Translations under genes and position numbers: made by a program
NCBI GenBank assembly: GCA_006383075.2
Contig: SMNH02000002.1
Span: 259,127 to 323,126, forward strand
Direction: 5' to 3'
DNA from: Kordia sp. TARA_039_SRF
GTDB lineage: Bacteria > Bacteroidota > Bacteroidia > Flavobacteriales > Flavobacteriaceae
Length of the DNA: 64,000 nt
Part shown: piece by piece, positions 1 through 64,000 of the stretch
Layout: every line of letters begins with the position of its first letter
How positions within the stretch are numbered: position 1 is the first letter of the stretch
Notes under the pieces: generated by a model
What the model saw: the letters and a program-made list of their open reading frames with translations, nothing else
What the model was told of the DNA's origin: nothing
Databases searched by the model: none

Positions 1-267
1 GGAATTTTTATTAAAAAGTGGGTTCCAGAATTGGCAGCGTTAGATGTTGCGTACATTCATGAGCCATCTCGCATGACTCCGATGGAGCAGCAAATGGCAA
101 ATTTCTTCGTGGGGAAAAATTATCCGAAACCAATTGTCAATCTTCAAGAAACCCGAAAACACGCCAGTGATATTTTGTGGAACATGAAAGATGAAAACAC
201 GGTGATTGAAGAAAACTTTAGAATTTTACAAAAACACACTTTAACAAACCGAAAAAGAAGCTCGTAA
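1..267 (+). CDS. Cryptochrome/deoxyribodipyrimidine photolyase, C-terminal end (5' partial)
   Basis: The reading frame is open from base 1, so the gene starts outside the window; only about 88 C-terminal residues are seen. The stretch KKWVPEL..., then YIHEPSRMTP, then ETRKHASDILW matches the end of the FAD-binding domain of class I cryptochrome/photolyase proteins, where the last helices close over the flavin. The family uses blue light to repair pyrimidine dimers or to signal. The stop codon overlaps the next start (TAATG), so the genes are probably co-transcribed. A second full-length photolyase lies at 3795-5096, making this a light-damage locus. The internal TTG at 31 is not a real start. 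Confidence 0.8.
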   Translation, partial: GIFIKKWVPELAALDVAYIHEPSRMTPMEQQMANFFVGKNYPKPIVNLQETRKHASDILWNMKDENTVIEENFRILQKHTLTNRKRSS

Positions 268-695
268 TGATTATCAATACAACTTATACCGACAAAGAAG
301 CAAAACGATTAATTGACACACATTTGGGCACGGTTTTTCCATTGATGAAACGCATCAAGCTGAGAGGAATTGGCTCTAAACGAATGATTATTCATGATGT
401 AAGTCCCAACTTAAAACACTACATGAATACGGTAGACGATTTAAACTATGGAAGTATTGAGTTGCGTCCGAAAGGAATTTTAGTGCACATTCACAAAAAA
501 CTCAATAGTTTTTCATGGATTATTCCGTATTATAAACTTCACATTTATACGTCTTCTTTTTTTAGCATTCACGCAGAAGGCAAATTTGTTCAATTCGAAA
601 AAAACAAACTCTATAAAGAAAACAAAGCATTTATTGAGAAAATGATTGTACAAAAAAACTTAGCACTCAACACTACAGATTATTACGAAGGATGA
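267..695 (+). CDS. Conserved flavobacterial hypothetical protein
   Basis: 142 residues, basic, with no clear signal peptide or membrane segment. I do not recognise a named domain. The start overlaps the stop of the upstream photolyase and the end overlaps the start of the TIGR03643 gene by four bases, so it is the middle gene of a tightly coupled trio. The context suggests a role connected with light stress or DNA repair, but this is inference only. Confidence 0.75.
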   Translation: MIINTTYTDKEAKRLIDTHLGTVFPLMKRIKLRGIGSKRMIIHDVSPNLKHYMNTVDDLNYGSIELRPKGILVHIHKKLNSFSWIIPYYKLHIYTSSFFSIHAEGKFVQFEKNKLYKENKAFIEKMIVQKNLALNTTDYYEG

Positions 696-970
696 AACAC
701 GATTTAAACCCAAGACAAGTAGACAGAATTATTGAAATGGCATGGGAAGACCGTACTACGTTTGATGCCATTGAATTTCAATTTGGACTTAAAGAGCAAG
801 AAGTCATCGAATTGATGCGTAGCGAAATGAAGCCATCTAGTTTTAAGATGTGGCGCAAACGTGTGCAAGGTAGAAAAACCAAGCATGAAAAGAAGCGAAA
901 CTTTGCTGAAGGTCGTTTCAAATGTTCGCGTCAACGCAATATCTCCAACAATAAAATCTCCAAAAGATAG
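692..970 (+). CDS. TIGR03643 family protein (DUF2805)
   Basis: 92 residues. The N-terminal part (RQVDRIIEMAWEDRTTFDAI, then GLKEQEVIELMR) followed by FKMWRKRV and a strongly basic tail is the signature of the TIGR03643/DUF2805 family, a small protein often found beside photolyase genes in Bacteroidota and other bacteria. The layout looks like a helix-turn-helix of the transposase/sigma-4 type, so nucleic acid binding is plausible. The function is not known to me. It overlaps the previous gene by an ATGA-type junction. Confidence 0.8.
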   Translation: MKHDLNPRQVDRIIEMAWEDRTTFDAIEFQFGLKEQEVIELMRSEMKPSSFKMWRKRVQGRKTKHEKKRNFAEGRFKCSRQRNISNNKISKR

Positions 971-984
971 TATACACGTCACAA

Positions 985-1068
985 TTGTTTAATATTTTGT
1001 TAAAAGCACTGAACAAAACTTTTTTCTTCGGGAAATTTTGTTTAATTTTATTCAAAATAAATTAAACA
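985..1068 (+). promoter_or_regulatory. Cluster of TGTTTAAT octamers upstream of folE
   Basis: The intergenic region holds TGTTTAAT at 986-993 and 1039-1046 on the plus strand and its reverse complement ATTAAACA at 1061-1068, just before the folE start at 1081. The same octamer family (TGTTTAAY) recurs at 5111-5182 upstream of the fasciclin gene. The repetition suggests a shared regulator or an alternative sigma factor for the light locus. That is inference; the copies are seen directly. Confidence 0.45.
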
Positions 1069-1080
1069 TTTTAATTATAT

Positions 1081-1782
1081 ATGAAAACTGCTGACGTTTT
1101 AAACCAATTACATGAGAGTCCAATTTCTCTAAATGGATTTGATCATGATGAAATTGGGGATGAACACCTACTTACAGGTATGGAAACTCCTATGCGTGCA
1201 GATGCTTTCGAAATATCTGATGAAGATAAAAAACAAAAAATTGCTTATCATTTCACAGAAATTATGGAAACGTTAGGTTTGGACCTAACAGACGACTCAT
1301 TAAAAGGAACTCCTAAACGAGTTGCTAAAATGTACATAGAAGAAATTTTCTCAGGACTCGATCCTAAAAATAAACCCAAAGTAGCATTGTTTGATAATAA
1401 GTATCAATACAATCAAATGCTCATTGAAAAAAACATTCAATTTTACTCCAACTGCGAACACCATTTTGTACCTATTATGGGAAAAGCTCATGTGGCATAT
1501 GTTTCCTCAGGAAAAGTGATTGGGTTATCGAAACTTAACAGAATTGTACAATACTACGCAAAACGACCTCAGGTTCAAGAACGACTTACGAACCAAATTG
1601 CAACCGAATTGCGTGATATTTTGCAAACTGACGACATAGCTGTAATTATTGATGCCAAGCACTTATGTGTTTCATCAAGAGGCGTAAAAGACGACTCTTC
1701 AACCACAATTACATCTTACTATGGTGGCGTTTTTAACACACCAGAAAAAATCAATGAATTACAAAACTTTTTAAACAATTAA
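1081..1782 (+). CDS. folE: GTP cyclohydrolase I FolE
   Basis: 233 residues. The enzyme converts GTP to 7,8-dihydroneopterin triphosphate, the first step of folate/pterin synthesis, in the cytosol. The zinc site is visible: C125, H127/H128 in NCEHHFVPIMG and C196 in KHLCVSSRG. The C-terminal TSYYGGVF is also typical. The first 45 residues form a loose acidic extension, as is common in flavobacterial FolE. Its place among photolyase genes is meaningful because many photolyases carry a folate antenna (MTHF), but that link is inference. TGTTTAAT boxes lie directly upstream, and a small gene follows 3 bases after the stop. Confidence 0.96.
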   Translation: MKTADVLNQLHESPISLNGFDHDEIGDEHLLTGMETPMRADAFEISDEDKKQKIAYHFTEIMETLGLDLTDDSLKGTPKRVAKMYIEEIFSGLDPKNKPKVALFDNKYQYNQMLIEKNIQFYSNCEHHFVPIMGKAHVAYVSSGKVIGLSKLNRIVQYYAKRPQVQERLTNQIATELRDILQTDDIAVIIDAKHLCVSSRGVKDDSSTTITSYYGGVFNTPEKINELQNFLNN

Positions 1783-1785
1783 ATT

Positions 1786-1992
1786 ATGGCAACAACTATT
1801 TTTTCAGAAGTATCTGATTTTGAAAACACTAAATTCAGATCAAGAAGTGATAAAATTACTGCTAGCCGCGAAGCTAAACGTTTAATTTTAGGTTTGAATG
1901 AAATTTACAAGCAGAAAAAAGACCCTGCAATTATGGAAATTATGAAACGTTTGACTGTACTCAAAAAGAAGTACGAAAAACGCTTAAAATAA
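1786..1992 (+). CDS. Small conserved flavobacterial protein
   Basis: 68 residues, basic and probably all helical, with a KKKYEKRLK tail. It starts three bases after folE and is almost certainly in the same transcript. No family name can be given from sequence alone. There is no signal peptide or membrane helix, so it is likely cytosolic. Confidence 0.7.
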   Translation: MATTIFSEVSDFENTKFRSRSDKITASREAKRLILGLNEIYKQKKDPAIMEIMKRLTVLKKKYEKRLK

Positions 1993-2056
1993 ACTCACCC
2001 AAAATTGGTACTGCAATGCTTCTGGTTTTTACTAGTTGCATTGCACTACTTTGAGT
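1992..2056 (+). other. Nested inverted repeat between small gene and SDR gene
   Basis: TGCAATGC (2012-2019) pairs perfectly with GCATTGCA (2038-2045) across an 18-base loop. An outer AACTCA (1992-1997) can pair with TTGAGT (2051-2056), with unpaired bases between the stems. No U-tract follows, so this is not a classic terminator; it may be a processing or leader structure ahead of the SDR gene. Confidence 0.4.
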
Positions 2057-2087
2057 AAAGTACATATAACCTATCAACCTATATTAC

Positions 2088-2771
2088 ATGAAAAATATTT
2101 TAGTAATTGGAGGTAGCAGAGGTATTGGCGCTGCTATTGTAGCATCACAATTGGAACACAATAACGTGATTAATATCAGCCGAAATGCTCCTGAAATATC
2201 TTCCAATAACTTAACGCATTACAGTTGTGATGTTTTAGAAGATGAACTGCCCGATATAGAATCGATTGACGCACTTGTGTATTGTCCGGGAAGTATCAAT
2301 TTAAAACCCATCGCACGATTAAAAATTGAAGATTTTAAGCACGATTACGATATTAATGTGATTGGTGCTGTAAAAGCAATTCAAAAATATACTCCTGCTT
2401 TAAAGAAAGGGACGAATCCTAATATATTACTATTTAGCACAGTAGCTACACACTTAGGAATGCCTTTCCACGCTAGTATAGCCGCAGCAAAATCTGCTGT
2501 GGAAGGCTTGGTAAAAACATTGGCAGCGGAATTCGCTCCCACAATTCGCGTCAATGCAATTGCCCCAACGATTACCAACACCGATTTGGCAAGTAAGTTG
2601 TTACGCAACGATAAAATGATAGAAAATATCACAGAACGTCATCCATTAAAAAAATACTTGGAGCCAACAGAAGTAGCGGACATGGCAGACTTTCTAATTT
2701 CTGACAAAGCGCGTTCTACTTCTGGACAAATTTTTACTATTGATTGTGGTATTGTAAGCGTAAAATTATAG
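2088..2771 (+). CDS. SDR family NAD(P)-dependent oxidoreductase
   Basis: 227 residues, a normal length for a classical short-chain dehydrogenase/reductase. The N-terminal cofactor site GGSRGIGAA and the NVIGAVKA helix are present. The canonical YxxxK catalytic pair appears altered: the region reads HASIAAAKSAVEGL, so the Lys is kept (AAAKSAVEG) but the Tyr is not at the expected place, as in several divergent SDRs. The C-terminal SGQIFTIDCG is typical. The substrate is unknown. It lies in a row with TspO, SRPBCC and photolyase genes with 3-4 base gaps, a combination often seen in bacterial light/photolyase clusters. Confidence 0.88.
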   Translation: MKNILVIGGSRGIGAAIVASQLEHNNVINISRNAPEISSNNLTHYSCDVLEDELPDIESIDALVYCPGSINLKPIARLKIEDFKHDYDINVIGAVKAIQKYTPALKKGTNPNILLFSTVATHLGMPFHASIAAAKSAVEGLVKTLAAEFAPTIRVNAIAPTITNTDLASKLLRNDKMIENITERHPLKKYLEPTEVADMADFLISDKARSTSGQIFTIDCGIVSVKL

Positions 2772-2774
2772 CCA

Positions 2775-3236
2775 ATGAATTTTTATGTGCGACTCATACT
2801 ATTTTTACTCATCAATTTTGGTGCGTTAGGATTAGGAGCGTATTTAATGAATAATGGGCCGCAATCTGAATGGTATGCAAACTTGGACAAAGCGCCATGG
2901 ACGCCACCAGGTTGGGTATTTGGTTTTGCGTGGACTACCGTTATGATTTGTTTTTCAATATTTATGGCAAAGCTTACGGAGGCAAAAAATATCAAACTTA
3001 TACTGTTATTATTTGTTATTCAATTTATACTGAATGTCAGTTGGAATTACGTTTTTTTCAACCAGCACGATATATTGTTGGGAATGGTCAATTTGCTACT
3101 CTTAACAGGAATCATCACAGTGATGATGTTGAAGTTTAGGTCACAAGTACAATTGTATACTTTATTCATACTGCCCTACTTTATTTGGTTGATAGTCGCC
3201 AATTCTTTGAACGGCTATATTTTATATTCAAACTAA
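2775..3236 (+). CDS. TspO/MBR family tryptophan-rich sensory protein
   Basis: 153 residues with five predicted membrane helices. The first loop WYANLDKAPWTPPGWVFGFAWT is the family hallmark, and the middle WNYVFF motif and Trp-rich helices fit. TspO proteins bind porphyrins and other tetrapyrroles and modulate responses to light and oxygen. Its position 3 bases after the SDR and 4 bases before the SRPBCC gene puts it in the photolyase operon. Inner-membrane location is expected. Confidence 0.93.
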   Translation: MNFYVRLILFLLINFGALGLGAYLMNNGPQSEWYANLDKAPWTPPGWVFGFAWTTVMICFSIFMAKLTEAKNIKLILLLFVIQFILNVSWNYVFFNQHDILLGMVNLLLLTGIITVMMLKFRSQVQLYTLFILPYFIWLIVANSLNGYILYSN

Positions 3237-3240
3237 CTCT

Positions 3241-3744
3241 ATGCAAAAATTTAGTACGAAAGGAATTGTGTACCGATTGCACAGCAAACAAAACATTCCC
3301 ATATCTCTTGAAGAGGCATGGGATTTTTTATCAGATCCAAAAAATCTGAAAACCATCACGCCAGATTATATGAGTTTTGATATTCTTACGGAAGAACTCG
3401 GAGAAATGTACGCTGGACAAATTATACAATACATCGTTACACCAATTTTCAATATCAAAACACATTGGGTAACGGAAATTACGCATGTACAACATCAGCA
3501 TTATTTTGTAGATGAGCAGCGTTTTGGTCCTTATACTATGTGGCATCACAAGCATTTTATAAGGGAAATTCCTGGCGGTGTAGAGATGGAAGATATTATT
3601 GACTATAAAATTCCGTTCGGCTTTTTGGGAAGATGGCTGCATCCGATTTTAGTAAAGCCTAAACTCAAAGAAATTTTTGAATACCGAACTAAAAAACTAA
3701 CTGAACTCTTCGGAACTTATGAAACCAACAAAGCTAATTCTTAA
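3241..3744 (+). CDS. SRPBCC (START-like) family protein
   Basis: 167 residues. The sequence from about residue 12 follows the polyketide-cyclase/SRPBCC fold: IPISLEEAWDFLSDPKNLKTITP, a central sheet with THWVTEITHVQ, FVDEQRFGPYTMWHHKH, and a C-terminal long helix beginning LKEIFEYRTKKL. Such proteins bind a hydrophobic ligand in a helix-grip cavity; the ligand here is unknown. This subfamily commonly sits beside photolyases and TspO. It is co-directional with short gaps to both neighbours. Confidence 0.88.
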   Translation: MQKFSTKGIVYRLHSKQNIPISLEEAWDFLSDPKNLKTITPDYMSFDILTEELGEMYAGQIIQYIVTPIFNIKTHWVTEITHVQHQHYFVDEQRFGPYTMWHHKHFIREIPGGVEMEDIIDYKIPFGFLGRWLHPILVKPKLKEIFEYRTKKLTELFGTYETNKANS

Positions 3745-3794
3745 TACTAGAAGGCTTTTGAAAAGTTTCATCCGATTAAAAAATAACAATACAC

Positions 3795-5096
3795 ATGAAA
3801 GATACCTACATACTTTTTTGGCATCGACGCGATTTACGAATTAAAGACAATATCGGACTTTACAACTCCCTAACTTCGGGTCATAAAGTCATTCCGATAT
3901 TTATTTTTGATAGTGAAATTTTGGACGATTTACCTAAAAATGATGCGCGTGTGACCTTTATTCACAAGGAATTAGAAAAAATAAACAACACACTCAAAGA
4001 GCACAATAGTTCCATGAACGTACAGCATGGAAAACCTCAAGAAGTGTTTAAAAAATTGATAGATTCGCTCGATATCAGCGCTGTATATACCAATCACGAT
4101 TACGAACCGTATGCTACAAAACGAGACCAGGAAATTGCTGAATTACTAGAAGAACACAATATTGAATTTAAAACTTTTAAAGATCAAGTTATTTTTGAAA
4201 AAGAAGACGTATTAAAAAACGACGGTGATCCATATATAGTATATACTCCATATTCAAAAAAATGGCTTGAAAATCTTACTGAGAAAGATTATGAAAGTGT
4301 TGATTGTGAATCAAATTACAAAAATTTCGCTGAAAAATCATTTGACTTTCCTTCACTAAAAGATATTGGTTTTGAAGAATCTGACATTCAACCAGTTCCT
4401 TTCAGTTTGGACGATGATTTAATTGACGAATACGAAGACACTCGCGATTATCCTGCAAAAGATGGAACTTCCAGATTGGGGCCGTATTTGCGTTTTGGTA
4501 CGATAAGCGTTCGAAAATGTGTCCAAGACGCGTTGGAATCTAAAAACGACACCTTTTTAAAAGAATTGATTTGGCGCGAATTTTTTATGCAAATTTTATG
4601 GCATCATCCTGAATCGGCTAAAAATAATTTTCGCTCAAAATACGACGGCATCAAATGGCGCAATAACGAAGACGAATTCAAAGCTTGGTGCGAAGGAAAA
4701 ACGGGGTATCCAATTGTAGATGCTGGCATGCGTCAACTCAATGAAACAGGTTATATGCACAATCGTGTTCGCATGATTACCGGAAGTTTTTTATGCAAAC
4801 ACTTATTGATAGATTGGCGCTGGGGCGAAGCATATTTTGCGGAAAAACTACTAGATTTTGACCAAGCACAAAATGTTGGAAACTGGCAATGGGTTGCAGG
4901 AACTGGTTGTGATGCTTCTCCATATTTCCGAATTTTTAATCCGACTTCTCAAATAAAAAAGTACGACAAAAACCATACTTATATTAAAGAATGGGTAAAA
5001 GATTTTGAAGAATCATCATATCCTGATAAAATTGTAGAACACAAATTCGCACGCGAACGCTGCTTAGAAACCTACAAAGAAGGTATTGAGAATTAG
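3795..5096 (+). CDS. Deoxyribodipyrimidine photolyase (class I)
   Basis: 433 residues, the expected length of a CPD class I photolyase. The N-terminal antenna domain opens with LFWHRRDLRIKDN. The FAD-binding domain carries DGTSRLGPYLRFGTIS, the WREF motif, WCEGKTGYPIVDAGMRQL, the electron-transfer WRWGE region and NVGNWQWVAGTGCDASPYFRIFNP. It repairs UV-made cyclobutane dimers with blue light via reduced FAD. It ends the folE-SDR-TspO-SRPBCC run with a 50-base gap. Confidence 0.94.
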   Translation: MKDTYILFWHRRDLRIKDNIGLYNSLTSGHKVIPIFIFDSEILDDLPKNDARVTFIHKELEKINNTLKEHNSSMNVQHGKPQEVFKKLIDSLDISAVYTNHDYEPYATKRDQEIAELLEEHNIEFKTFKDQVIFEKEDVLKNDGDPYIVYTPYSKKWLENLTEKDYESVDCESNYKNFAEKSFDFPSLKDIGFEESDIQPVPFSLDDDLIDEYEDTRDYPAKDGTSRLGPYLRFGTISVRKCVQDALESKNDTFLKELIWREFFMQILWHHPESAKNNFRSKYDGIKWRNNEDEFKAWCEGKTGYPIVDAGMRQLNETGYMHNRVRMITGSFLCKHLLIDWRWGEAYFAEKLLDFDQAQNVGNWQWVAGTGCDASPYFRIFNPTSQIKKYDKNHTYIKEWVKDFEESSYPDKIVEHKFARERCLETYKEGIEN

Positions 5097-5110
5097 TAAA
5101 ATTGCTTTTT

Positions 5111-5197
5111 TGTTTAACACTTCTATCTGTTTAACAAACAATTAACACATTTTGTTTAACAAATGATTGAATAAATTAAACAAAATTATTACATTTG
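5111..5197 (+). promoter_or_regulatory. Fasciclin gene promoter with TGTTTAAC repeats
   Basis: TGTTTAAC occurs at 5111-5118, 5129-5136 and 5153-5160, and the reverse complement ATTAAACA at 5175-5182. A Bacteroidota core promoter follows: TTG at 5167-5169, 20 bases, then TACATTTG (TANNTTTG) at 5190-5197. The start codon lies 46 bases later at 5243. The octamers match those upstream of folE, pointing to joint control. Confidence 0.55.
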
Positions 5198-5242
5198 TAA
5201 TAATCGAAAAATACAATTAATCTCAAAAAGCAATAAATTGTT

Positions 5243-6211
5243 ATGAAAAAGAAAACATTTATCCTTATGGCTTTTGTTATGTCGCTTCTCACACTAACCT
5301 CGTGTAGCGATGATGATAACAATACAGTCAATTTACCAACAACGAATACGATTGCAGATTTCGTAGCTGCAAACTCTGATTTCAGTTCTTTAGGCGCTGC
5401 ATTAGACAGAGCAGGTTTAACAGCCGTATTAGATGGTTCAGTTGAATACACTGTATTCGCACCAAATAATGCTGCGTTTGACGCGTTTTTACAAGCAAAC
5501 GGATTTGCAGATTTAGAAGCTGTTCCTGTAGATGTATTAACACAAGTATTATTAAATCACGTGATTTCAGGCACAAATACATCTGCCGATTTAGCTACTG
5601 GATATATTGAAACCTTAGCTGAAGAAGCTACTACTGGAAATAACATCAATATGTATGTGAACACTGCAAACGGTGTCGTATTGAATGGAGAAACTTCAGT
5701 AACTACAGCAAATGTAGATGTTGATAATGGAGTAATTCACGCAGTAAATTCTGTGATTGCATTACCAACAGTAGTAACGTTTGCAACAGCCGATTCAACT
5801 TTCGGTTCATTAGTGGCAGCATTGACAAGAGAAGATAGTTTTACATACGTAGCTACGTTAAGTACTTCAGGAAATCCAGCTCCTTTTACAGTTTTCGCTC
5901 CAACTGACCAAGCATTTGCTGACTTAGTTGCAGAATTGGAAGGTGTGAATTCATTAGCAGACATTCCAACAGCAACGTTGGAAGCTACATTAAACTCACA
6001 CGTAGTAGCTGGTTCTAACGTATTATCAACATCATTAATGAATGATATGATGGTAAGCACATTAGGAGATTCATTTACTATAAACACTACTGGAGGAGCT
6101 ACATTTACAGACTTAAACGGTAGAACTGGTAATATTATCGTAACTGACGTCCAAGCAGCAAATGGAGTAATCCATGCAATTGACAAAGTAATTTTACCAA
6201 ACTTAGACTAA
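5243..6211 (+). CDS. Fasciclin-domain lipoprotein with two FAS1 domains
   Basis: 322 residues. A lipoprotein signal peptide ends LTLTSCSDDD, so the protein is probably anchored at the outer membrane. Two FAS1 domains follow, roughly residues 35-175 and 180-320. Each holds the YTVFAPNNAAFDAF/FTVFAPTDQAFADL motif and the closing NGVIHAVNSV/NGVIHAIDKVILPNL motif. FAS1 domains act in adhesion and carbohydrate binding. In flavobacteria such genes often lie near photolyases and are light induced; the shared TGTTTAAC boxes fit that. A degenerate copy of the last FAS1 motif sits just downstream. Confidence 0.94.
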   Translation: MKKKTFILMAFVMSLLTLTSCSDDDNNTVNLPTTNTIADFVAANSDFSSLGAALDRAGLTAVLDGSVEYTVFAPNNAAFDAFLQANGFADLEAVPVDVLTQVLLNHVISGTNTSADLATGYIETLAEEATTGNNINMYVNTANGVVLNGETSVTTANVDVDNGVIHAVNSVIALPTVVTFATADSTFGSLVAALTREDSFTYVATLSTSGNPAPFTVFAPTDQAFADLVAELEGVNSLADIPTATLEATLNSHVVAGSNVLSTSLMNDMMVSTLGDSFTINTTGGATFTDLNGRTGNIIVTDVQAANGVIHAIDKVILPNLD

Positions 6212-6269
6212 GATATTTAACAAGTTGGCAAAACACTAACAACGATTTTGCGAACTTATACAATTGAGC

Positions 6270-6353
6270 CCAATGATTTTAGTCATTGAAGTTCAGGCAG
6301 TGAATGGTGTAATTCATGTTGTTAATAAGGTTATTTTACCGAATCTAAATTAG
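6270..6353 (+). pseudogene. Remnant of a third FAS1 domain C-terminus
   Basis: Bases 6270-6353 translate to a piece containing VQAVNGVIHVVNKVILPNLN and a stop. It closely matches the end of the intact fasciclin gene (VQAANGVIHAIDKVILPNLD) but has no start or upstream domain. It looks like the scar of a deleted tandem fasciclin gene or domain. Confidence 0.75.
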
Positions 6354-6391
6354 GTGTATTAGATTCAATGAAAACCATTTTTAAGACTGGT

Positions 6392-6425
6392 AAGGGCAGC
6401 TACAAATTAGTTGCCCTTATTTTTT
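6392..6425 (+). terminator. Rho-independent terminator after fasciclin locus
   Basis: The left arm AAGGGCAGCT pairs with AGTTGCCCTT across a short AT-rich loop, followed directly by ATTTTTTG. It separates the fasciclin unit from the OmpA gene. Confidence 0.8.
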
Positions 6426-6465
6426 GTTTATATTTTTGTAACTTTTCGAGCAGAAAAGGGAATTC

Positions 6466-7299
6466 ATGAAAAAACTTCTTATTACTTGGTTATGTAGTCT
6501 TAGCTTTTGCTTGGCGCAAGAAGTTGAATTTGACATTTATTTTGATTCTGGACGATTTTCCTTATCCTCTAAACACACTAAAAAACTACATCAAAAGCTT
6601 TCTTCTTTAGACAGCACTATCACGTATAATTTTGTCGTAAGAGGCTATACCGATTTTGTAGATACCGAAAATTTTAACTTGGAATTATCGGAAAACAGAG
6701 CAACGTCTGTCACTTCATTTTTAAATGAACATTACAAATCGCTGATACATTCTATTGAAAAAGAGGCAAAAGGCGAACTTCCCACCGAAGATGAACATCA
6801 AAATGAACAGCTTGGCGTTCAAGAGCATCGAAAAGTTTCTATCCTCATTTCAAAAAATGATCATAAACCTAAAGTAGTCAGTCTAAAACAAAATATATAT
6901 GTAGTTCCTGTAAAGAAACTTCGCGTGGGAGACTCGTATTCTTTTGGTCAAATTAATTTTAAAATGGGCAGAGTAGCGCTCATAAAATCTTCCAAAAAAG
7001 AATTGGAAAAGCTCGTAAGTTTTTTACGCAGAAATAGGTCTATTCATATTGAAATTCAAGGACATGTATGCTGTGGTGGCGATGACGATTCTGATGCGTT
7101 CAACAAAGATACAGGCACGCAAACACTCTCTGTAGACAGAGCGCGTTTTATATACAAATATTTAATCAGTAGAGGCATTTCTGAAAAGCGATTAACTTAT
7201 AAAGGATACGCTTTTACTTCGCCATTGTATTTTCCAGAAAAAGGCAGACGTGATCGCAGCAAAAATAGACGCGTAGAAGTGAAAATCACGAAAGTGTAA
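6466..7299 (+). CDS. OmpA-family protein with two OmpA-like domains
   Basis: 277 residues. A signal peptide (MKKLLITWLCSLSFCLAQE) is present. Two OmpA_C-like peptidoglycan-binding domains follow, about residues 20-130 and 150-277. The first has VRGYTDFVDTENFNLELSENRATSV, the second IEIQGHVCCGGDDDSD and LSVDRARFIYKYLISRGIS with the terminal RRVEVKI. There is no beta-barrel, so it is a soluble periplasmic or surface-exposed wall-binding protein. It is a single gene flanked by terminators on both sides. Confidence 0.87.
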   Translation: MKKLLITWLCSLSFCLAQEVEFDIYFDSGRFSLSSKHTKKLHQKLSSLDSTITYNFVVRGYTDFVDTENFNLELSENRATSVTSFLNEHYKSLIHSIEKEAKGELPTEDEHQNEQLGVQEHRKVSILISKNDHKPKVVSLKQNIYVVPVKKLRVGDSYSFGQINFKMGRVALIKSSKKELEKLVSFLRRNRSIHIEIQGHVCCGGDDDSDAFNKDTGTQTLSVDRARFIYKYLISRGISEKRLTYKGYAFTSPLYFPEKGRRDRSKNRRVEVKITKV

Positions 7300-7300
7300 C

Positions 7301-7346
7301 AAAAAACACCATTCAGAATAAAATTCCGAGTGGCGTTTTTAGTATT
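7301..7346. terminator. Bidirectional terminator between ompA-like gene and murA
   Basis: AAAAACACCATTC pairs with GAGTGGCGTTTTT (with G-U pairs), with A-runs on one side and T-runs on the other. It serves two convergent genes. Confidence 0.75.
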
Positions 7347-7364
7347 TTTTATTTTGTGTGAAGA

Positions 7365-8672
7365 TTACAAACGTACAATCTTAGCTCCTATCGCGCGTAA
7401 GCGTTCGTCAATGTTTTCGTAACCTCTATCAATTTGCTCAATATTGTGAATGGTTGATGTTCCTTTGGCTGATAATGCCGCAATCAATAATGAAATTCCC
7501 GCTCTAATATCTGGAGAAACCATCGTAGTTGCTTTCAATTGCGATTTGAAATCGTGACCGATAACACTCGCTCTGTGTGGATCACACAATATGATTTTTG
7601 CGCCCATGTCAATCAATTTATCCACGAAGAATAAACGACTTTCAAACATTTTTTGGTGAATCAACACACTTCCGCGTGCTTGCGTAGCTACAACCAAAAC
7701 GATACTTAACAAATCTGGCGTAAATCCTGGCCACGGCGCATCGGCAATGGTTAAAATAGAACCGTCAATATAGTTTTGAATTTCGTAACCATCCGTATGT
7801 GCGGGCACGTAAATATCGTCACCTTTACGTTCAATAGTAATTCCTAATTTTCTAAATACATCTGGAATTTGACCTAAATCGTCCCAACTTACATTTTTGA
7901 TGGTAAGTTCACTTTTGGTCATCGCTGCTAAGCCAATCCAACTTCCAATTTCAATCATATCTGGAAGCATTCTGTGGTCTGTTCCTCCTAGTTTTTCAAC
8001 ACCTTCAATCGTCAATAAATTAGAGCCAACGCCACTAATTTTAGCGCCCATTCGGTTTAGCATTTTACACAATTGCTGCAAATACGGTTCACAAGCAGCA
8101 TTGTAAATAGTGGTTGTTCCTTCAGCCAACACAGCTGCCATCACAATATTTGCCGTTCCTGTTACCGAAGCTTCATCCAAAAGCATATAAGTTCCGTGTA
8201 ACTTTTCCGCTTCAACACCATAGAAATAATCTTCTCTATTGTATCTAAATTTCGCGCCAAGCCTGATAAAACCTTCGAAATGCGTATCCAATCGTCTACG
8301 CCCAATTTTATCACCGCCAGGTTTCGGAATATATCCTTTCCCAAAACGCGCTAACAACGGACCTACAATCATGATAGAACCACGCAATCCACGACCTTCT
8401 TCTTTAAATTGTTCCGATTCAAGATATTTAAGATTGATATCGTCGGCTTGAAACGTGTACGAACCAGGACCGTTTTTTTGAATATTCACGCCTAAGTTTC
8501 CTAAAAGCATGATGAGTTTATTCACGTCAACAATATCTGGAATATTGTTTATTGTTACTTTTTCAGGTGTGAGCAAAACGGCGCATAAAATTTGCAATGC
8601 TTCATTTTTAGCTCCTTGCGGTTGAATACTTCCTTTTAACTGATGACCACCTTCAATCTTAAAAGTCCCCAT
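7365..8672 (-). CDS. murA: UDP-N-acetylglucosamine 1-carboxyvinyltransferase MurA
   Basis: 435 residues. The enzyme transfers enolpyruvate from PEP to UDP-GlcNAc, the first committed step of peptidoglycan synthesis. Visible features are the opening GGHQLKGSIQPQGAKNEALQ (substrate-binding KN pair) and LRGSIMIVGPLLARFGKGYIPKPGGDKIGRR. The usual Cys of the PEP loop appears replaced by Asp (PGGDKIGRR), a change known in some MurA proteins and associated with fosfomycin resistance. The C-terminal VSPDIRAGISLLIAALSAKG is typical. The DUF4290 gene lies 21 bases upstream. Confidence 0.95.
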   Translation of the reverse strand: MGTFKIEGGHQLKGSIQPQGAKNEALQILCAVLLTPEKVTINNIPDIVDVNKLIMLLGNLGVNIQKNGPGSYTFQADDINLKYLESEQFKEEGRGLRGSIMIVGPLLARFGKGYIPKPGGDKIGRRRLDTHFEGFIRLGAKFRYNREDYFYGVEAEKLHGTYMLLDEASVTGTANIVMAAVLAEGTTTIYNAACEPYLQQLCKMLNRMGAKISGVGSNLLTIEGVEKLGGTDHRMLPDMIEIGSWIGLAAMTKSELTIKNVSWDDLGQIPDVFRKLGITIERKGDDIYVPAHTDGYEIQNYIDGSILTIADAPWPGFTPDLLSIVLVVATQARGSVLIHQKMFESRLFFVDKLIDMGAKIILCDPHRASVIGHDFKSQLKATTMVSPDIRAGISLLIAALSAKGTSTIHNIEQIDRGYENIDERLRAIGAKIVRL

Positions 8673-8693
8673 AAAATATGATAATGTATAGTG

Positions 8694-9332
8694 TTAGTAA
8701 CGCTTTCTATTACTACGATTTTTATTACTTCGTTGTTGATTTTTATTGTTATATTTTTTCTTGTTCTTCATCAAATTAGAAGCTTCTGATAAATCTTCAT
8801 CTTTCGCTGCCAAGTCAATTTTCCCATTACTCAACTCTAACAAATGTTTAAAAATCACCTCATCTTCTACGGTATCTTTATTCCAATTGAGGTAACATTT
8901 TTTCATGTGATTGGCAATCGCAAACTCCAACGCTTCTTTCATATCGCCTTCTTCCCATTTATTTGCCACATCTATCATACGTTTGATGTTATTTCCATAA
9001 AAACGATATTTTGGAAAGTTTTGAGGATATTCCAACGGTTCAGGACGTTCTTGCAATACTTCTTTGGATGGTTTTGGAAAAGGAGAATCTACGTCCAATT
9101 TAAAATCGGACATAATAAATAACTGATCCCATAATTTGTGTTGGAAATCAGGCACATCTCGCAAATGCGGTTGTAAATTTCCCATCACACCAATGATGGC
9201 TTTTGCTTGTTTGTTTCGTTCGTCTGCGTCTTCTGTAGCAACGGCAATGTTAATCATTTTTTGAATATGTCGTCCATACTCAGGAATAATCAAACGATGA
9301 CGTTCTGTATTGTACTCTAGCTGCTCAATCAA
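8694..9332 (-). CDS. DUF4290 domain-containing protein
   Basis: 212 residues. MIEQLEYNTERHRLIIPEYGRHIQKMI, then PHLRDVPDFQHKLWDQLFIMS, then YPQNFPKYRFYGNNIKRMI is the DUF4290 family pattern, a Bacteroidota-specific protein almost always next to murA. It ends in a low-complexity basic Lys/Asn/Arg tail, suggesting RNA or nucleic acid contact. Function is unknown. It is co-transcribed with murA (21-base gap). Confidence 0.9.
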   Translation of the reverse strand: MIEQLEYNTERHRLIIPEYGRHIQKMINIAVATEDADERNKQAKAIIGVMGNLQPHLRDVPDFQHKLWDQLFIMSDFKLDVDSPFPKPSKEVLQERPEPLEYPQNFPKYRFYGNNIKRMIDVANKWEEGDMKEALEFAIANHMKKCYLNWNKDTVEDEVIFKHLLELSNGKIDLAAKDEDLSEASNLMKNKKKYNNKNQQRSNKNRSNRKRY

Positions 9333-9434
9333 AATAAATAAATTTGTGTAGTATGTTATTGAAGTAAAATAAAGTTCGTGTGAAGATTATTTTGTGCTTG
9401 CAAAATAGTAAAAAAAATCTACATAACTCCGTAG

Positions 9435-9725
9435 TTACAGAGAAATTATGCCTTTTACCTTGCTAGCTTCCTTATATTTTTCTATCACAGCGTCGGCACT
9501 TTTCATATTTGCGGTAATTGTAACACTTGTATAGGTGCCTTTAGACGATTTCTTAGTGTCAATAACAGCGCCTAAATTGTCAAAAATCTGATGTACTTCT
9601 TGAATGCGTTCTTCTTGTGAAGGAACAATAAATTTGTACATATATAAAGCTGGAAATTGGGTAGTTTCTTCTAATTGTGTTTTCAGTTTTGCATAAAACG
9701 CTTCCGGATCGTTTTTAGAACTCAT
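9435..9725 (-). CDS. DUF493 family protein (YbeD-like)
   Basis: 96 residues with a ferredoxin-like ACT-type fold expected. The motif FPALYMYKFIVPS near residue 25 and YTSVTITANMKSADAVIEKYKEASKVKGIISL at the end fit DUF493. A Bacteroidota -10 box, TATCTTTG, lies on the minus strand at 9751-9758, 26 bases before the start, so it has its own promoter. The role is unknown; E. coli YbeD is a possible regulatory protein. Confidence 0.88.
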   Translation of the reverse strand: MSSKNDPEAFYAKLKTQLEETTQFPALYMYKFIVPSQEERIQEVHQIFDNLGAVIDTKKSSKGTYTSVTITANMKSADAVIEKYKEASKVKGIISL

Positions 9726-9950
9726 ACTGTCTTTTTTTCTTAGTGAATGGCAAAGATACAGCTTCTTGGAAAACTTTTATAGTTTCTGTTATGGGATTGC
9801 TTTTTTGTTTTTTGTGGATTCGTTGATTTGTTTATTTGTCATCTGAATTATTTTAGACGAACACCAAACACCCAAAACCTAATACCCAAAAACCCAAACA
9901 TTTCATACTTCACAACAATTTGCGTAATTTTACATCATAAATTATCCAGA

Positions 9951-10496
9951 TTGAACACAAAAAGAATACTTATTATCGGCGGACCAGGTACGGGAAAATC
10001 TACATTGATTACTGCTTTGGAAGAAAAAGGTCATGTCTGTTTTCATGAAATTTCACGCGAAGTCACTGCCGCTGCTCAAAAAAAAGGCATTGAGCAATTA
10101 TTTTTGACACAACCATTATTGTTTAGTGAATTGTTATTGAAAGGAAGAATTCAACAGTTTGAAGACGCTGAAAATTTGAATACACAGTATGCTTTTTACG
10201 ATCGTGGAATTCCAGATATTGCTGCGTATATGGATTATTCAGGGGACGAATATCCAGCCGTTTTTTCCGATGTTTGCAAAGATTACACGTATGATAAAAC
10301 GTTTATTTTAGCGCCTTGGAAAGAAATTTATCAGCAAGACAATGAACGGTATGAAAGTTTTAAACAAGCGCAAATCATTCAGCAATATTTAAAAGCGACT
10401 TACGAAAAATATAATTACGATTTAATCGACGTTCCGTTTGGCACTGTAGAAGAACGCGTCGATTTTATTTTACATACTCTTAATTCTGACGAATGA
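9951..10496 (+). CDS. AAA family ATPase (AAA_28-like NTPase/kinase)
   Basis: The P-loop GGPGTGKST sits about ten residues into the protein. HEISREVTAAAQKKG, YDRGIPDIAAYM and the closing YNYDLIDVPFGTVEERVDFIL are typical of the AAA_28 NTPase group. I place the start at TTG 9951 (181 residues). The frame stays open to 9828, but that extension is compositionally odd (ACACCAAACACCCAAAACC-type sequence) and precedes a complete P-loop domain. The last bases overlap the recQ start (ATGA), so the two genes are coupled. The substrate is unknown. Confidence 0.82.
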   Translation: MNTKRILIIGGPGTGKSTLITALEEKGHVCFHEISREVTAAAQKKGIEQLFLTQPLLFSELLLKGRIQQFEDAENLNTQYAFYDRGIPDIAAYMDYSGDEYPAVFSDVCKDYTYDKTFILAPWKEIYQQDNERYESFKQAQIIQQYLKATYEKYNYDLIDVPFGTVEERVDFILHTLNSDE

Positions 10497-12391
10497 CCAA
10501 ATCGCTTGCACTTTTAGAAAAATATTGGGGACATACTTCGTTTCGTCCGTTGCAAGAAGATATTATAAACGCGGTTATTCAACAAAAAGATACTTTAGCC
10601 TTATTGCCCACTGGCGGTGGAAAATCGGTGTGTTTTCAAATTCCAGCGTTAATGATGGACGGAATTTGCATTGTGATTTCTCCATTGGTTGCATTAATTC
10701 AGGATCAAGTGGCAAATTTGAAAGCAAACGGTATTAAAGCCATTGCCTTAACGGGCGGATTGAAACCAACAGAAATCAGCGATTTACTAGACAATTGCGT
10801 GTATGGAGATTATAAGTTTTTGTACTTGTCGCCTGAGCGTTTGCAACAGGAAATCATTCAAGAACGCATCAAACAAATGCCTGTCAATTTAATCGCCGTT
10901 GATGAAGCGCACTGTATTTCGCAATGGGGAAATGATTTTCGTCCAGCGTATAAAAACATCAACAGCTTACGCGAAATACTGCCAGAAGTTCCGTGTATTG
11001 CGTTGACCGCGACTGCAACACCGACGGTTGTAAGCGATATTATAGAAAGTTTACATTTAAAAAATGTACAGCAATTTCAACAATCGTTTACACGTGAAAA
11101 TGTAGCATACACGGTGTTAGAAACCGAAAATAAAGTACTGACCATTGAGAAAACCTTGCGAAAATATCCACAGTCGTGTATTGTGTATGTTCGTAATCGG
11201 AAAAGTACTATGCAAATTCACGAAGCGCTTTCGCGAAAAGGATTTACGAGTGTGTTTTTTCATGGTGGACTTTCGTCAGAAGCGAAAAAAAAGAATTTAC
11301 AGCTGTGGTTGAACAGAAAAGTACAAACCATCGTAGCAACCAATGCGTTTGGAATGGGCATTGACAAACCTGATGTCAAAAACGTGATTCATGTGCAATT
11401 GCCCGATAGTTTGGAAAATTATTACCAAGAAGCCGGACGCGCAGGACGAAATGGCGAATATGCCAATGCGATCATTCTGACGGACGCGAACGATATTGAA
11501 ACGCTCAAAAAGCAATTCATTCACAATTTACCAAGTGTGGATTTTTTAAAACTCGTGTTTCGCAAACTGTGTAGTTTCTTTCAAATTGCCTACGGTGAAG
11601 GGTATGATACCAAACATGCGTTGGCTTTTTACGAATTTTGCAAAGCATATCAATTTCCCACACAAAAAACTTACACGGCTTTACAACTGCTGGACAGACA
11701 CAGCGTGATTCAATTGTCGCAAAATTTTCACAGAAAAACCGCTTTAAAGTTCATCGTTGACCATTACAATTTGATGCATTATTTAGATAATAATCCCAAC
11801 ATCAGTCTGATTACACAAGCTATTTTGCGAACGTATGGTGGCGCGTTTGAACAAAAAATTAATATCAACACACACTTTTTAGCACAAAAATTAGGACTTC
11901 CGAAAGAAAAAATTACAGCAACCATTCAGAAATTGGCAAAAGATGAAATCATTACGCTAGAGGAAATACAAACCGATGCCGAGATTACTTTTTTAGTAGC
12001 GCGTGAAGACGATAAAACTATTCATCCGATTGCGAGAGACGTTGAACATCAAAACGAATTGAAAAAAAAGCGTGTTCAGTCAGTCATTCAATACATTAAA
12101 AATTCAGAAACGTGTAGAAATATACAGCTCCTCTCCTATTTTGGTGAAGAAACTGAGCAACCTTGTGGCATTTGTTCTGTCTGTAAAGCTAAAAAAACGG
12201 CGAAGCCAAACACATCTTTACAATTGCTGGTACGCGATGATATTTTGAAAGTTTTAAAAGAAAAACCAATGACTTCCACCGAAATCTGCACGATTTTACC
12301 CTACAGAGAAGCGTTGATATTAGAGATAATTCCGTTACTTTTGGAAGCGGAACAAATACACTTAACAGACACACATACGTATACAATATAA
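10493..12391 (+). CDS. recQ: RecQ-family ATP-dependent DNA helicase
   Basis: 632 residues. It unwinds DNA 3' to 5' in recombination and replication repair. Helicase motifs are FRPLQEDII (motif 0), LLPTGGGKSVCFQIPAL (I), VDEAHCISQWG (II), ALTATATP (III), VFFHGGLSSEAK, ATNAFGMGIDKPDV and YYQEAGRAGRNG (VI). A RecQ zinc region with CGICSVCKAKK is near residue 565. A short C-terminal winged-helix-like tail follows, but no clear HRDC domain. It is translationally coupled to the AAA gene and 3 bases from fmt. Confidence 0.95.
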   Translation: MTKSLALLEKYWGHTSFRPLQEDIINAVIQQKDTLALLPTGGGKSVCFQIPALMMDGICIVISPLVALIQDQVANLKANGIKAIALTGGLKPTEISDLLDNCVYGDYKFLYLSPERLQQEIIQERIKQMPVNLIAVDEAHCISQWGNDFRPAYKNINSLREILPEVPCIALTATATPTVVSDIIESLHLKNVQQFQQSFTRENVAYTVLETENKVLTIEKTLRKYPQSCIVYVRNRKSTMQIHEALSRKGFTSVFFHGGLSSEAKKKNLQLWLNRKVQTIVATNAFGMGIDKPDVKNVIHVQLPDSLENYYQEAGRAGRNGEYANAIILTDANDIETLKKQFIHNLPSVDFLKLVFRKLCSFFQIAYGEGYDTKHALAFYEFCKAYQFPTQKTYTALQLLDRHSVIQLSQNFHRKTALKFIVDHYNLMHYLDNNPNISLITQAILRTYGGAFEQKININTHFLAQKLGLPKEKITATIQKLAKDEIITLEEIQTDAEITFLVAREDDKTIHPIARDVEHQNELKKKRVQSVIQYIKNSETCRNIQLLSYFGEETEQPCGICSVCKAKKTAKPNTSLQLLVRDDILKVLKEKPMTSTEICTILPYREALILEIIPLLLEAEQIHLTDTHTYTI

Positions 12392-12394
12392 TAT

Positions 12395-13342
12395 ATGAGA
12401 GATTTAAGAATCGTTTTTATGGGTACGCCCGATTTTGCCGTAGCTACATTAAAGGCTTTATTAGATGCGAATTATAAGGTTGTTGGCGTCATTACAGCAC
12501 CCGACAAACCTGCTGGTCGCGGACGCAAGCTGCATCAATCGGCAGTGAAAAAGTTTGCATTGCAGCACAATTTGACCGTTTTACAACCTACCAATTTAAA
12601 ACGACCTGCATTTGTAGAGGAATTGAAAGCCTTAAACGCAAATTTACAAATTGTTGTTGCGTTTAGAATGTTGCCGAAAGTCGTGTGGCAAATGCCTGAA
12701 TATGGTACGTTTAACTTACATGCGTCTTTACTTCCTAATTATAGAGGTGCAGCACCTATTAATTGGGCTATTATTAATGGTGAAACCAAAACGGGCGTTA
12801 CCACCTTCTTTATTGATGAAAAGATTGATACTGGCGCGATGATTTTTCAGGAAGAAGTCGCCATAGAACCAACCGAAAACGCAGGTTCATTGCACGACAA
12901 AGTAATGACCGTTGGAAGTGCCTTGGTTGTAAAAACCGTACAACACATAGAAAAAGATGAAGTCAGCACGACCATTCAGTCAAACTCAGACGATATAAAG
13001 ACTGCATATAAAATTCACAGAGACACTTGTAAAATTGACTGGACAGACACCATAGACCATATATATAATAAAATTCGTGGTTTGAGTCCGTATCCTGCTG
13101 CTTGGACGACTTTATACAATGGAGAAGACTCGTATAACATCAAAATATATGAAGTGGAGAAAATTGTAGAATCGCACAATCACCCTATTGGAAGTGTGAT
13201 TAGTTCAAAAAAAGAGGTTAAAATTGCTGTCAATGGAGGATACATTTCACTTAAAGTTTTACAGCTTCCTGGGAAACGTTCAATGGAAATTAGTGCCTTG
13301 TTAAACGGTTTTCAGTTCGAAAAAGATGCAAAAGTCTTGTAA
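12395..13342 (+). CDS. fmt: Methionyl-tRNA formyltransferase
   Basis: 315 residues, the normal length. It formylates initiator Met-tRNA using 10-formyl-THF. The N-terminal domain has IVFMGTPDFAV, GRGRKL, and the catalytic region NLHASLLPNYRGAAPINWAIINGE with TGVTTFFIDEKIDTG. The C-terminal OB-like domain starts near residue 205 (KIDWTDTIDHIYNKIRGLSPYPAAWT). It starts three bases after recQ. Confidence 0.96.
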   Translation: MRDLRIVFMGTPDFAVATLKALLDANYKVVGVITAPDKPAGRGRKLHQSAVKKFALQHNLTVLQPTNLKRPAFVEELKALNANLQIVVAFRMLPKVVWQMPEYGTFNLHASLLPNYRGAAPINWAIINGETKTGVTTFFIDEKIDTGAMIFQEEVAIEPTENAGSLHDKVMTVGSALVVKTVQHIEKDEVSTTIQSNSDDIKTAYKIHRDTCKIDWTDTIDHIYNKIRGLSPYPAAWTTLYNGEDSYNIKIYEVEKIVESHNHPIGSVISSKKEVKIAVNGGYISLKVLQLPGKRSMEISALLNGFQFEKDAKVL

Positions 13343-13444
13343 CCCTTATATTTACTGATATAAGAGAAAAACAACAAAAAATAGGCGTGTTTATTAACAA
13401 TCGCATTAAGTTATCAACAAAAACCCGCTTTTCCCGCGCTATTA

Positions 13445-13475
13445 CTTGCATGACAAAGAAATCCGTATAAATTTG
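13445..13475 (+). promoter_or_regulatory. Promoter of the HU gene
   Basis: CTTG at 13445-13448, 19 bases, then TAAATTTG at 13468-13475 matches the Bacteroidota primary sigma consensus (TTTG-N19-TANNTTTG). The HU start follows 49 bases downstream. Confidence 0.75.
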
Positions 13476-13524
13476 TAGTGCTTTTAAAAATAATGTTTAA
13501 CCAACAATTAATAATTCAACGATT

Positions 13525-13797
13525 ATGAACAAAACAGAATTAATTGACGCAATGGCTGCTGACGCAGGAATTTCTAAAGCTGCTGCTAAAAAGTCATTGG
13601 AATCATTCTTATCAAATGTAGAAGGAGCTTTAAAAAAAGGAGATAGAGTTTCTCTAGTAGGTTTCGGATCTTGGTCAGTTTCAGAAAGAGCTGCAAGAGA
13701 AGGAAGAAATCCTCAAACTGGAAAAACTATCCAAATTGCTGCTAAGAAAGTAGTAAAGTTTAAAGCAGGTTCTGATTTAGGAAAAGCAGTAAACTAA
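13525..13797 (+). CDS. HU family DNA-binding protein
   Basis: 90 residues, the standard size. [27 protein letters not shown] and the DNA-binding beta-arm with [24 protein letters not shown], plus VKFKAGSDL at the end, define HU/IHF proteins. It is an abundant nucleoid protein that bends and compacts DNA. It is a single gene with its own promoter and a strong palindromic terminator. Confidence 0.96.
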
Positions 13798-13820
13798 TTG
13801 TATTTATACATAAATTAGAC

Positions 13821-13848
13821 AAAAAGCACTCAAATTTGAGTGCTTTTT
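13821..13848. terminator. Terminator of the HU gene
   Basis: A 14-bp perfect self-complementary sequence, AAAAAGCACTCAAA followed by its reverse complement, ends in TTTTT and works in both directions. Confidence 0.9.
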
Positions 13849-13931
13849 CGTTTTAAATAGGTTGCTATCAATGGTCATATTTGATTATTCCGTTTTTTTT
13901 TAATAGATTTAAGTAACCTAAAAAATAATAA

Positions 13932-14501
13932 ATGATAGCCTTAAATCCCGATAAAGGACATCTTTTAATTGCCGAACCATCCATTATTGGAGACGTATCT
14001 TTCAATAGGTCAGTCGTTTTGCTAGCTGATCATACTGCCGAAGGCTCTATTGGCTTTATCTTAAATAAGCCACTAAATGTTCACCTGTCAGACTTGATTC
14101 CGCAATTTTCAAATGCTAAAACTTCGTTTAAAGTATATAATGGTGGTCCTGTAGAACAAGATAATTTATATTTTATCCATAAAATACCACATTTGGTACC
14201 TAATAGTATAGAAATTTCGCTGGGGATTTATTGGGGCGGCGATTTTTCTTCTATTATTAAATTGTTGGAAGAAGATAAATTACAGCAAGATGATATCAAG
14301 TTCTTTTTAGGTTATTCTGGCTGGCACGCCAATCAATTGAGTGAAGAATTGAATTCTAATTCGTGGATTATTATTGAAAACGAGTTTAAGAAGGAAATCA
14401 TTTCCAAATCTTGCAAATCTATTTGGCGAAAAAAAATGATGGAATTGGGCGGCGAGTATCTAATTTGGTCCAATGCTCCTGAGAATCCGAGTCATAATTA
14501 A
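13932..14501 (+). CDS. YqgE/AlgH family protein (UPF0301)
   Basis: 189 residues. The opening PDKGHLLIAEPSIIGDVSFNRSVVLLADH, then GSIGFILNKPL and VYNGGPVEQDNLYFIHK, and later FLGYSGWHANQLSEEL are the UPF0301 family signature. The function is poorly defined; AlgH is linked to alginate regulation in Pseudomonas but the general role is unknown. It is preceded by a 134-base gap with the HU terminator and stands alone. Confidence 0.93.
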   Translation: MIALNPDKGHLLIAEPSIIGDVSFNRSVVLLADHTAEGSIGFILNKPLNVHLSDLIPQFSNAKTSFKVYNGGPVEQDNLYFIHKIPHLVPNSIEISLGIYWGGDFSSIIKLLEEDKLQQDDIKFFLGYSGWHANQLSEELNSNSWIIIENEFKKEIISKSCKSIWRKKMMELGGEYLIWSNAPENPSHN

Positions 14502-14510
14502 TTGAGTGTT

Positions 14511-14529
14511 CACTTCGACAGGCTCAGTG
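14511..14529. repeat. REP-like intergenic element CACTTCGACAGGCTCAGTG
   Basis: The 19-base sequence is a near-palindrome (CACT...AGTG ends) and matches the widespread ACTTCGACARGCTCAGTG-type extragenic element of Bacteroidota. The rest of 14530-14693 is T-rich degenerate sequence with GTTGTTTG-like and AACTGAAAACCGAGAACT-like repeats and no gene. Confidence 0.6.
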
Positions 14530-14693
14530 TAAAGATTTTAGGTTGCTTTGCTTGTTTTTTGTTGTTTGTTTTTCTTGACCCTTGATTCTTGTCTCTTTGT
14601 TTTTTTTGTCGATTTGTTAATTCGTTATTTGTTGTTCGTTGTTTCTTAGCTATTTTTTCTGATAACTGAAAACCGAGAACTATTGACTGAAAA

Positions 14694-15530
14694 CTATCCT
14701 AGTCGAATTCGCATGTTTAGTTTTGCTAGTAAATCTTTGGCTACGGTATTTTCGAATTGCTTTTTTCGGTATTTTGTGATGGGAATGATTCCTTGAATAA
14801 CGTTTGTGATGAAAAACTCGTCTGATTTTTGGATTTCAAATGGCGAGATACTTTCTTCTTTCAGCTCATAATCGGATGTTTTTTCTAAGATTTCAACCAA
14901 TTGTTTGCGCAAAATTCCTTTAAGACAACCATCGGTAATCGGCGGCGTTTTGATAGTGTTTCCTTTCACCAAGAAAATATTACCATTTAACGCTTCTATC
15001 ACACTTTTATCTTCATTCACCAACATACAGTTGTTCAAGTCATTTTCCTTCGCGTAAATGCTTCCTAATACGTTTGTGATTTTATTATTTGTTTTGAGTG
15101 TAGATAGCAATCCTTTGTTAATGTAGAAATCTTTGTATAAATCAACTTCATAAGCTTCTTCAGACAAGAGATAAAACGGAGAGGTAAGTTCGTTGGCTGT
15201 AATTATATATGCAACATCGTTGGACGTTGGCAAGTACAATCCGCCATCGCCTCTATAGACAGTAAAGCGCACACGTGCATTTTTTAATTCTTTAGCTTTC
15301 AGTAATTTTAAGATTTCTTCTTCTAGAAACTCCATTGTAAAGTTCATCGGAATTTCCATTCGCAAAATACGCATTGATTCCATGAGTCTGAAGTAATGAT
15401 CTTCCCAAAATAGGATTTTATCAGCCACAACTCTCAAGGTTTCAAACAATGCATCTCCATATTTCATGCCTCTATTTTCAGTAGTTAGAATAGTTGTTTC
15501 AGCGCTAATAGTTCCGTTAAAATTTACCAT
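14694..15530 (-). CDS. Class IV aminotransferase (PLP-dependent; ADC lyase/BCAT-like)
   Basis: 278 residues from the ATG at 15530. MVNFNGTISAETTILTTENRGMKYGDALFETLRV is the usual start. KARVRFTVYRGDGGLY-like sheet and the PLP-lysine region STLKTNNKITNVLGSIYAKE follow, with EALNGNIFLVKG and TDGCLKGILR. The fold covers branched-chain aminotransferases, D-amino acid aminotransferases and aminodeoxychorismate lyase; which one cannot be settled. The frame is open farther upstream, but that extension runs through a terminator, so the later start is preferred. The start codon immediately follows the terminator T-tract. Confidence 0.88.
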   Translation of the reverse strand: MVNFNGTISAETTILTTENRGMKYGDALFETLRVVADKILFWEDHYFRLMESMRILRMEIPMNFTMEFLEEEILKLLKAKELKNARVRFTVYRGDGGLYLPTSNDVAYIITANELTSPFYLLSEEAYEVDLYKDFYINKGLLSTLKTNNKITNVLGSIYAKENDLNNCMLVNEDKSVIEALNGNIFLVKGNTIKTPPITDGCLKGILRKQLVEILEKTSDYELKEESISPFEIQKSDEFFITNVIQGIIPITKYRKKQFENTVAKDLLAKLNMRIRLG

Positions 15531-15556
15531 AAAAAAAGCCTTGATTTTCTCAAGGC
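15531..15556 (-). terminator. Terminator abutting the aminotransferase start codon
   Basis: On the minus strand GCCTTGA-GAAAA-TCAAGGC is followed by seven T and then directly by the ATG of the aminotransferase. It ends the START-like gene. If the aminotransferase is read from the same transcript it would need read-through. Confidence 0.75.
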
Positions 15557-15583
15557 AAATATACTTTTTATAAATGGTTTTTC

Positions 15584-15970
15584 TTAACGAGAACCCAAAA
15601 CTTGTTTTAAATCTCCAATTTGATTTTCCCAAAGCATTTTTGCTTCTTCCAATTCATCTTCTTCTGTATGATCAATTACAATTAGGGACACATCTTTTGT
15701 GATTTCATCAACTACAATCTTCATTTCAAAATAATACGAGGTATCTTCATCATCTTCCCATTGAAAGCGAATGCGCTCATTATTTTTTTTACCAAGCAAC
15801 TTTGCTACTTCTTCACTATCGTCCCAAATAAACGTAAACAATTCACCACGAGAATTTACATTATCGGCAAACCATTCGGAAAGTCCTGAAGGTGTTGACA
15901 AGTATTGAAACAAAAGTTGTGGTGAGGATTGTATAGGGAATTCAATTTCGTATTTAACTTTATCTGACAT
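15584..15970 (-). CDS. START-like domain protein (SRPBCC, flavobacterial)
   Basis: 128 residues from the ATG at 15970. MSDKVKYEIEFPIQSSPQLLFQYLSTPSGLSEWFADNV and FTFIWDD..EVAKLLGKKNNERIRFQWEDDEDTSYYFEM fit the AHSA1/START-like domain found next to class IV aminotransferases in flavobacteria. A hydrophobic-ligand cavity is expected; the ligand is unknown. The longer frame up to 16066 begins with a poor hydrophobic stretch and is not used. Confidence 0.85.
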   Translation of the reverse strand: MSDKVKYEIEFPIQSSPQLLFQYLSTPSGLSEWFADNVNSRGELFTFIWDDSEEVAKLLGKKNNERIRFQWEDDEDTSYYFEMKIVVDEITKDVSLIVIDHTEEDELEEAKMLWENQIGDLKQVLGSR

Positions 15971-16059
15971 ATTGGTATTCTTGATTATGTTGTTGACAAT
16001 ATATACATTAATTGATAAGTTTAAAAGAAAAGAAGAAAAAAAATAATTTTTGTGGATTA

Positions 16060-16090
16060 TTTGCACTAAAAAAAATTGTTCCTATATTTG
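16060..16090 (+). promoter_or_regulatory. Promoter of tRNA-Met
   Basis: TTTG at 16060-16063, 19 bases, TATATTTG at 16083-16090: a perfect Bacteroidota housekeeping promoter, 13 bases ahead of the tRNA. Confidence 0.85.
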
Positions 16091-16103
16091 CAGCCGCAAA
16101 CGA

Positions 16104-16177
16104 GGCGAGGTAGCTCAGTTGGTTAGAGCGTCGGATTCATAACCCGGAGGTCTCGGGTTCAATTCCCGATCTCGCTA
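16104..16177 (+). tRNA. tRNA-Met (anticodon CAT)
   Basis: Acceptor GGCGAGG pairs with TCTCGCT (two G-U). The D stem is GCTC/GAGC, the anticodon stem TCGGA/CCCGG has loop TTCATAA and one A-C mismatch at its base, and the T arm is TCGGG-TTCAATT-CCCGA. The encoded 3' end is ACTA, so CCA is added after transcription. CAT could also be a tRNA-Ile2 after lysidine modification or the initiator, but the G-U pair at 1-72 and the sequence favour elongator Met. The 3' half is the integration target of the 26-kb element, which restores it. Confidence 0.93.
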
Positions 16178-16178
16178 C
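16135..16178 (+). repeat. attL: 44-bp direct repeat in tRNA-Met
   Basis: From the base before the anticodon loop to just past the tRNA end, 44 bases are identical to 42180-42223. This is the standard pattern of tyrosine integrases that recombine in a tRNA 3' half and keep the gene intact. Confidence 0.93.
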
Positions 16179-16193
16179 TACAGTAAACACCAG

Positions 16194-16226
16194 AAAAGCT
16201 AAGATTCAAAATCTTAGCTTTTTTGC
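16194..16226. terminator. Terminator after tRNA-Met, element side
   Basis: AAAAGCTAAGATT and its exact reverse complement (13 bp, loop CAA) are followed by a T-run. It lies just inside attL and would end the tRNA transcript after integration. Confidence 0.88.
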
Positions 16227-16229
16227 TTT

Positions 16230-16253
16230 CTGTACAACATATGTACAACAAAT
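16230..16253 (+). repeat. Left arm-type integrase site (24-bp repeat)
   Basis: CTGTACAACATATGTACAAC plus four more bases is identical to 42054-42077 and in the same orientation. It contains TGTACAAC twice, three bases apart. Lying 52 bases inside attL, it is a good candidate for arm-site binding by the integrase. Confidence 0.7.
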
Positions 16254-16291
16254 TGATATTTTTAAATTCAATTGTTATGTTATTAAATGAA

Positions 16292-16432
16292 TTATTTAAT
16301 ATTCAATCCATGCGCTTTAGCAAATTGAACAGCCCAATTTTGGCCATATTTTCTTTTATATTGCTCCGCTTGAGCTTTATTTTTATTGATTAATTCTTGA
16401 AAAACATACCTTTCGTTATTTGGATTTTCCAT
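16292..16432 (-). CDS. Small basic protein, 46 aa
   Basis: An ATG at 16432 opens a 46-codon frame: MENPNNERYVFQELINKNKA..., ending QFAKAHGLNIK. The amino acid composition is that of a real soluble helical protein, and codon use matches the neighbourhood. It has no recognised family. It lies between the left arm site and the NdpA-like gene and could be an excisionase-like accessory or a cargo relic. Confidence 0.5.
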   Translation of the reverse strand: MENPNNERYVFQELINKNKAQAEQYKRKYGQNWAVQFAKAHGLNIK

Positions 16433-16503
16433 TTTTCTAATTTTTTATAATTAATATTAGCCTTTATTTTATGGTAATTTAATCAACATTTTACTTTTCA
16501 CCT

Positions 16504-16615
16504 TACGGTTTTCCGTACTTGATGGATTATTCTTCGGTTTTTGCTTTTAAGCTTAACCTTATTAAAAATCATACCCTAAATTAGTTCTTCTAAATACAGC
16601 CTACGGAAAACCGTA
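16504..16615. repeat. Paired TACGG-TTTT-CCGTA palindromic elements
   Basis: TACGGTTTTCCGTA is at 16504-16517, and its reverse complement TACGGAAAACCGTA at 16602-16615, so the region is symmetric. Related copies occur at 18954-18967 (TACGGTTTTCCGCA) and 23568 (TACGGTTTCCCACA). They precede the NdpA-like gene by 56 bases and may be operator sites. The element is otherwise free of genes between 16433 and 16670. Confidence 0.5.
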
Positions 16616-16670
16616 AAAACAAAAAGTAATATTTATACTATATTTACATACCTTAAAAACATTATATCGT

Positions 16671-17696
16671 ATGGGAATAGTACTTAAAAATATTATGATA
16701 CATTATCTAGACAAAGAATCTAGAAGTACTTCTGCAAAGATTGATTTTTCAAAAAGTCAATTAAAAAAGAATAATTTTTCAGAATCATTAATTACCGACA
16801 TACATAGTCTAATTAACACTAGTCCAAGTTTAAAAAATGCGATTTTTAAGAAAGATGAAAGTAATTCATTTAAAAAAACATTAGAAGAGTATGTAGAGAA
16901 TTCAACAGAAGCCAACTTTTCTAGTTTTACCCGATCCTTAAAATTATTGAGAGAAAAAATTGAAAAAGAATTCTTAGCTAAAGGAGGTTATTATTTATTC
17001 TGTGATTATGAAATTGATAGTAAGCGTTACTTAGCTGTTATATTACTCAGAAAAAAAGCTGGTATTAACATAATAAAAGAAGGAGATTCATTTTTATTAG
17101 ATAGTACAGAGAATATTAACATAGATAAAATTGCTATGGGATTTAGATTAAATTTCAGCATATACGAATCTAAATCAGATAATAGAAATTACTTAGCTTT
17201 GATTACCACACAACAAGATGGAAGATTATCTGGTTATTTTACAGATTGGGTATTAGCAGATGGATTAATAAAAGATGAAGTCAATACCGACAACATGGTT
17301 AAAATAATAAAGACCATACCACTTCCAATAGACGATAAAGGTAATGAACAATATAATAGACAAGATTTTAAAAAAGCAGTATTTGATCAAGTTACACTAC
17401 GTAAAGATAAGAGAATTAATCTATTTGACTTAGGATCTATATTCTATGGAGAAGAAAATAAGAATGCTTTTGTTGACTATGCTGACTCTGAAGAAATCAT
17501 TATCGATAGAGACTTTAGAAGAAGTGCTAAAAAATGGAAAGGACTAATATCTATTAAAGCATCTGTACCTGGTATAAAAGTTGACATTGATTATGATAGA
17601 ATAGGACAAGATGGAGTTCAAATTAAACACGATAAAATAATTATTAACTCTCCTGTATTAGCTAAATCAATACAAAAACAAATTGATGATGCTTAA
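16671..17696 (+). CDS. NdpA/YejK-like nucleoid-associated protein
   Basis: 341 residues. The pattern fits the 37-kDa nucleoid-associated NA37/YejK family (PF04245): a central sheet with GYYLFCDYEIDSKRYLAVILLRKK, an YLALIT...GRLSGYFTDWVLAD region, and a later KGLISIKASVPGIKVDIDYDRI block. In E. coli YejK binds DNA in the nucleoid, but homologues on mobile elements often sit in defence-type neighbourhoods. It overlaps the next gene by 11 bases, so the two work together. Weak similarity only, judged by eye. Confidence 0.7.
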   Translation: MGIVLKNIMIHYLDKESRSTSAKIDFSKSQLKKNNFSESLITDIHSLINTSPSLKNAIFKKDESNSFKKTLEEYVENSTEANFSSFTRSLKLLREKIEKEFLAKGGYYLFCDYEIDSKRYLAVILLRKKAGINIIKEGDSFLLDSTENINIDKIAMGFRLNFSIYESKSDNRNYLALITTQQDGRLSGYFTDWVLADGLIKDEVNTDNMVKIIKTIPLPIDDKGNEQYNRQDFKKAVFDQVTLRKDKRINLFDLGSIFYGEENKNAFVDYADSEEIIIDRDFRRSAKKWKGLISIKASVPGIKVDIDYDRIGQDGVQIKHDKIIINSPVLAKSIQKQIDDA

Positions 17697-18903
17697 AAAT
17701 AGTAGTAATTCTGATATTAATAGTTTTTTATCAATATTCAAAAATGATTTAGAATGTCTTGAGTTCGACGGTGTAAGTCTTACCGTTAGAATTAAATCTC
17801 AAATAACAATATATACCGAAGTAATCAAGAAACTTTTTTCTAATATTTCTGAATTACCTCAAAATCAAATTGAAATTAACTTGTTAAGTTGTTTAGTTGA
17901 AAAAACATTTTTCTTTTTCGAATTAAAGAACTTTTTAAGCAACTATGAAAAAATTAGTGAAGATTTTGATCAAAATAGAATAATTGTTTTGAAAGATGAT
18001 AATGACTACATACTTAAAGAACCTGAAGATACTTTTGATCAAGAAAACTTAGTATTATTTAACATTCGAGAATATAGATTAGTATTAAATCTTTTTCTTA
18101 ATACTCCAGAATTTACAACCTATAAAAGTCGTTCCGACGATTTGTTAACTATAATCAGTAAAAAGAATGGTGTGTTTGATATAGGATATAAATTTCCTCA
18201 AATAAGTTTTTTCTTGGAATATGACCTTACTGGTTTGCACACTAGGATAAGAAATGAGTTTAAAAAAAAAGAGTTTATTCAGTTTTTTAAAGAAATTGTG
18301 ATTGAGTCTATTTTCAATGTTGATATTGAAAATAGATTTAATAATATAATAACGGAGCATAATATTTTATTAAATCTAGCAACGAGAGATTTTGAATCCT
18401 ATGTTTCCAATTTTGCTTTTGACAAGATTAAATCTAAATTTAAAGATGAACGAGAAAAATATTTTGAATCTATTGATAGAAATATTGCATCTATAGGCAA
18501 ACAAGTCATTTCTTTTCCTCTTACTTTTGGGGCAACAATATTCGCAAGCTACAAAGTAAAAGACCAAGCTGGCTTTCTGATATTAATATTAATAGGCTAT
18601 TTTTTATACACAGTAATTGCTTTTCTTATTCTTAATATGACTGCATATAACATAAAATGCTTGAAAGATGATGTTATTAATGAAGAGAATACAATCAAAA
18701 ATTCATACAATGTCATATTCAAAGAGTTTGAACCAGATTTTAAAAAGATTAAGAAGAAAATATTTAACCTAAGAATTATAGTTTATGTTCTTTTTTCAGT
18801 ACTAATCTTACTTCTAATATTATTTATTATTTATACACTTATTAATCTAAAGGCTTTTGATTCTGTTGAAAATGTTTTAGATTTTGGTATTATTTTTTGC
18901 TAA
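17686..18903 (+). CDS. Membrane protein coupled to the NdpA-like gene
   Basis: 405 residues from ATG 17686 (17689 is also possible; an in-frame TTG at 17683 precedes them). The first 270 residues are soluble and helix-rich with no family I recognise. Four hydrophobic helices form the C-terminal part: about residues 280-298, 302-325, then after a 40-residue amphipathic coil, 360-385 and a short last segment. A cytoplasmic sensor plus a membrane domain would suit an abortive-infection type effector, but this is inference. The start lies inside the NdpA-like gene, which implies translational coupling. Confidence 0.7.
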   Translation: MMLKNSSNSDINSFLSIFKNDLECLEFDGVSLTVRIKSQITIYTEVIKKLFSNISELPQNQIEINLLSCLVEKTFFFFELKNFLSNYEKISEDFDQNRIIVLKDDNDYILKEPEDTFDQENLVLFNIREYRLVLNLFLNTPEFTTYKSRSDDLLTIISKKNGVFDIGYKFPQISFFLEYDLTGLHTRIRNEFKKKEFIQFFKEIVIESIFNVDIENRFNNIITEHNILLNLATRDFESYVSNFAFDKIKSKFKDEREKYFESIDRNIASIGKQVISFPLTFGATIFASYKVKDQAGFLILILIGYFLYTVIAFLILNMTAYNIKCLKDDVINEENTIKNSYNVIFKEFEPDFKKIKKKIFNLRIIVYVLFSVLILLLILFIIYTLINLKAFDSVENVLDFGIIFC

Positions 18904-19278
18904 TTAAATCCATATAAAAGTTACAATTGTATTCTTTTTATTTATAATTTTTTTACGGTTTTCCGCATTTAGAGAGTCATTTTTTGAAATTTCCTTTTAC
19001 GTTTTTGTTTTTTACCATTACAAATTCTGTTAAACATCATTGTCTCACACCTTTTTATACCATATGGGATGATCGACCAATACAAATCTCGCCGTTCGCC
19101 TTTGCCCGCTTGCAAGACCAAGCCCTGCGGGAACACGAACATTTTTTCTGAAGGGAAAAAATAACCGCTGTTGTCTTGACCTTTCCCTCCGCTGTGGCAA
19201 TTGTCGCATTGTTCGACACCCAAAATGCCAAAAGGGAATGAGCAAAAAAACAATGTTTAATCTTAAAAATTTAAAATC
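18904..19278. other. 375-bp stretch without a convincing gene
   Basis: It begins with a TACGGTTTTCCGCA element (18954-18967) and then becomes clearly richer in G+C than its surroundings, with a CCCGC...GCGGG dyad near 19108-19132. Two overlapping minus-strand frames exist (one with a CDNCH string), but they lack family features and start contexts. It probably is the control region of the 140-residue gene at 19279. No RNA gene could be recognised. Confidence 0.5.
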
Positions 19279-19701
19279 ATGGCAACAGCAACAACCGTTA
19301 AAGCAAATGGAACAGCAAAAAAGACACAATCCAATGTCGCACTAAAAACAGCCGAAAAGGCAAAAGCAACACAAACTAAGTCGACAACTGTCACAGAAAA
19401 GCTTGCTGAAGATGCAATTACCAATCCTAAGCCAATTAGTTTGGATGACCGTATTAACAAGTTTCAGAAACTGCAAGGCTTAACCAATCAACGAGAACGC
19501 CTCATGATAACATTAACAAGCCTTACCAAGTTCAAATATAATAATGGCGATTCATGCGTGTTTCTCATAAGAGACGAAAATGGTGAAGAATTTAAAACCT
19601 CGAATACCAATCTTATTAAGTTAGTGACCAATCATTTACAAGACACGTTGCTCGTGCGTAAAAATCAGCTTGAAGAAGAAATTCTTAAATTTGAGTTGTA
19701 A
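19279..19701 (+). CDS. Element-borne hypothetical protein with Ala/Thr/Lys-rich head
   Basis: 140 residues. The first 45 residues are low complexity (MATATTVKANGTAKKTQ..., many A, T, K). A compact domain follows: DDRINKFQKLQGLTNQRERLMITLTSL, then FLIRDENGEEFKTSNT and LVRKNQLEEEILKFEL. Proteins of this layout are common in conjugative elements of Bacteroidota; function is unknown. A strong hairpin terminator follows. Confidence 0.75.
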   Translation: MATATTVKANGTAKKTQSNVALKTAEKAKATQTKSTTVTEKLAEDAITNPKPISLDDRINKFQKLQGLTNQRERLMITLTSLTKFKYNNGDSCVFLIRDENGEEFKTSNTNLIKLVTNHLQDTLLVRKNQLEEEILKFEL

Positions 19702-19723
19702 ACTAAACTCAACTCTAAAAGCA

Positions 19724-19755
19724 AATAGCCTCTCGAATCCGAGAGGCTATTTTTT
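19724..19755. terminator. Bidirectional terminator (12-bp stem)
   Basis: AATAGCCTCTCG-AATC-CGAGAGGCTATT followed by TTTTG. It lies between convergent genes (19279 plus, 19767 minus). Confidence 0.92.
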
Positions 19756-19766
19756 GTTTTTTCTAT

Positions 19767-20027
19767 CTACTTCTTTGGTGGTTCGTTGTCATTCGCATGA
19801 TGAAGAAGCCCTAAATCGGATTTGAGAGCTTCTGCCCAACAATGCAGATTAAATGATGTAGGTGTGCGCGAGCCACATTCCCATTTGCTGACCAACCGAT
19901 CGGCAACACCTAAGAGGTCATTGACATCATCTTGGGTAAGACCAAGCTCCTTTCTTCTTGCGACAAGTTGGCTCACAATTCCTTTTAAAAAGTCATTACG
20001 GGTTTTATGAGGATAAGTTATTTTCAT
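19767..20027 (-). CDS. XRE-family helix-turn-helix regulator
   Basis: 86 residues from the ATG at 20027, which has a strong Shine-Dalgarno AAGGAG ten bases before it, unusual for flavobacteria. The HTH_3 domain reads IVSQLVARRKELGLTQDDVNDLLGVADRLVSKWECGSRTPT; the C-terminal tail is short. It diverges from the AlpA-like gene at 20211. A TGTGCGTA-type promoter serves each direction, so this protein is the natural candidate repressor of that box. Confidence 0.85.
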   Translation of the reverse strand: MKITYPHKTRNDFLKGIVSQLVARRKELGLTQDDVNDLLGVADRLVSKWECGSRTPTSFNLHCWAEALKSDLGLLHHANDNEPPKK

Positions 20028-20073
20028 GAGATGTGTCTCCTTTCGACAATTTTGTAACTGAAAATTGTCATGA

Positions 20074-20108
20074 AGAATATGCACACAAAATCGGGTGGAA
20101 TACGCACA
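20074..20108 (-). promoter_or_regulatory. TGTGCGTA-N21 promoter of the XRE gene
   Basis: On the minus strand TGTGCGTA (20101-20108) is followed by exactly 21 bases and TATTCT (20074-20079). One of six such sites in the element. Confidence 0.65.
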
Positions 20109-20139
20109 TAAAGTTTTGCATATGATTGTGTGAAAATCC

Positions 20140-20174
20140 TGTGCGTAGTGGTTTTGAGGATTGTTTTGTATGCC
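20140..20174 (+). promoter_or_regulatory. TGTGCGTA-N21 promoter of the AlpA-like gene
   Basis: TGTGCGTA (20140-20147), 21 bases, TATGCC (20169-20174). It faces away from the XRE promoter, with the two boxes 31 bases apart as an inverted pair. Confidence 0.65.
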
Positions 20175-20210
20175 TTATTACATCGTAAATCTTTAACCAA
20201 AGGAAATGAT

Positions 20211-20489
20211 ATGATAAAGACGATTAATAATAATGATGTGATACTGATAGACCCCGAACAGGAGGCGAAAGTTGTTGCGGAACTACTTTTATCTATGAAT
20301 GCGTTTGTGTCCATCAAAACAGCAGAAATCGCCACAACATTGGATAAAGTCACACAATACAGAATGAGAAAAGAAAAACGTTTCCCTCAACTTTACAGAC
20401 TTAATCATCATGGCTATAGGAAAGCATATCGTCTAAACGATCTAGCGAAGTGGATTGAAAATCCAAAAACATACAAAAATACCCAATAA
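20211..20489 (+). CDS. AlpA-like small DNA-binding protein
   Basis: 92 residues from ATG 20211, preceded by AAGGA. The segment FVSIKTAEIATTLDKVTQYRMRKEKRFPQLYRLNHHGYRKAYRLNDLAKWIE follows the AlpA/MerR-like winged helix layout used by excisionases and prophage regulators (HTH, then a wing and a terminal W-I-E helix). It may act as an excisionase or activator for the integrase gene two genes downstream. Its stop overlaps the next start (TAATG). Confidence 0.72.
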   Translation: MIKTINNNDVILIDPEQEAKVVAELLLSMNAFVSIKTAEIATTLDKVTQYRMRKEKRFPQLYRLNHHGYRKAYRLNDLAKWIENPKTYKNTQ

Positions 20490-20779
20490 TGATAAACAAT
20501 ATAAAGGGCGTTACATTTTACTGTGACACTCTTTATAGGATTAAAACCATGTCAAAAAATTACATTCCTTTTAAGAAAATAACAATTTCTAAAAATGATA
20601 TTGATCTCAACACACTTATTGAAGTGCAACAGATTATTGCTAAACTCGTAGATATGTACGGAAAACAATATTTACCAGCATTTATCAGAATTCACGAAAG
20701 AGTTCATGAATATAAAAAGGAGCAATCCTATGAAACAATTGCTTTACAAATTGCAAATGATAACATAAAATATTCATAA
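20489..20779 (+). CDS. Hypothetical protein between AlpA-like gene and integrase
   Basis: 96 residues. No known family. The region after a possible internal start (MSKNYIPFKKITIS) is mainly helical and acidic, with LIEVQQIIAKLVDMYGKQYLPAFIRIHERVHEYKKEQ. It overlaps the AlpA-like stop by one base, so it is co-translated. Confidence 0.65.
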   Translation: MINNIKGVTFYCDTLYRIKTMSKNYIPFKKITISKNDIDLNTLIEVQQIIAKLVDMYGKQYLPAFIRIHERVHEYKKEQSYETIALQIANDNIKYS

Positions 20780-20861
20780 ATCGGTACTGTTCACATGAAC
20801 CGTGACGTGTACCGAAAAATGAACCAACTGAATTGTAAATTTGACTTTTATTGTTTAATTA

Positions 20862-20946
20862 CAATGGTTTATGAGAGTTGAGAGGTAACGGATTTAATCC
20901 CATCCTCTCCTCCAGTTTTGCACAATTTCTTGTGCGTAAACCATTG
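20862..20946 (+). ncRNA. Three-stem structured element between alpA-like gene and integrase
   Basis: CAATGGTTTA (20862-20871) pairs perfectly with TAAACCATTG (20937-20946). Inside are a hairpin GAGAGG...CCTCTC (20880-20885/20904-20909, extended by GGAT-TTA-ATCC) and a hairpin GCACAA-TTTC-TTGTGC (20920-20935). The middle part (GGATTTAATCCCATCCTCTC then CTCCA) also resembles the 3' end of a proteobacterial tRNA-Ser. The position between alpA and int recalls the published int-alpA RNA motif. It could be that RNA or an old attachment site. The integrase promoter overlaps its 3' arm. Confidence 0.45.
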
Positions 20947-20965
20947 AAAAGATTTTATTTATAAT
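20931..20965 (+). promoter_or_regulatory. TGTGCGTA-N21 promoter of the internal integrase
   Basis: TGTGCGTA (20931-20938), 21 bases, TATAAT (20960-20965). It overlaps the 3' part of the structured element and precedes the integrase start by 70 bases. Confidence 0.65.
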
Positions 20966-21035
20966 TCATTTGATTTCATCCTATTGCATGTTGCCTTGCA
21001 ATGTGTACCACAATGAGAACCATGAGGTGAACCAA

Positions 21036-22337
21036 ATGAAATATTTAACGCTACGAAACGGATGGTATATTTACAATCGTCGTGTCCCAAATTGTTATAA
21101 AGAATTTGACACACGACAACGAATTAGAATTGCACTGAATACCAAATGTGAGAAAGTCGCCATGAAACAACTTCTTATTGTTAATGATGAAGTTGAAAAC
21201 TATTGGAAACTACTTGTTAAAGAGCAAGAGACGCATTCTATTGATAAGTACAAAAGATTAGTCACAACTGCCAAACAATTAGGCTTTACCTACGTGCCAT
21301 CAAGTAAATTAACTGAAATTCCGTGGGAAGATTTTTTATCTCGCTTTCTATCCCTTAAAAATCATATCCATCAAAAGGAATTGGTTCAAGCGATTGCAGG
21401 AACAGACGACCAGAGACAATTGCCGTTGTCCGAAGCTTTAGAGCGTTTTTGGCGATATTCCAAACCATTATTAATCACAAAAACACCTAACCAACAACGG
21501 ATTTGGAAAAATTCACGTAAAAAAGCAGTTAATAATTTTATCAAACAAGTCGGTGATAAAAATATCTTTGAGATTACCAATCTTGATATGATAGCTTTGC
21601 GTGATTGGTGGCTTGAACGTGTACAGACTGACAATATTAAACCTGATACGGTCAATAAAGACTTCACGCATTTAAAAGGCATTCTTGAAACGGTGAATAC
21701 CCATGAACAGCTTGATATGGATATTGATGTAATTTTTAAGAATATCTATCTCAAAGAAGATAACGTATCAACACGATTGCCTTTTGAAACCGATTTTATT
21801 ATCAATGAACTTTTAAATGAAAATAATCTCAAAGGGATTGAGGATGAAGCAAAATATATTCTTTACGCCATGGCTGAAACTGGCGCAAGACCGATAGAAT
21901 TGCTCAATCTTTATGGCGACGATATCTTTTTAAATGAAGATATTCCCCATATTCATATTCGTCCAAGAAAAGGATATTCATTGAAGACTAAAGATAGTCA
22001 GCGTAAAATTCCGCTTGTTGGCTATGCCTTAAAAGCCTTTAGAAAATATCCCAATGGATTTTCAAGATATAGAGATAAATCAAGTCAGTTTTCACATTAT
22101 ATCAATGCGTTCTTACTTGAAAATAAATTAAGACCAACCTTAGATCATACGCTATACTCATTACGCCATAGCTTTCAAGATAGACTTACAGAGCATGAAA
22201 TTCCCGACCGTATTCAATGCCAATTGATGGGACACTCTTTTAAGGCAAAAGGGCGTATAGCGTATGGTAAGGGTGCAAGTTTAAAGCATTTGTGTGAGGT
22301 TATGAGGCGGATAAAGCTATTAAATAATAACTGTTAA
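21036..22337 (+). CDS. Site-specific tyrosine recombinase (proteobacterial-type)
   Basis: 433 residues from ATG 21036, chosen because GAGGTGA lies 9 bases upstream. The N-terminal part (KYLTLRNGWYIYNRRVPNCYKEFDTRQRIRIALNTK) resembles DUF6538-type integrases. The catalytic domain carries the first Arg in AETGARPIELLNL, a second cluster HTLYSLRHSFQDRL, then MGHSFKAKGRIAYG with the Tyr. It is a second integrase in the element and unrelated to the attR-proximal one. It likely belonged to an older, proteobacterial element now nested inside. Confidence 0.85.
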   Translation: MKYLTLRNGWYIYNRRVPNCYKEFDTRQRIRIALNTKCEKVAMKQLLIVNDEVENYWKLLVKEQETHSIDKYKRLVTTAKQLGFTYVPSSKLTEIPWEDFLSRFLSLKNHIHQKELVQAIAGTDDQRQLPLSEALERFWRYSKPLLITKTPNQQRIWKNSRKKAVNNFIKQVGDKNIFEITNLDMIALRDWWLERVQTDNIKPDTVNKDFTHLKGILETVNTHEQLDMDIDVIFKNIYLKEDNVSTRLPFETDFIINELLNENNLKGIEDEAKYILYAMAETGARPIELLNLYGDDIFLNEDIPHIHIRPRKGYSLKTKDSQRKIPLVGYALKAFRKYPNGFSRYRDKSSQFSHYINAFLLENKLRPTLDHTLYSLRHSFQDRLTEHEIPDRIQCQLMGHSFKAKGRIAYGKGASLKHLCEVMRRIKLLNNNC

Positions 22338-22347
22338 AATTAAAATA

Positions 22348-23265
22348 TTACTTTATTATATCTAAACCAAATACAATACCAATCCAAGGTTTCCCTTGAT
22401 ATACCCAATTTTTAGAATCACTAAATCCATAATCAAAACCTACAGCTAAACCAAGATTTAACTTATTAAATGAAAAAACACTTGTACCTCCGAAGCTAAC
22501 TCCCATTACTGTTTTATCACTTTCAATTGTTTCCTGCGTATTTTTTGAAGTAAGACTAATTGTTGTTAAGCCTAAAAACGGAGCTGCAGTGAAAGATGTT
22601 TTTTTCTTATTATAACCTTTCATTTTAAAATCTGTATTACTGTAAATAGGCTCTACATTAATGTAATTCCACTGATAACCATAGGCTAATCCTACATTTA
22701 CACCTGTGCTTACAGTACTAGCTAAACCCGATGTCTCACCTCTTAGTTTAAAAGGAATAGTTAAAGTTTGAAATGTAGGTTTATGATCTGAATATTTAAG
22801 AGTAACAGATTTACTAAATTCTAATCCTTCTTCACTAATATTTGAAACACCTTTTTTTATTAAATTTTCTAATAAATTCGGTTTGCCTTTTTTATTTAAA
22901 ATATCTTTATAAAGATAATGATCTGCTAAACGATAAGAAGCCTCTTGTTCAATTTCAAAGTCTATATTGGTTTTTATGATAACAGGATTTTTAGTGGGCT
23001 CATTTATACTAGCTAGAGGATTAGTTAATTTATTCTTATTATCAAAAATAAGTCTCAGCTTTTCTTCTTCCAATTCTATTTTGACTTTTGTTCCCTTAGG
23101 GGCTCGCTGGAATTGGACTTGACTTAATCTTTTTGATTGAGGTCCAAAATAGTCCTTATGAGAGGCAATCTTTGTGTCCTCTCTTAACTTTACTAAATTC
23201 AAAGTTTTTGATGTCGAACAACTGTAAAGAATAACGCAAAACACAATTAAATAAAGTTTTTTCAT
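22348..23265 (-). CDS. Outer-membrane lipoprotein of unknown function
   Basis: 305 residues. A lipoprotein signal ends LYSCSTSK. The second half has alternating hydrophobic strands with glycine turns (VNVGLAYGYQWNYINVEP, FTAAPFLGLTTISLTSKN, LGLAVGFDYGF, KPWIGIVFGLDI), suggesting a small beta-barrel. It overlaps the end of the 82-residue gene by four bases, so the two form one unit. Cargo function might be surface exclusion or phage-receptor masking, which is speculation. Confidence 0.75.
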   Translation of the reverse strand: MKKLYLIVFCVILYSCSTSKTLNLVKLREDTKIASHKDYFGPQSKRLSQVQFQRAPKGTKVKIELEEEKLRLIFDNKNKLTNPLASINEPTKNPVIIKTNIDFEIEQEASYRLADHYLYKDILNKKGKPNLLENLIKKGVSNISEEGLEFSKSVTLKYSDHKPTFQTLTIPFKLRGETSGLASTVSTGVNVGLAYGYQWNYINVEPIYSNTDFKMKGYNKKKTSFTAAPFLGLTTISLTSKNTQETIESDKTVMGVSFGGTSVFSFNKLNLGLAVGFDYGFSDSKNWVYQGKPWIGIVFGLDIIK

Positions 23266-23510
23266 TTAATTTCTCTTTTAGGAGCTTCGACATATTTTGA
23301 CTTTTCTACAGGAGTACTAAACATTTTTGTCTCAGGATCATATCCTACTTCATCATTTTCCAAAATATGGGATAAAGTAATAAACTTAGACATTGATAGT
23401 GGTCTAAACTTTTTGAAACTATCTTTTGAGCCAAAATATACTGTAATTGCTCCGTAAGGTTTCTTAACATCTATATTAAGATACTTTTGAAAATGAGTTA
23501 TTTTATACAT
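23262..23510 (-). CDS. Small hypothetical protein upstream of the lipoprotein
   Basis: 82 residues, soluble, with no recognised domain (KKPYGAITVYFGSKDSFKKFRPLSMSKFITL). It is joined to the lipoprotein gene by an ATGA overlap. The region 23511-23614 upstream holds a TACGGTTTCCCACATTTAGA element at about 23568 and no gene. Confidence 0.65.
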   Translation of the reverse strand: MYKITHFQKYLNIDVKKPYGAITVYFGSKDSFKKFRPLSMSKFITLSHILENDEVGYDPETKMFSTPVEKSKYVEAPKREIK

Positions 23511-23614
23511 AATTACAAATTGATTTGATTAGAATACTAAAATTAAGCAGTATAAATCATTAAAAATTACGGTTTCCCACATTTAGACAAGATTTTTTTA
23601 CTCATAACTAACTA

Positions 23615-26221
23615 TTAACCAATCAATTCCAATGCACCTATTCTATCGCCTGATTGTTTGATGCTGTTCAGAAGTTCTTGCTTATCATCGGTATAGATTG
23701 TGACGGCTTCACGCCCTCTTGAAACACTGACATAAAATTGTTTTTGGTTTGAGGCATTAAGTGTTGTTATAGGCTGATTGATGAGAACATGGTCAACGGT
23801 TTTGCCCTGTGCGCTATAAGATGTATTCGCATAGGCATAATCAAAATTGCCATGTCTTTTATTTAAGAGTATTGGACTTGCTTTATGACTTGTTTCTTTA
23901 GCGGTTTTAATATGTCCGTCTTTGGTAAAGCCAACCACTTTAAGAACTGTACCATTATCAAGACGCTTGCCTTTCATATCATAGCTGTTTTTCGTTATTC
24001 TAATTTCATCGCCACGGCTTAAATCAATTGGGTATGGTCGATACAAATCAAAATAACGCGTTTTATTAAGGGGTAATTCGTGATTATTACCTTGGATATC
24101 TGTGACAATCACACGTCCCTGATTATTATCCACAATTTGTAAAACACTGCCTCTTTTGATATTTTTTAGGTTTTGATGTGCTTGAATAATAAACCCCTTT
24201 TGATAATGACGCCCATCTTGTTTATCCACATCTGTTAAATACAGGCTTTGATAGGTGGTAAAATTCTTTTGCCTTTTACCAATGTAGTTCAAAGTTTTAA
24301 GCTTTTCACGAATGCCTAAATTAAGTTCTCTTACATGATTGCGTGTTGGCGATATCACAAGAACAGATTTTTTCTGACCTTTCAGATCAATATAATCACT
24401 TATCAAGCTTTGAGATATTTTATCAATGGGAAGCTCAATGATTGCATTATTTTCATCCAGTTGCGTAAAACCTTGCTCAATATTTCCTTGACTAATCGCA
24501 TAAACCGCTTGCTTATAGGTTTCTTGTTTCTGTCTGAATATCTCATTGAGGGAAACATAAGGGATTTGTCCAATCGTTTGTAAAATCCGCATAGCATCGC
24601 CTCTTTGTACGGCGCTATGTTGTCTTGGATCACCAACAAAAATCACACGCGCTTGTTGTTCTTCTGCCAATTCTAAAATCAGTTTTGCATCTTGTGCGCC
24701 AAGCATACCTGCCTCATCAATCAAAATAACCTGTCCTTGAATATCGTTTTGGATTGTCTCATTATTAAGCAGTTGAAACACCGTATCAGCATACTCAAAT
24801 CCCTCATGGCGTAAAACATCGCGCGACGCCGTGGCTGTTGGCGCAAAGATGGAAACTTTAAAACCTTGATATTCAATAAAAGGGATTAGTGTTTTAAACA
24901 GCGTGGTTTTGCCTGTTCCTGCGCCACCGCGCACCATTGTCAGAAAATCTTTTGAACGCATGATATGTTTAAGGGCTTTTTGCTGTTCATCACCAAGATG
25001 TAATTCAAGGGTTTCATCAAAACGCTCATCAAAGGCAGAGTATTTACCAATCCCGCGACGGGCACTATCAATCATCTGTTTTTCTTCATCATGGACTTTA
25101 TGGCTTGTATAAAGATATTGCCCCCCAGATTTGACTTTAAAAAGCTTAGTATTATTGGCGAACTTTTCATCAATTGCCGATAATGTGACATCCTTATTAT
25201 CTATCGCATGATAATAGGCATGGGTTAAAATCTGTGTTTCACGCCTTACAGAATTACGGGTAAAAGATTTTTCAATAGCGAAATTAACCGTTTTATGGGC
25301 GTTCAAATCAAGGTTTTGTGTGGGTTGTTCTTCGGGTTCATCGTCAATGCCATATTCGGTTAGTTGGTCTTGCCATTGTTCTCTTAATTGTAGAAGCGTT
25401 AACGTATTGTTCTTACGTTGTCTTGTTTGTGCGCCGAGTTGGTCTAAGGCTTTGGCATTGGTGATATTCTTAGACTTGGCGACTTCGCCAATTAAATTGG
25501 TGCGTTTGGAAAAAAGCGCGATGGCATTTTTGGGAACAACCGATAGTTCAAAACCATTACTGGTTTTTCGAATACCATAGCCCAATTTGCTGTAACGGTC
25601 GGCTAAACGCTTTAAAAATCGAGCTTGGTAATAAGGCATATCCTTTTTAATCTGATAAAATTGTCCTGCTTTAAAGCGTTGTTCAACCTCATCATAGGTT
25701 GTATTAAAAACAAAAATATGCTGATGAATGTGGCAATCGGGCGCATAATTATCAACAGGGCGGGCGGTTAAATGCGTAAAGTCACACCAGATCATTTCAC
25801 CTGTCACACGATCATCATTTTTTCCATGTTTGCGAATACGGGTTTGGGTTGCCGTTTCGATTTCCAACATGGTTTCATAAACACAAGTTTGAAAAGCTTT
25901 TAAGATAGTTTTATCAAGTGATAGTCCATAAAGAATAGACACCGATTTTGGACAATGGAAACTGATATCATAGCCAACGCGCCGATATTCAAATGTTCTT
26001 GGCGTTAGGGCTTGCCCTGTTTGGGGATTGATATTATCGCAGAGTAAATCAAAGGTTGATTTTATGATGGGCTTATCCTTTAAATCAAGTCGTTCGGCAA
26101 TTTTACCGTAAAAATGACCGCTTGATTCTTGCCCCTCGATATAATAATCCGCCTTTGATAAAGATGAGGCAAAATAAGTTTTTGTTTGAACAATATTACT
26201 TGATTGGTGCATACGTATCAT
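23615..26221 (-). CDS. MobF-type conjugative relaxase-helicase (TraI/TrwC-like)
   Basis: 868 residues from ATG 26221, with AAGGAG eight bases upstream (a GTG at 26230 is in frame but overlaps that site). The relaxase domain has the N-terminal Tyr pair Y26/Y27 (KADYYIEG) and the HUH region FTH...DCHIHQHIF (H150, H164, H166, H168). The helicase part holds GGAGTGKTTL, IDEAGMLGA, GDPRQHSAVQRGDA, YSAQGKTVDHV and YVSVSRGRE. It would nick its oriT and unwind the DNA for transfer. It is shorter than F TraI and lacks the long C-terminus. It has its own TGTGCGTA promoter. Confidence 0.9.
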   Translation of the reverse strand: MIRMHQSSNIVQTKTYFASSLSKADYYIEGQESSGHFYGKIAERLDLKDKPIIKSTFDLLCDNINPQTGQALTPRTFEYRRVGYDISFHCPKSVSILYGLSLDKTILKAFQTCVYETMLEIETATQTRIRKHGKNDDRVTGEMIWCDFTHLTARPVDNYAPDCHIHQHIFVFNTTYDEVEQRFKAGQFYQIKKDMPYYQARFLKRLADRYSKLGYGIRKTSNGFELSVVPKNAIALFSKRTNLIGEVAKSKNITNAKALDQLGAQTRQRKNNTLTLLQLREQWQDQLTEYGIDDEPEEQPTQNLDLNAHKTVNFAIEKSFTRNSVRRETQILTHAYYHAIDNKDVTLSAIDEKFANNTKLFKVKSGGQYLYTSHKVHDEEKQMIDSARRGIGKYSAFDERFDETLELHLGDEQQKALKHIMRSKDFLTMVRGGAGTGKTTLFKTLIPFIEYQGFKVSIFAPTATASRDVLRHEGFEYADTVFQLLNNETIQNDIQGQVILIDEAGMLGAQDAKLILELAEEQQARVIFVGDPRQHSAVQRGDAMRILQTIGQIPYVSLNEIFRQKQETYKQAVYAISQGNIEQGFTQLDENNAIIELPIDKISQSLISDYIDLKGQKKSVLVISPTRNHVRELNLGIREKLKTLNYIGKRQKNFTTYQSLYLTDVDKQDGRHYQKGFIIQAHQNLKNIKRGSVLQIVDNNQGRVIVTDIQGNNHELPLNKTRYFDLYRPYPIDLSRGDEIRITKNSYDMKGKRLDNGTVLKVVGFTKDGHIKTAKETSHKASPILLNKRHGNFDYAYANTSYSAQGKTVDHVLINQPITTLNASNQKQFYVSVSRGREAVTIYTDDKQELLNSIKQSGDRIGALELIG

Positions 26222-26254
26222 AAAAATCACTCCTTAAGTTAATCATGAAGTGAT

Positions 26255-26289
26255 TGTTTACACTATCTATAATGAGGGTGGTACGCACA
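26255..26289 (-). promoter_or_regulatory. TGTGCGTA-N21 promoter of the MobF relaxase
   Basis: Minus strand: TGTGCGTA (26282-26289), 21 bases, TAAACA (26255-26260). The box is followed by CCACCC, as in the XRE promoter (with two extra bases there). The -10 hexamer is the weakest of the six. Confidence 0.55.
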
Positions 26290-26412
26290 GAAAATCTATT
26301 TATATGTAAGAAATAAGAATAAAAAAATAAAGTTTTTATTTCTATATTTTGAAAGTTTTGGCATAAATATTGATGAGGTTGTAGTATCTAATAATCTTTA
26401 AAATAAAAAATT

Positions 26413-26619
26413 ATGAAAACTAAATTGAACTTAGAAATTTTAGCTGATAATAATTGCTCAGGAGGATATTGTCCTACTGTTTATAAAACAGAGAATGGAC
26501 GCTATTTTGTTCAAGGTTACAAACTAACTGATGAAGTATCTATTGATATTCCTGATGGTGAACAATTGGTTGAAATTGATGAAAACTTACTAAATAATTT
26601 ACGAGACAAATTGAGATAA
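26413..26619 (+). CDS. CPTVY-type small protein, first gene of a DUF6879 cassette
   Basis: 68 residues: a head with CSGGYCPTVYKTENGRYFVQGYKLTDE, then IPDGEQLVEIDENLL. This matches the small proteins with a CPTVY...GTYVVQG...DGE.AVEIP pattern that precede DUF6879 genes in actinomycetes (family recognition from memory). Two cysteines are seven residues apart. It lies two bases upstream of the DUF6879 gene. It could act as a partner or antitoxin-like protein, but the role is unknown. Confidence 0.7.
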   Translation: MKTKLNLEILADNNCSGGYCPTVYKTENGRYFVQGYKLTDEVSIDIPDGEQLVEIDENLLNNLRDKLR

Positions 26620-26621
26620 AT

Positions 26622-27173
26622 ATGGATATTGTAAATATATACAAGGAGAGTAGAAAAGTTGAAATTCAGGAGTTTGGTAGTTTTTTTAACTCTTGTAAAG
26701 AAGAGGCTTTTCGACTCGAATTGTTACAAGAATTTCATGTTGAACAAGAAAGAAAGGTTTTAAAAGATTTTTTCTCTGGAAAAGAAAAACCTACTAATTT
26801 CAATTCAGATTGGCATCAAATTTTAAAAAATGCAAACAATCGAAATTGTTGCTTCAAAAGAGTAAGATACATCCAAGAACCCTTAACTGGTTATTTAGAT
26901 TTTGAAATCAATTGGGGATATAAAGGTAATGTGAAAAATGGTGAGCAAATATTTATAACCAATGAAAATCCAAAAGACATGTCTCAATCAATACCAATTC
27001 TAAAAGACTTCTGGCTTTTTGATAATCAACATCTTTTCTTTATTGAATATGATTTTATTGGACAATTCTTAGGAGTAACAAAACTTGAAAACACATATCT
27101 CGACAAATATTTATCTTTCAAAGAAAATATTTTGAAAAATTCGATAATTATTGAAAAATCCAAATATTGGTAA
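26622..27173 (+). CDS. DUF6879 family protein
   Basis: 183 residues. FGSFFNSCKEEAFRLELLQEFHV, FKRVRYIQEPLTGYLDFEINWGYKGNVKNGEQIFI and DFWLFDNQHLFFIEYDFIGQFLG reproduce the DUF6879 pattern (EAFRLE, RVRVV.EPLTDYLRFE, GE, DFWLFD) that I know almost only from Streptomyces and relatives. The function is not known. Finding it in a low-GC flavobacterial element with fully local codon use suggests an old transfer or a wider family than annotated. Confidence 0.72.
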   Translation: MDIVNIYKESRKVEIQEFGSFFNSCKEEAFRLELLQEFHVEQERKVLKDFFSGKEKPTNFNSDWHQILKNANNRNCCFKRVRYIQEPLTGYLDFEINWGYKGNVKNGEQIFITNENPKDMSQSIPILKDFWLFDNQHLFFIEYDFIGQFLGVTKLENTYLDKYLSFKENILKNSIIIEKSKYW

Positions 27174-27175
27174 AT

Positions 27176-27685
27176 ATGTTGACTATTTCCAATACTGATC
27201 TACCTAGCTGGATTACAGCTTTTGCAACAGTTATTTATACGATTGGTAGTTTGGCTCTTTGGTATATATCTTCAAAACAAATTTCTTTGTTAAAAAAACA
27301 ACAAGAAATTATAGAGAAAGATTTTGAAAAACAACAAAAATATCTAGACAGTGCATCAACACATGCAATCGTTGATCGACATAGAGATATATTTTTTCAA
27401 ATCATTAGAGACAAAGAATTAGTAAAAGTCTTTTCAAAAGCTTCTAAAAAGCGAATAACACAAACCAAAAAAGATTTTTTAGCCTCTATAATAATAAATC
27501 ATGCCCAATCAATTTGGTTAGATTTTATTAATAAAGTTAGAAGTGAAAGAGAATTTGATAGTTTTAAAAGGGATTTCAGCGATGTAGTAAATATGAAATT
27601 CATAAAAGATAGATGGGAAAAGGTTAAAGATTTTCACTCACAAGAATTTAAGGACTTTGTGAATAATTTTATAATAAATGACTAG
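27176..27685 (+). CDS. Membrane-anchored helical protein, DUF6082-like
   Basis: 169 residues from ATG 27176, two bases after the DUF6879 stop. One membrane helix (about residues 9-28, ITAFATVIYTIGSLALWYI), then a coiled coil (KKQQEIIEKDFEKQQ), then a helical domain with HRDIFFQIIRDKELVKVF, LASIIINHAQSIWLDF and FIKDRWEKVKDF. This order (anchor, coil, H...DPEL, terminal W/R helix) resembles actinomycete DUF6082 proteins. Weak, by-eye resemblance. It completes a compact three-gene cassette. Confidence 0.65.
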   Translation: MLTISNTDLPSWITAFATVIYTIGSLALWYISSKQISLLKKQQEIIEKDFEKQQKYLDSASTHAIVDRHRDIFFQIIRDKELVKVFSKASKKRITQTKKDFLASIIINHAQSIWLDFINKVRSEREFDSFKRDFSDVVNMKFIKDRWEKVKDFHSQEFKDFVNNFIIND

Positions 27686-27798
27686 ATTAATTCCATACCT
27701 TACATATGGACTAGGTTTAAAAAACTTTTTCTACTGTGCTTTTATTTCTTTATGAATGGGTATGCAAAGTAAAATTTTAGGGGAATAATAATTTCTTG

Positions 27799-27866
27799 CA
27801 CTGCAAAATTTAAGAATTTTTGCAGTGTTACGATATGTCAGACATCTCCCCGCGTTTTTTAGCGGG
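27799..27866. other. Three inverted repeats in a gene-free stretch
   Basis: CACTGCAAAATT (27799-27810) pairs with AATTTTTGCAGTG (27815-27827, one bulge). ATGTCAGACAT (27835-27845) is a palindrome. CCCGC (27849-27853) pairs with GCGGG (27862-27866). They lie between the cassette and the convergent 222-residue gene and may include terminators or relaxase binding sites. Confidence 0.4.
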
Positions 27867-27885
27867 TGCGATTTTCAAAATAAAC

Positions 27886-28554
27886 CTAACGTTTAAAACC
27901 ACGATCACGCTTTTGTTCAATCTCTTTTTGGTTTTCTTTGAACTGGCTTTCTCTTAGCTTTTCGTAGGCTTGGTCAAACTTATTATTTTGCTCTTTAAGC
28001 TTTTCTTGATTTTGTGATTTTCTAAAATCTTCTATTCGATTTTTCATTAATTCTTGCGAATTATTTAAATCCTGTTTTGTGAACTCAGAATTAAACGAGA
28101 GTATTTCTTTTTTAAAGTCTTTTTGGGTTTGGTCAAAAGTTCTTGGCTTTTGTTTTTGATGCTTTTTAGCCTCTCTGTCTTTTAAGACTTGGTCACGCCC
28201 TTTCTCAATAAAGGTTGGTAATTCATTCGCAGAAAATTCCTTATAATTCTCTATTAGAGTTTCAAGATTAGTTTCCTTACAATGTGTATGAAGAGCTTTT
28301 TCTATTTCTTTAGCATTATTTTCAAGCTGTTCTTTGAAATATTTCTCTCTGTTTTCTTGATCCTTTGATTTATCATTCTTATAGGTTCTTGGCGGTAATT
28401 TTTTAGCCCAACTTGGCTTTAACGTATAATCCAGCTTATTATAAGTTATATCCTTATAATAGTCGACTTCAATTTGCTTACGCTCTATCAAAAGGTCTCT
28501 TACCTTTGGAATATTCTGAGCAAATTCTCTTAGAAATAGATAACTTATTGACAC
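27886..28554 (-). CDS. Lys/Glu-rich hypothetical protein, mobilization-associated
   Basis: 222 residues, very rich in K, E, Q and N. It looks like a long coiled coil from about residue 60 to the end (ENREKYFKEQLENNAKEIEKAL, then QEKLKEQNNKFDQAYEKLRES). There is no signal peptide and no known domain. Its composition resembles the C-terminal tails of relaxases and accessory Mob proteins, and it lies between the MobF and MobP gene blocks. Confidence 0.65.
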   Translation of the reverse strand: MSISYLFLREFAQNIPKVRDLLIERKQIEVDYYKDITYNKLDYTLKPSWAKKLPPRTYKNDKSKDQENREKYFKEQLENNAKEIEKALHTHCKETNLETLIENYKEFSANELPTFIEKGRDQVLKDREAKKHQKQKPRTFDQTQKDFKKEILSFNSEFTKQDLNNSQELMKNRIEDFRKSQNQEKLKEQNNKFDQAYEKLRESQFKENQKEIEQKRDRGFKR

Positions 28555-28603
28555 TTAAAATGTTTTATGGTAAGTTACAATAATTATTAAAGGGTACAAA
28601 AAA

Positions 28604-28984
28604 GTGAAAAATCTTAAAGATAAACCGCAAGAAATAAATAGCTTTTTACAGGAAAATAATAATTTTATTGAATTCAAAGATGAAGCACATCAACTTATTG
28701 TAAAAGAGTTAGGGTTTGAGCCTATCCCCCAAGCATCAAAAGAAGCAGAATTGTTAACTAGAGCTATGTTAAAAAGCCTCTATTCTGGAAAAATTTCCAA
28801 AAAGAACTTTAAAAAAGGTTTAATAGTGAATTGTAACACAGTACGGGGGATGATTAGAAAATATTATCCCGAACAAGTTTATCTGTTAGAGAAAAAACGT
28901 CCTAGCGTTTCTTACCTCTATCTTGGTTTATGCATTTTTACTGTTCTTGTTGTAATTGCCCTAATAATATTCCTATATTCATAG
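28604..28984 (+). CDS. Hypothetical protein with one C-terminal membrane helix
   Basis: 126 residues from a GTG start. The N-terminal 95 residues are soluble and helical, and one TM helix ends the protein (SYLYLGLCIFTVLVVIALIIFLYS, tail-anchored). No family is recognised. It converges on the 90-residue glycine-zipper gene 28 bases downstream. Confidence 0.6.
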   Translation: MKNLKDKPQEINSFLQENNNFIEFKDEAHQLIVKELGFEPIPQASKEAELLTRAMLKSLYSGKISKKNFKKGLIVNCNTVRGMIRKYYPEQVYLLEKKRPSVSYLYLGLCIFTVLVVIALIIFLYS

Positions 28985-29012
28985 AGTTACAAATTTAACA
29001 AATTGAATAAGC

Positions 29013-29285
29013 CTATAAATTATTCCACCATTCAGCTATATCTCTACCTATATCATTGCATAAATCAGTAAAATCTTCTCGCATTTCTTTAGCCTCATCC
29101 CATGCATCAAATGCATCAAGAGAGCCTACATAAGCACCTACATAAGCACCTGCTTTAGAACAGGCTACTGTTCCTAAAGGTCCAACACAAGAACCTATAA
29201 TGCCCCCAATAACAGCTCCTTTTGACGTTCCATCTATAATTTTCCCTATATTTTTTCTATTAATTTCAGAAACTTCTTTGCTCAT
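29013..29285 (-). CDS. Small glycine-zipper protein
   Basis: 90 residues. Residues about 22-56 are a glycine/alanine-rich hydrophobic segment (KGAVIGGIIGSCVGPLG..., AGAYVGAYVGS) with GxxxG spacing and two Cys, typical of a glycine zipper that inserts into membranes. The tail is acidic (DAWDEAKEMREDF). It could be a bacteriocin-like toxin, a lysis/permeability protein or a surface lipophilic factor; no family can be stated. Confidence 0.6.
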   Translation of the reverse strand: MSKEVSEINRKNIGKIIDGTSKGAVIGGIIGSCVGPLGTVACSKAGAYVGAYVGSLDAFDAWDEAKEMREDFTDLCNDIGRDIAEWWNNL

Positions 29286-29366
29286 AATAAATTGATTTTA
29301 AAATTATTTTTGAAATAATATCAACAAAAATTAAACCAAAATTCATTCTCTAAGATAAAAAACAAC

Positions 29367-30440
29367 CTAGCGTTTCTTACCTCTATCTTGGGCTTGGTTT
29401 TCTCGGGCTTTGTCTTCTTGGCGTTCTAGCATTTTTTTGGTTTGGCTAAAGGCATCTTCGAGCGTACGCGAGCGTGTTATACCGCCCATATTATCGCTAA
29501 ATTCACTTTTTTTCTTTTCCCATCGTTCCTCTTTAAAATCTTTAATCAGTTTTTCAAAACGGGCACTTGCCTGTCCGATTTCATCTTTCGTGACCATGTC
29601 AAAAGCATTTTCAACCATCACTTTTTTCTTGTAATTAATAGTGTGGTTTTGCTCGGTTTTCTTACTCTTAACCTGTGATCGCTCTTTTTTTAAATCTTCA
29701 ACTTTGGGGAGTTGCCTTAGAATGGGTTGCAGTTTTTGCTCAACGTTTTTTTTCTTCTCGCCCGTAAAGCGCATCAAGGAATGAACTTGGTTTTTATCAC
29801 TGACCAGAACGACACCACGCCTGCCTATCGCTAAATCAAAGCCTGCCTTTTTTATGGCGGTTTGTAATTCTTGTGGGTTGGAGTGTTGTTGATAGAGTTT
29901 CTTTATGCGGGCTTTGAGTTGTTTGGGCGTATAGCCGTCACGAATGGTTTGTTGGCGTTCATTCATGGTGTCCCAATTGGAACCAAACTCAGCTTTGAGC
30001 GTTTTATGCTTAAGCCGTTGTTCTAAGTCACGCCCAAGTTTTTTATGAATGTAATAGTCATTTTTTGTGTCAATGACTTTGCCCTGTTCTACATCGGTGC
30101 GTTGCCATACGACATGAATATGGGGACGTCCGCCTTTTTCATGATAGACAACCGCACGCGGTTGATCCGTTAACCCTAAGCGGTTTTCCATTTCATTGAC
30201 ACTATATTGCCATTGTTGGGGTGTCATGGTTTCACCGATGGCAGGATTAATTTGCGCATGATAAAGCCCTGTCTTGGCTTTAGTCATCTTTGCGGTCAGT
30301 TCCATGTCTTTCAGGGCTTGGCTGAGGTCTTGTGTGGCTGTGCCCGTAATTTCAACCACAACAATACGCTCATTATCATCTTTGAGGAGATGTTGGGCTA
30401 AACTGGCGCCATTGGAACGCTTTCCCCCTTTACAGATCAT
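29367..30440 (-). CDS. MobP-like relaxase/mobilization nuclease
   Basis: 357 residues. The HUH metal site is H100...H107-x-H109 in YHEKGGRPHIHVVWQRTD, preceded by TGLYHAQINPAIGE. These fit the relaxase/mobilization nuclease domain (PF03432-like). The C-terminal half is charged and includes a coiled-coil-like KKERSQVKSKK region. It would nick a second oriT. It shares 11 bases with mobC upstream, so both are translated together. G+C is higher than in the surrounding cargo genes. Confidence 0.85.
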   Translation of the reverse strand: MICKGGKRSNGASLAQHLLKDDNERIVVVEITGTATQDLSQALKDMELTAKMTKAKTGLYHAQINPAIGETMTPQQWQYSVNEMENRLGLTDQPRAVVYHEKGGRPHIHVVWQRTDVEQGKVIDTKNDYYIHKKLGRDLEQRLKHKTLKAEFGSNWDTMNERQQTIRDGYTPKQLKARIKKLYQQHSNPQELQTAIKKAGFDLAIGRRGVVLVSDKNQVHSLMRFTGEKKKNVEQKLQPILRQLPKVEDLKKERSQVKSKKTEQNHTINYKKKVMVENAFDMVTKDEIGQASARFEKLIKDFKEERWEKKKSEFSDNMGGITRSRTLEDAFSQTKKMLERQEDKARENQAQDRGKKR

Positions 30441-30777
30441 ATCCTAAGGCTTGACGGAGATCTGTACGCATGGCTTCAATCTCTTTCAATAAAGATTGTC
30501 CCAATGCAATATCCGTTGGGTGTCCACTATTGTAATGTTTGGCGATTTGATTGATATTCCCGCCAATCTTACCCCAAGAAGCCAAAAGCTTAATCAACAG
30601 GGCTGTTTCAGCCCCAGATTTAAGCGGTTTGGATTTTAAAGCGGTTTTGCGAAAATAATCCGCGCCACTTAATCCCGCTTGTTCACAGCGCGCCAAAAAG
30701 TTTTGCTTTTCCTCTGCTGTCAAGCGAAATTGCACCAATTCATTGCGCTGTCGCCTTTCACTTCTTTTTTTCTTCAT
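30430..30777 (-). CDS. mobC: MobC-family relaxosome protein
   Basis: 115 residues. A basic head (KKKRSERRQRNELVQFRLTAEEKQNFLARCEQAGLSGADYFRKTAL) is a ribbon-helix-helix-type DNA-binding part. The hallmark GKIGGNINQIAKHYN matches the GNNLNQIA motif of MobC proteins. It helps the relaxase open the nick region. A structured DNA region starts just upstream of its ATG (30778 onward). Confidence 0.88.
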   Translation of the reverse strand: MKKKRSERRQRNELVQFRLTAEEKQNFLARCEQAGLSGADYFRKTALKSKPLKSGAETALLIKLLASWGKIGGNINQIAKHYNSGHPTDIALGQSLLKEIEAMRTDLRQALGYDL

Positions 30778-30825
30778 AACTCAAAAAAAAATAACTCAAC
30801 CCTTATCGGGGAGGATTAAACGGAC

Positions 30826-30889
30826 GGGGAGTTTCCCCTCCTTTACAAGAGTGGCGGTATGACCGCCCCATACCTTGCATCTGCCACTC
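30826..30889. other. Candidate oriT: dense inverted repeats upstream of mobC
   Basis: GGGGA-GTT-TCCCC (30826-30838), GGCGGT-ATG-ACCGCC (30853-30867), GGTATG/CATACC (30856-30861/30869-30874) and an outer GAGTGGC/GCCACTC (30849-30855/30883-30889) overlap in 64 bases, just before mobC-relaxase. Such structure is expected at an oriT. No nick site can be proven. The rest of 30778-31097 is AT-rich and gene-free. Confidence 0.5.
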
Positions 30890-31040
30890 AATAGAAGTTT
30901 TTTCTTAAATAAAGATAGGGATTTATTTGCAAAAACGATGCGCTTACCACTTTAAAAATATTCGCCAAACACACGAAATAGTATTAATTCTGGTAAGATT
31001 ATGGGGGCAATGCTCCGCATTTTTGGGCTTTAATATTTTC

Positions 31041-31068
31041 TTGACTCTTTGCCTATAATATGTATAAT
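31041..31068 (+). promoter_or_regulatory. Sigma70-like promoter TTGACT-N16-TATAAT
   Basis: TTGACT (31041-31046) and TATAAT (31063-31068), 30 bases before the start of the 337-residue gene. This is a proteobacterial, not Bacteroidota, promoter form. Confidence 0.6.
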
Positions 31069-31097
31069 AATAGCAACTGTAATAACAGAGAATTGTC

Positions 31098-32111
31098 ATG
31101 GACGCGTTTTCATTTCGGATAAGTTTAATCGAGTTAACAAAGCCTGTATTAAATAATGCGCATGACGCTGTTCAAGGATTAAACGCCATCAAACAAGCAA
31201 TTGACTTTCTTCTACTTAGTAACGATGAGATAGATCAACAAGAAAGACAAGAACTCATCAATAAGAGTTTTGATATTATCGGTGGTCAATTTGATTTACC
31301 CGAAACAAAACAAGAATTTTTGCAAACAAACCCTGATAAAGTAATTTATGGTTTGACACAGCACTTAAAAAGTCAAAATCCATTATCAACGCTTTATAAT
31401 TATGACATTCCGTCCAATCTTCCCAAAAATGCGCAATCTGACTATGTGGCACGTTTAAGAGGACATGCGAAAGATGCCGCTTTTTATGACAGTTATTTAC
31501 GAGATGCCAGCAGGCTTGACAATATAGAGGGGATTAGTTCATCACCCGCAGAACCGAATTCCGATGAACTGGGGTATATCCATCCAAGAGAACGTGAATA
31601 TAAAGCCTATAAAGCAAGACAAAGAGAAATTGAGTTAGAAGAAGCTAGGGAAGCATATGAGGCACTAAACCGTTCATTTCTTCGTGATGAGAATGGCAAA
31701 GTCAATCTCAATGAATACAAAGGTGGCGAAGATTTTTTGGAAAAGATACATTTTCTCAAACACAGCTTTTGGTCGCTAAGAGATGCGGGTAAGATTCCTA
31801 GTAATAGTGATTTCGCAACCTTTAGAACGCTTGATTATGATTTTATCATGGGAAAGCTTATAGAAAATCAAATTGTGGTAGATTATCCAGAATATCGATC
31901 TCTTGAAGATGAAAATGTCAGACAAGCCCATTATGAGCAGAAAGCACAAGAATATGGAGTTAGTGTTGAACTCCTAACAATGGATATACGTGATGTTCCT
32001 AATCAAGATGATAGCCTCAATGCTTTTAGGGAAAACGCCCAAGAAGTTTCATTAGGTCAACGGCTTGTCAATGGCGTCAAACAGGCTGTTGATTTTGTTA
32101 AATCGCTTTAA
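31098..32111 (+). CDS. Element-borne protein of unknown function, before the coupling-protein operon
   Basis: 337 residues, soluble and mainly helical, with a charged middle (HPREREYKAYKARQREIELEEAREAYEALNRS). No known family. It is preceded by a sigma70-like promoter and followed by two paralogous membrane proteins and the VirD4-like ATPase, so a mobilization role (substrate or accessory factor) is inferred. Confidence 0.7.
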   Translation: MDAFSFRISLIELTKPVLNNAHDAVQGLNAIKQAIDFLLLSNDEIDQQERQELINKSFDIIGGQFDLPETKQEFLQTNPDKVIYGLTQHLKSQNPLSTLYNYDIPSNLPKNAQSDYVARLRGHAKDAAFYDSYLRDASRLDNIEGISSSPAEPNSDELGYIHPREREYKAYKARQREIELEEAREAYEALNRSFLRDENGKVNLNEYKGGEDFLEKIHFLKHSFWSLRDAGKIPSNSDFATFRTLDYDFIMGKLIENQIVVDYPEYRSLEDENVRQAHYEQKAQEYGVSVELLTMDIRDVPNQDDSLNAFRENAQEVSLGQRLVNGVKQAVDFVKSL

Positions 32112-32204
32112 ATCAATCATTTTACCTAAAAAAGTAATTTTCTTACTTTATAAATAATTTTTTATTGTATTTTCATGGTTGAATAATCAACAAAAGTACA
32201 ATCT

Positions 32205-32879
32205 ATGAAGTTTTTAAATCTTCGTAAAAAACGTCGCTCAAAAAACAGACTTAAAAATAACAATTCTATAATTGCTAATATTTCATTTTTTGTTCTCATC
32301 ATTTATTCAATAAAATCTGCGTTTGATAAGAAGTCCTTTCTTGGTCCTTTACCTTTGGTGTTACTTGTCATCATGATTTTTATTGCTTTTTTACACAGTT
32401 ACAAATTCATTAAGTTTCATAGGTATGCTGATAAATTTGAGAATAACGATCCTTGGTTACCAAAGAACTTTGAGATAAAACTTCCACCAACTTTACAAAA
32501 AATTGTAGATCGTAGTGCTGATGATGTTCGTAAAGAAATGGGTATTAAAAATTATATAAAAGCCCTCGAAGCAGAGCTAGAATTTCTTCATGAACATAAA
32601 AGGAAAATAGAAAAAAAACAAAAAGAGTGGGAAACTGTTCCCATACCAAAAGACGAATTGTTTTGGAAAGTTGAAACACGAATGAATCTTAGTGATAGAA
32701 CCGCTATTTATTCTGCCGATGAACGCGCTTTTTTTCAAAGAGAGTTTATTCGCCTCATTGATGACCAAGAAAACTTAATTGCTAAAATCAACAAGCTTCT
32801 TAATAGAGCCATTGATAAAGGCTCTGAGATACCAAGGGGTAATTTTGACATATCCAATATCGATGGCTTAAATTCTTAA
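32205..32879 (+). CDS. Membrane protein, paralogue 1, upstream of coupling protein
   Basis: 224 residues. Two N-terminal TM helices (residues about 24-42 and 46-66, IANISFFVLIIYSIKSAF and PLPLVLLVIMIFIAFLHSY), then KFHRYADKFENNDPWLPK, then a long helical cytoplasmic part with KKQKEWETVPIPKDELFW and a terminal SNIDGLNS. It shares these motifs with the next protein. Together they could supply the membrane anchor that the ATPase at 33579 lacks. Confidence 0.75.
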   Translation: MKFLNLRKKRRSKNRLKNNNSIIANISFFVLIIYSIKSAFDKKSFLGPLPLVLLVIMIFIAFLHSYKFIKFHRYADKFENNDPWLPKNFEIKLPPTLQKIVDRSADDVRKEMGIKNYIKALEAELEFLHEHKRKIEKKQKEWETVPIPKDELFWKVETRMNLSDRTAIYSADERAFFQREFIRLIDDQENLIAKINKLLNRAIDKGSEIPRGNFDISNIDGLNS

Positions 32880-32904
32880 ATAATTAACACTTAAACCATA
32901 GCTT

Positions 32905-33582
32905 ATGTTTCCTTTTTTCCATGACAGAAAACGCCGTCGTAAAAATAGATTAAATCTTATTACACGAATAAGTATCCCAATCTTTGTATATTTTTTAGGT
33001 CTTGGGATTTATCTTTTAATTATTGATCCGATTGCAAGAATTTTAGGGCTAGTTATTACTGTGCCTACTGCTCTTACTTGTTATAAATTTTATTGGATGG
33101 AAAAATTTCTCCGCTATGCTGATAAATTTGAAAATAATGACATGTGGTTGCCAAAACATTATCCAATTGAAAAACCGCCGATGCTTAAAGAACTTGAACA
33201 AAAAACTTTTACTCAAACTTTAAGTGCTATCGGCAATAAAGCCTTTCTTGTTGCTATTGAAAAAGATTTAACCTATCTGCACAATCAAAAAGACAAGATT
33301 GAATTAAAACAAAAAGACTGGCAGACCGTTCCGTTACCCAATGAAAATGATTTTTGGGATATTAGAAAGCGATACACCATAGGTTGGAATAGAACGGGGA
33401 TATATTCTAATTATGAACGTTCTGAAATTCAAAGAGAGTTTATTCGAAAAGTTAGCCTGTGCGATCAAATGATTGCACAAGCGAATAAAATCCACAATCA
33501 GTTGGTTTCTAAAGGACATGAAATTCAAAATAACGACCGTAATCTTTCAGGTATAGACGGTTTAAATTCAATAGAATCATGA
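32905..33582 (+). CDS. Membrane protein, paralogue 2, overlapping the coupling-protein start
   Basis: 225 residues. Same plan as its neighbour: basic head RKRRRKNRLN, two TM helices (ISIPIFVYFLGLGIYLLII, ILGLVITVPTALTCYKFY), LRYADKFENNDMWLPKHYP, KQKDWQTVPLPNENDFWD and a terminal SGIDGLNSIES. The two genes are a tandem duplication that has diverged strongly. The stop overlaps the ATG of the coupling protein by four bases. Confidence 0.78.
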   Translation: MFPFFHDRKRRRKNRLNLITRISIPIFVYFLGLGIYLLIIDPIARILGLVITVPTALTCYKFYWMEKFLRYADKFENNDMWLPKHYPIEKPPMLKELEQKTFTQTLSAIGNKAFLVAIEKDLTYLHNQKDKIELKQKDWQTVPLPNENDFWDIRKRYTIGWNRTGIYSNYERSEIQREFIRKVSLCDQMIAQANKIHNQLVSKGHEIQNNDRNLSGIDGLNSIES

Positions 33583-34952
33583 AAGGTGTTTATATTGGTC
33601 AAGACAAAGAGGGTAAGTCCTATGCTTATGATAAAGATGTCCATATTTTAACCGTGGCACAATCGGGCGCGGGAAAAAATACAGGACTGATTATGCCGAA
33701 TTTACTCCATGATGCTTTCAAGGGAACAAAAATCATTCTTGATCTCAAAGGCGAAAATTCAGCTGTGTGTTCGCATTGGAAAGAAAAAGAAAATCTAGGA
33801 AAAACCTTTCGCCTTAATCCTTGGAATATTTTTGAGATGCCATCGATTAATTATAATCCGTTTTGTTTGCTCGATGCCTATAATGACAGTATTTATGAAG
33901 ATTGCCTTGATTTTGCCCTCGCCATTATTCCCGAAAAGGGCAATCAATCCGATACAGGTGAGCATTTTGATGAAATGGCGCGTGATTTTATTGGTTCATT
34001 TTTACTCTACATGGTTGTCTCTGATTATCCAGAAGTGCCAACGCCATCGAGTTTATACGAAAGTTTGATTATCAATCTTTCATCCATTGAAGGATTTCGC
34101 GCGCTCTGTGATCAAATGATGGCTGTTCATCATCCCGATGAAGCCATTAAACGAGCGATAAAATTATCGGCTCTTTCCATGACGGGTGTGACAACAGGTG
34201 GCGAAAATGGCGAGTTTCGCGGCATCAAAACCACGATTGCCAAAGCTTTGAAAGCGTTTCGCGGAAAAATACTCTCAACGGCTGTTGATGATGAAGCTGA
34301 ACATTCCAAAAATCTATTAAGTGAACTTTTTGAACAAGATCAACTCCACAATGATTTGTACATATCCTTTCCACAAAATCGTGTTAGTATTGCCCGCGTA
34401 TGGCTCAGATTGGTCTTAACTTCCTTTATCAAAAGGCTTATTGATAACCCGCCTTTAAAGCCTGTCTTATTTGTGTTGGATGAGTTTCCGCAACTAGGCA
34501 CATTCAATTTGATTAAAAATAATGCGGCGTTCTTACGCGGCTATGGGGTGCGTTTTTGGTTTATTTGTCAAAATCTTGATCAATTAGAAAATAATTACGG
34601 TAAGAGTGGACGCCAAGAAATTGTTGAAAATTGTGGCGTTTCCATGTTCTTTAATGTTAAAGATGAAACAGCCAAATATGTGTCTGAAAAACTGGATAAA
34701 TATTCCAAATCCATAGAAAACTATAATACGAATGAATATCGCACGAGTATTGAACGCTACCGTAAAACCCGTTCCGAAGTCGAACAAGAGCAAGGGAGTT
34801 TTGTTTTTATTGGACAGAATGAGGCAGTTATGTTTGAACGTGTTCCCTATTTTAAAATGAAAAATTTAGAACATAGAATTGCGCCTAATCCGTTATTCTA
34901 TGGAATGAAAGCCTATCAAGACTATATTGAAAAAAACAAAAGCCACGATTAA
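33579..34952 (+). CDS. VirD4/TraG-family coupling ATPase without its own membrane anchor
   Basis: 457 residues. Walker A is at 28-36 (QSGAGKNTG) and the Walker B/DEF region reads VLFVLDEFPQLGTFN. LILDLKGEN-like IILDLKGENSAV, FDEMARDFIGSFLLYM and KDETAKYVSEKLDKYS are typical of T4CP ATPases. Classic VirD4 proteins begin with one or two TM helices; here the P-loop starts near residue 28 with no TM. The adjacent two-TM proteins overlap and probably serve as anchor. It would bring relaxase-DNA to a helper T4SS. Confidence 0.88.
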   Translation: MKGVYIGQDKEGKSYAYDKDVHILTVAQSGAGKNTGLIMPNLLHDAFKGTKIILDLKGENSAVCSHWKEKENLGKTFRLNPWNIFEMPSINYNPFCLLDAYNDSIYEDCLDFALAIIPEKGNQSDTGEHFDEMARDFIGSFLLYMVVSDYPEVPTPSSLYESLIINLSSIEGFRALCDQMMAVHHPDEAIKRAIKLSALSMTGVTTGGENGEFRGIKTTIAKALKAFRGKILSTAVDDEAEHSKNLLSELFEQDQLHNDLYISFPQNRVSIARVWLRLVLTSFIKRLIDNPPLKPVLFVLDEFPQLGTFNLIKNNAAFLRGYGVRFWFICQNLDQLENNYGKSGRQEIVENCGVSMFFNVKDETAKYVSEKLDKYSKSIENYNTNEYRTSIERYRKTRSEVEQEQGSFVFIGQNEAVMFERVPYFKMKNLEHRIAPNPLFYGMKAYQDYIEKNKSHD

Positions 34953-34960
34953 GTGGCCTT
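34940..34960. terminator. Terminator between coupling protein and DUF3768 genes
   Basis: GCCAC-GATTAA-GTGGC hairpin. On the minus strand it is followed by TTTTGTTTTTTT, ending the convergent DUF3768 gene. Confidence 0.7.
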
Positions 34961-34983
34961 TGTCATTGATTTTTTATGATGGC

Positions 34984-35346
34984 TTAGTATTCATGCGCTT
35001 GCATAACAGTTAAAACACGCCGTGTTTTATTGAGATTACTCGGTTCAGGACTACCATATTGGTAATTGGTGTCATAATAATCAATCTTCCAAAATATGGT
35101 TTCCGCATTATGCTTGAAACTTCCCATATCATGTTCTCCATAGGGATCATTATCGGGATTGAAATCGTTAAATTCACGGACTTTCTTTGTGATAAGTAAT
35201 TGGTCATGTACGGGTAATTCAGAAATACCACGTGTAACCAAATAGCGTCCTTTAATTCCTGTTTCTATTTGCGCATGAGTATCGGCAAAGTTTTGTCGAA
35301 AAAGGTCATTTTGCTTTGCAATCGTTTGTTTTATCTCGTCAGTCAT
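34984..35346 (-). CDS. DUF3768 domain-containing protein
   Basis: 120 residues from ATG 35346 with AAGGAG eight bases upstream. DFNPDNDPYGEHDMGSF, AETIFWKIDYYDTN, GSPEPSN and RRVLTVMQAHEY are the complete DUF3768 signature, a family I know mainly from alphaproteobacterial plasmids and elements. Function is unknown. The mRNA should start near 35488, giving a long 5' leader that folds into a multi-stem structure (35382-35478). Confidence 0.85.
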   Translation of the reverse strand: MTDEIKQTIAKQNDLFRQNFADTHAQIETGIKGRYLVTRGISELPVHDQLLITKKVREFNDFNPDNDPYGEHDMGSFKHNAETIFWKIDYYDTNYQYGSPEPSNLNKTRRVLTVMQAHEY

Positions 35347-35381
35347 CAAATTCTCCTTATCTTAATTGTTGAAGTGACTAA

Positions 35382-35478
35382 GGAATGAATTGACTTAAAA
35401 GCAAAGAATTTTCGAGCAGAACCATACGGTCAGGTGCGAGCCCGTGGCGGGAGAAAATCTGCTTTTAAATGACATTCC
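35382..35478 (-). ncRNA. Structured 5' leader RNA of the DUF3768 gene
   Basis: In plus-strand coordinates four nested pairings exist: GGAATG/CATTCC (35382-35387/35473-35478), TTAAAAGCA/TGCTTTTAA (35395-35403/35460-35468), ATTTTC/GAAAAT (35408-35413/35453-35458), and an apical CCATACGG/CCGTGG stem. A total of more than 20 pairs in 97 bases is unlikely by chance. It lies between the promoter at 35495-35529 and the start codon, so it is a candidate cis-regulatory RNA or a separate small RNA. Confidence 0.55.
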
Positions 35479-35494
35479 CTAAAGAACACGACAA

Positions 35495-35529
35495 GGAATA
35501 GACAAGTTATCGTGTTGACAATACGCACA
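35495..35529 (-). promoter_or_regulatory. TGTGCGTA-N21 promoter of the DUF3768 unit
   Basis: Minus strand: TGTGCGTA (35522-35529), 21 bases, TATTCC (35495-35500). Confidence 0.65.
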
Positions 35530-35560
35530 AAAAAACAGATGCAGATATTAAAAATGAAAT

Positions 35561-35830
35561 TTAACGTGAACGCCCTTTGGAGCGATCATCGTGTTTTTGC
35601 TCATGAGATTTTTCTTTTTGTTTGGTTTTTTCTTGGGCTTGATCCGTTTCGTATTGCTTCATGCCCAATTTGACAACATTAAGGCGTGTTGAATTGATAT
35701 TCAGCTTTTGCAGTTTATCTGACTTCATCTTATCAAGTGTATCAGCTTTAAGTCCTGTTTCTTGGGCTAAGATATAGCCTTGATTAAAGGCTTTGATATA
35801 TTCTTTATCGAGCGTTGTGTAATCTTCCAT
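35561..35830 (-). CDS. Small charged hypothetical protein
   Basis: 89 residues, with a strongly charged repetitive tail (QEKTKQKEKSHEQKHDDRSKGRSR) like those of Mob accessory proteins. The head (EYIKAFNQGYILAQETG) is helical. It follows the HTH gene by 3 bases in the same direction. No family assigned. Confidence 0.65.
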   Translation of the reverse strand: MEDYTTLDKEYIKAFNQGYILAQETGLKADTLDKMKSDKLQKLNINSTRLNVVKLGMKQYETDQAQEKTKQKEKSHEQKHDDRSKGRSR

Positions 35831-35833
35831 AGT

Positions 35834-36103
35834 TTAAAAAGTTTCGCGAGCGTTCGTATTCAAATATTCATTAATCGAATTTTTATCATAGAGAATGACG
35901 CGCGGTTGCGGTTGTGAAAAACGAATTTTACCCTCATCCCGCAATTTTTGTAGGGTAGTTTTTGAAGCGATATTCAAGAGCTTCATTGCTTCTGTACCAT
36001 CCACCCAAATCCAAGAGTCCTCTTGGTATTTTTGGTCAATATAGGCGGTCACTCTGTCAAAGAGTTTATAAAAAGCTTCTTCTTCTAAACAAATAACTTC
36101 CAT
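35834..36103 (-). CDS. Helix-turn-helix DNA-binding protein (excisionase/MerR-like)
   Basis: 89 residues. The central WVDGTEAMKLLNIASKTTLQKLRDEGKIRFSQPQPRVILYDKNSINEYLN is the HTH_17/excisionase layout common in Bacteroidota conjugative elements: HTH, a basic wing, then a helix with ILYDKxSIxEYL. It could be the excisionase for the attR integrase or a regulator of the small gene downstream. A terminator lies upstream of its promoter region. Confidence 0.82.
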   Translation of the reverse strand: MEVICLEEEAFYKLFDRVTAYIDQKYQEDSWIWVDGTEAMKLLNIASKTTLQKLRDEGKIRFSQPQPRVILYDKNSINEYLNTNARETF

Positions 36104-36160
36104 TCGGTTTTGTTTTTAATCAAAGAAAAAAGATACAAATAAATTGTCAGAAAAAGCATA

Positions 36161-36190
36161 AAAAAACCTGCGCATGTAGCAGGTTTTTTT
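36161..36190. terminator. Bidirectional terminator
   Basis: AAAAAACCTGC-GCATGTA-GCAGGTTTTTTT. It ends the lipoprotein unit (minus strand) and insulates the HTH gene. Confidence 0.9.
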
Positions 36191-36211
36191 ATCAAAGCTT
36201 TAAGGTGGCTT

Positions 36212-37066
36212 TTAAGGATTGTCAACTGTAATAGATTTTCCTTGACCGTCTGGACTTTCATCCGAGCGAATCGTTCCTATAAAGAGGTTAATGTTAAAGT
36301 CTCCAGAAAGTTCAAATTTTAAAGTGACGACATTTTGCGCACTTAAAAAATCTGAGAGGCTCAGTAAATCCGTTGAGTAATCAAGCGCAAAATCAACTCT
36401 CGCTCCATTTTCACTTAATCCATAAAGTTGTGATGTGTTACTTTTACTCATTAAAAAGCGTAAATTGGTGAGCATCCTAAAATCGGTAAATCGATCGATA
36501 TCCACAGTTGTATCTTCAGAAAAAGTATTTTGATCGTCTTGAATTAAATTCCCAAATGTATTTCCGATTTCATCAAAACGTCCATCACCCCAAGGTGTTC
36601 CTGTACCACATCCATAAGGATATTCAACAACACCGTATTCACCTGCTTCATCGAATAAAATAGCGTCGCCATTTTTTGATGTTAGTCTTACATCCGCTTG
36701 CGTGATGGTCATATCCTTATAGCCATTATAAAAGAGATATTGTGTTATTTGAAATGGAATATCACTTCTAAACATCTGATTATATTCAATTGTTCCTTGG
36801 CGATCCAATTCTAATGACATATTGAGTGTTACATTCGTATTATTGTTCGGTTCTAATTGTCCAGCCACTAAATCAAATCCCGACTCACTCGAAAAATAGA
36901 TATTTGCGTTAGGATATATTCCATTACCAAAGCGAACACCTTGCGTTCCTAAATCAATGAGTTGAAATCTGCGTGTTGTTGTTAAATCAGCAATTGATGA
37001 GTCATCTTCTTCGCATCCCATAATAAAGAAAGTGAGAAAGATTAAAAATATCGTTTTTGATTTCAT
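36212..37066 (-). CDS. Secreted lipoprotein, unknown function (1)
   Basis: 284 residues. Signal peptide with lipobox FFIMGCEEDD. The remainder is beta-rich with acidic loops; YFSSESGFDLVAGQLEPN and VTLKFELSGDFNINLFIGTI resemble carbohydrate- or adhesion-type surface proteins, but no family is clear. It forms a pair with the next lipoprotein gene, 24 bases away. Confidence 0.72.
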   Translation of the reverse strand: MKSKTIFLIFLTFFIMGCEEDDSSIADLTTTRRFQLIDLGTQGVRFGNGIYPNANIYFSSESGFDLVAGQLEPNNNTNVTLNMSLELDRQGTIEYNQMFRSDIPFQITQYLFYNGYKDMTITQADVRLTSKNGDAILFDEAGEYGVVEYPYGCGTGTPWGDGRFDEIGNTFGNLIQDDQNTFSEDTTVDIDRFTDFRMLTNLRFLMSKSNTSQLYGLSENGARVDFALDYSTDLLSLSDFLSAQNVVTLKFELSGDFNINLFIGTIRSDESPDGQGKSITVDNP

Positions 37067-37090
37067 AATAAATTGTTTTTTTAAGTTGTG

Positions 37091-37669
37091 TTATTCAATA
37101 ATAATTTGATAAACAAATGCTTCACAAGAATAGAGTGTGACATGATCGGCTTGGCTTAAATCATCAAAGACCAATTCTTCTATTGTATTGGGATTATAAA
37201 TTTCATTTTCAGTATGATTGATAATTTCACTTCCGTTATAGAGATTAGCGCGGGTACAGCTCACACCACAATAATCGCCAATCAGCATACGTATTTTAGA
37301 AGCATTCTCTAACTGTGATAGATCAATATCTAAATATGTACCTAAGAATAAGCGATATTCTCCAAAGAACGGATTGGTCTCATTAACTTCTATTGATATA
37401 GAATGATCTGGATTGAAGTTACATTCCCCGATTTGTGCCGTATCAGGGTTACACGCTTCATTAAGAGTAATCGTTCGATAAGTTAGGGCAACATTATCAA
37501 CTGTATAGGTTTGGTCACAGTCGGTGAACATATTCTCAACAATATTGATTGTTATTGGCTCAAAGAGTTCGGGTATTACTTCATCATCGTCATTACTACA
37601 TGATCCTGCCATGAGAATAAAAGACAATGAACTGATAAAAAAGAGTTTTAAATATGTGTATGATTTCAT
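37091..37669 (-). CDS. Secreted lipoprotein, unknown function (2)
   Basis: 192 residues. Lipobox LMAGSCSNDDDE. Eight further Cys residues are spread over the mature part (CDQTY, ACNPD, GECNF, YCGVSCTR, SCEAF), suggesting disulfides. It is first in a two-gene unit with the 284-residue lipoprotein. No family recognised. Confidence 0.72.
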   Translation of the reverse strand: MKSYTYLKLFFISSLSFILMAGSCSNDDDEVIPELFEPITINIVENMFTDCDQTYTVDNVALTYRTITLNEACNPDTAQIGECNFNPDHSISIEVNETNPFFGEYRLFLGTYLDIDLSQLENASKIRMLIGDYCGVSCTRANLYNGSEIINHTENEIYNPNTIEELVFDDLSQADHVTLYSCEAFVYQIIIE

Positions 37670-38088
37670 AATTGATACGTTTTAAAATTGTTAGTAATAA
37701 ATAGTTGAGAGTTTAGGGGAACGCATCAAGGGGAAGCTTAGGGAACTTCAAGGGGAGCGGATTGTGGTTTTAGGTGTTTCCATGACTTAAAAAAATAGCG
37801 TGGAACTTAGTGCGTCCTAAACCCGTGGTACTGGTATACCGTGATCCAAAGACAACAACTAAGCCCACGCCTAAGACATGGGCATTAGTCTACATGCCTT
37901 TCGTTCGGATCAGAGAAAATTACCAGTTTTCGGGTTTGAACGAAATTTGTAGCTAATGCTTAAATTTGTATAATATTTTTACACTAAGACTTTGCTCTTA
38001 TATGTTTATGATTTTGATTATTTGAATCTAAGTTAGGTAATTCAAACGTCACAATCGGTATAAATCAGAAGTTTTTTTTTTGTTTTTT
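37670..38088. other. 419-bp gene-free region with repeats and hairpins
   Basis: Seen here: two 22-base imperfect tandem units (37712-37733 and 37734-37755, each ending CAAGGGG), a GCCCA...TGGGC hairpin around 37863-37883, and a GGTACTGGTATACC near-palindrome. No reading frame looks real. It lies upstream of the two lipoproteins and downstream of the RadC-like gene and may carry their leader, or an unrecognised RNA or binding array. Confidence 0.45.
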
Positions 38089-38559
38089 CTATAGCGTAAA
38101 TGACACTAAATTGTCATCAGCCAATGAGAGGTAATTGTCATCCGTGAGTATCAAATGGTCAAGAACACTGATATCAAGATATTTTGCCCCTTGAACAATT
38201 TTTTCTGTTAATCCAATATCCGCGCGACTGGCTTTGAGATTACCCGATGGATGGTTATGTCCTAAAATAATCCCACACGCACGTGCTTTAAGTGCTGATG
38301 CGAAAATGAGTTTGCTATCAACGATTGTTCCCGAAACCCCACCTTGTGAAATTGGTACAATCCCCATGCAACGATTATTACGATCGAGCAGGAGAATTTT
38401 AAACTCCTCATACAGATTAATCGTCATATCATTCCAATTTTCTCGAAACAGTTCATATCCATGTCTGGAACAGGTCACTTTCGGACGCGCATCGGCTTTC
38501 ACCTTGTGCTGATAATTGAGGGTAATTTGGCTGATATTGGTGTGAAATTCTTTTGTCAT
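38089..38559 (-). CDS. RadC-like JAB/JAMM domain protein
   Basis: 156 residues. The JAMM metal motif is visible: GIILGHNHPSGNLKASRAD with conserved upstream E of RNNRCMGI-type region and VLDHLILTDDNYLSLAD. Such small RadC proteins are frequent on plasmids and genomic islands; despite the name, a repair role is not established. The -10 hexamer of its TGTGCGTA promoter lies only seven bases before the ATG, so the mRNA may be leaderless. Confidence 0.87.
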   Translation of the reverse strand: MTKEFHTNISQITLNYQHKVKADARPKVTCSRHGYELFRENWNDMTINLYEEFKILLLDRNNRCMGIVPISQGGVSGTIVDSKLIFASALKARACGIILGHNHPSGNLKASRADIGLTEKIVQGAKYLDISVLDHLILTDDNYLSLADDNLVSFTL

Positions 38560-38565
38560 GAATGA

Positions 38566-38600
38566 ACTATGTCACAACTCAAACAATCAAAATACGCACA
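38566..38600 (-). promoter_or_regulatory. TGTGCGTA-N21 promoter of the RadC-like gene
   Basis: Minus strand: TGTGCGTA (38593-38600), 21 bases, CATAGT (38566-38571). Confidence 0.6.
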
Positions 38601-38744
38601 TATCTATTTAGAAAAAAATACGCTTATGAAAAAAATTCGACGCTTATACAATATTTTTTCTTACATAGGCGTTTTTGATTATATTCGCTAAAGAATTTAT
38701 TTCCCCCTAAAACCTAACTTTTACAATTAAAACAAAAGTTATTT

Positions 38745-40229
38745 ATGAAACAGTCTATTAGAGTTTTTCCCTTTATCATCTTTATTGCATTAATCTCTGT
38801 TATTGCTTGTCAGCATGATGATGCTGTACGCATTGATGAGCAAACAAAGTCACAAGATGCCAGTCTTATTATTCAAATGGAGTCAGGCGAACATTTACGC
38901 ACCACGCATCCAAGCGTGTATCAAAAACTTAATCAATCATCACATAGTGCTAAAAATAATGATGGTACACCTTATTCTTTGGATTTAAACACAATACAAA
39001 TTATAGAGCGCAACACCTATACTCAATATACCACTCCTGTTGTTGGACACGTAGAACAAGAGAATTATCTGATTAATTATATGCTTCTTGAATTTGATGA
39101 TGGGGATAGTTATCAATTCTTGATTAAATATCCACGCCTTACGAATGGGCTAGATTACACAAATGCAATCATGGAAGCTATTGAGGGCGCAACGATACTC
39201 AATAAAACTGTTGGATCTTCACGACCATGTTTAAATGGTGTGCCGGAAATTCAAAATACGTATGATGTTTTAGTATGTACTGATTTTAAGTGTACTGGAG
39301 ATGCTCATCATCCTTATGGAGAAGAATGTGACTGTGGAACCATCATAACATCCTGTCAACCACCACTGCGTATTTGTGGATGGGAAACCGTGAATGTTTG
39401 GGGATGCTCTGGAGGCGGTAGTCAAACTGGTGGAGATAGCAATGATGGTACTGCAGGTGGTGGTAGCAATGACCCAAATAATGACAACCCAGATGATCCA
39501 ATAGAAACTATTCCACTTCTTGATTTGCGGGACGCAAATATAAAAAACAAACTCTTAGAATATAGTAATACGACCAAAATCAAAAATAAACTTTCTGATT
39601 TAGGACAAAAGATTTTTGATCCTAATTATCATCTTGAAGATGGAGCAATGTACAAAAGAGAAGCTGATGGTCAATATACAGACCGTCCACCTGATGTTTT
39701 AATTGAAGCGGGTACAGAATTTATTCCTGAGTTTAAAGTTGGAGAAGTTGTATCATTACATATGCACCAACAAAAAGCTTGGGATTACAGTGGAGATGTG
39801 CCAGTTCTGAAAGAGATTTCTCCAATATTTTCAAAGATTGATATTCATAAATTCTTGAAGTTTCGTAAATTTAGAAAAGATACAGATGAGAATATCCCAG
39901 ACAATAATGATGATGATATTGTCGCCATGCTTGCCAGTGAAACAGGCGTTTACGCTCTGGCTGTTGGGGATGATGAAAAGATGGATGAAGCCTTTACTGC
40001 TTTAGGGAATGATCCAGAGTATAACCCAACTCAAAATTGGTTATCCTTTGAAAAGAAATTTAATATGGATGTTCTCGATGAATGTGGCAACGATAACGAA
40101 TGTCTCGTTAGAGCATTTATTGAGTTCTTAAAAGACAAACATGAAGAATTAGGCAATCAAACACTTGGCATTCGCATTTATGAAGCCGTTATCTTTAACG
40201 GAGAAATTACACGTTGGAAAAGATTATAA
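38745..40229 (+). CDS. Large secreted lipoprotein, unknown function
   Basis: 494 residues. Lipoprotein signal ending VIACQHDD. A Cys-rich middle (about residues 165-225: CLNG, VCTDFKC, ECDCGTIITSC, RICGWE, WGCSGGG) is followed by a Gly/Ser/Asn/Asp linker (SQTGGDSNDGTAGGG...). The C-terminal 230 residues form a soluble domain. The order resembles secreted flavobacterial proteins with a carrier domain and a C-terminal effector domain, though no known toxin motif is found. The DUF6705 gene starts 11 bases after its stop. Confidence 0.75.
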   Translation: MKQSIRVFPFIIFIALISVIACQHDDAVRIDEQTKSQDASLIIQMESGEHLRTTHPSVYQKLNQSSHSAKNNDGTPYSLDLNTIQIIERNTYTQYTTPVVGHVEQENYLINYMLLEFDDGDSYQFLIKYPRLTNGLDYTNAIMEAIEGATILNKTVGSSRPCLNGVPEIQNTYDVLVCTDFKCTGDAHHPYGEECDCGTIITSCQPPLRICGWETVNVWGCSGGGSQTGGDSNDGTAGGGSNDPNNDNPDDPIETIPLLDLRDANIKNKLLEYSNTTKIKNKLSDLGQKIFDPNYHLEDGAMYKREADGQYTDRPPDVLIEAGTEFIPEFKVGEVVSLHMHQQKAWDYSGDVPVLKEISPIFSKIDIHKFLKFRKFRKDTDENIPDNNDDDIVAMLASETGVYALAVGDDEKMDEAFTALGNDPEYNPTQNWLSFEKKFNMDVLDECGNDNECLVRAFIEFLKDKHEELGNQTLGIRIYEAVIFNGEITRWKRL

Positions 40230-40240
40230 AAATCAAAAAC

Positions 40241-40801
40241 ATGAAAAAATATCTATTAATATTCGCTTTATTAGGATTAGCAAGTTGTTCAACAGCCCAA
40301 ACTATTATTCCAATAGAGCAAAAGAAAGGGTTTCAAGAACAAGAAGGTGTTACTTATTATTACAAGGATGTGAATGGCGCTTTAGCAAAATTTACAGGAA
40401 CATGGAAATATGAAACAAGTACTGAAAGTTTTGAAATAACATTCTACCTCAAAAACAATAAAAATAGTGGTAGCTATCTTTACGACCAACTTATGAGTAG
40501 GTTTAAATACATTAAAAATGGCGTGGAAATCTATAACACATATCAAGAAGTTAATTCGTTAACTTTTTTTGGTGGTTTCTTTATTGAACCGAATGATCTC
40601 AATAAGATTAACATGTCATATCATGAGCCAGGCGTTGCCTATAAGTCACGGTATAAACGCCTTAAATTGGAATATATACCCGCAACGAGCATTGGACAAA
40701 TGCCAACAATCATTTGGCAACGTGATGTTTGGCAAGGTTCACCAACACCACCACCGTATCAAGTTCCCAAAAATATGACATTGGTTAAACAACCACTATA
40801 A
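40241..40801 (+). CDS. DUF6705 family lipoprotein
   Basis: 186 residues from ATG 40241. Signal with lipobox LLGLASCSTAQT, then YYYKDVNGALAKFTGTWKYETSTESFEITFYLKNN, typical of the DUF6705 family of flavobacterial secreted proteins. It follows the 494-residue protein in the same direction and may be its partner, for example immunity for a secreted effector; this is inference. A longer frame from 40214 exists but skips the signal peptide start. Confidence 0.8.
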   Translation: MKKYLLIFALLGLASCSTAQTIIPIEQKKGFQEQEGVTYYYKDVNGALAKFTGTWKYETSTESFEITFYLKNNKNSGSYLYDQLMSRFKYIKNGVEIYNTYQEVNSLTFFGGFFIEPNDLNKINMSYHEPGVAYKSRYKRLKLEYIPATSIGQMPTIIWQRDVWQGSPTPPPYQVPKNMTLVKQPL

Positions 40802-40806
40802 ATTAT

Positions 40807-42018
40807 TCAAAACCCAATGACTTTATCAAGGGCATCATCGGTTTCTTTGTGCATAAAGTTTTGTTGATAATTGATGGTTGTCGTAATGGATGAATGACGA
40901 TAGAGTTTTTGAAGCATCTGTATTGGTATCGTATCGCCCGCAATATTGCCAAAGCTGTGTCTTGCGATGTGCATGGAGAGTTTTTTATCAATCTCTAATG
41001 TTTCTGCCACCATCGCTAAACGACGATTGAGATTGCGCGTGATGGTCTTAATGCGTACGCTAAGTGCTTTCTCATCCTTAACATTCACACCCTTTAAATT
41101 CGGAAAGACAAAATCTGTCTTGCGCTTTTTATCTTTCATATAGATATCCAAAATTGTTTGGGCTTTTTCGGGTACTTTTAAAGAAACAAGTTTTTTATTC
41201 TTTCCCATGCGATAATACAAACGATTATCTTTAAAGTCCGACCATTTGAGTTTAAGCACATCCCCCACTCTAATGCCTGCGAAATAAAAGCTGAACAACC
41301 AAACATTCAAAGCGTGTTGTTGCGCAGGCGTTATACCCGTGGCGTTTTCAAGGAGTTGAATTTCTTCTCTGTTCAAACCAATCTTTTCACTTTCTGGAAT
41401 TTTGATTTGATATTTACCTTTACCAAAAGGATAATTGTTTTTATCTGTGATGCCTTGGGCTATCGCCATATTATAAATCGTGCGTATCAATATCATGTAA
41501 TTGGCAACCGTTCTTTCAGAACGTTTTAACTTGTATATGAGGTAAGTCTTGAATTTATCCAGTAATGTGACATCTAAATCGATAAAATCAATATGTTCTT
41601 TGCCAAGATATTTTTTAAAAATCTCTAATCGTCCACTATCATTATTACTTTGATTAAACTTCTTTCGTTCCTCTAGATTTCTAAGATAGATATCTGCAAT
41701 GACGAAAAAATCTGCTTTATTATCATTAACAATCTTTGTCTTAATGGATTTAACCGTTTTGCTTTTATCGGTGGTTTCGACATCCAAAGCAATACTATGC
41801 GCTTCGCTTAATTTTTTCTGTAAGAAGTTATTCAATCTGGCAGAATTAGGATGAGATTTTTTAACCCTACCTTGCACCGCATCCCAATCTTTTTCTAAGA
41901 TATATTCGCCCGTAAAAACATAACGGGTTTTGCGATTTTTAGTAATGCGTAATGCAAGAGGAAAGGTGTTGTTTTTCTTCTTATAATTTGTGCGCAGAAC
42001 AATTTTTACCGTTGCCAT
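40807..42018 (-). CDS. int: Tyrosine-type integrase of the element
   Basis: 403 residues. The N-terminal arm-binding domain (KIVLRTNYKKKNNTFPLALRITKNRKTRYVFTGEYI) is followed by a SAM-like core-binding domain and the catalytic domain. Catalytic residues: Arg in FAGIRVGDVLKL, HIARHSFGN, and Tyr in HSSITTTINYQQNF. It would integrate the element in the tRNA-Met 3' half. It lies next to attR, with the arm-type repeat (42054-42077) immediately before its start. Bacteroidota-type, unlike the second integrase at 21036. Confidence 0.93.
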   Translation of the reverse strand: MATVKIVLRTNYKKKNNTFPLALRITKNRKTRYVFTGEYILEKDWDAVQGRVKKSHPNSARLNNFLQKKLSEAHSIALDVETTDKSKTVKSIKTKIVNDNKADFFVIADIYLRNLEERKKFNQSNNDSGRLEIFKKYLGKEHIDFIDLDVTLLDKFKTYLIYKLKRSERTVANYMILIRTIYNMAIAQGITDKNNYPFGKGKYQIKIPESEKIGLNREEIQLLENATGITPAQQHALNVWLFSFYFAGIRVGDVLKLKWSDFKDNRLYYRMGKNKKLVSLKVPEKAQTILDIYMKDKKRKTDFVFPNLKGVNVKDEKALSVRIKTITRNLNRRLAMVAETLEIDKKLSMHIARHSFGNIAGDTIPIQMLQKLYRHSSITTTINYQQNFMHKETDDALDKVIGF

Positions 42019-42053
42019 ATTGATTGTCTTTATACTTTAAAGATACAAAATCT

Positions 42054-42077
42054 CTGTACAACATATGTACAACAAAT
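42054..42077 (+). repeat. Right arm-type integrase site (24-bp repeat)
   Basis: Exact copy of 16230-16253 in the same orientation, carrying TGTACAAC twice. It sits 36 bases upstream of the integrase ATG and 102 bases inside attR, so it may also autoregulate the integrase. Confidence 0.7.
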
Positions 42078-42179
42078 AATGTTTTTTAATCATTTTTATT
42101 GATTCTTAATCACGTTTAAAATCAATAAAAACAGTTGATTACAAACCATTTAGCTTCAATAAGCGTCAATCGTCACCGA

Positions 42180-42223
42180 ATTCATAACCCGGAGGTCTCG
42201 GGTTCAATTCCCGATCTCGCTAC
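42180..42223 (+). repeat. attR: 44-bp direct repeat (tRNA-Met 3' fragment)
   Basis: Identical to 16135-16178. Only the tRNA 3' half from the anticodon loop is present, without the 5' half, so it is not a functional tRNA. Confidence 0.93.
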
Positions 42224-42256
42224 GAAGACAATTATACACGTATTGTCAATGTTTAT

Positions 42257-42290
42257 AAGGTTTTCCTTCATTTGGAAAACCTTTTTTTTA
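42257..42290 (+). terminator. Original terminator of the tRNA-Met locus
   Basis: AAGGTTTTCC pairs with GGAAAACCTT, followed by TTTTTT. It lies just outside attR and probably served the tRNA before insertion. Confidence 0.85.
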
Positions 42291-42384
42291 TGTCTAGAAT
42301 TTAAAATTATTTTTGAAGATACTTCTGTTGAATGACTTAAAAACTATCAACTCAACTATTTACAACATCCTTATATGTAACGTT

Positions 42385-43923
42385 CTACGATGCAATACTT
42401 TGTAAGATCAGCTTTTTTTGATGCGCTAAATCGTCTGAGGAGAGTTTTTGTAGTTTTCTTTCTAAGTTTTCCACACAACTGAATTCAAAGAAGTTTTGCA
42501 GTACACCAAATTCTGTTTTTAAATCTCTTGAAGAAGCATCAATTTCAAAGTACGGAACATCTCCTTGTAACATTTGGTGAATTTCACTTTTGAGAATGAG
42601 ATGCAATTCAGAGTCTTTAGGTACATTTTTAAAGGCTACCGACAAATAGTCTTCAATTTTTTTAGTGTACGTTTTTTTATCCGTTAAATTTTTAGGCAAC
42701 TTCATGTACTCTAAAATTTTCACATATACATTGGTCGGTCGCCAGATAAAACGAACAGTTTTCGCATCAAAATGTTTTACAGGTGTCTTTTTATCAAACA
42801 GTAAAAAATCGCGATGCTTTATAAAGAGCTGATAACAAGCTTCAAAACCTGCTAACAATTCTTTAGTGTACTTGTCTACAAATTGCTTTTCACCTTGATA
42901 TTCAGGCACATTATTTTTAATAAAATCCTGTTTCGCCATTTTCGTGACAATTTTCCAATCGTCCGTGAATTCGTGAACGCTCATTTTTTTGAAACCTTCC
43001 AAATGTGTTTCTTTAGAACACCCAAATCCACACATCCCGACAGGAAACCCTTTGTCATTTCCCTGATTGGGCAACAACAAACTACTCAATACTGTATCTT
43101 GCTCAGTTTCTGTGTCAAATGCTTTAAAGAACTTTTTTAAGTTATCGTATATTTTGGGTTGAATGATGGTTTCATGGTCAATCAAAATAGGCGTTCCATT
43201 ATGTACAATCAAGTTTTCATAGTGAAAATCAGAAGCATTTAATACGTACGTTACTGCCAATAGAATTCCTGCTCTGTAGTAATAATTAGCTATTTCGTCA
43301 GGTGATTTTAAGGATTCGTATGTCACAAATTCTTGCCAGTGATAACTTCCTTTGTTATAGGTTTTATAACCAAAATCACCCATATCTAAATATGTACTAA
43401 TCCAATTCAAAAACGCGTGATATGCCGTTGTAATTCCACCATTGCTTGGTTTGTAAACAACTTTTCGTTTTTTATCAACTTCTATAATTGTAGTTGATTT
43501 TCCATGATGAAAATCTCCCAAACCGATATTAATGTCAGAAATCCGTGCAGTTGGTTCGGAAAGTATTTTTGCGTTATACAATGCTTTTTTGTCTACGGCA
43601 AATTGTGACAATAGCGTAGCCACAAAAGTTTCTAGTTTCGTTTCTTGTCGTGTGAGAAGTGTATTGGCGTGCGGATACTTCTCTTTAATAATTACGTTTC
43701 GCGTATGCGGAAAATCGGTTACAAATGTTGAAAAACCAGCATACGTATGTTGCGCTTTGTACTTATCAAAACAATCATATAAAATTCGCTCATTTTGAAC
43801 ATACATAAAACGATTCAACTCCTGCAACAACTTGTTTCTCAACGCACTGTTTTGGCTTACAAGCGCATGCACTGTTGTCAAATCAAAAAAATCTGCAGTT
43901 GTTATATGTGATGTTGTTTGCAT
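42385..43923 (-). CDS. LanM-type dehydratase (DUF4135) lacking the cyclase domain
   Basis: 512 residues. The class II lanthipeptide dehydratase fold is clear: GLGDFHHGKSTTIIEV with K158 in VVYKPSNGG, the kinase-type D232-x-H234-x-x-N237 in SDFHYENLIV, D249-x-E251 in ILIDHETI, and the elimination-type R395/T397/Y400 in IWRPTNVY. It should phosphorylate and then eliminate Ser/Thr in a precursor core. The usual C-terminal LanC cyclase (about 400 residues with zinc ligands) is absent here and elsewhere in the window. It is last in the operon behind the glycosyltransferase (18-base gap). Confidence 0.85.
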   Translation of the reverse strand: MQTTSHITTADFFDLTTVHALVSQNSALRNKLLQELNRFMYVQNERILYDCFDKYKAQHTYAGFSTFVTDFPHTRNVIIKEKYPHANTLLTRQETKLETFVATLLSQFAVDKKALYNAKILSEPTARISDINIGLGDFHHGKSTTIIEVDKKRKVVYKPSNGGITTAYHAFLNWISTYLDMGDFGYKTYNKGSYHWQEFVTYESLKSPDEIANYYYRAGILLAVTYVLNASDFHYENLIVHNGTPILIDHETIIQPKIYDNLKKFFKAFDTETEQDTVLSSLLLPNQGNDKGFPVGMCGFGCSKETHLEGFKKMSVHEFTDDWKIVTKMAKQDFIKNNVPEYQGEKQFVDKYTKELLAGFEACYQLFIKHRDFLLFDKKTPVKHFDAKTVRFIWRPTNVYVKILEYMKLPKNLTDKKTYTKKIEDYLSVAFKNVPKDSELHLILKSEIHQMLQGDVPYFEIDASSRDLKTEFGVLQNFFEFSCVENLERKLQKLSSDDLAHQKKLILQSIAS

Positions 43924-43941
43924 GCTATGAATTGTATTTGA

Positions 43942-45126
43942 TTATCCTGCAACCGCCATAAGTTGATGGTATAACGTTTCTTTTTCTCGGTAATCGTTGA
44001 ATATGTTTCGAAAGGTATTCAAATTGGTTTGATAGCTGTCATTTTCTAGCAAATCGGTCAACGCTGAAAAAATTTCGTCCACATCCGATTCTAAAGGATG
44101 CAGCTTTTTACCCAAACCTAAATTTTCAATTCGTTTTGTATTGTAAGGTTGATCGCGCGTAAGCGGAAAGCACAACATCGGCGTTTGTGCGTAAATACAT
44201 TCTTTGATAGAGCCAATTCCACCATGTGTAATCATGAGTTTGGAACTGTATAAAAGTTTATTTTGATCGAACCAATTCACCAAATTGATATTTTCGGTTG
44301 TGCAAGCATGAACCAAATCGTCCGTTAATACACCATCGGGAATAGACAGAATAAATTTGTATGAAGCATCTTTCGCTCGTAATAATTTGCAACACGCTAT
44401 GACTTTTTCTACAATTTTATTAATCACCAATGGAAATTGCTTGCTGTAAGAGCCCATGGAAAACAAGATGACATTGTTTTTTTCTGGAATTTCGTCACTC
44501 AAATCATTTCCACCAATAATGGCTTCAGAATATTCTACATTTTGATGTTCGTACTTGGCATCAATGTCCATTTCTTTCGGACAGAGAATGAATTCTTTAA
44601 AATCTTGATAAGTTTCTGCAACCACTGTTTCCAGGTCTTTTTCTGGTGTCTGTAATATCGTTGTTACGAGTGTTTGAATTTCTTTATCCGCGGTTTCGTA
44701 ATGAAAATTATATAAAAATTTTGGTGTAAATAATTCGCCGCGCATTAAAATGTTGACACAGCAGTATTTGATTTGATTGTATTTTTTCTTGAAGAATGGC
44801 AACAAGTATGACATGTAATATGAAAATAATATCATGTTAGGTTGTACGTGTTCCATGATGCCATCTAACTGTCCATCTGCAATTCCTTGCAATGTTTTGG
44901 TATCAAAAAAACCTAAATCGACTGTATTGACTACATTTTGCTTTTCCAAATCAAAAACTTCAGACGCGATGTACGTGTACGGTTGTTTTTCAAAAAAAGA
45001 ACGATTGTCAGTACTTCCACAAAAAACAACACGATGTCCTTTGCTTTGAAGCGTTTTAGCAATGCCAAGCATTGGAATATTATGACTGATATCGTTATCG
45101 CAAAATATTAAAACAGCTTTTTTCAT
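43942..45126 (-). CDS. GT1/UGT-type glycosyltransferase
   Basis: 394 residues, GT-B fold of the MGT/UGT group. The N-terminal domain begins KKAVLIFCDNDISHNIPMLGIAKTLQSKGHRV. The C-terminal donor-binding part holds ILFSMGSYSKQ, then LMITHGGIGSIKECIYAQTPMLCFPLTRDQPYNTKRIENLGLG, the UGT signature with the HGG motif and the final DQ for the sugar nucleotide. It probably glycosylates the RiPP product or self-protects by modification. It stands between the dehydratase and the precursor genes. Confidence 0.88.
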   Translation of the reverse strand: MKKAVLIFCDNDISHNIPMLGIAKTLQSKGHRVVFCGSTDNRSFFEKQPYTYIASEVFDLEKQNVVNTVDLGFFDTKTLQGIADGQLDGIMEHVQPNMILFSYYMSYLLPFFKKKYNQIKYCCVNILMRGELFTPKFLYNFHYETADKEIQTLVTTILQTPEKDLETVVAETYQDFKEFILCPKEMDIDAKYEHQNVEYSEAIIGGNDLSDEIPEKNNVILFSMGSYSKQFPLVINKIVEKVIACCKLLRAKDASYKFILSIPDGVLTDDLVHACTTENINLVNWFDQNKLLYSSKLMITHGGIGSIKECIYAQTPMLCFPLTRDQPYNTKRIENLGLGKKLHPLESDVDEIFSALTDLLENDSYQTNLNTFRNIFNDYREKETLYHQLMAVAG

Positions 45127-45216
45127 GGTGATGTTGATATTATTTTTTGAATTGATTTGATGTTTTTACGTTTGTAGAACAGTTGATGTATAGTTGTTTC
45201 ACGAGTAATAACAACA

Positions 45217-45240
45217 AATTCCCAAGTATTTTTGGGAATT
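45217..45240. terminator. Hairpin between small membrane gene and glycosyltransferase
   Basis: AATTCCCAA-GTATTT-TTGGGAATT. On the minus strand only a short TTTG follows, so it may be an attenuator rather than a full terminator. Confidence 0.5.
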
Positions 45241-45259
45241 ATTTACAATGTGAAAAGGG

Positions 45260-45421
45260 TTATTTTTTTACGTAAAATCCTGTAATAAATAAAATAACAC
45301 CTACAATACAAAGTACCACTGTAAGTGTGGTATATTTTTCTTGTTTGCCAAGCATGAAGGCTACAATACCTAAAAAAAGAATACAAATTCCTATCCAATT
45401 TAAACTACTCAATTTATCCAT
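45260..45421 (-). CDS. Small two-helix membrane protein
   Basis: A 53-codon frame from ATG 45421: MDKLSSLNWIGICILFLGIV..., a KQEKY turn, then TVVLCIVGVILFITGFY and a VKK end. Two TM helices with a short loop. It lies between the precursor genes and the glycosyltransferase in the same direction. Small two-TM proteins in RiPP clusters often serve as immunity factors, which is the leading guess. Confidence 0.65.
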   Translation of the reverse strand: MDKLSSLNWIGICILFLGIVAFMLGKQEKYTTLTVVLCIVGVILFITGFYVKK

Positions 45422-45440
45422 TTTGATTATTTTTTTAAGT

Positions 45441-45485
45441 TAAAAAATGAGCTCCCTCAAGCGGAAAACCTAATCTCAAGGGAGC
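45441..45485 (-). terminator. Leaky terminator between precursor genes and modification genes
   Basis: On the minus strand GCTCCCTTGAG pairs with CTTGAGGGAGC (11 bp with two G-U), then TCATTTTTTAAC. Placed after five precursor genes, it would keep precursor mRNA abundant and modification enzymes low. Confidence 0.8.
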
Positions 45486-45521
45486 AAACATATATAAATG
45501 TATTACGAAGTATCTACATGT

Positions 45522-45869
45522 TTAGAAAAGTATTGCTCCTACGGCAACTCCAGCGGCTAACACAGTAAAGTATGCTGCTACAGGTGTTACTCCACCAGCG
45601 ACTAATTCTAACTGTTCGTCAGATAATTCTAATTCTTCTAAGTTTGGCTCAGCAGGAATGTTGAAATAAATTGCATTCGAGTCAGCACTTTGATCTCTTA
45701 CAACGATTCTTTTTCCTTCTGGAAGATTGATTTCGTTTCCTGTAAATTTCTCTAATGTAGCTACAGGATCAGCTATCAATGCTTGTTTAAATGCTTCGTC
45801 TTCCCAACACTTTGCAATCACGCTCGTCATGATTTGCTGTGCCGCTTCTTGTTTTTTAGTTAATTCCAT
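45522..45869 (-). CDS. NHLP-leader RiPP precursor 1
   Basis: 115 residues. A nitrile-hydratase-like leader (CWEDEAFKQALIADPVATLEKFTG, LPEGKRIVVRDQS, YFNIPAEPN, LSDEQLELVAGG) ends at Gly93. The core of 22 residues is hydrophobic: VTPVAAYFTV..., with AAGVAVG and a terminal ILF. It has two Thr and no Ser or Cys. The leader directs modification and C39 cleavage after GG. It is a close duplicate of precursor 2. A membrane-inserting product is likely. Confidence 0.92.
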   Translation of the reverse strand: MELTKKQEAAQQIMTSVIAKCWEDEAFKQALIADPVATLEKFTGNEINLPEGKRIVVRDQSADSNAIYFNIPAEPNLEELELSDEQLELVAGGVTPVAAYFTVLAAGVAVGAILF

Positions 45870-45901
45870 CGTTTATCTATTTATCTGATTTGAATTAATT
45901 T

Positions 45902-46249
45902 TTAGAAAAGTGTGCTTCCTACAGCAACTCCAGCAGCTAATACTAAGAAGTATGTTGCTACAGGTGTAGCTCCACCAGCTACTAATTCTAATTGCTCATC
46001 AGATAATTCTAACTCGTCTAAGTTTGGCTCAGCAGGAATGTTGAAGTAAATTGCGTTTGCATCAGCACTCTGATCTCTTACAACGATTCTTTTTCCTTCT
46101 GGTAAGTTAATTTCGTTTCCTGTAAATTTCTCTAATGTAGCTACAGGATCAGCGATTAATGCTCTTTTGAATTCTGCATCTTCCCAGCACTTAGCGATTA
46201 CACTTGTCATGATATTTTGTGCTGCTTCTTGTTTTTTAGTTAATTCCAT
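45902..46249 (-). CDS. NHLP-leader RiPP precursor 2
   Basis: 115 residues. The leader is nearly identical to precursor 1, with cleavage expected after VAGG (Gly93). Core: ATPVATYFLV... AAGVAVG...LF with three Thr and one Ser, no Cys. Tyr lies seven residues after the GG, as in precursors 1, 3 and 5. Tandem duplication with precursor 1 (32-base gap). Confidence 0.92.
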   Translation of the reverse strand: MELTKKQEAAQNIMTSVIAKCWEDAEFKRALIADPVATLEKFTGNEINLPEGKRIVVRDQSADANAIYFNIPAEPNLDELELSDEQLELVAGGATPVATYFLVLAAGVAVGSTLF

Positions 46250-46342
46250 CGTATGAAAGTTTTAATTGGTTTGTATTTTATTTAATGATTTGATAGTTGT
46301 TGAGTTTCCCTAAAATATGCTCAACGTTTTTTATGAGGATGA

Positions 46343-46687
46343 TTACTCAGCTAATGCTCCAGCGATTACTCCTACTAAGAAAATTCCTCCGTATACTACG
46401 ATTGGTGCAACTCCACCTGCAACCATTTCTAATTGCTCGTCAGATAATTCTAATTCAGAAACATCTACTTGTCTTGGGATGTTTAAGTAAATTGTGTTAG
46501 GATCTGTTTGATCTTCTACAACAATACGCTGAGAGTTATCTAAGTTTAATTTTTTACCTGTAACTTGCTCAATTGCTGCATTAGGATTGCTAATTAATTG
46601 TTGCTTGAATTCTGGGCTCTCCCAAGCTTTAGCGATTAATGTGTTCATTAATTCTTGTCCTTCTTGTTGTTGTTTTGTAAATTCCAT
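46343..46687 (-). CDS. NHLP-leader RiPP precursor 3
   Basis: 114 residues. Leader with AWESPEFKQQLISNPNAAIEQVTG and LSDEQLEMVAGG. The 22-residue core VAPIVVYGGI... FLVGVIAGALAE contains no Ser, Thr or Cys, so it cannot be dehydrated; it has one Tyr (position 7). Glycine-rich and hydrophobic, similar to the cores of precursors 1 and 2. Confidence 0.91.
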   Translation of the reverse strand: MEFTKQQQEGQELMNTLIAKAWESPEFKQQLISNPNAAIEQVTGKKLNLDNSQRIVVEDQTDPNTIYLNIPRQVDVSELELSDEQLEMVAGGVAPIVVYGGIFLVGVIAGALAE

Positions 46688-46731
46688 TTTGCTTGTTTTT
46701 AAAAGTTTATATTAAAGTTTGATTATGAATA

Positions 46732-47079
46732 TTAAAAAATGATTGGGTCAATTGGCATTGTGTCGTATGGTGGAAAAATTGGACATATAATGTCAATTGG
46801 TAATGATACGTAACTTCCACCTGCAACTGTTTCTAATTGCTCTTCGTTTAACTCTACATCGTCCGTTTGCTGTGCATGCGGAATGTTGATGTAAGTAGTA
46901 GAAGGATTACTTTGGTCTCTTACGACTATTTTTTTTCCTTCTGGAATGTTTAGCTTCACTCCTGTTAACTTTTCTACAGCTGCTAACGGGTTTTCAGTAA
47001 GCTCTCTTTTAAAGTCAGCATCTTCCCATGCTTTCTTTACTATCTGATGATAGAGTTTTTGTTCTTTGGTAAATTCCAT
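46732..47079 (-). CDS. NHLP-leader RiPP precursor 4 (Pro-rich core)
   Basis: 115 residues. The leader ends LNEEQLETVAGG. The 27-residue core (SYVSLPIDII, then CPIFPPYDTM, then PIDPIIF) holds a single Cys, two Ser, one Thr and six Pro, with the motif PID twice. One Cys allows at most one thioether. The DP[IL] motif is shared with precursors 5 and 6. Confidence 0.91.
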   Translation of the reverse strand: MEFTKEQKLYHQIVKKAWEDADFKRELTENPLAAVEKLTGVKLNIPEGKKIVVRDQSNPSTTYINIPHAQQTDDVELNEEQLETVAGGSYVSLPIDIICPIFPPYDTMPIDPIIF

Positions 47080-47118
47080 AATTTTCTGGTTGGTTATTAG
47101 TAATTATTTTTCCCTTAA

Positions 47119-47469
47119 TTAATTTATACGTCCGTCTTTAATTGGATCTACTGGTAATATTGGCAACATTACATACGCTGGCCAAATAATTCCACCACCC
47201 GCAACTACTTCCAATTGGTCTTCAGACAATTCCAGATCTTCCATGTTTGGTTCCGCAGGAATATTTACATAAATCTTCTCTTGCGACGTCTGATCTCTTA
47301 CTATTAATGTTTTCCCTTCTGGAAGTTGTACACGTTCTCCAGTCGCCTTTTCTATAGCATCTAATGGATTCGCAATTAGTGCTGCTTTAAACGCATCATC
47401 GCTCCATGCTTTGTGAATTATTTTCTCTAATAATTCTTGAGATTTCTGTTGAGAACTTGTAGGTTTCAT
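47119..47469 (-). CDS. NHLP-leader RiPP precursor 5, first of the five-precursor operon
   Basis: 116 residues. The leader ends LSEDQLEVVAGG. The 24-residue core is GIIWPAYVML, then PILPVDPIKDGRIN, with no Ser, Thr or Cys. Tyr is at position 7 and there are one Trp and four Pro. A TTGGC-N23 promoter lies 37 bases upstream, and it is followed by precursors 4, 3, 2 and 1. Confidence 0.92.
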   Translation of the reverse strand: MKPTSSQQKSQELLEKIIHKAWSDDAFKAALIANPLDAIEKATGERVQLPEGKTLIVRDQTSQEKIYVNIPAEPNMEDLELSEDQLEVVAGGGIIWPAYVMLPILPVDPIKDGRIN

Positions 47470-47505
47470 ATGTCTACTCTTGTTTCTTATTCTTTGTTTA
47501 CAGTG

Positions 47506-47544
47506 TAAAGATATTAGTATGTTTTTCTATAAAAACGCCAAAAA
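47506..47544 (-). promoter_or_regulatory. TTGGC-N23 promoter of precursors 5-1
   Basis: Minus strand: TTTTTGGC (47537-47544), 23 bases, TATCTTTA (47506-47513). Confidence 0.65.
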
Positions 47545-47562
47545 TTCCGTCAAAACTGTTTC

Positions 47563-49530
47563 TTAGGTATTTCTCTTGGAAACGAAGTACATTTTTAGCT
47601 CTCCTTTGCCTTTAGCCGTTATTTTACCACGATATTCAAAGGATAAATCTGATTCATTTTTCACCAATTCATACGTATGATGGCTGATATTTACTTTTCC
47701 AACTGCGCCATTGCTTTCCATACGACTTGCAATATTGACCGTATCGCCCCAAACATCGTATTGAAATTTTTTCACACCAACAATTCCTGCCACAATGGGT
47801 CCTACATGAATTCCGACACGCATTTCAAAAGCAGGTTTGTTTCTCGCTTCGTTTTCACTTTTTCGTTTTGCGACAAATTGTTGCATCTCTAATGATGCCA
47901 GAATAATATTCTTTACCGCATTTGCATCTGGTTTTGGCAAACCGCCAGCTGCCATGTACGCATCACCAATCGTTTTAATTTTTTCAATGCGGTACTTTTC
48001 AATGATGGCGTCAAATGCTTTGAAGCACACATTGATTTCTTCTACCAGTTCTTGTGGTGTTAAATGTGAAGCAGTTTCGGTGAACGATTTGAAATCGGTA
48101 AATAATATAGAAGCCGTTTCAAAGTCTTGCGCATCTACATAACCTTTCTCTTTCAATTCGTCTGCCACTTCTATTGGAAGAATATTGTGAAGTAAATGTT
48201 CCGAGCGATCTTTTTCAACTTGCAATCGTGCTTTCGATTTTTTTATGTAGCTCAATCTTCCAAAAATGGCAAGCGCAATAATGACCGCAAAACAAACCGC
48301 TATGATGAAAATGTTTCGCTGTTTTTCCTTTTTGGCTACTTCTTCCCTGTGTTGTTGTTTCAGAATGCGCTCCTTTTCAACATTGGCAATACTGTCTAAC
48401 AGCATTTCTTTTTCAAATTCCATATTCAGAATTTTATCAGAAGTTTGCTTCAAGTTCAAGCTGTCACGCAACAAATACATTTGTTCATTATACACAAGCG
48501 CTTTCGCCGGATTGTTAGTTAACTTATACGCATCGTACAAACATTTACACGCTTCTTCTTGAATGGAAATGACATCAATTTCTTTTGCAATGTCGAATCC
48601 TTGCTCACAATTTTTGATGGCTTCTCTTTTCTTGCCCAGTTTCTGTTTTACAAATCCCAACGCAATCAATGCAGAACTTTCGTGCAGACTACTTTTTGCT
48701 TGTCTTGAAATTTCTAAGGACTTATTATAGTTTGTAAGTGATTTTTCCAAATCGCCTCTTGCTTCATACAATTTTCCCAAGTTGTACAACACTTCCGCTT
48801 GCGTTTGGTTTTGATTGGTTTTGACAGAAAGCTCCAACGCCGTTTCAAAATTTTGAAAAGCAGCCTCGTAGTTTTCTTTTTTCTTGTAAATGCTTCCGAT
48901 ACTACTTAATACTAAAGAAAGTGCTTTTTCATCGTTGGATTTTCGGTAGATTTTTTCCGCGATTTCAAAATGTATTTTCGCATTTTCAAAATCGTTGAGC
49001 TGCATGTAAATGTTTCCAATATTTTGTGTAGTTCCTGCAACTTGCGCTTCGTTTTGCATTTCTTCGTGCAATTTCATCGCTCTTTTATAATGATCTAATG
49101 CTTTTGGAAAGTTTCCTAGGTAATAATAAATCGCGCCTTTGTTGTTGGTGGAAGAAGCAATTCCTTTTTTAAAACCAGCTTTTTCAAAGTATTCTCTGCT
49201 GTTTTCGAAATAGGTCAATGCTTTGGCAAATTCGCCTTGATAATAATAAATAGTTGCAATTTGATTGTAGCAATCTGCAATGGCTTTGTTGTTTTGTAAA
49301 TTTTCAAAAATGGCAAGACTTTCTTCTACCGCTTCCAAAGCTTTTTGAAAATCACGTTTTTTTACCTGTTGCTTGCTAAGTTTAAATAAACTATCGGCCT
49401 TTTGTTGTGAGTGATTGGTTGGCACAACTTCTTGCCCAAATTGTACACTTGACATAAAAACGAAAAAGAGAAACATGAACCAAGTACGCTTCTCTTTTCC
49501 AAAGGAATATTTTTTTTTAACCAATTTCAT
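47563..49530 (-). CDS. TPR-repeat membrane adenylate cyclase
   Basis: 655 residues. Signal-like head (FMFLFFVFMSSVQFGQ), then about seven TPR units (residues 40-340), a TM helix (IFIIAVCFAVIIALAIFG) and a C-terminal class III cyclase domain: metal-binding FTDF, IEKIKTIGDAYMA with the Lys, and YDVWGDTVNIASRME with the second metal Asp pattern. It likely makes cAMP in response to a periplasmic TPR-bound signal. It lies between precursor 6 (15 bases upstream) and the promoter of precursor 5. Confidence 0.88.
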   Translation of the reverse strand: MKLVKKKYSFGKEKRTWFMFLFFVFMSSVQFGQEVVPTNHSQQKADSLFKLSKQQVKKRDFQKALEAVEESLAIFENLQNNKAIADCYNQIATIYYYQGEFAKALTYFENSREYFEKAGFKKGIASSTNNKGAIYYYLGNFPKALDHYKRAMKLHEEMQNEAQVAGTTQNIGNIYMQLNDFENAKIHFEIAEKIYRKSNDEKALSLVLSSIGSIYKKKENYEAAFQNFETALELSVKTNQNQTQAEVLYNLGKLYEARGDLEKSLTNYNKSLEISRQAKSSLHESSALIALGFVKQKLGKKREAIKNCEQGFDIAKEIDVISIQEEACKCLYDAYKLTNNPAKALVYNEQMYLLRDSLNLKQTSDKILNMEFEKEMLLDSIANVEKERILKQQHREEVAKKEKQRNIFIIAVCFAVIIALAIFGRLSYIKKSKARLQVEKDRSEHLLHNILPIEVADELKEKGYVDAQDFETASILFTDFKSFTETASHLTPQELVEEINVCFKAFDAIIEKYRIEKIKTIGDAYMAAGGLPKPDANAVKNIILASLEMQQFVAKRKSENEARNKPAFEMRVGIHVGPIVAGIVGVKKFQYDVWGDTVNIASRMESNGAVGKVNISHHTYELVKNESDLSFEYRGKITAKGKGELKMYFVSKRNT

Positions 49531-49545
49531 TATCCCTATATTTTT

Positions 49546-49875
49546 TTATCCATCTGCCAATCCGTTTAGTGGATCTGCAGAATCCTGAATCACAGCACCT
49601 GGCAATGAACCACCACCAGCTACAATTTCTAATTGTTCTTCCGTCAACTCCATATCATCCATTGATGTTTCTGTTGGAATGTTGATGTAAATGGAAGAAG
49701 CATCTGTTTGATCGCGTACTACAAACTTTTTTCCTGCTGGAATGTTTAAACGCGTTCCTGTTAATTTTTCAATTGCATCCAAAGGATTTGAAGTAAGTTC
49801 CTGCTTAAAAGCAGCGTCTTCCCACGCTTTGACAACAATTTTTTCAAATAGTTTTTGTTCTTTAGTTAGTTCCAT
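49546..49875 (-). CDS. NHLP-leader RiPP precursor 6
   Basis: 109 residues. Leader with AWEDAAFKQELTSNPLDAIEKLTGTRLNIPAGKKFVVRDQ, ending LTEEQLEIVAGG. The 21-residue core GSLPGAVIQD... SADPLNGLADG is acidic and not very hydrophobic, with two Ser and no Cys. It has its own promoter and shares a transcript with the TPR-cyclase. Confidence 0.91.
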   Translation of the reverse strand: MELTKEQKLFEKIVVKAWEDAAFKQELTSNPLDAIEKLTGTRLNIPAGKKFVVRDQTDASSIYINIPTETSMDDMELTEEQLEIVAGGGSLPGAVIQDSADPLNGLADG

Positions 49876-49908
49876 AATGTTTCTAAATATTACCTGTTAA
49901 TACCATTT

Positions 49909-49947
49909 TAAAGTTATTGTATTGAAGACATATAAAAATGCCAAAAA
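49909..49947 (-). promoter_or_regulatory. TTGGC-N23 promoter of precursor 6 and TPR-cyclase
   Basis: Minus strand: TTTTTGGC (49940-49947), 23 bases, TAACTTTA (49909-49916). Confidence 0.65.
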
Positions 49948-49998
49948 CACTTATAAAAATGCTTTTTTCGTAAAATCTAAATGTCTGTAGTGTATGAC

Positions 49999-52143
49999 CT
50001 AGTGCACAACGCGTGTTTGTTTTCTACACCTTTTTAAGAATAATTTGGTAGGACCGTCCGATGGTATGATGTCATTGGCTGCTACAAAATGAATACTAGC
50101 CTTTTCATAGTTTTTACGTCGGTATTCTTTTAAGCCTTTAGCGTAGTGTTGAAGAAATTCTTTTTGCGAATGGCTGAGCGATACAGTTTTTTTAGCTACG
50201 ACTGAAAATATTTTTACAGGAGTCAATTTTCCTTTCACCATCACCGTGTCAATTTCTCTACAGTGAAAATCATTTTTGACTTCATTGTAAGTTTCTTCAC
50301 AAATAAGCATGTCTACTTTATAAGTTTTGGTGGCACTTTCCAGTCGCGCAGCAAGATTTACAGAGTCGCCAATCACCGTATATTCAAAACGTTTTTCTGA
50401 ACCGATATTTCCAGAAACTACATTTCCTGTACTAATTCCGATACCGATATTGAGTTGTGGTAACGAATTATTTTTTTTGTTTAAATCGGCGAGACTTTCA
50501 AACATATCCAACGCACAATTCACTGCATTTTTAGCATCTGTAATATTTGCGTACGGCACGCCAAAAACCGTCATAATAGCATCTCCGATGTATTTGTCGA
50601 GAATTCCGTTGTATTTATGAACAGAAACCAACATCGCTTCAAAATAACTGTTGAGCAATTCCACAATTTGAATCGCTCCAAATTCTTCGGTAAGTGTTGT
50701 AAAGTTTCGAATGTCTGAAAACAAAATGCTACATTTTGAAAAATTCCCTTGCAAGAGTGATAAGTTATCATGATGCATCACTTGCTTTACCAAATGTTGT
50801 GGAATGTAGCGACTGAGATTTGACTGAATGCGCTTCTCCTGAGAAACATCATTAAAAACCACAATGGCACCAATGATGTTTTCTTTCGCATCTTGCATAG
50901 GTAATACACTGAGATTGACCGTCACGGTTTTATCACGATTAATTTTAATTTTTAAATCTTCATGATAGTTTTTAGTGCCTGTTGCAATGGTCTCTTCACA
51001 ATGCGCAAATAACGGTTGCAGTCTTTTTACCACTTTTTGAATGGACGTATGAGCGAGTTTGGTAGATTTTTTCACGCCAAACATTCGGTAAAACGTTTCG
51101 TTAACTGTATTGATTTGCAATTGTTGATTTACCGTAACAATGCCTGTATCGAGATTTTGTACCAAAATATTCAAGTGATTTTTCATTCCTTGAATTTGAT
51201 CAAAGAGTTTCGCGTTTTCAATGGCAATACGTATTTGACTGGCAAAACCTTTTAAAATGTCCAAATCGTCTTCATTAAAGTTATTTCCACGTTTATTAAT
51301 GGCTTGAATCACGCCCAACACTTTATTATTAGCATTAAACACAGGAACACTTAAAATTGATTTGGTGTGATAGTTTGTTTTTTTATCAACTTCCGGATTG
51401 AAAAGTGGATGATCGTACGGATTGTTCACAATAAGTGGCTGTTGGGTTTTGGCAACATGCGCAACAATGCCTTTTTTGGTGCGAACGGTTTTGTTTTCGA
51501 GTCCTTTGGCAAAAATGGTCCACAATTCGCCTGTTGTTTCATCTACTAAAAATAACGAACTTCGATCAGCTTTGGTGATTTCCGCAGCTTTGTTCATCAC
51601 TACTTGAATGAGTTTGTTGAGATTCAATTCCGAAGAAACCGCTTTAAAAACTTCTAGTAAGGTTGAAAAGTTATTTTTGATATGCTCGCTCGCCAAATAC
51701 AGCTTACTATTCTTAACAATCAACGTAATCGCTGCTGCAAAACTGTCTAAAATTTTGACATCATTTTCCGTAAAAACTCCGTCAATTTTATTCAAACATT
51801 GCAAAGCACCAATCGGTGTTCCGTTTGCATTGACCACAGGCACACACACGATTGATTTCGTTTCAAAGTGCAATTGTGCATCGTACGAAGTATCAAAAAT
51901 AGTACTACGTTGTACGTTATTTTCAATAATTGCTTCTTGCTGTTGAAACATCGTTCCCACAACGCCTTTTCCAACAGGAATGCTGATACTGATGTGTTGC
52001 AGACCTTGCGCTACCAAACTCTCTAGTGTAGCGTTTTGCTTGTTGTACAAGAAAAAAGTACTTCTTTCGGCTTGTACGGTATTAGAGATTTGTTGGAGAA
52101 TAGCGTTGACTTCTGTGATTATTTTTTCGCTTTTCTTTACCAT
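49999..52143 (-). CDS. GAF-GAF-PAS-class III nucleotide cyclase
   Basis: 714 residues, soluble. Two GAF domains (about 1-150 and 165-320; RSTFFLYN and RSSLFLVDETTGELW), a PAS-like domain (330-440, LDTGIVTVNQQLQINTVNETFYRMFG), then a cyclase domain: CSILFSDIRNFTTL, LDKYIGDAIMTVFG and YTVIGDSVNLAARLES. The pattern fits an adenylate cyclase controlled by a small ligand. Its start overlaps the end of the DUF7005-like gene by 62 bases in another frame. Confidence 0.9.
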   Translation of the reverse strand: MVKKSEKIITEVNAILQQISNTVQAERSTFFLYNKQNATLESLVAQGLQHISISIPVGKGVVGTMFQQQEAIIENNVQRSTIFDTSYDAQLHFETKSIVCVPVVNANGTPIGALQCLNKIDGVFTENDVKILDSFAAAITLIVKNSKLYLASEHIKNNFSTLLEVFKAVSSELNLNKLIQVVMNKAAEITKADRSSLFLVDETTGELWTIFAKGLENKTVRTKKGIVAHVAKTQQPLIVNNPYDHPLFNPEVDKKTNYHTKSILSVPVFNANNKVLGVIQAINKRGNNFNEDDLDILKGFASQIRIAIENAKLFDQIQGMKNHLNILVQNLDTGIVTVNQQLQINTVNETFYRMFGVKKSTKLAHTSIQKVVKRLQPLFAHCEETIATGTKNYHEDLKIKINRDKTVTVNLSVLPMQDAKENIIGAIVVFNDVSQEKRIQSNLSRYIPQHLVKQVMHHDNLSLLQGNFSKCSILFSDIRNFTTLTEEFGAIQIVELLNSYFEAMLVSVHKYNGILDKYIGDAIMTVFGVPYANITDAKNAVNCALDMFESLADLNKKNNSLPQLNIGIGISTGNVVSGNIGSEKRFEYTVIGDSVNLAARLESATKTYKVDMLICEETYNEVKNDFHCREIDTVMVKGKLTPVKIFSVVAKKTVSLSHSQKEFLQHYAKGLKEYRRKNYEKASIHFVAANDIIPSDGPTKLFLKRCRKQTRVVH

Positions 52144-53269
52144 GATACGGGGATATCCTAATAGTATTATATGTTTCTATAAGTTGTTGTTCTCCTTTTG
52201 CCGAAGCCATTGTAAGTAAATCGACTTCGCAAAGTGTTTGAATTCTTCGCATTCGTTCTTCAGTGTTTGTACTGTTTCCGAGCGAATAATCAAATTTTTC
52301 AATTGCCGTTGCTGCATTTTTTATAATGGTGTGCAATCCTTTAAAAGCTGCTGCCGATAGTTGCACAGGCTCTTGATAATTTTCCAATCGTCCACCTTTT
52401 CTGTAGCTTGGATAGTTTTCCAATCCGATGAATTGTAAAAACCAATCTTTGTTATACTGTCCAAACGCTTTGGTTATTCCTGCATAATCAGCAATGAGTT
52501 CGTCGTGCATGTTGTTTGCTATTACTCCATATCGTTGCAGTGTAAAAAGATGTACACATTCATGTTCTTTCCGAATGGCAACAGATGCTTTTTGCCAATC
52601 TGCTTCACTTTTTCCAACAGCTGTATGCGACACATTACTATAATTGCTTGTACTCAATACAATCAATTTATCTTTATATAGATGAGGATTTGGTAGGATA
52701 TTTTTTTTGAATTCCTCGTTCCAGTTTCCGTACGGATGCTGTGCTTGCCAACGTTTTTGTAATGTTTTGATACGATGCCAATTGTTCAATCCGTTGATGA
52801 ACAAAGCGCCCATTGATTGAGGCAACTCTTTTGGCTCGTTTTTGTTTGCCAATGCACAACAAATCGTATAAAAATCGTCTTTGTTTGAAACAGTCATCAC
52901 AGGAACTTTTCCTATCAAGGGTGTTTCATAAAGTTCTAATGCAATATGCTCCGGGTTTTGCAACTGTAATTCTTTATTGCTCTCCACTACTCTTCCACGC
53001 AAGGTTGCATTTTTGTAAGCTTCTGTCGTAGAAATGTTTTTTTCAACAGGAAATAGCAATTGCGGAATGTACTTTTTCAGTGTTGAAATCACTCCTTTTT
53101 CCGCGGCTTCTGCTACATAGCCTTCCCAAGTTTCCAAATAACTATCGGACGATTCAACTTCCGTTTTTGCAGAAATAAACTTGTTGTTACAATACGTCAG
53201 TAGTTGCTCAATAGCGATTTCGCTATGAACTATATTTTGTAAAAACACTCGTTTTTCCTGCTCATTCAT
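52082..53269 (-). CDS. DUF7005-like protein with an HExxH motif
   Basis: 395 residues. HECVH at 236-240 (REHECVHLFTLQRYG) followed by DELIADYAG (256-264) and GLENYPSYRKGGRLENYQEP. HExxH plus a downstream acid suggests a zinc hydrolase. I recall this conserved block as DUF7005, seen near NHLP systems, but without certainty. It could be a peptidase or modifying enzyme for the peptides, or for immunity. It lies between the ABC transporter and the GAF cyclase. Confidence 0.72.
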   Translation of the reverse strand: MNEQEKRVFLQNIVHSEIAIEQLLTYCNNKFISAKTEVESSDSYLETWEGYVAEAAEKGVISTLKKYIPQLLFPVEKNISTTEAYKNATLRGRVVESNKELQLQNPEHIALELYETPLIGKVPVMTVSNKDDFYTICCALANKNEPKELPQSMGALFINGLNNWHRIKTLQKRWQAQHPYGNWNEEFKKNILPNPHLYKDKLIVLSTSNYSNVSHTAVGKSEADWQKASVAIRKEHECVHLFTLQRYGVIANNMHDELIADYAGITKAFGQYNKDWFLQFIGLENYPSYRKGGRLENYQEPVQLSAAAFKGLHTIIKNAATAIEKFDYSLGNSTNTEERMRRIQTLCEVDLLTMASAKGEQQLIETYNTIRISPYHGKEKRKNNHRSQRYSPTNL

Positions 53270-53278
53270 TTGTTTTCT

Positions 53279-56191
53279 TTAAGCGATTTGACGTTTTGCT
53301 AAGCTGGTAAATATTCCATTTTGCTCCATCAATTCTTCATAGGTTCCTGCTTCTACAATGGTTCCTTTATCTAACACGTAAATACAGTCTGCATTTTTTA
53401 CCGTACTCAATCGGTGTGCAATAACGATTCGTGTGGCTTGTAATTTGTCAAGACTTTCAGATACAATATTTTGTGTTCTGTTGTCCAAAGCACTCGTAGC
53501 TTCATCCATAAAGAGCAATCTTGGTTTGTGTACAATGGCGCGTGCAATCATTAAGCGTTGTCGTTGTCCACCCGAAAATGTTCCTGCGCCTTCGCTGATT
53601 ACCGTGTGCATTTCCATCGGCATTTGTTTGATATCTTCTTCCATTCCTGCCATACGTGCGGCTTCCCAAGCATCTTCTAGGGTTAATTCGGAGTTTCCAA
53701 CAATGTTTTTATAGATACTTCCCGACATTAACGCTCCATTTTGCAATACCACACCAATTTGTCGTCGTACCAAATCTTTGTTCATGGAATCATACGCGTC
53801 TCCGTCATAGTAGATAGAACCTACTTCTGGCGATTCAAAGCCTAACAATAAGCGCATGATGGTTGATTTACCCGAACCTGAAGTTCCTACAAAAGCTACC
53901 ATTTGTCCCGGTTTTATTTTGAAAGAAACGTCTTTTAGAATGAGTGGCTGTTCTGCGTGATAGCGGAAGGATACTGCATTCATTTCTATTTCTCCAATCA
54001 ATTCTCCAGGATCGGTACTTTGCTCAGAAGATTCTGGAATTTCCTCTAAAATTGGTTTTACACGTTCGTACAACGTAATGATATTCAACGAAGTGATTAA
54101 CGCCATGCTCATTTTTAAACAATCTGTCAAAAATTGATTGAACGCACTGATAAATGCCATAAAAGCTCCCACAGAAATCATGGTTCCTACTACTGCGGCA
54201 TTCGTTACGGTGTAGTAAATGAACGCAAAGAAAAATATACTGGTAAATAGCGGATAGGAACTGTTAAACACTTCCACAAAGTTTTGATAGCTTCCTGAGC
54301 TGAATCCTAGTTGTTTGAGTTTGGCGAATTTTTGTGCCCATAACGTAAAGACTCTTTTTTCGCCGCCTGTAATTCGTATTTTGGTAATTCCCGAAAGGAA
54401 TTCAAAGAGAAAACCTTGCAAATCTCCCTGCACATCAGATATTTGACGGTCATATTTTAATTTTTTCCAACCAATAACTGTCATAAAAATTACAGCCAAT
54501 ACTGCCAATCCAACGCCAATCCACGCCAAACTTGGCTCGTAATAGAATAAGAGAATAAGATTGACAAAAGAGAATGCACCACTCAATACGGCAGTCATCA
54601 CGGTATTGGAAAGGACTTGACGTATTCCGTTGATACTTAATGCTCTGTTGGTTAAGTCACCCGCAGAATATTTTTTATAGAACGTTACAGGCAATCGCAA
54701 GAGATGATCCATAACTCCAGCTTGCAAATTGATACTCGATTTGGTTTCAACCCGCAATTGCAATACACCTTGAACTAGCTGTAATCCTGCAGATACCAAA
54801 CCTAACATGAGCATGATGGCGAATATTTCAAAATGCAAGGATTTGTCTGCCGAAGGAATGACATCGTCAAACATGACTCCTGATAAGATTGGAACAAGTA
54901 ATCCAATAACACTTCCTGCAAAGGCTGCTAATAACAAGTATTTTGCGTCTTTTTTGATGCCTTGCGCTGCAAAACTGGCAATTTTTTTAACCGATGTCAT
55001 GATTTCACCAAAACCATAGAAAAACATGTAACAGATAGGTTCTAACTGCTCTGCAATTTCGTGGTTAACTTTGATGGCTTCTCCCGTAGTGACATCTTTT
55101 AGAAGATAGCTTTGTGATGTTTCTTGAATTAATGCTACAGGACGTTTATCTTCTTTGTAAAATGCTAATAAATGTCCGTTTTCCTCTTTCCACCACGTAC
55201 CGCGAAGTATGATTTTTCGAACACGTACTTTGGAAGATTGTGCAATGGCATATAATTGATTGGTCGTACTGTTTTGGTACGATTCCATATATTTTGGCGC
55301 TTCAAAGTTAAAACCAATGGTGTTTCCTATGAGTTGACACGTAGCATATAGGTCACTATTTACTTTTTGGTCGTCAAACGTTACCATTACTTTTTTATCT
55401 TGCTTCCCAACAACAATTGTACGAAGCTGATCGAGTGTTTTGGTAAGGTTCTCTGACTCCGAAGTTACTTTTTCTTCGATGCGATGTTGCTCTTCCGCAA
55501 TGAGACGCTCGTAGTTTTTGAGGAGTTTTTGGTAGAAATGGTCTTGTAAATCATTCAGCGAAAGCATAAAGAATATTTCATCTTTGAACGCTTGGCGTGT
55601 ACTGATGACTTTGATTTCGCAGTCTTTGCTTTGCGATTTGAGCCACAAACTACCCGATACAGCAAAAGGATAGTTAAATTCGGTTTCGGTATTGATTTCC
55701 GTATTTTCCGCGTATTTACTTGCTTTTCCTTTTACAACCGTACACCAAGCCAATCCTTTGGTTGGAAAAGCTACAGCGTCTTGCTTTAACGGAATTGTTT
55801 CAGAAGGATTCAACGCTGTGTACAATCGTGGAGCGTTTACTTGCTGTATTCTGTATGCAGTTTTTAGAATCCATTTTTCAACCATGCTTTTGAGAAAAAT
55901 GGTATCTACATCGAGCAGTTTGTTTTTGTTGATAGAAATGAGCGAAGCGCCTTTACTTACAATCAGCAGTTTAATGTTTTGTTCGTTTTCTTTTGAGGAA
56001 ATTAAACTGAATAACAACTCTCCTGCTTTGGCACTATAGAGATAGCGCAATGCACTCGCACATTCTCCGTTTTCGTCAATGTCTGCATAAAAAACATCTA
56101 CTTCTCCAGATGTAATCATCCAAAAACGATCGTGTTCCCTAAGAATTAGCGAATGATTAGCTTCCAATCTTATTTTTTTATTTTCAGACAT
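53279..56191 (-). CDS. NHLM-type ABC transporter, permease/ATP-binding protein
   Basis: 970 residues. The N-terminal about 250 residues resemble a cNMP-binding-like domain (LREHDRFWMITSGEVDVFYAD) but no C39 peptidase. Six TM helices from about residue 415 to 700, then an ABC ATPase with GTSGSGKST, QNGALMSGSIYKNI, FSGGQRQRLMIARA and LLFMDEATSALD. The family (TIGR03797) exports peptides with NHLP leaders together with the C39 partner. It is 6 bases downstream of that partner. Confidence 0.92.
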   Translation of the reverse strand: MSENKKIRLEANHSLILREHDRFWMITSGEVDVFYADIDENGECASALRYLYSAKAGELLFSLISSKENEQNIKLLIVSKGASLISINKNKLLDVDTIFLKSMVEKWILKTAYRIQQVNAPRLYTALNPSETIPLKQDAVAFPTKGLAWCTVVKGKASKYAENTEINTETEFNYPFAVSGSLWLKSQSKDCEIKVISTRQAFKDEIFFMLSLNDLQDHFYQKLLKNYERLIAEEQHRIEEKVTSESENLTKTLDQLRTIVVGKQDKKVMVTFDDQKVNSDLYATCQLIGNTIGFNFEAPKYMESYQNSTTNQLYAIAQSSKVRVRKIILRGTWWKEENGHLLAFYKEDKRPVALIQETSQSYLLKDVTTGEAIKVNHEIAEQLEPICYMFFYGFGEIMTSVKKIASFAAQGIKKDAKYLLLAAFAGSVIGLLVPILSGVMFDDVIPSADKSLHFEIFAIMLMLGLVSAGLQLVQGVLQLRVETKSSINLQAGVMDHLLRLPVTFYKKYSAGDLTNRALSINGIRQVLSNTVMTAVLSGAFSFVNLILLFYYEPSLAWIGVGLAVLAVIFMTVIGWKKLKYDRQISDVQGDLQGFLFEFLSGITKIRITGGEKRVFTLWAQKFAKLKQLGFSSGSYQNFVEVFNSSYPLFTSIFFFAFIYYTVTNAAVVGTMISVGAFMAFISAFNQFLTDCLKMSMALITSLNIITLYERVKPILEEIPESSEQSTDPGELIGEIEMNAVSFRYHAEQPLILKDVSFKIKPGQMVAFVGTSGSGKSTIMRLLLGFESPEVGSIYYDGDAYDSMNKDLVRRQIGVVLQNGALMSGSIYKNIVGNSELTLEDAWEAARMAGMEEDIKQMPMEMHTVISEGAGTFSGGQRQRLMIARAIVHKPRLLFMDEATSALDNRTQNIVSESLDKLQATRIVIAHRLSTVKNADCIYVLDKGTIVEAGTYEELMEQNGIFTSLAKRQIA

Positions 56192-56197
56192 ATCAAA

Positions 56198-58393
56198 TTA
56201 TTTTGAATCAATTAGTTTCGCATACGTTCCTTGTAAGTTGAGCAACTCTTGATGCGTTCCTCTTTCTACAATTTTTCCAAATTCCATGACAATGATTTCG
56301 TCACAATCCATAATGGTACTCAATCTGTGTGCTACAATCAAACATGTACAACCGCGTTTTTTGATGTTGTCCATAACGATTTTTTCCGATTTTGGGTCTA
56401 ACGCACTTGTAGCTTCATCCATGATTAAAAACGAAGGATTGAGCGCTAGAGCGCGTGCAATTTCCAAGCGTTGGCGTTGTCCTCCACTAAAGTTTGCACC
56501 ACGTTCAGAAACTTCACTGTCGTACGCATTAGCTCTTGCCGCAATGACATCGTGAATGGCTGCATCTTTTGCCGATTGAATGATGTGCTTTTCTGGAATA
56601 TTTGTATCCCAAAAAGCTATATTTTCTTGAATGGTTCCTTTAAACATCAATACTTCTTGATCAATTACCGCAACCGATTCTGTGATGACGTGACGTGGAA
56701 TGTCTTTTCTGAGTTTTCCATCGAAACGTATTTCGCCTTCCCACGGTTCGTATAATCCTGAGGCAATTCGCGCTACGGTAGATTTCCCACTTCCCGATCC
56801 ACCAACCAAAGCAACTCTGCTTCCTGGTTTTAGTGTAAGACTGAAATCGTTAATCAATGCTGGCATCGTAGTGTTATAGCCAAACGTGATGTTTTTCATT
56901 TCAAAATGTCCCGTCAGCTTGTTGAGTTTTGCACTTTCTTTGATGGCTGCCGTTTCTTCATCATCTTCTTTAAATTCACTCGCAATTTCATAGTTGAGTA
57001 CATCGTCAATACGTCCCATATCGCCTTCTACTTCTTGCAACATGCTTCCCGTAGTAACGAGTTGATTTACAGGTCCCATAAAATTATTCATCAAGTATAG
57101 AAAAGCTACCAACATTCCCAACGTCATTTGTCCGTCCATTACACGCATTGCTCCTGTTCCTAGTACAATAGTTGTGGTTAGTGACATGAGTAATGGTGGA
57201 ATGATGTTGAGTCGCGTTGTCAGCCAACCCAATTCTTGCTGTGCATTCATCACTTTTGCCAAATATCCTGTCCAAGTTGTAAAAAAGTCATTTTCTCTTC
57301 CAGATGCTTTGAGCGTTTCAATCATGCTGATTCCTGAGGTGGTTGTTCCGAGAAGTTTTCCGCTTTCGTTCATGAATCGTCTGTTTCCGTCTTTACGCGC
57401 TCTTGAAACATATCGTAAGGCAAAAATGTTTAAGGCTGCCATTCCAATTCCAATTATTGTTAAGACTACATCGTACGAAAACATCAACATGGCGTAAAAA
57501 ACGACGACAATCACATTTAAAACGGCGTTTGCCAAATCGCCACTGAGCAGTTTTGCTACTTTATCATTGAGTGAAACTCTGTTTCCAATTTCTCCGCTGT
57601 AGCGTTGTGTAAAAAATGCTATGGGTAGATGAAAAACATGCCAGAGAAATTTACTCGAAGACGCGAGCGCCAGTTTTGTTTCTAATCGTAAGAGATAGTA
57701 TTGCTGTAAGTAGACCAACACCGAATTAACAATTAAAATACCGCCCATGACCAGCAATAACGGCATGACAAATTCTGAGATTTGATTGACCAAATATTTG
57801 TCAATAAACACTTTGGTAAATGACGGAATGACTAATCCTGGAATTACGAGAAAGAGACTCGCCAAAATGATGTAGGTAATCGCCATTTTAGAATTCGTGA
57901 TGCGTTCTGCCAACGAACTCATCATGCTTTTTTTCTCGTTTCCTTTTTCAAACGTTTCTGTAGGTTTGAATGTTAGTACAACTCCCGTAAAAGCATCGTC
58001 GAATTCTTCGTGACTTACATGGTATCTTCCTTGCGCAGGATCGCTCAGATATACTTTATTTTTGGTAAATCCTTCGATAACTAGAAAGTGATTGAAGTTC
58101 CAAAAAATAATGGCAGGCATTTGTATTTCTTTCAACTTTTCGATGGATTTTGCATATCCTTTGGCTTCCATTCCAAAGGTTCGTGCAGCTTTGAGAATGT
58201 TAGATGCTTTGAGTCCATCTCTGGATACACCACAAGCAATTCGCAGTTTTTCAAGCGGAACAAATTTTCCGTGATATCCTAGAATGATGCTTAATGCTGC
58301 TGCACCACATTCTACTGCCTCCATTTGTAAAACGGAAGGCGTTTTTACTGGCTTTGGCAGTTTTATCTTTTTTTCTTCTTTTACTTTGAACAT
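56198..58393 (-). CDS. NHLM-type ABC transporter with C39 peptidase
   Basis: 731 residues. The N-terminal C39 peptidase has catalytic C29 (MEAVECGAAALS), H101 (FNHFLVIEG) and D117 (LSDPAQGRY). Six TM helices follow, then the ATPase (GGSGSGKST, FSGGQRQRLEIARALALN, LIMDEATSALD). It should cut the leader after the double Gly and export the core peptide (TIGR03796). Second gene of the export block. Confidence 0.94.
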   Translation of the reverse strand: MFKVKEEKKIKLPKPVKTPSVLQMEAVECGAAALSIILGYHGKFVPLEKLRIACGVSRDGLKASNILKAARTFGMEAKGYAKSIEKLKEIQMPAIIFWNFNHFLVIEGFTKNKVYLSDPAQGRYHVSHEEFDDAFTGVVLTFKPTETFEKGNEKKSMMSSLAERITNSKMAITYIILASLFLVIPGLVIPSFTKVFIDKYLVNQISEFVMPLLLVMGGILIVNSVLVYLQQYYLLRLETKLALASSSKFLWHVFHLPIAFFTQRYSGEIGNRVSLNDKVAKLLSGDLANAVLNVIVVVFYAMLMFSYDVVLTIIGIGMAALNIFALRYVSRARKDGNRRFMNESGKLLGTTTSGISMIETLKASGRENDFFTTWTGYLAKVMNAQQELGWLTTRLNIIPPLLMSLTTTIVLGTGAMRVMDGQMTLGMLVAFLYLMNNFMGPVNQLVTTGSMLQEVEGDMGRIDDVLNYEIASEFKEDDEETAAIKESAKLNKLTGHFEMKNITFGYNTTMPALINDFSLTLKPGSRVALVGGSGSGKSTVARIASGLYEPWEGEIRFDGKLRKDIPRHVITESVAVIDQEVLMFKGTIQENIAFWDTNIPEKHIIQSAKDAAIHDVIAARANAYDSEVSERGANFSGGQRQRLEIARALALNPSFLIMDEATSALDPKSEKIVMDNIKKRGCTCLIVAHRLSTIMDCDEIIVMEFGKIVERGTHQELLNLQGTYAKLIDSK

Positions 58394-58407
58394 GGCGTGT
58401 GTGTTTT

Positions 58408-59673
58408 TTAATAGAGATCAAAGAATTTTTTCAACGCTGGTACAACAATCGCTGCTGGCGGTTCACTTTTTACGGTAATTTTCCCCATACAGGAAGTTCC
58501 TTCATTGATAGCAACTTCAGGGCCTTTGGCAGACGTCCATTTGAAACCGCTATATGAGTTTTCGTCTTTTTCAAATTCGACGTATACTTCAAATAAAGCT
58601 CCTTGCGACAACAATCCTTGAACTAATTGGTCGTTTTTAACGGTCATCATCATTCCTTTTTGCGTAATTGGAAAGTCAGATACATAGGTTACTTTTCCTT
58701 TCATAAAACCGTATTCTTGTGGCTGCACCGTTGAAGGAACCACAAGTGCTTCCATACCTTCTTTGATTTTTTTACCATCTTGTGACGGAATGTATAATAC
58801 ACCGCGTAATTTGTTATCCGCCGTGAGTTGATTTTGATTTTTTAGTTTGAACAACGGACTTCCTTGTCGTACAATAACACCAGCATCAGTAAGTAATTCA
58901 ACGACTTCACCAGCGTGTGCACTTTTGATATTTGTTTGAATGTCATAGCGTTCTTGCAAATACGTCAGTTGACGTTCAGTTTCTGCAATACGCTGTTTGC
59001 TCATGTTTATTTTTTGTTGCAAATCAAATCCGAGATTGAGTTTACGACTCGAAGTTTGTACTTGTTGTCCTTTTAGACTTTCTATGGTATTGATAGAAGC
59101 TTCTATTTGCTGTTCTGTATTCACCACTTGTGTTCGCGTGATGAGTCCTTGCTCTAACAGTCCTTTTTCGGTGTCTAATTGATTTCTTAGAAATTCTAAA
59201 TTTTTCTTTTCAGATTCAATTTGCATGACAATTGTAGTTCGCTGCTGCTGAATTAACTCACTTTGCAAGCGCGTATCTTGATTTCCAAACGACAGCAATT
59301 GTTGCAAATCAAATTTGCGTTCTTCCAAAGAAGCTTTTACTTCTTCAATTTGTTGGTATAATTCTGGCTGTTCCACTGTTGCTATAACATCTCCTTCATT
59401 TACTACATCGCCAATAGCTACGTTTAAGCTAATTAGTTGTCCTTGCGAGGTTGCTACTACTTCGTGAATTTCTCCTCCTAACAATACTCCAACTACATTG
59501 AGCTTTGTTTTTACATTGCCAAAAAATGCCCATATAATTCCAGTTGCCAAGATGAGTGTAATCGTTATCAATGCTATCCAGCCTCTTGGGCTTGTCACTT
59601 TGATTAACTGATCTAATTTTTCGGGTGTAGAGAGTTTTTCAATTGCTGCTTTTCTAAAAAATCCTGCTGCCAT
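58408..59673 (-). CDS. NHLM secretion HlyD-type adaptor
   Basis: 421 residues. One TM helix near residue 34 (WIALITITLILATGIIWAFFG), a long coiled coil (about residues 100-260) and a lipoyl/beta-barrel part (GEIHEVVATSQGQLISLNVAIGDVV, AGEVVELLTDAGVIVRQGSPL). It joins the ABC exporter to TolC across the periplasm (TIGR03794 pattern). Confidence 0.92.
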   Translation of the reverse strand: MAAGFFRKAAIEKLSTPEKLDQLIKVTSPRGWIALITITLILATGIIWAFFGNVKTKLNVVGVLLGGEIHEVVATSQGQLISLNVAIGDVVNEGDVIATVEQPELYQQIEEVKASLEERKFDLQQLLSFGNQDTRLQSELIQQQRTTIVMQIESEKKNLEFLRNQLDTEKGLLEQGLITRTQVVNTEQQIEASINTIESLKGQQVQTSSRKLNLGFDLQQKINMSKQRIAETERQLTYLQERYDIQTNIKSAHAGEVVELLTDAGVIVRQGSPLFKLKNQNQLTADNKLRGVLYIPSQDGKKIKEGMEALVVPSTVQPQEYGFMKGKVTYVSDFPITQKGMMMTVKNDQLVQGLLSQGALFEVYVEFEKDENSYSGFKWTSAKGPEVAINEGTSCMGKITVKSEPPAAIVVPALKKFFDLY

Positions 59674-59694
59674 GATTCTATTTTTTTACTGTTT

Positions 59695-61260
59695 TTAATT
59701 GCTTGGAATTGTGTAAAACAATTCTCTATTTATGTTTACTGCGGTACCGTTGTCCTTTTTTAACAACAGTGTTCCTGTTTCGTATCGAAGGTTGATGATT
59801 GCATTGGCAAACTGCTGCTGCGCTTGCAAATAATCGAGTTGTGCAAAGGTTAAGCGCTCTTGAAATAAGATAAGATTCAACAGTGTTGTGAGTCCGTTTT
59901 GAAATTTTACTTGCTCATTGTTGAATACTTCTTGGTAAAATTCTAACGACTCCAATGCTTTTTCAAGAATTAAAACGCTATTGTCCAAGTTGTTCATCGC
60001 GATAGATACATTTAAGTCTATGTTTCGTTGCAAGTTGTTGTTTGCGATTTCCTGGTCTTTAAACGCCACTTCATTTTGAATGAATCGACCTTTTGCTAAG
60101 TTGTTATTTACAGGAAATGAAAAACGCAATCCGAGTCCGAAACCGACATCTCTTCCTTCGTTTCGCGAAAAAGTTGCCAACGCTCTGTCCAAACCATTGC
60201 CCATATTCATACCGCCGTAACTAACAAAACCCGTTAAATCGAGTTGTGGTTGCTTGTCGTTTTGCGCTAACTTGAGTTGTAATTCAATAGCTTCTTGTGT
60301 TTTCTTTGCTGCAATGATGTCCAATCGATTGTTTTGCGCGATTTCCTTAAAATCGTCAATATTAAAATCGTTGACGTAACCAGACTCTATGATGGAAGGA
60401 AACTCATCCATCGGGTTTCCTAGTCGTTTACTTTCTTCCTCACTGATTCCTATAACACGTCCCAAGTTTAGTTTGGCACTATACAATGCTTGCTCCGCCA
60501 CTTTGGTTTGTCGTTCCTGACTTGCCAAATCTGCTTGAATTTGTGCTAAATCGCCCGCAGGTTTTTTATCGGCTTTTACGAGTTCTTGCGTAATTTCTAA
60601 CACACGTCGTACTCTCGCTTCGTTTTGTTCAAAAACTTGTAAACTTTTGTATGCAGCTACGTACTGCCAATATGCTGTACCCATTTGCAATAATTCGAAT
60701 GAGTTGGCAAATTCGGCGTTGTCATCCACACTATCTAGGTTTAACTTGGAAGCTTCCTCCAATGCTGTGGCTATTTTTTTTCCTCTTCCGCGAAGTAACG
60801 GTTGCGTTAACGAAAGCGTACTTGTTACAATATGTTCTTGTGTAAATGCGCCTACGTCTTGGTTGAATCGGTTCAGTGGAAAATTATCATTCACCATGGT
60901 ATAATCTACCGAAAGGTTCACTGTAAAGCTGGAACGAAATTTACGTTGCAATCCCACAGATGCGCCTGTAAATCGAGAGTTTAAATCTCCCGTAAGGAAA
61001 CTACTGCGCGGATCCGCTTCAAACGGATTTAAGTTGTTTCTGGTAAGTGATAAACCTGACGTTAATTGATAGTCAAACGCACTGGTTTGAATTTTTAGTC
61101 CTCCTTCTGCGTTTGAAACCGTTAAGATGTTTCTTTTGATAATTGGATTTGTACCAAAGGTAAGTTCAGATAGTGTGACAATATCCGCAGGAATTGTGTT
61201 TTGTCCGTACGATAATACGGAAAACACTAAAAGACTTATGAGTACAATTTTATTGTTCAT
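59695..61260 (-). CDS. TolC-family outer-membrane efflux protein
   Basis: 521 residues. Signal peptide (ISLLVFSVLSYGQ), then the paired OEP helices with SLTQPLLRGRGKKIATALEEA, LLQMGTAYWQYVAAYKSLQVFEQNEARVRRVLEI and QEVFNNEQVKFQNGLTTLLNLILFQERLTFAQLDYLQAQQQ. It is the outer-membrane duct of the RiPP exporter. The gap to the HlyD gene is 21 bases. Confidence 0.93.
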   Translation of the reverse strand: MNNKIVLISLLVFSVLSYGQNTIPADIVTLSELTFGTNPIIKRNILTVSNAEGGLKIQTSAFDYQLTSGLSLTRNNLNPFEADPRSSFLTGDLNSRFTGASVGLQRKFRSSFTVNLSVDYTMVNDNFPLNRFNQDVGAFTQEHIVTSTLSLTQPLLRGRGKKIATALEEASKLNLDSVDDNAEFANSFELLQMGTAYWQYVAAYKSLQVFEQNEARVRRVLEITQELVKADKKPAGDLAQIQADLASQERQTKVAEQALYSAKLNLGRVIGISEEESKRLGNPMDEFPSIIESGYVNDFNIDDFKEIAQNNRLDIIAAKKTQEAIELQLKLAQNDKQPQLDLTGFVSYGGMNMGNGLDRALATFSRNEGRDVGFGLGLRFSFPVNNNLAKGRFIQNEVAFKDQEIANNNLQRNIDLNVSIAMNNLDNSVLILEKALESLEFYQEVFNNEQVKFQNGLTTLLNLILFQERLTFAQLDYLQAQQQFANAIINLRYETGTLLLKKDNGTAVNINRELFYTIPSN

Positions 61261-61271
61261 CTTATTGTGGT

Positions 61272-61790
61272 TTATACTTCTGAAAATTTTTGTAAAATTT
61301 GTCCAAATCGTGAGCCTGCTTGCGAAACTCCGTCCAACACATTTTCGTCGATTAAGTCTGCTTCGTCTGGCGAACCATATCCTAATTGACTTGTTGTTTT
61401 TCGCAATCGGTTGGATAGGAATAATGAGATAGCATAATAGAAATTTGCTCTAAATTCTAGGTTGTTTGCCAATCTGCTATTCATCAATTCTCTGGAAATA
61501 CAAAACACTGTGGTAGCTTTGGAAGCAATCACAGAAACTGACGGAGGCCTAGATTCTAAGAAAGACATTTCTCCGACAATTTCACCAGCACCAATTAGCG
61601 CAATGTGTTTATCACTAACACCATCTGTGATGGATAATTGTCCAGAAAGCACAATGTATAAATTGTCAATTGCCTCTCCTTTTTTAATTAATCGGTCCCC
61701 AACTTCTAGTTCAGCTTTACTACCATTGTGGATCATCCATTCTATATCTAAATCACTCAAATGACCTAATAAAAAAAGTACGCGTTTCAT
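61272..61790 (-). CDS. Cyclic-nucleotide-binding-domain protein without HTH
   Basis: 172 residues. The CNBD has YIVLSGQLSITDG and GEIVGEMSFLESRPPSVSV. The Arg expected to bind the cyclic phosphate (as R82 in CRP) seems replaced by Ser, so ligand binding is uncertain. No DNA-binding domain follows; the tail ends GSRFGQILQKFSEV. It is the first gene of the export operon and could sense the cyclase product. Confidence 0.85.
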   Translation of the reverse strand: MKRVLFLLGHLSDLDIEWMIHNGSKAELEVGDRLIKKGEAIDNLYIVLSGQLSITDGVSDKHIALIGAGEIVGEMSFLESRPPSVSVIASKATTVFCISRELMNSRLANNLEFRANFYYAISLFLSNRLRKTTSQLGYGSPDEADLIDENVLDGVSQAGSRFGQILQKFSEV

Positions 61791-61817
61791 ATTTTTTGTA
61801 TTAAATATTAGTTAGCA

Positions 61818-61853
61818 CTAAAGTATGTGTTGTAAAGGATTGAAAACTGCCAA
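61818..61853 (-). promoter_or_regulatory. TTGGC-N23 promoter of the export operon
   Basis: Minus strand: TTGGC (61849-61853), 23 bases, TACTTTAG (61818-61825). Confidence 0.62.
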
Positions 61854-61989
61854 CGAGACAGTGGAAAATGACATAAGGCTGTTGTCTACTACTTCGGGCG
61901 AGCTCAAGAAGCATTCAAAGGAAATTATTGAACTATTTCAACAGAAGTGTTGGAGCATTTTACAGCTCGATTATCGTGTGAAAAAATAA
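61825..61989 (+). CDS. Doubtful 54-residue frame
   Basis: ATG 61825 opens a frame with LLSTTSGELKKHSKEIIELFQ and a basic end. Composition is protein-like, but it overlaps the export promoter and no relative is known. It could be the tail of a lost gene. Confidence 0.22.
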   Translation: MCCKGLKTANETVENDIRLLSTTSGELKKHSKEIIELFQQKCWSILQLDYRVKK

Positions 61990-62020
61990 AAGGTACATTC
62001 CGTAAAAAATGTACCTTTTA
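61981..62020 (-). terminator. Terminator of precursor 7
   Basis: On the minus strand TAAAAGGTACATT pairs with AATGTACCTTTTA (13 bp), followed by TTTTTT. Confidence 0.9.
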
Positions 62021-62042
62021 TTTGTGCAGCTTTTTATAAGCA

Positions 62043-62393
62043 TTACGACCAACTACGCACAACAGATTTTATTCCGTGTACGACATAGTTCCAATCAATA
62101 GTTGTCGTAGAGCCTGAAGCTCCTGAAATGTCTTCCAGTTGATTGTCACTAAGTTCGGTATTTCCATAATTATTTGGTTTCGCAGGTATATTTAGATAAA
62201 TATGGTTTGGATTCGTTTGGTCTTCTACTACGAGTATTTTCCCTTCAGGGACGTTCCCTTCTTTTCCCGTAAATTTATTGAGCGTTTCTAAAGGCTTTTT
62301 GATTAAGTTCTTTTTGAAAACGCTATCTTCCCAAGCTTTTTTGTAAATGCTTGTAAGGAAATATTGTGCTTTTTGCTGTTCTGTTAATGCCAT
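62043..62393 (-). CDS. NHLP-leader RiPP precursor 7 (atypical cleavage site)
   Basis: 116 residues. Leader with AWEDSVFKKNLIKKPLETLNKFTG and YLNIPAKPN, but the end reads LSDNQLEDISGASGS instead of VAGG, so the double Gly is missing. The core is rich in Ser/Thr at its start (GSTTTID) and holds WNYVVHGIKSVV and RSWS. It has a Lys that an acyltransferase could use. Monocistronic, with its own promoter and terminator. Confidence 0.88.
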   Translation of the reverse strand: MALTEQQKAQYFLTSIYKKAWEDSVFKKNLIKKPLETLNKFTGKEGNVPEGKILVVEDQTNPNHIYLNIPAKPNNYGNTELSDNQLEDISGASGSTTTIDWNYVVHGIKSVVRSWS

Positions 62394-62416
62394 TTTTTAG
62401 AGGGTTTATGTGTTTG

Positions 62417-62455
62417 TAAAAGTAGTTGTTACCATACATACGAAACTGCCAAAAA
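62417..62455 (-). promoter_or_regulatory. TTGGC-N23 promoter of precursor 7
   Basis: Minus strand: TTTTTGGC (62448-62455), 23 bases, TACTTTTA (62417-62424). Confidence 0.62.
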
Positions 62456-62497
62456 GACGACAAGAACACCAAAATAAAGAGCTGCAGCTGTTTTGTT

Positions 62498-63157
62498 TTA
62501 AAGTCTTCTTGCTTTTAGAAGTTCTTTTGGAAACACACCATATTGCTGATTGAACAGTTTTGAAAAATAGTGCGTATCATAATACCCTACTGCGTATGAT
62601 ATTTGCGAAATAGTATCGTAAATATAATCGTCAATGAATTGTTTGGCTTTGTGCAAGCGCAGTATTCTAATGTATTTGTTTGGCGTAAGATGTAGCAAAC
62701 TTTTGATTTTCCGATGCAATTGACGTTCGCTTACCGCCAATTTATATGACAAATCGTAAAGATTGAGGTCTTTATGTTTGATGTTTTTATACACTTCACT
62801 CTCTAACTCCATCAACCATTTAGCATCTTGTTTAGAGATTTTATTCGGGTTGATTTCTTGTTTGCACATTGATTGTACGCGCTCATTGCTATAATATATT
62901 TGGTAAATTAATGGTAGGTTTTCGGTAGTTGCGTCAGAGCTTGCGCGCTCTACCACTTTTTCTATTAAGCTAGCAATTTGTTGACTGCTTGAAAAAATGA
63001 TATCGCTCGTATTGTCTTGTGTTGTCACTATCTTCCCCTTTGATAGTTTTTGATTGGCTTCTATAATGGAATCCAAAGGTGCTTTGATTTCCTTTACGAA
63101 TTGCATCAACATTTCTGAAGAACTCCAATCAATGTTATTAGCATTCAAATTATTCAT
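62498..63157 (-). CDS. AraC-family regulator with a degenerate H-box
   Basis: 219 residues. The C-terminal AraC HTH pair is clear: YKLAVSERQLHRKIKSLLHLTPNKYIRILRLHKAKQFI and ISYAVGYYDTHYFSKLFNQQYGVFPKEL. Around residues 18-40, MQFVKEIKAPLDSIIEANQKL looks like a histidine-kinase dimerisation helix (F..EI.TPL..I) in which the phospho-accepting His is a Lys. It may derive from a hybrid two-component protein. It is the likely local regulator of the RiPP promoters. Confidence 0.85.
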   Translation of the reverse strand: MNNLNANNIDWSSSEMLMQFVKEIKAPLDSIIEANQKLSKGKIVTTQDNTSDIIFSSSQQIASLIEKVVERASSDATTENLPLIYQIYYSNERVQSMCKQEINPNKISKQDAKWLMELESEVYKNIKHKDLNLYDLSYKLAVSERQLHRKIKSLLHLTPNKYIRILRLHKAKQFIDDYIYDTISQISYAVGYYDTHYFSKLFNQQYGVFPKELLKARRL

Positions 63158-63178
63158 GGTTTTGGTAGTTTAAAATGA

Positions 63179-63859
63179 TTATGCAGTGTACTTATATGGT
63201 TGGATGGTTTCTATCTTCCTTGTTGGAAGCATATATGGATCTATAACATCACTATCTAGTATGCCAGCTAAGTGTAGGTTTTTGACGTAAAAATCAATCA
63301 ATCCATCGTAGCTCATCGCAATAGGAATGGTTTCTGAGCCTAAGTATTCAATAGATTCGCCAATAATGTCTGTTTTAATTCCTAAGATGTTTAAAATGCG
63401 TAAAAGTTTACTATCGCATTCCGCAAAAGCGATGTTGTCTTTGTGTTCACAAATAGGAGCAATAGCATTCACCATCAATTTTTTAAGCAAACTAATGTCG
63501 CGCACTCCCTTTTTGATTGCAAAACGCCCAATGTGATATATATTATTTACATTTGGGTTTTTAATCACTAACAGCGGATTGATTCCAAAAATCTTCTGTA
63601 GTGGTAACACGTCTGTAAAGTTCCATTGTAAGACACGAATGGTTCCTAAAATGGCTCCATATTCGTCTTTGCTTACAAACACCTTAGCGTTTTTATAGTA
63701 ATCCAATTCCTCTTTGCAGATATCACTGATATCTTTTTTGTAATTTCCTGGAAGATTACTTTCCGAATGGTGTTTGAAGTTTTCTTGTACAACAAACTCA
63801 GCCAAGTTGTACATTTGGTTTTCCTGAAGTTTTTCTAAGTAATTGTTTGAGAGTATCAT
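63179..63859 (-). CDS. FeeM/GNAT-like N-acyltransferase
   Basis: 226 residues from ATG 63859. YNLAEFVVQENFKHHSESNLPGNYKKDISD, VFVSKDEYGAILGTIRVLQWN and HIGRFAIKKGVRDISLLKKLMVNA follow the N-acyl amino acid synthase (FeeM-type) branch of the GNAT fold. Relatives acylate NHLP-led RiPPs in the selidamide family. It lies 21 bases upstream of the AraC gene. The longer start at 63898 would overlap the -10 box (63880-63887) and is rejected. Substrate unknown. Confidence 0.75.
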   Translation of the reverse strand: MILSNNYLEKLQENQMYNLAEFVVQENFKHHSESNLPGNYKKDISDICKEELDYYKNAKVFVSKDEYGAILGTIRVLQWNFTDVLPLQKIFGINPLLVIKNPNVNNIYHIGRFAIKKGVRDISLLKKLMVNAIAPICEHKDNIAFAECDSKLLRILNILGIKTDIIGESIEYLGSETIPIAMSYDGLIDFYVKNLHLAGILDSDVIDPYMLPTRKIETIQPYKYTA

Positions 63860-63879
63860 GATTATATATGTTTTATACT

Positions 63880-63887
63880 CAAAGCTA
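63880..63887 (-). promoter_or_regulatory. -10 box of the acyltransferase-AraC unit
   Basis: TAGCTTTG (TANNTTTG) on the minus strand, 20 bases before the ATG. No good -33 TTTG at the right distance was found. Confidence 0.45.
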
Positions 63888-63948
63888 AATAGCATCACTT
63901 TCAGTTTTTTTACACAAAAGAGTAGTTCTGAATTGGTTACATAAAAAA

Positions 63949-63987
63949 CTACCCAAAAGGGTAGGTGAAAAAAAAAGTGGTATCTTT
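63949..63987 (+). promoter_or_regulatory. Perfect palindrome and -10 box for a gene beyond the window
   Basis: CTACCC-AAAA-GGGTAG (63949-63964) is followed by TATCTTTG (63980-63987), a plus-strand Bacteroidota -10 box. It probably serves a divergent gene starting after base 64000. Confidence 0.5.
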
Positions 63988-64000
63988 GTTAAAACTGCCG

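Follow-up and report, generated by a model that had tools for sequence, protein, structure and literature searches.

The window analyzed here, a 64,000-nucleotide stretch of DNA from Kordia sp. TARA_039_SRF, carries a peptide gene cluster in which two class III cyclases lie among precursor and exporter genes. Its features, listed from the head of the cluster, are as follows.

62498..63157, minus strand: AraC-type regulator at the head of the cluster (PF12833)
62043..62393, minus strand: NHLP-like precursor upstream of the exporter genes (TIGR03793, 48.4 bits, just below the cut-off of 50.9)
61272..61790, minus strand: stand-alone CNBD protein, 172 aa, with Pro83 in place of the phosphate-binding Arg (PF00027, 2.8e-16)
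59695..61260, minus strand: TolC-family outer-membrane protein (PF02321)
58408..59673, minus strand: NHLM HlyD-type adaptor (TIGR03794, 324 bits; cut-off 156)
56198..58393, minus strand: ABC1, C39 peptidase plus ABC exporter (TIGR03796, 1070 bits; cut-off 853)
53279..56191, minus strand: ABC2, ABC exporter with a tandem CNB-like N-terminus at ~aa 1–240 (TIGR03797, 869 bits; cut-off 709; model and Foldseek)
52082..53269, minus strand: DUF7005 protein with HExxH (PF22541)
49999..52143, minus strand: CYC2, GAF-GAF-PAS class III cyclase with adenylate-type residues (K/T), 714 aa (two GAFs, PAS, PF00211 5.7e-32)
49546..49875, minus strand: NHLP precursor 6, directly upstream of CYC1 (TIGR03793, 60.1 bits; cut-off 50.9)
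47563..49530, minus strand: CYC1, hydrophobic N-terminus, TPR, TM and class III cyclase with adenylate-type residues (K/D), 655 aa (TPR repeats, PF00211 8.6e-57)
47119..47469, minus strand: NHLP precursor 5 (sequence; NHLP profile seed)
46732..47079, minus strand: NHLP precursor 4 (sequence)
46343..46687, minus strand: NHLP precursor 3 (sequence)
45902..46249, minus strand: NHLP precursor 2 (sequence)
45522..45869, minus strand: NHLP precursor 1 (sequence; weak NHase_alpha match)
43942..45126, minus strand: UDP-glycosyltransferase-like protein (PF00201)
42385..43923, minus strand: LanM-type dehydratase domain, alone (PF13575, 8.3e-81)

The export trio (TIGR03794, TIGR03796 and TIGR03797) scores above the NCBIfam cut-offs throughout and is accompanied by an NHLP leader, which identifies an NHLP RiPP cluster. 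The NCBIfam leader scan covered precursor 6 and the upstream precursor, while precursors 1–5 were assigned by sequence. A preliminary description of this DNA had reported both cyclases, the stand-alone CNBD protein and the CNBD-like ABC2 N-terminus, and all are open reading frames at the positions it gave, on the minus strand. As it also described, CYC1 lies between two precursors, with gaps of 15 nt to precursor 6 and 93 nt to precursor 5. Its placement of CYC2 at the end of the export operon is not clear: CYC2 overlaps the DUF7005 gene by 62 nt, and precursor 6 lies next on that strand, 123 nt further along. In neighborhood views, an AraC-type regulator adjoins the cassette in most relatives.

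Related Bacteroidota cassettes, a sample of 28 found mostly via ABC2 similarity, were compared with the Kordia locus. Among the matches listed, CYC1 is intact in 26 cassettes and CYC2, a lineage-specific extra, occurs in 10, so that the cyclases, far from being absent from all related clusters, belong to the RiPP cluster as had been suggested. The idea of two dedicated cyclases holds for only part of this set, since both are found together in 9 of the 28 genomes or records listed (including G790, where CYC1 lies upstream). One genome (G791) has the cassette and CYC2 and lacks CYC1. The nearest same-strand upstream neighbor of CYC1 is an NHLP-like ORF in 26/26 of the matches listed, two of these ORFs being short (34 and 38 bits), and CYC1 stays beside the precursors even though its block sits on either side of the exporter, depending on the genome. 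The system also occurs on a 98.5-kb Spirosoma plasmid. Both cyclases are under purifying selection in comparison with K. periserrulae (dN/dS of 0.045 and 0.065, with 0.040 for ABC2); this, along with recurrence in other genomes, argues that their association with the cluster is more than chance.

Duplicate views (L090 = G179, L092 = G320, L096 = G127 and L113 = L105) were left out of these counts, as was L110, a Spirochaetaceae locus with 33% identity and no CNBD seen. The simple ORF caller skips some genes, and the Azospirillum and Ensifer CNBDs were taken from record annotation; the M. phyllosphaerae locus ends at the record end. Flavobacterium and Chryseobacterium cassettes that seemed to be without cyclases in 20-kb views have CYC1 ~14–23 kb from ABC2, beside the precursors. 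Cyclase-free cassettes of this kind were ruled out by a PF00211 search of 26 whole genomes and by wider stretches. Likewise, a figure of cyclases in half of the clusters is wrong for CYC1 and true of CYC2 alone.

The class III adenylate cyclase signature is here taken to be two metal-binding Asp residues, a Lys paired with Asp or Thr, an Asn and an Arg. In the alignment of CYC1, residues D, K, D, D, N and R are invariant in 26/26 rows (25 genes, one in two cuts), and the Spirosoma plasmid copy carries the same set; CYC2 reads D, K, D, T, N and R in 10/10 rows. Both are thus candidate adenylate cyclases by their residues, with cAMP as the presumed product. Matches to the cyclase domain among solved chains are mostly adenylate cyclases, with guanylyl cyclases further down.

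CYC1 also forms a group of its own. A quick tree places 26 CYC1s on one side of a branch and 46 other cyclases on the other (SH-aLRT 99). Of 397 Flavobacteriaceae genomes, 4 give a CYC1 profile score >1000 bits; these are exactly the cassette carriers, and the next best score is 739. Within Kordia, ABC2 is present in 4 of 11 genomes and CYC1 in the same four. The cluster's TPR cyclase is the sole PF00211 match at 1e-6 in 9 of 26 genomes; other cyclases exist in some cassette genomes, for example 11 matches in G781 and a second strong cyclase in G719 that lies away from NHLP genes. A C20 cyclase of the Kordia assembly was set aside, as its contig looks by eye like a contaminant.

Two hydrophobic stretches in CYC1, one at the N-terminus and one immediately ahead of the cyclase linker, suggest on visual inspection a topology in which the TPR domain most probably lies on the periplasmic side. 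The TPR model (pLDDT 89.6) best matches LGN/Pins TPR domains bound to protein partners; RapF and a phage Rap-peptide complex rank further down among the matches. Because TPR folds are generic, peptide sensing by CYC1 is a guess.

The stand-alone CNBD retains the Gly-Glu of the phosphate-binding cassette and the Ser after it, but the Arg is replaced by Pro in 28/28 stand-alone CNBDs; judged by these residues, the protein is not a canonical cAMP receptor of the CRP/PKA type. Far from decaying, the GE...PPS loop has been kept in both Bacteroidota and alphaproteobacteria, and it is identical with or without CYC2 in the genome. The ABC2 N-terminus has no Pfam CNBD match, and comparing its profile with that of the stand-alone CNBD yielded no alignment that could be used. 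A Foldseek search with an AlphaFold model of ABC2 aa 1–410 (pLDDT 80.7) hit PKG and PKA-R at their tandem CNB domains (E 2e-7, prob 1.00), with low global TM-scores (0.13–0.21) and with cupin barrels (oxalate decarboxylase) matching too, from E 2.3e-5; with these caveats, the CNBD-like N-terminus proposed for this 970-aa protein is upheld as a CNB-like fold. Of 26 rows aligned for its first module, 25 have Gly57, 22 have Glu58 and 24 carry a basic residue (Lys/Arg) at position 74; the loop alignment is uncertain, and the basic residue may or may not represent a phosphate site. A canonical cAMP site occurs in none of the 37 readable CNBDs of the sampled genomes, six of which are the cassettes' own. 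The cyclic-nucleotide GAF motif is NKFDE, and the GAFs of CYC2, which have NKxnFx3D without the next Glu, a common GAF pattern, were rejected as obvious cAMP receptors.

These data bear directly on the original proposal, in which cAMP from CYC1 and CYC2 would bind the CNBD protein and the ABC2 N-terminus and thereby gate export. The parts do co-occur: a strong class III cyclase is present in 7/7 CNBD-bearing TIGR03797 genomes of the phylum sample and in 0/24 others at 1e-30, a contrast confounded by lineage (29 of the 31 neighborhoods were viewed; G630 and G646 were left out at contig ends). Among plasmid NHLM loci, a cyclase is in view in 3/8 with a CNBD and 0/9 without, although this leaves 5/8 CNBD loci with no cyclase in view. 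Nucleotide gating keeps some footing in the Gly-Glu and following Ser of the CNBD and in ABC2 module 1, with its Gly-Glu and usually basic residue, and is weakened by the universal Arg-to-Pro change and by a CNBD loop that is the same whether CYC2 is there or not. In addition, CNBs of encapsulin family 2B that diverged in the phosphate-binding cassette bind no cNMP, according to part of the published account (PMC12407261). Direct gating of export therefore appears unlikely. Still less probable is that the CNB modules recognize a nucleoside or some other small ligand while the cyclases act in parallel via a separate receptor. This would suit the conserved loop shared by two bacterial groups, and trypanosomatid PKA-R CNBs without the Arg are described, in the portion of the source used, as binding nucleosides (PMC10959531); however, the extra Glu of the trypanosomatid proteins (A202 position) is Ser76 in the stand-alone CNBD.

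The cyclases might instead be passengers that serve general cell signaling and owe their link with the cluster purely to lineage. Related TPR-like-TM-cyclases are indeed common outside such clusters, the CYC1 profile matching 83/397 family genomes at 1e-60 and strong PF00211 matches at 1e-30 occurring in 117/395 phylum genomes, and CYC2 is patchy among the matches listed. Set against this are the restriction of the CYC1 clade to cassette carriers in the 397 genomes, its position beside precursors whichever side of the exporter its block takes, and two alphaproteobacterial NHLM operons in which a differently built cyclase adjoins the same CNBD, so that a passenger role is quite improbable. A Pycsar-like defense pair of cyclase and CNBD effector is the least credible reading: PADLOC PycC profiles match both cyclases and PycTIR profiles match the CNBD (1e-10), but the 172-aa CNBD has PF00027 only, with neither a TIR nor a TM effector, the cyclases have adenylate-type residues, and the genes are embedded in an exporter.

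The explanation we lean toward, as a whole and by a modest degree of belief, is that the locus encodes an NHLP (proteusin-type) RiPP system of Bacteroidota equipped with a cAMP module of its own, peptide modification and export being predicted from the genes, and that CYC1 is a dedicated envelope sensor that would report peptide or exporter status via cAMP. An exported peptide, a cut leader or exporter status would be sensed through the TPR groove, membrane-bound CYC1 would make cAMP inside the cell, and cAMP would set expression or activity of the peptide system through a putative receptor. Where present, CYC2 would add a cytosolic, GAF/PAS-controlled input, and the exporter CNB modules might be structural or read another ligand. 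Against this envelope-sensor explanation stand the abundance of related cyclases in the family and phylum, the lack of a canonical cAMP receptor among the 37 readable CNBDs, the genome without CYC1 and the additional cyclases of some genomes. A signaling circuit seems to be built into the peptide system. A more elaborate version is less probable: a feedback loop in one transferable cluster, in which the periplasmic TPR binds exported NHLP peptide or cut leader, cAMP synthesis is switched on, and cAMP or a derived nucleotide is read by non-canonical exporter CNB modules.

The tie between one cyclase clade and NHLP precursors suggests that proteusin-type peptides of Bacteroidota are under second-messenger control. 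It also provides a concrete partner to test for the CNB-like regions of NHLM exporters, for which literature searches found no assigned signal. Since none of the readable CNBDs in the sampled genomes has a canonical cAMP site, study of this system could uncover an unknown cAMP receptor; should the exporter-linked CNBs recognize something else, the GE...PPS loop would mark a new CNB specificity.

Several known systems resemble parts of this one. TIGR03896 (cyc_nuc_ocin, bacteriocin-type transport-associated), presumably a two-copy CNB family, is likewise a transport-tied CNBD protein and is the best NCBIfam match of 61272..61790, which is not a member, as it scores 116.5 bits against a cut-off of 161.05, covers profile positions 140–316 only and has a single CNB copy. 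The TOMM kinase/cyclase fusion TIGR03903 also places a cyclase domain in a RiPP system, but the scores here are 24.2 and 17.6 bits against a cut-off of 705.75. Catalytic residues are shared with tmAC and bacterial Cya class III adenylate cyclases, from which CYC1 differs in its TPR sensor and its constant place among RiPP precursors. Encapsulin family 2B and trypanosomatid PKA-R, as portrayed in parts of those reports (PMC12407261, PMC10959531), likewise combine the CNB fold with an altered phosphate-binding cassette; here such CNBs are part of a peptide exporter and are without the trypanosomatid Glu. Adenylate cyclases also occur near RiPP enzymes in branch-6 graspetide loci (PMC8939145), but these are ATP-grasp/YcaO loci, and that source, in part, mentions no NHLM exporter. 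No description of a cyclase association with NHLP clusters was found in the open-access literature; in a portion of Haft 2010 (PMC2887384), the phrase "cyclic nucleotide" is absent and two matches to "cyclase" fall in the reference list only (lantibiotic cyclases). The closest relatives are NHLP/proteusin clusters with the NHLM trio (TIGR03793/03794/03796/03797), which have the same leader family, exporter trio, C39 peptidase and LanM-type dehydratase, and from which the present cluster differs by a TPR adenylate-type cyclase among its precursors and, in some cases, a GAF cyclase.

The genes of the cluster are arranged on the minus strand of the window in the following order, read 5′ to 3′:

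AraC gene, minus strand
NHLP-like precursor, minus strand
61272-61790, minus strand, stand-alone 172-residue cNMP-binding-domain protein (CNBD)
TolC, minus strand
HlyD (TIGR03794), minus strand
56198-58393, minus strand, ABC protein with C39 peptidase (TIGR03796; ABC1)
53279-56191, minus strand, 970-residue ABC protein (TIGR03797; ABC2)
52082-53269, minus strand, DUF7005 protein
49999-52143, minus strand, GAF-GAF-PAS class III cyclase (CYC2)
precursor 6, minus strand
47563-49530, minus strand, TPR-TM class III cyclase (CYC1)
precursors 5 to 1, minus strand
43942-45126, minus strand, glycosyltransferase-like gene
42385-43923, minus strand, LanM-type dehydratase domain (DUF4135)

Co-transcription is plausible because intergenic gaps from CNBD through DUF7005 are only 6 to 21 nt, DUF7005 and CYC2 overlap by 62 nt, and 15 nt separate precursor 6 from CYC1. 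The assembly has one TIGR03797 match over the cut-off. Its genome groups with Kordia: the ABC2 of the window is 96–97% identical to those of the same-genus genome G179 and of the Kordia periserrulae record. The DUF7005 gene is directly 3′ of ABC2 in most relatives, and its product looks like a zinc metallopeptidase-type enzyme, with HExxH and a downstream DE(L/I)xxDY conserved across 27 aligned rows, of which a few may be one cluster cut differently. A domain search found no LanC domain with the dehydratase, which adjoins the UDP-glycosyltransferase-like gene; the product is possibly a dehydrated, perhaps glycosylated, peptide. An acyltransferase-like protein at 63179-63898, adjoining the AraC gene in many relatives, has a weak FeeM match (0.006, under the cut-off) and could be a peptide-lipidating enzyme. 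Mobility is hinted at by a tyrosine-type integrase just downstream of the cluster (40807-42018) and by an integrase-like gene directly after CYC2 in another viewed stretch (L103).

CYC1 consistently accompanies NHLP precursors. Cassettes, meaning NHLM exporter genes with a CNBD and a long ABC2, were collected by viewing the neighbourhoods of ABC2 relatives, which came from samples of the family, the phylum and the genus and from a scan of genome contigs; among the matches listed there were 27 from Bacteroidota and a further one on a plasmid of Spirosoma oryzicola, and these 28 are also the rows of the ABC2 tree. CYC1 is intact in 26 of the 28, split on a short contig in G783, and was not found in the cassette genome G791. 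For all 26, the closest upstream gene on the same strand is an NHLP-like ORF, short in two of them (34 and 38 bits). G782 and G784 have a contig break between CYC1 and part or all of the cassette.

In narrower neighbourhood views, cyclases were visible in only some cassettes. Reading this as absence of CYC1 was overturned by a whole-genome PF00211 search, which gave at least one match in each of 26 cassette genomes, and by wider stretches, in which Flavobacterium, Chryseobacterium and Spirosoma carry a precursor-CYC1-precursors-dehydratase block on the exporter's other side. The TPR cyclase of the cluster is the sole PF00211 match at 1e-6 in nine of the 26 searched genomes. On the 98.5-kb S. 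oryzicola plasmid (L264), TPR cyclase, precursors, CNBD and exporter occur together, with a lantibiotic dehydratase nearby.

Related TPR-like-TM-cyclases are common, since 83 of 397 Flavobacteriaceae genomes match the CYC1 profile at 1e-60. Scores >1000 bits are confined to G000, G127, G179 and G320, the four genomes of this sample that hold the cassette (next best, 739); G204, whose ABC2 is only distantly related (39%) and lies on a short contig without a CNBD in view, has no such cyclase. The stretches around 15 lower-scoring relatives contained no NHLP genes, and in the genus sample CYC1 is present in the same four of 11 genomes as ABC2. A quick tree parts 26 NHLP-linked CYC1s from 46 other cyclases (SH-aLRT 99). 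TIGR03797 occurs in 31 of 395 phylum genomes (neighbourhoods of 29 viewed); all seven that have CNBD also have a strong class III cyclase, which at 1e-30 is found in none of the other 24, a split that is confounded by lineage (four genera versus four). Over the whole sample, 117 of the 395 genomes have a strong class III cyclase. Elsewhere in the Kordia assembly, two short ORFs that resemble precursors and carry GG motifs adjoin another, divergent class III cyclase (contig C8; L029, 8907-11058). A cyclase on contig C20 (L028) was set aside, as that contig reads like a proteobacterial contaminant.

Both cyclases look intact and adenylate-type. In the alignment, two metal Asp, an adenine-contacting Lys with Asp, and a transition-state Asn and Arg, roles that we take from class III cyclases, are invariant in CYC1 (26 of 26 rows, from 25 genes, one of which was cut in two ways). 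The Spirosoma plasmid copy keeps the whole set. CYC2 has the same residues but pairs Lys with Thr (10/10 rows). Against K. periserrulae, dN/dS is 0.045 and 0.065 for the two cyclases and 0.040 for the exporter. CYC2 is an add-on, present in 10 of 28 cassettes, with two changes on the ABC2 tree confined to one half of the family. The two cyclases are found together in 9/28.

The model of the CYC1 TPR region is a regular superhelix (pLDDT 89.6). Among solved structures it best matches LGN/Pins TPR domains complexed with protein partners; RapF and a phage Rap-peptide complex come further down the list. Because TPR folds are generic, we infer only tentatively, from gene place and fold, that this domain may sense peptides. 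Three cysteines of the predicted periplasmic TPR domain, Cys308, Cys328 and Cys330, do not vary within the NHLP clade (25/25 rows) and also occur in 9 of 17 relatives outside it; they might form a disulfide or a redox switch.

Outside Bacteroidota, the CNBD protein is also encoded in plasmid NHLM loci of Azospirillum, Ensifer, Shinella, two Nostoc, Kovacikia and Pseudanabaena. Among 17 plasmid records with the adaptor, eight have the NHLM-type CNBD, and the three with a cyclase in view are all within those eight. In Shinella, a gene for a class III cyclase stops 9 nt before HlyD; in Ensifer, one is divergent, beside the NHLM operon. Both have a FecR-domain gene close by. By eye, the N-termini of these two cyclases look CHASE2-like rather than TPR, and the cyclases have Lys with Ser where CYC1 and CYC2 have Asp or Thr. 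These two cases are suggestive only, since FecR/CHASE2-cyclase pairs are frequent in rhizobia.

Export had been proposed to be gated by a cyclic nucleotide bound to the CNBD and the ABC2 N-terminus. The CNBD-like character of that N-terminus is upheld by a model of residues 1-410, with two CNB-like barrels within the first 240. The stand-alone CNBD cassette reads GEMSFLESRPPSVSV and its PKG counterpart GERALLYDEPRSATI, the PKG Arg aligning with Pro83. This position is Pro in 28/28 Bacteroidota stand-alone CNBDs and also in Azospirillum, Ensifer and Shinella; the cyanobacterial copies read have a residue other than Arg there. ABC2 module 1, on the other side, keeps Gly57 (25/26), Glu58 (22/26) and Lys or Arg at 74 (24/26; Gln in two), and may therefore yet bind phosphate; hhalign against the stand-alone CNBD aligned only 13 columns (0.6% probability). 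Direct gating is thus weakened, with module 1 speaking for it. No canonical cAMP site was seen by eye in the seven readable CNBDs of the Kordia genome, nor in the best 30 of 87 PF00027 matches from five relatives; six of these 37 are cassette CNBDs, and no canonical candidate cAMP receptor emerged from the set. An Arg-bearing CNBD gene with a canonical-looking cassette is located on the opposite strand near an NHLM operon of a Bradyrhizobium sp. CB82 plasmid (L272, 11293-11772), with no cyclase in view.

Among the papers listed by searches of the open-access literature, none dealt with nucleotide cyclases of NHLP clusters. TIGR03896 is already a named family for a CNBD protein of this bacteriocin-type transport. 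What is new is the CYC1 clade with its constant place beside NHLP precursors, and the Arg-to-Pro loop in exporter-linked CNBDs. A Kordia proteusin-like cluster, which may or may not be that of the window, was pictured earlier, and the word "cyclase" is absent from its main text (PMC10734526). As for known CNB domains, that of family 2B encapsulin is reported not to bind cyclic nucleotides (PMC12407261). Trypanosomatid PKA-R CNBs that lack the Arg are reported to bind nucleosides, using an extra Glu (PMC10959531); the stand-alone CNBD of the window has Ser76 at that position.
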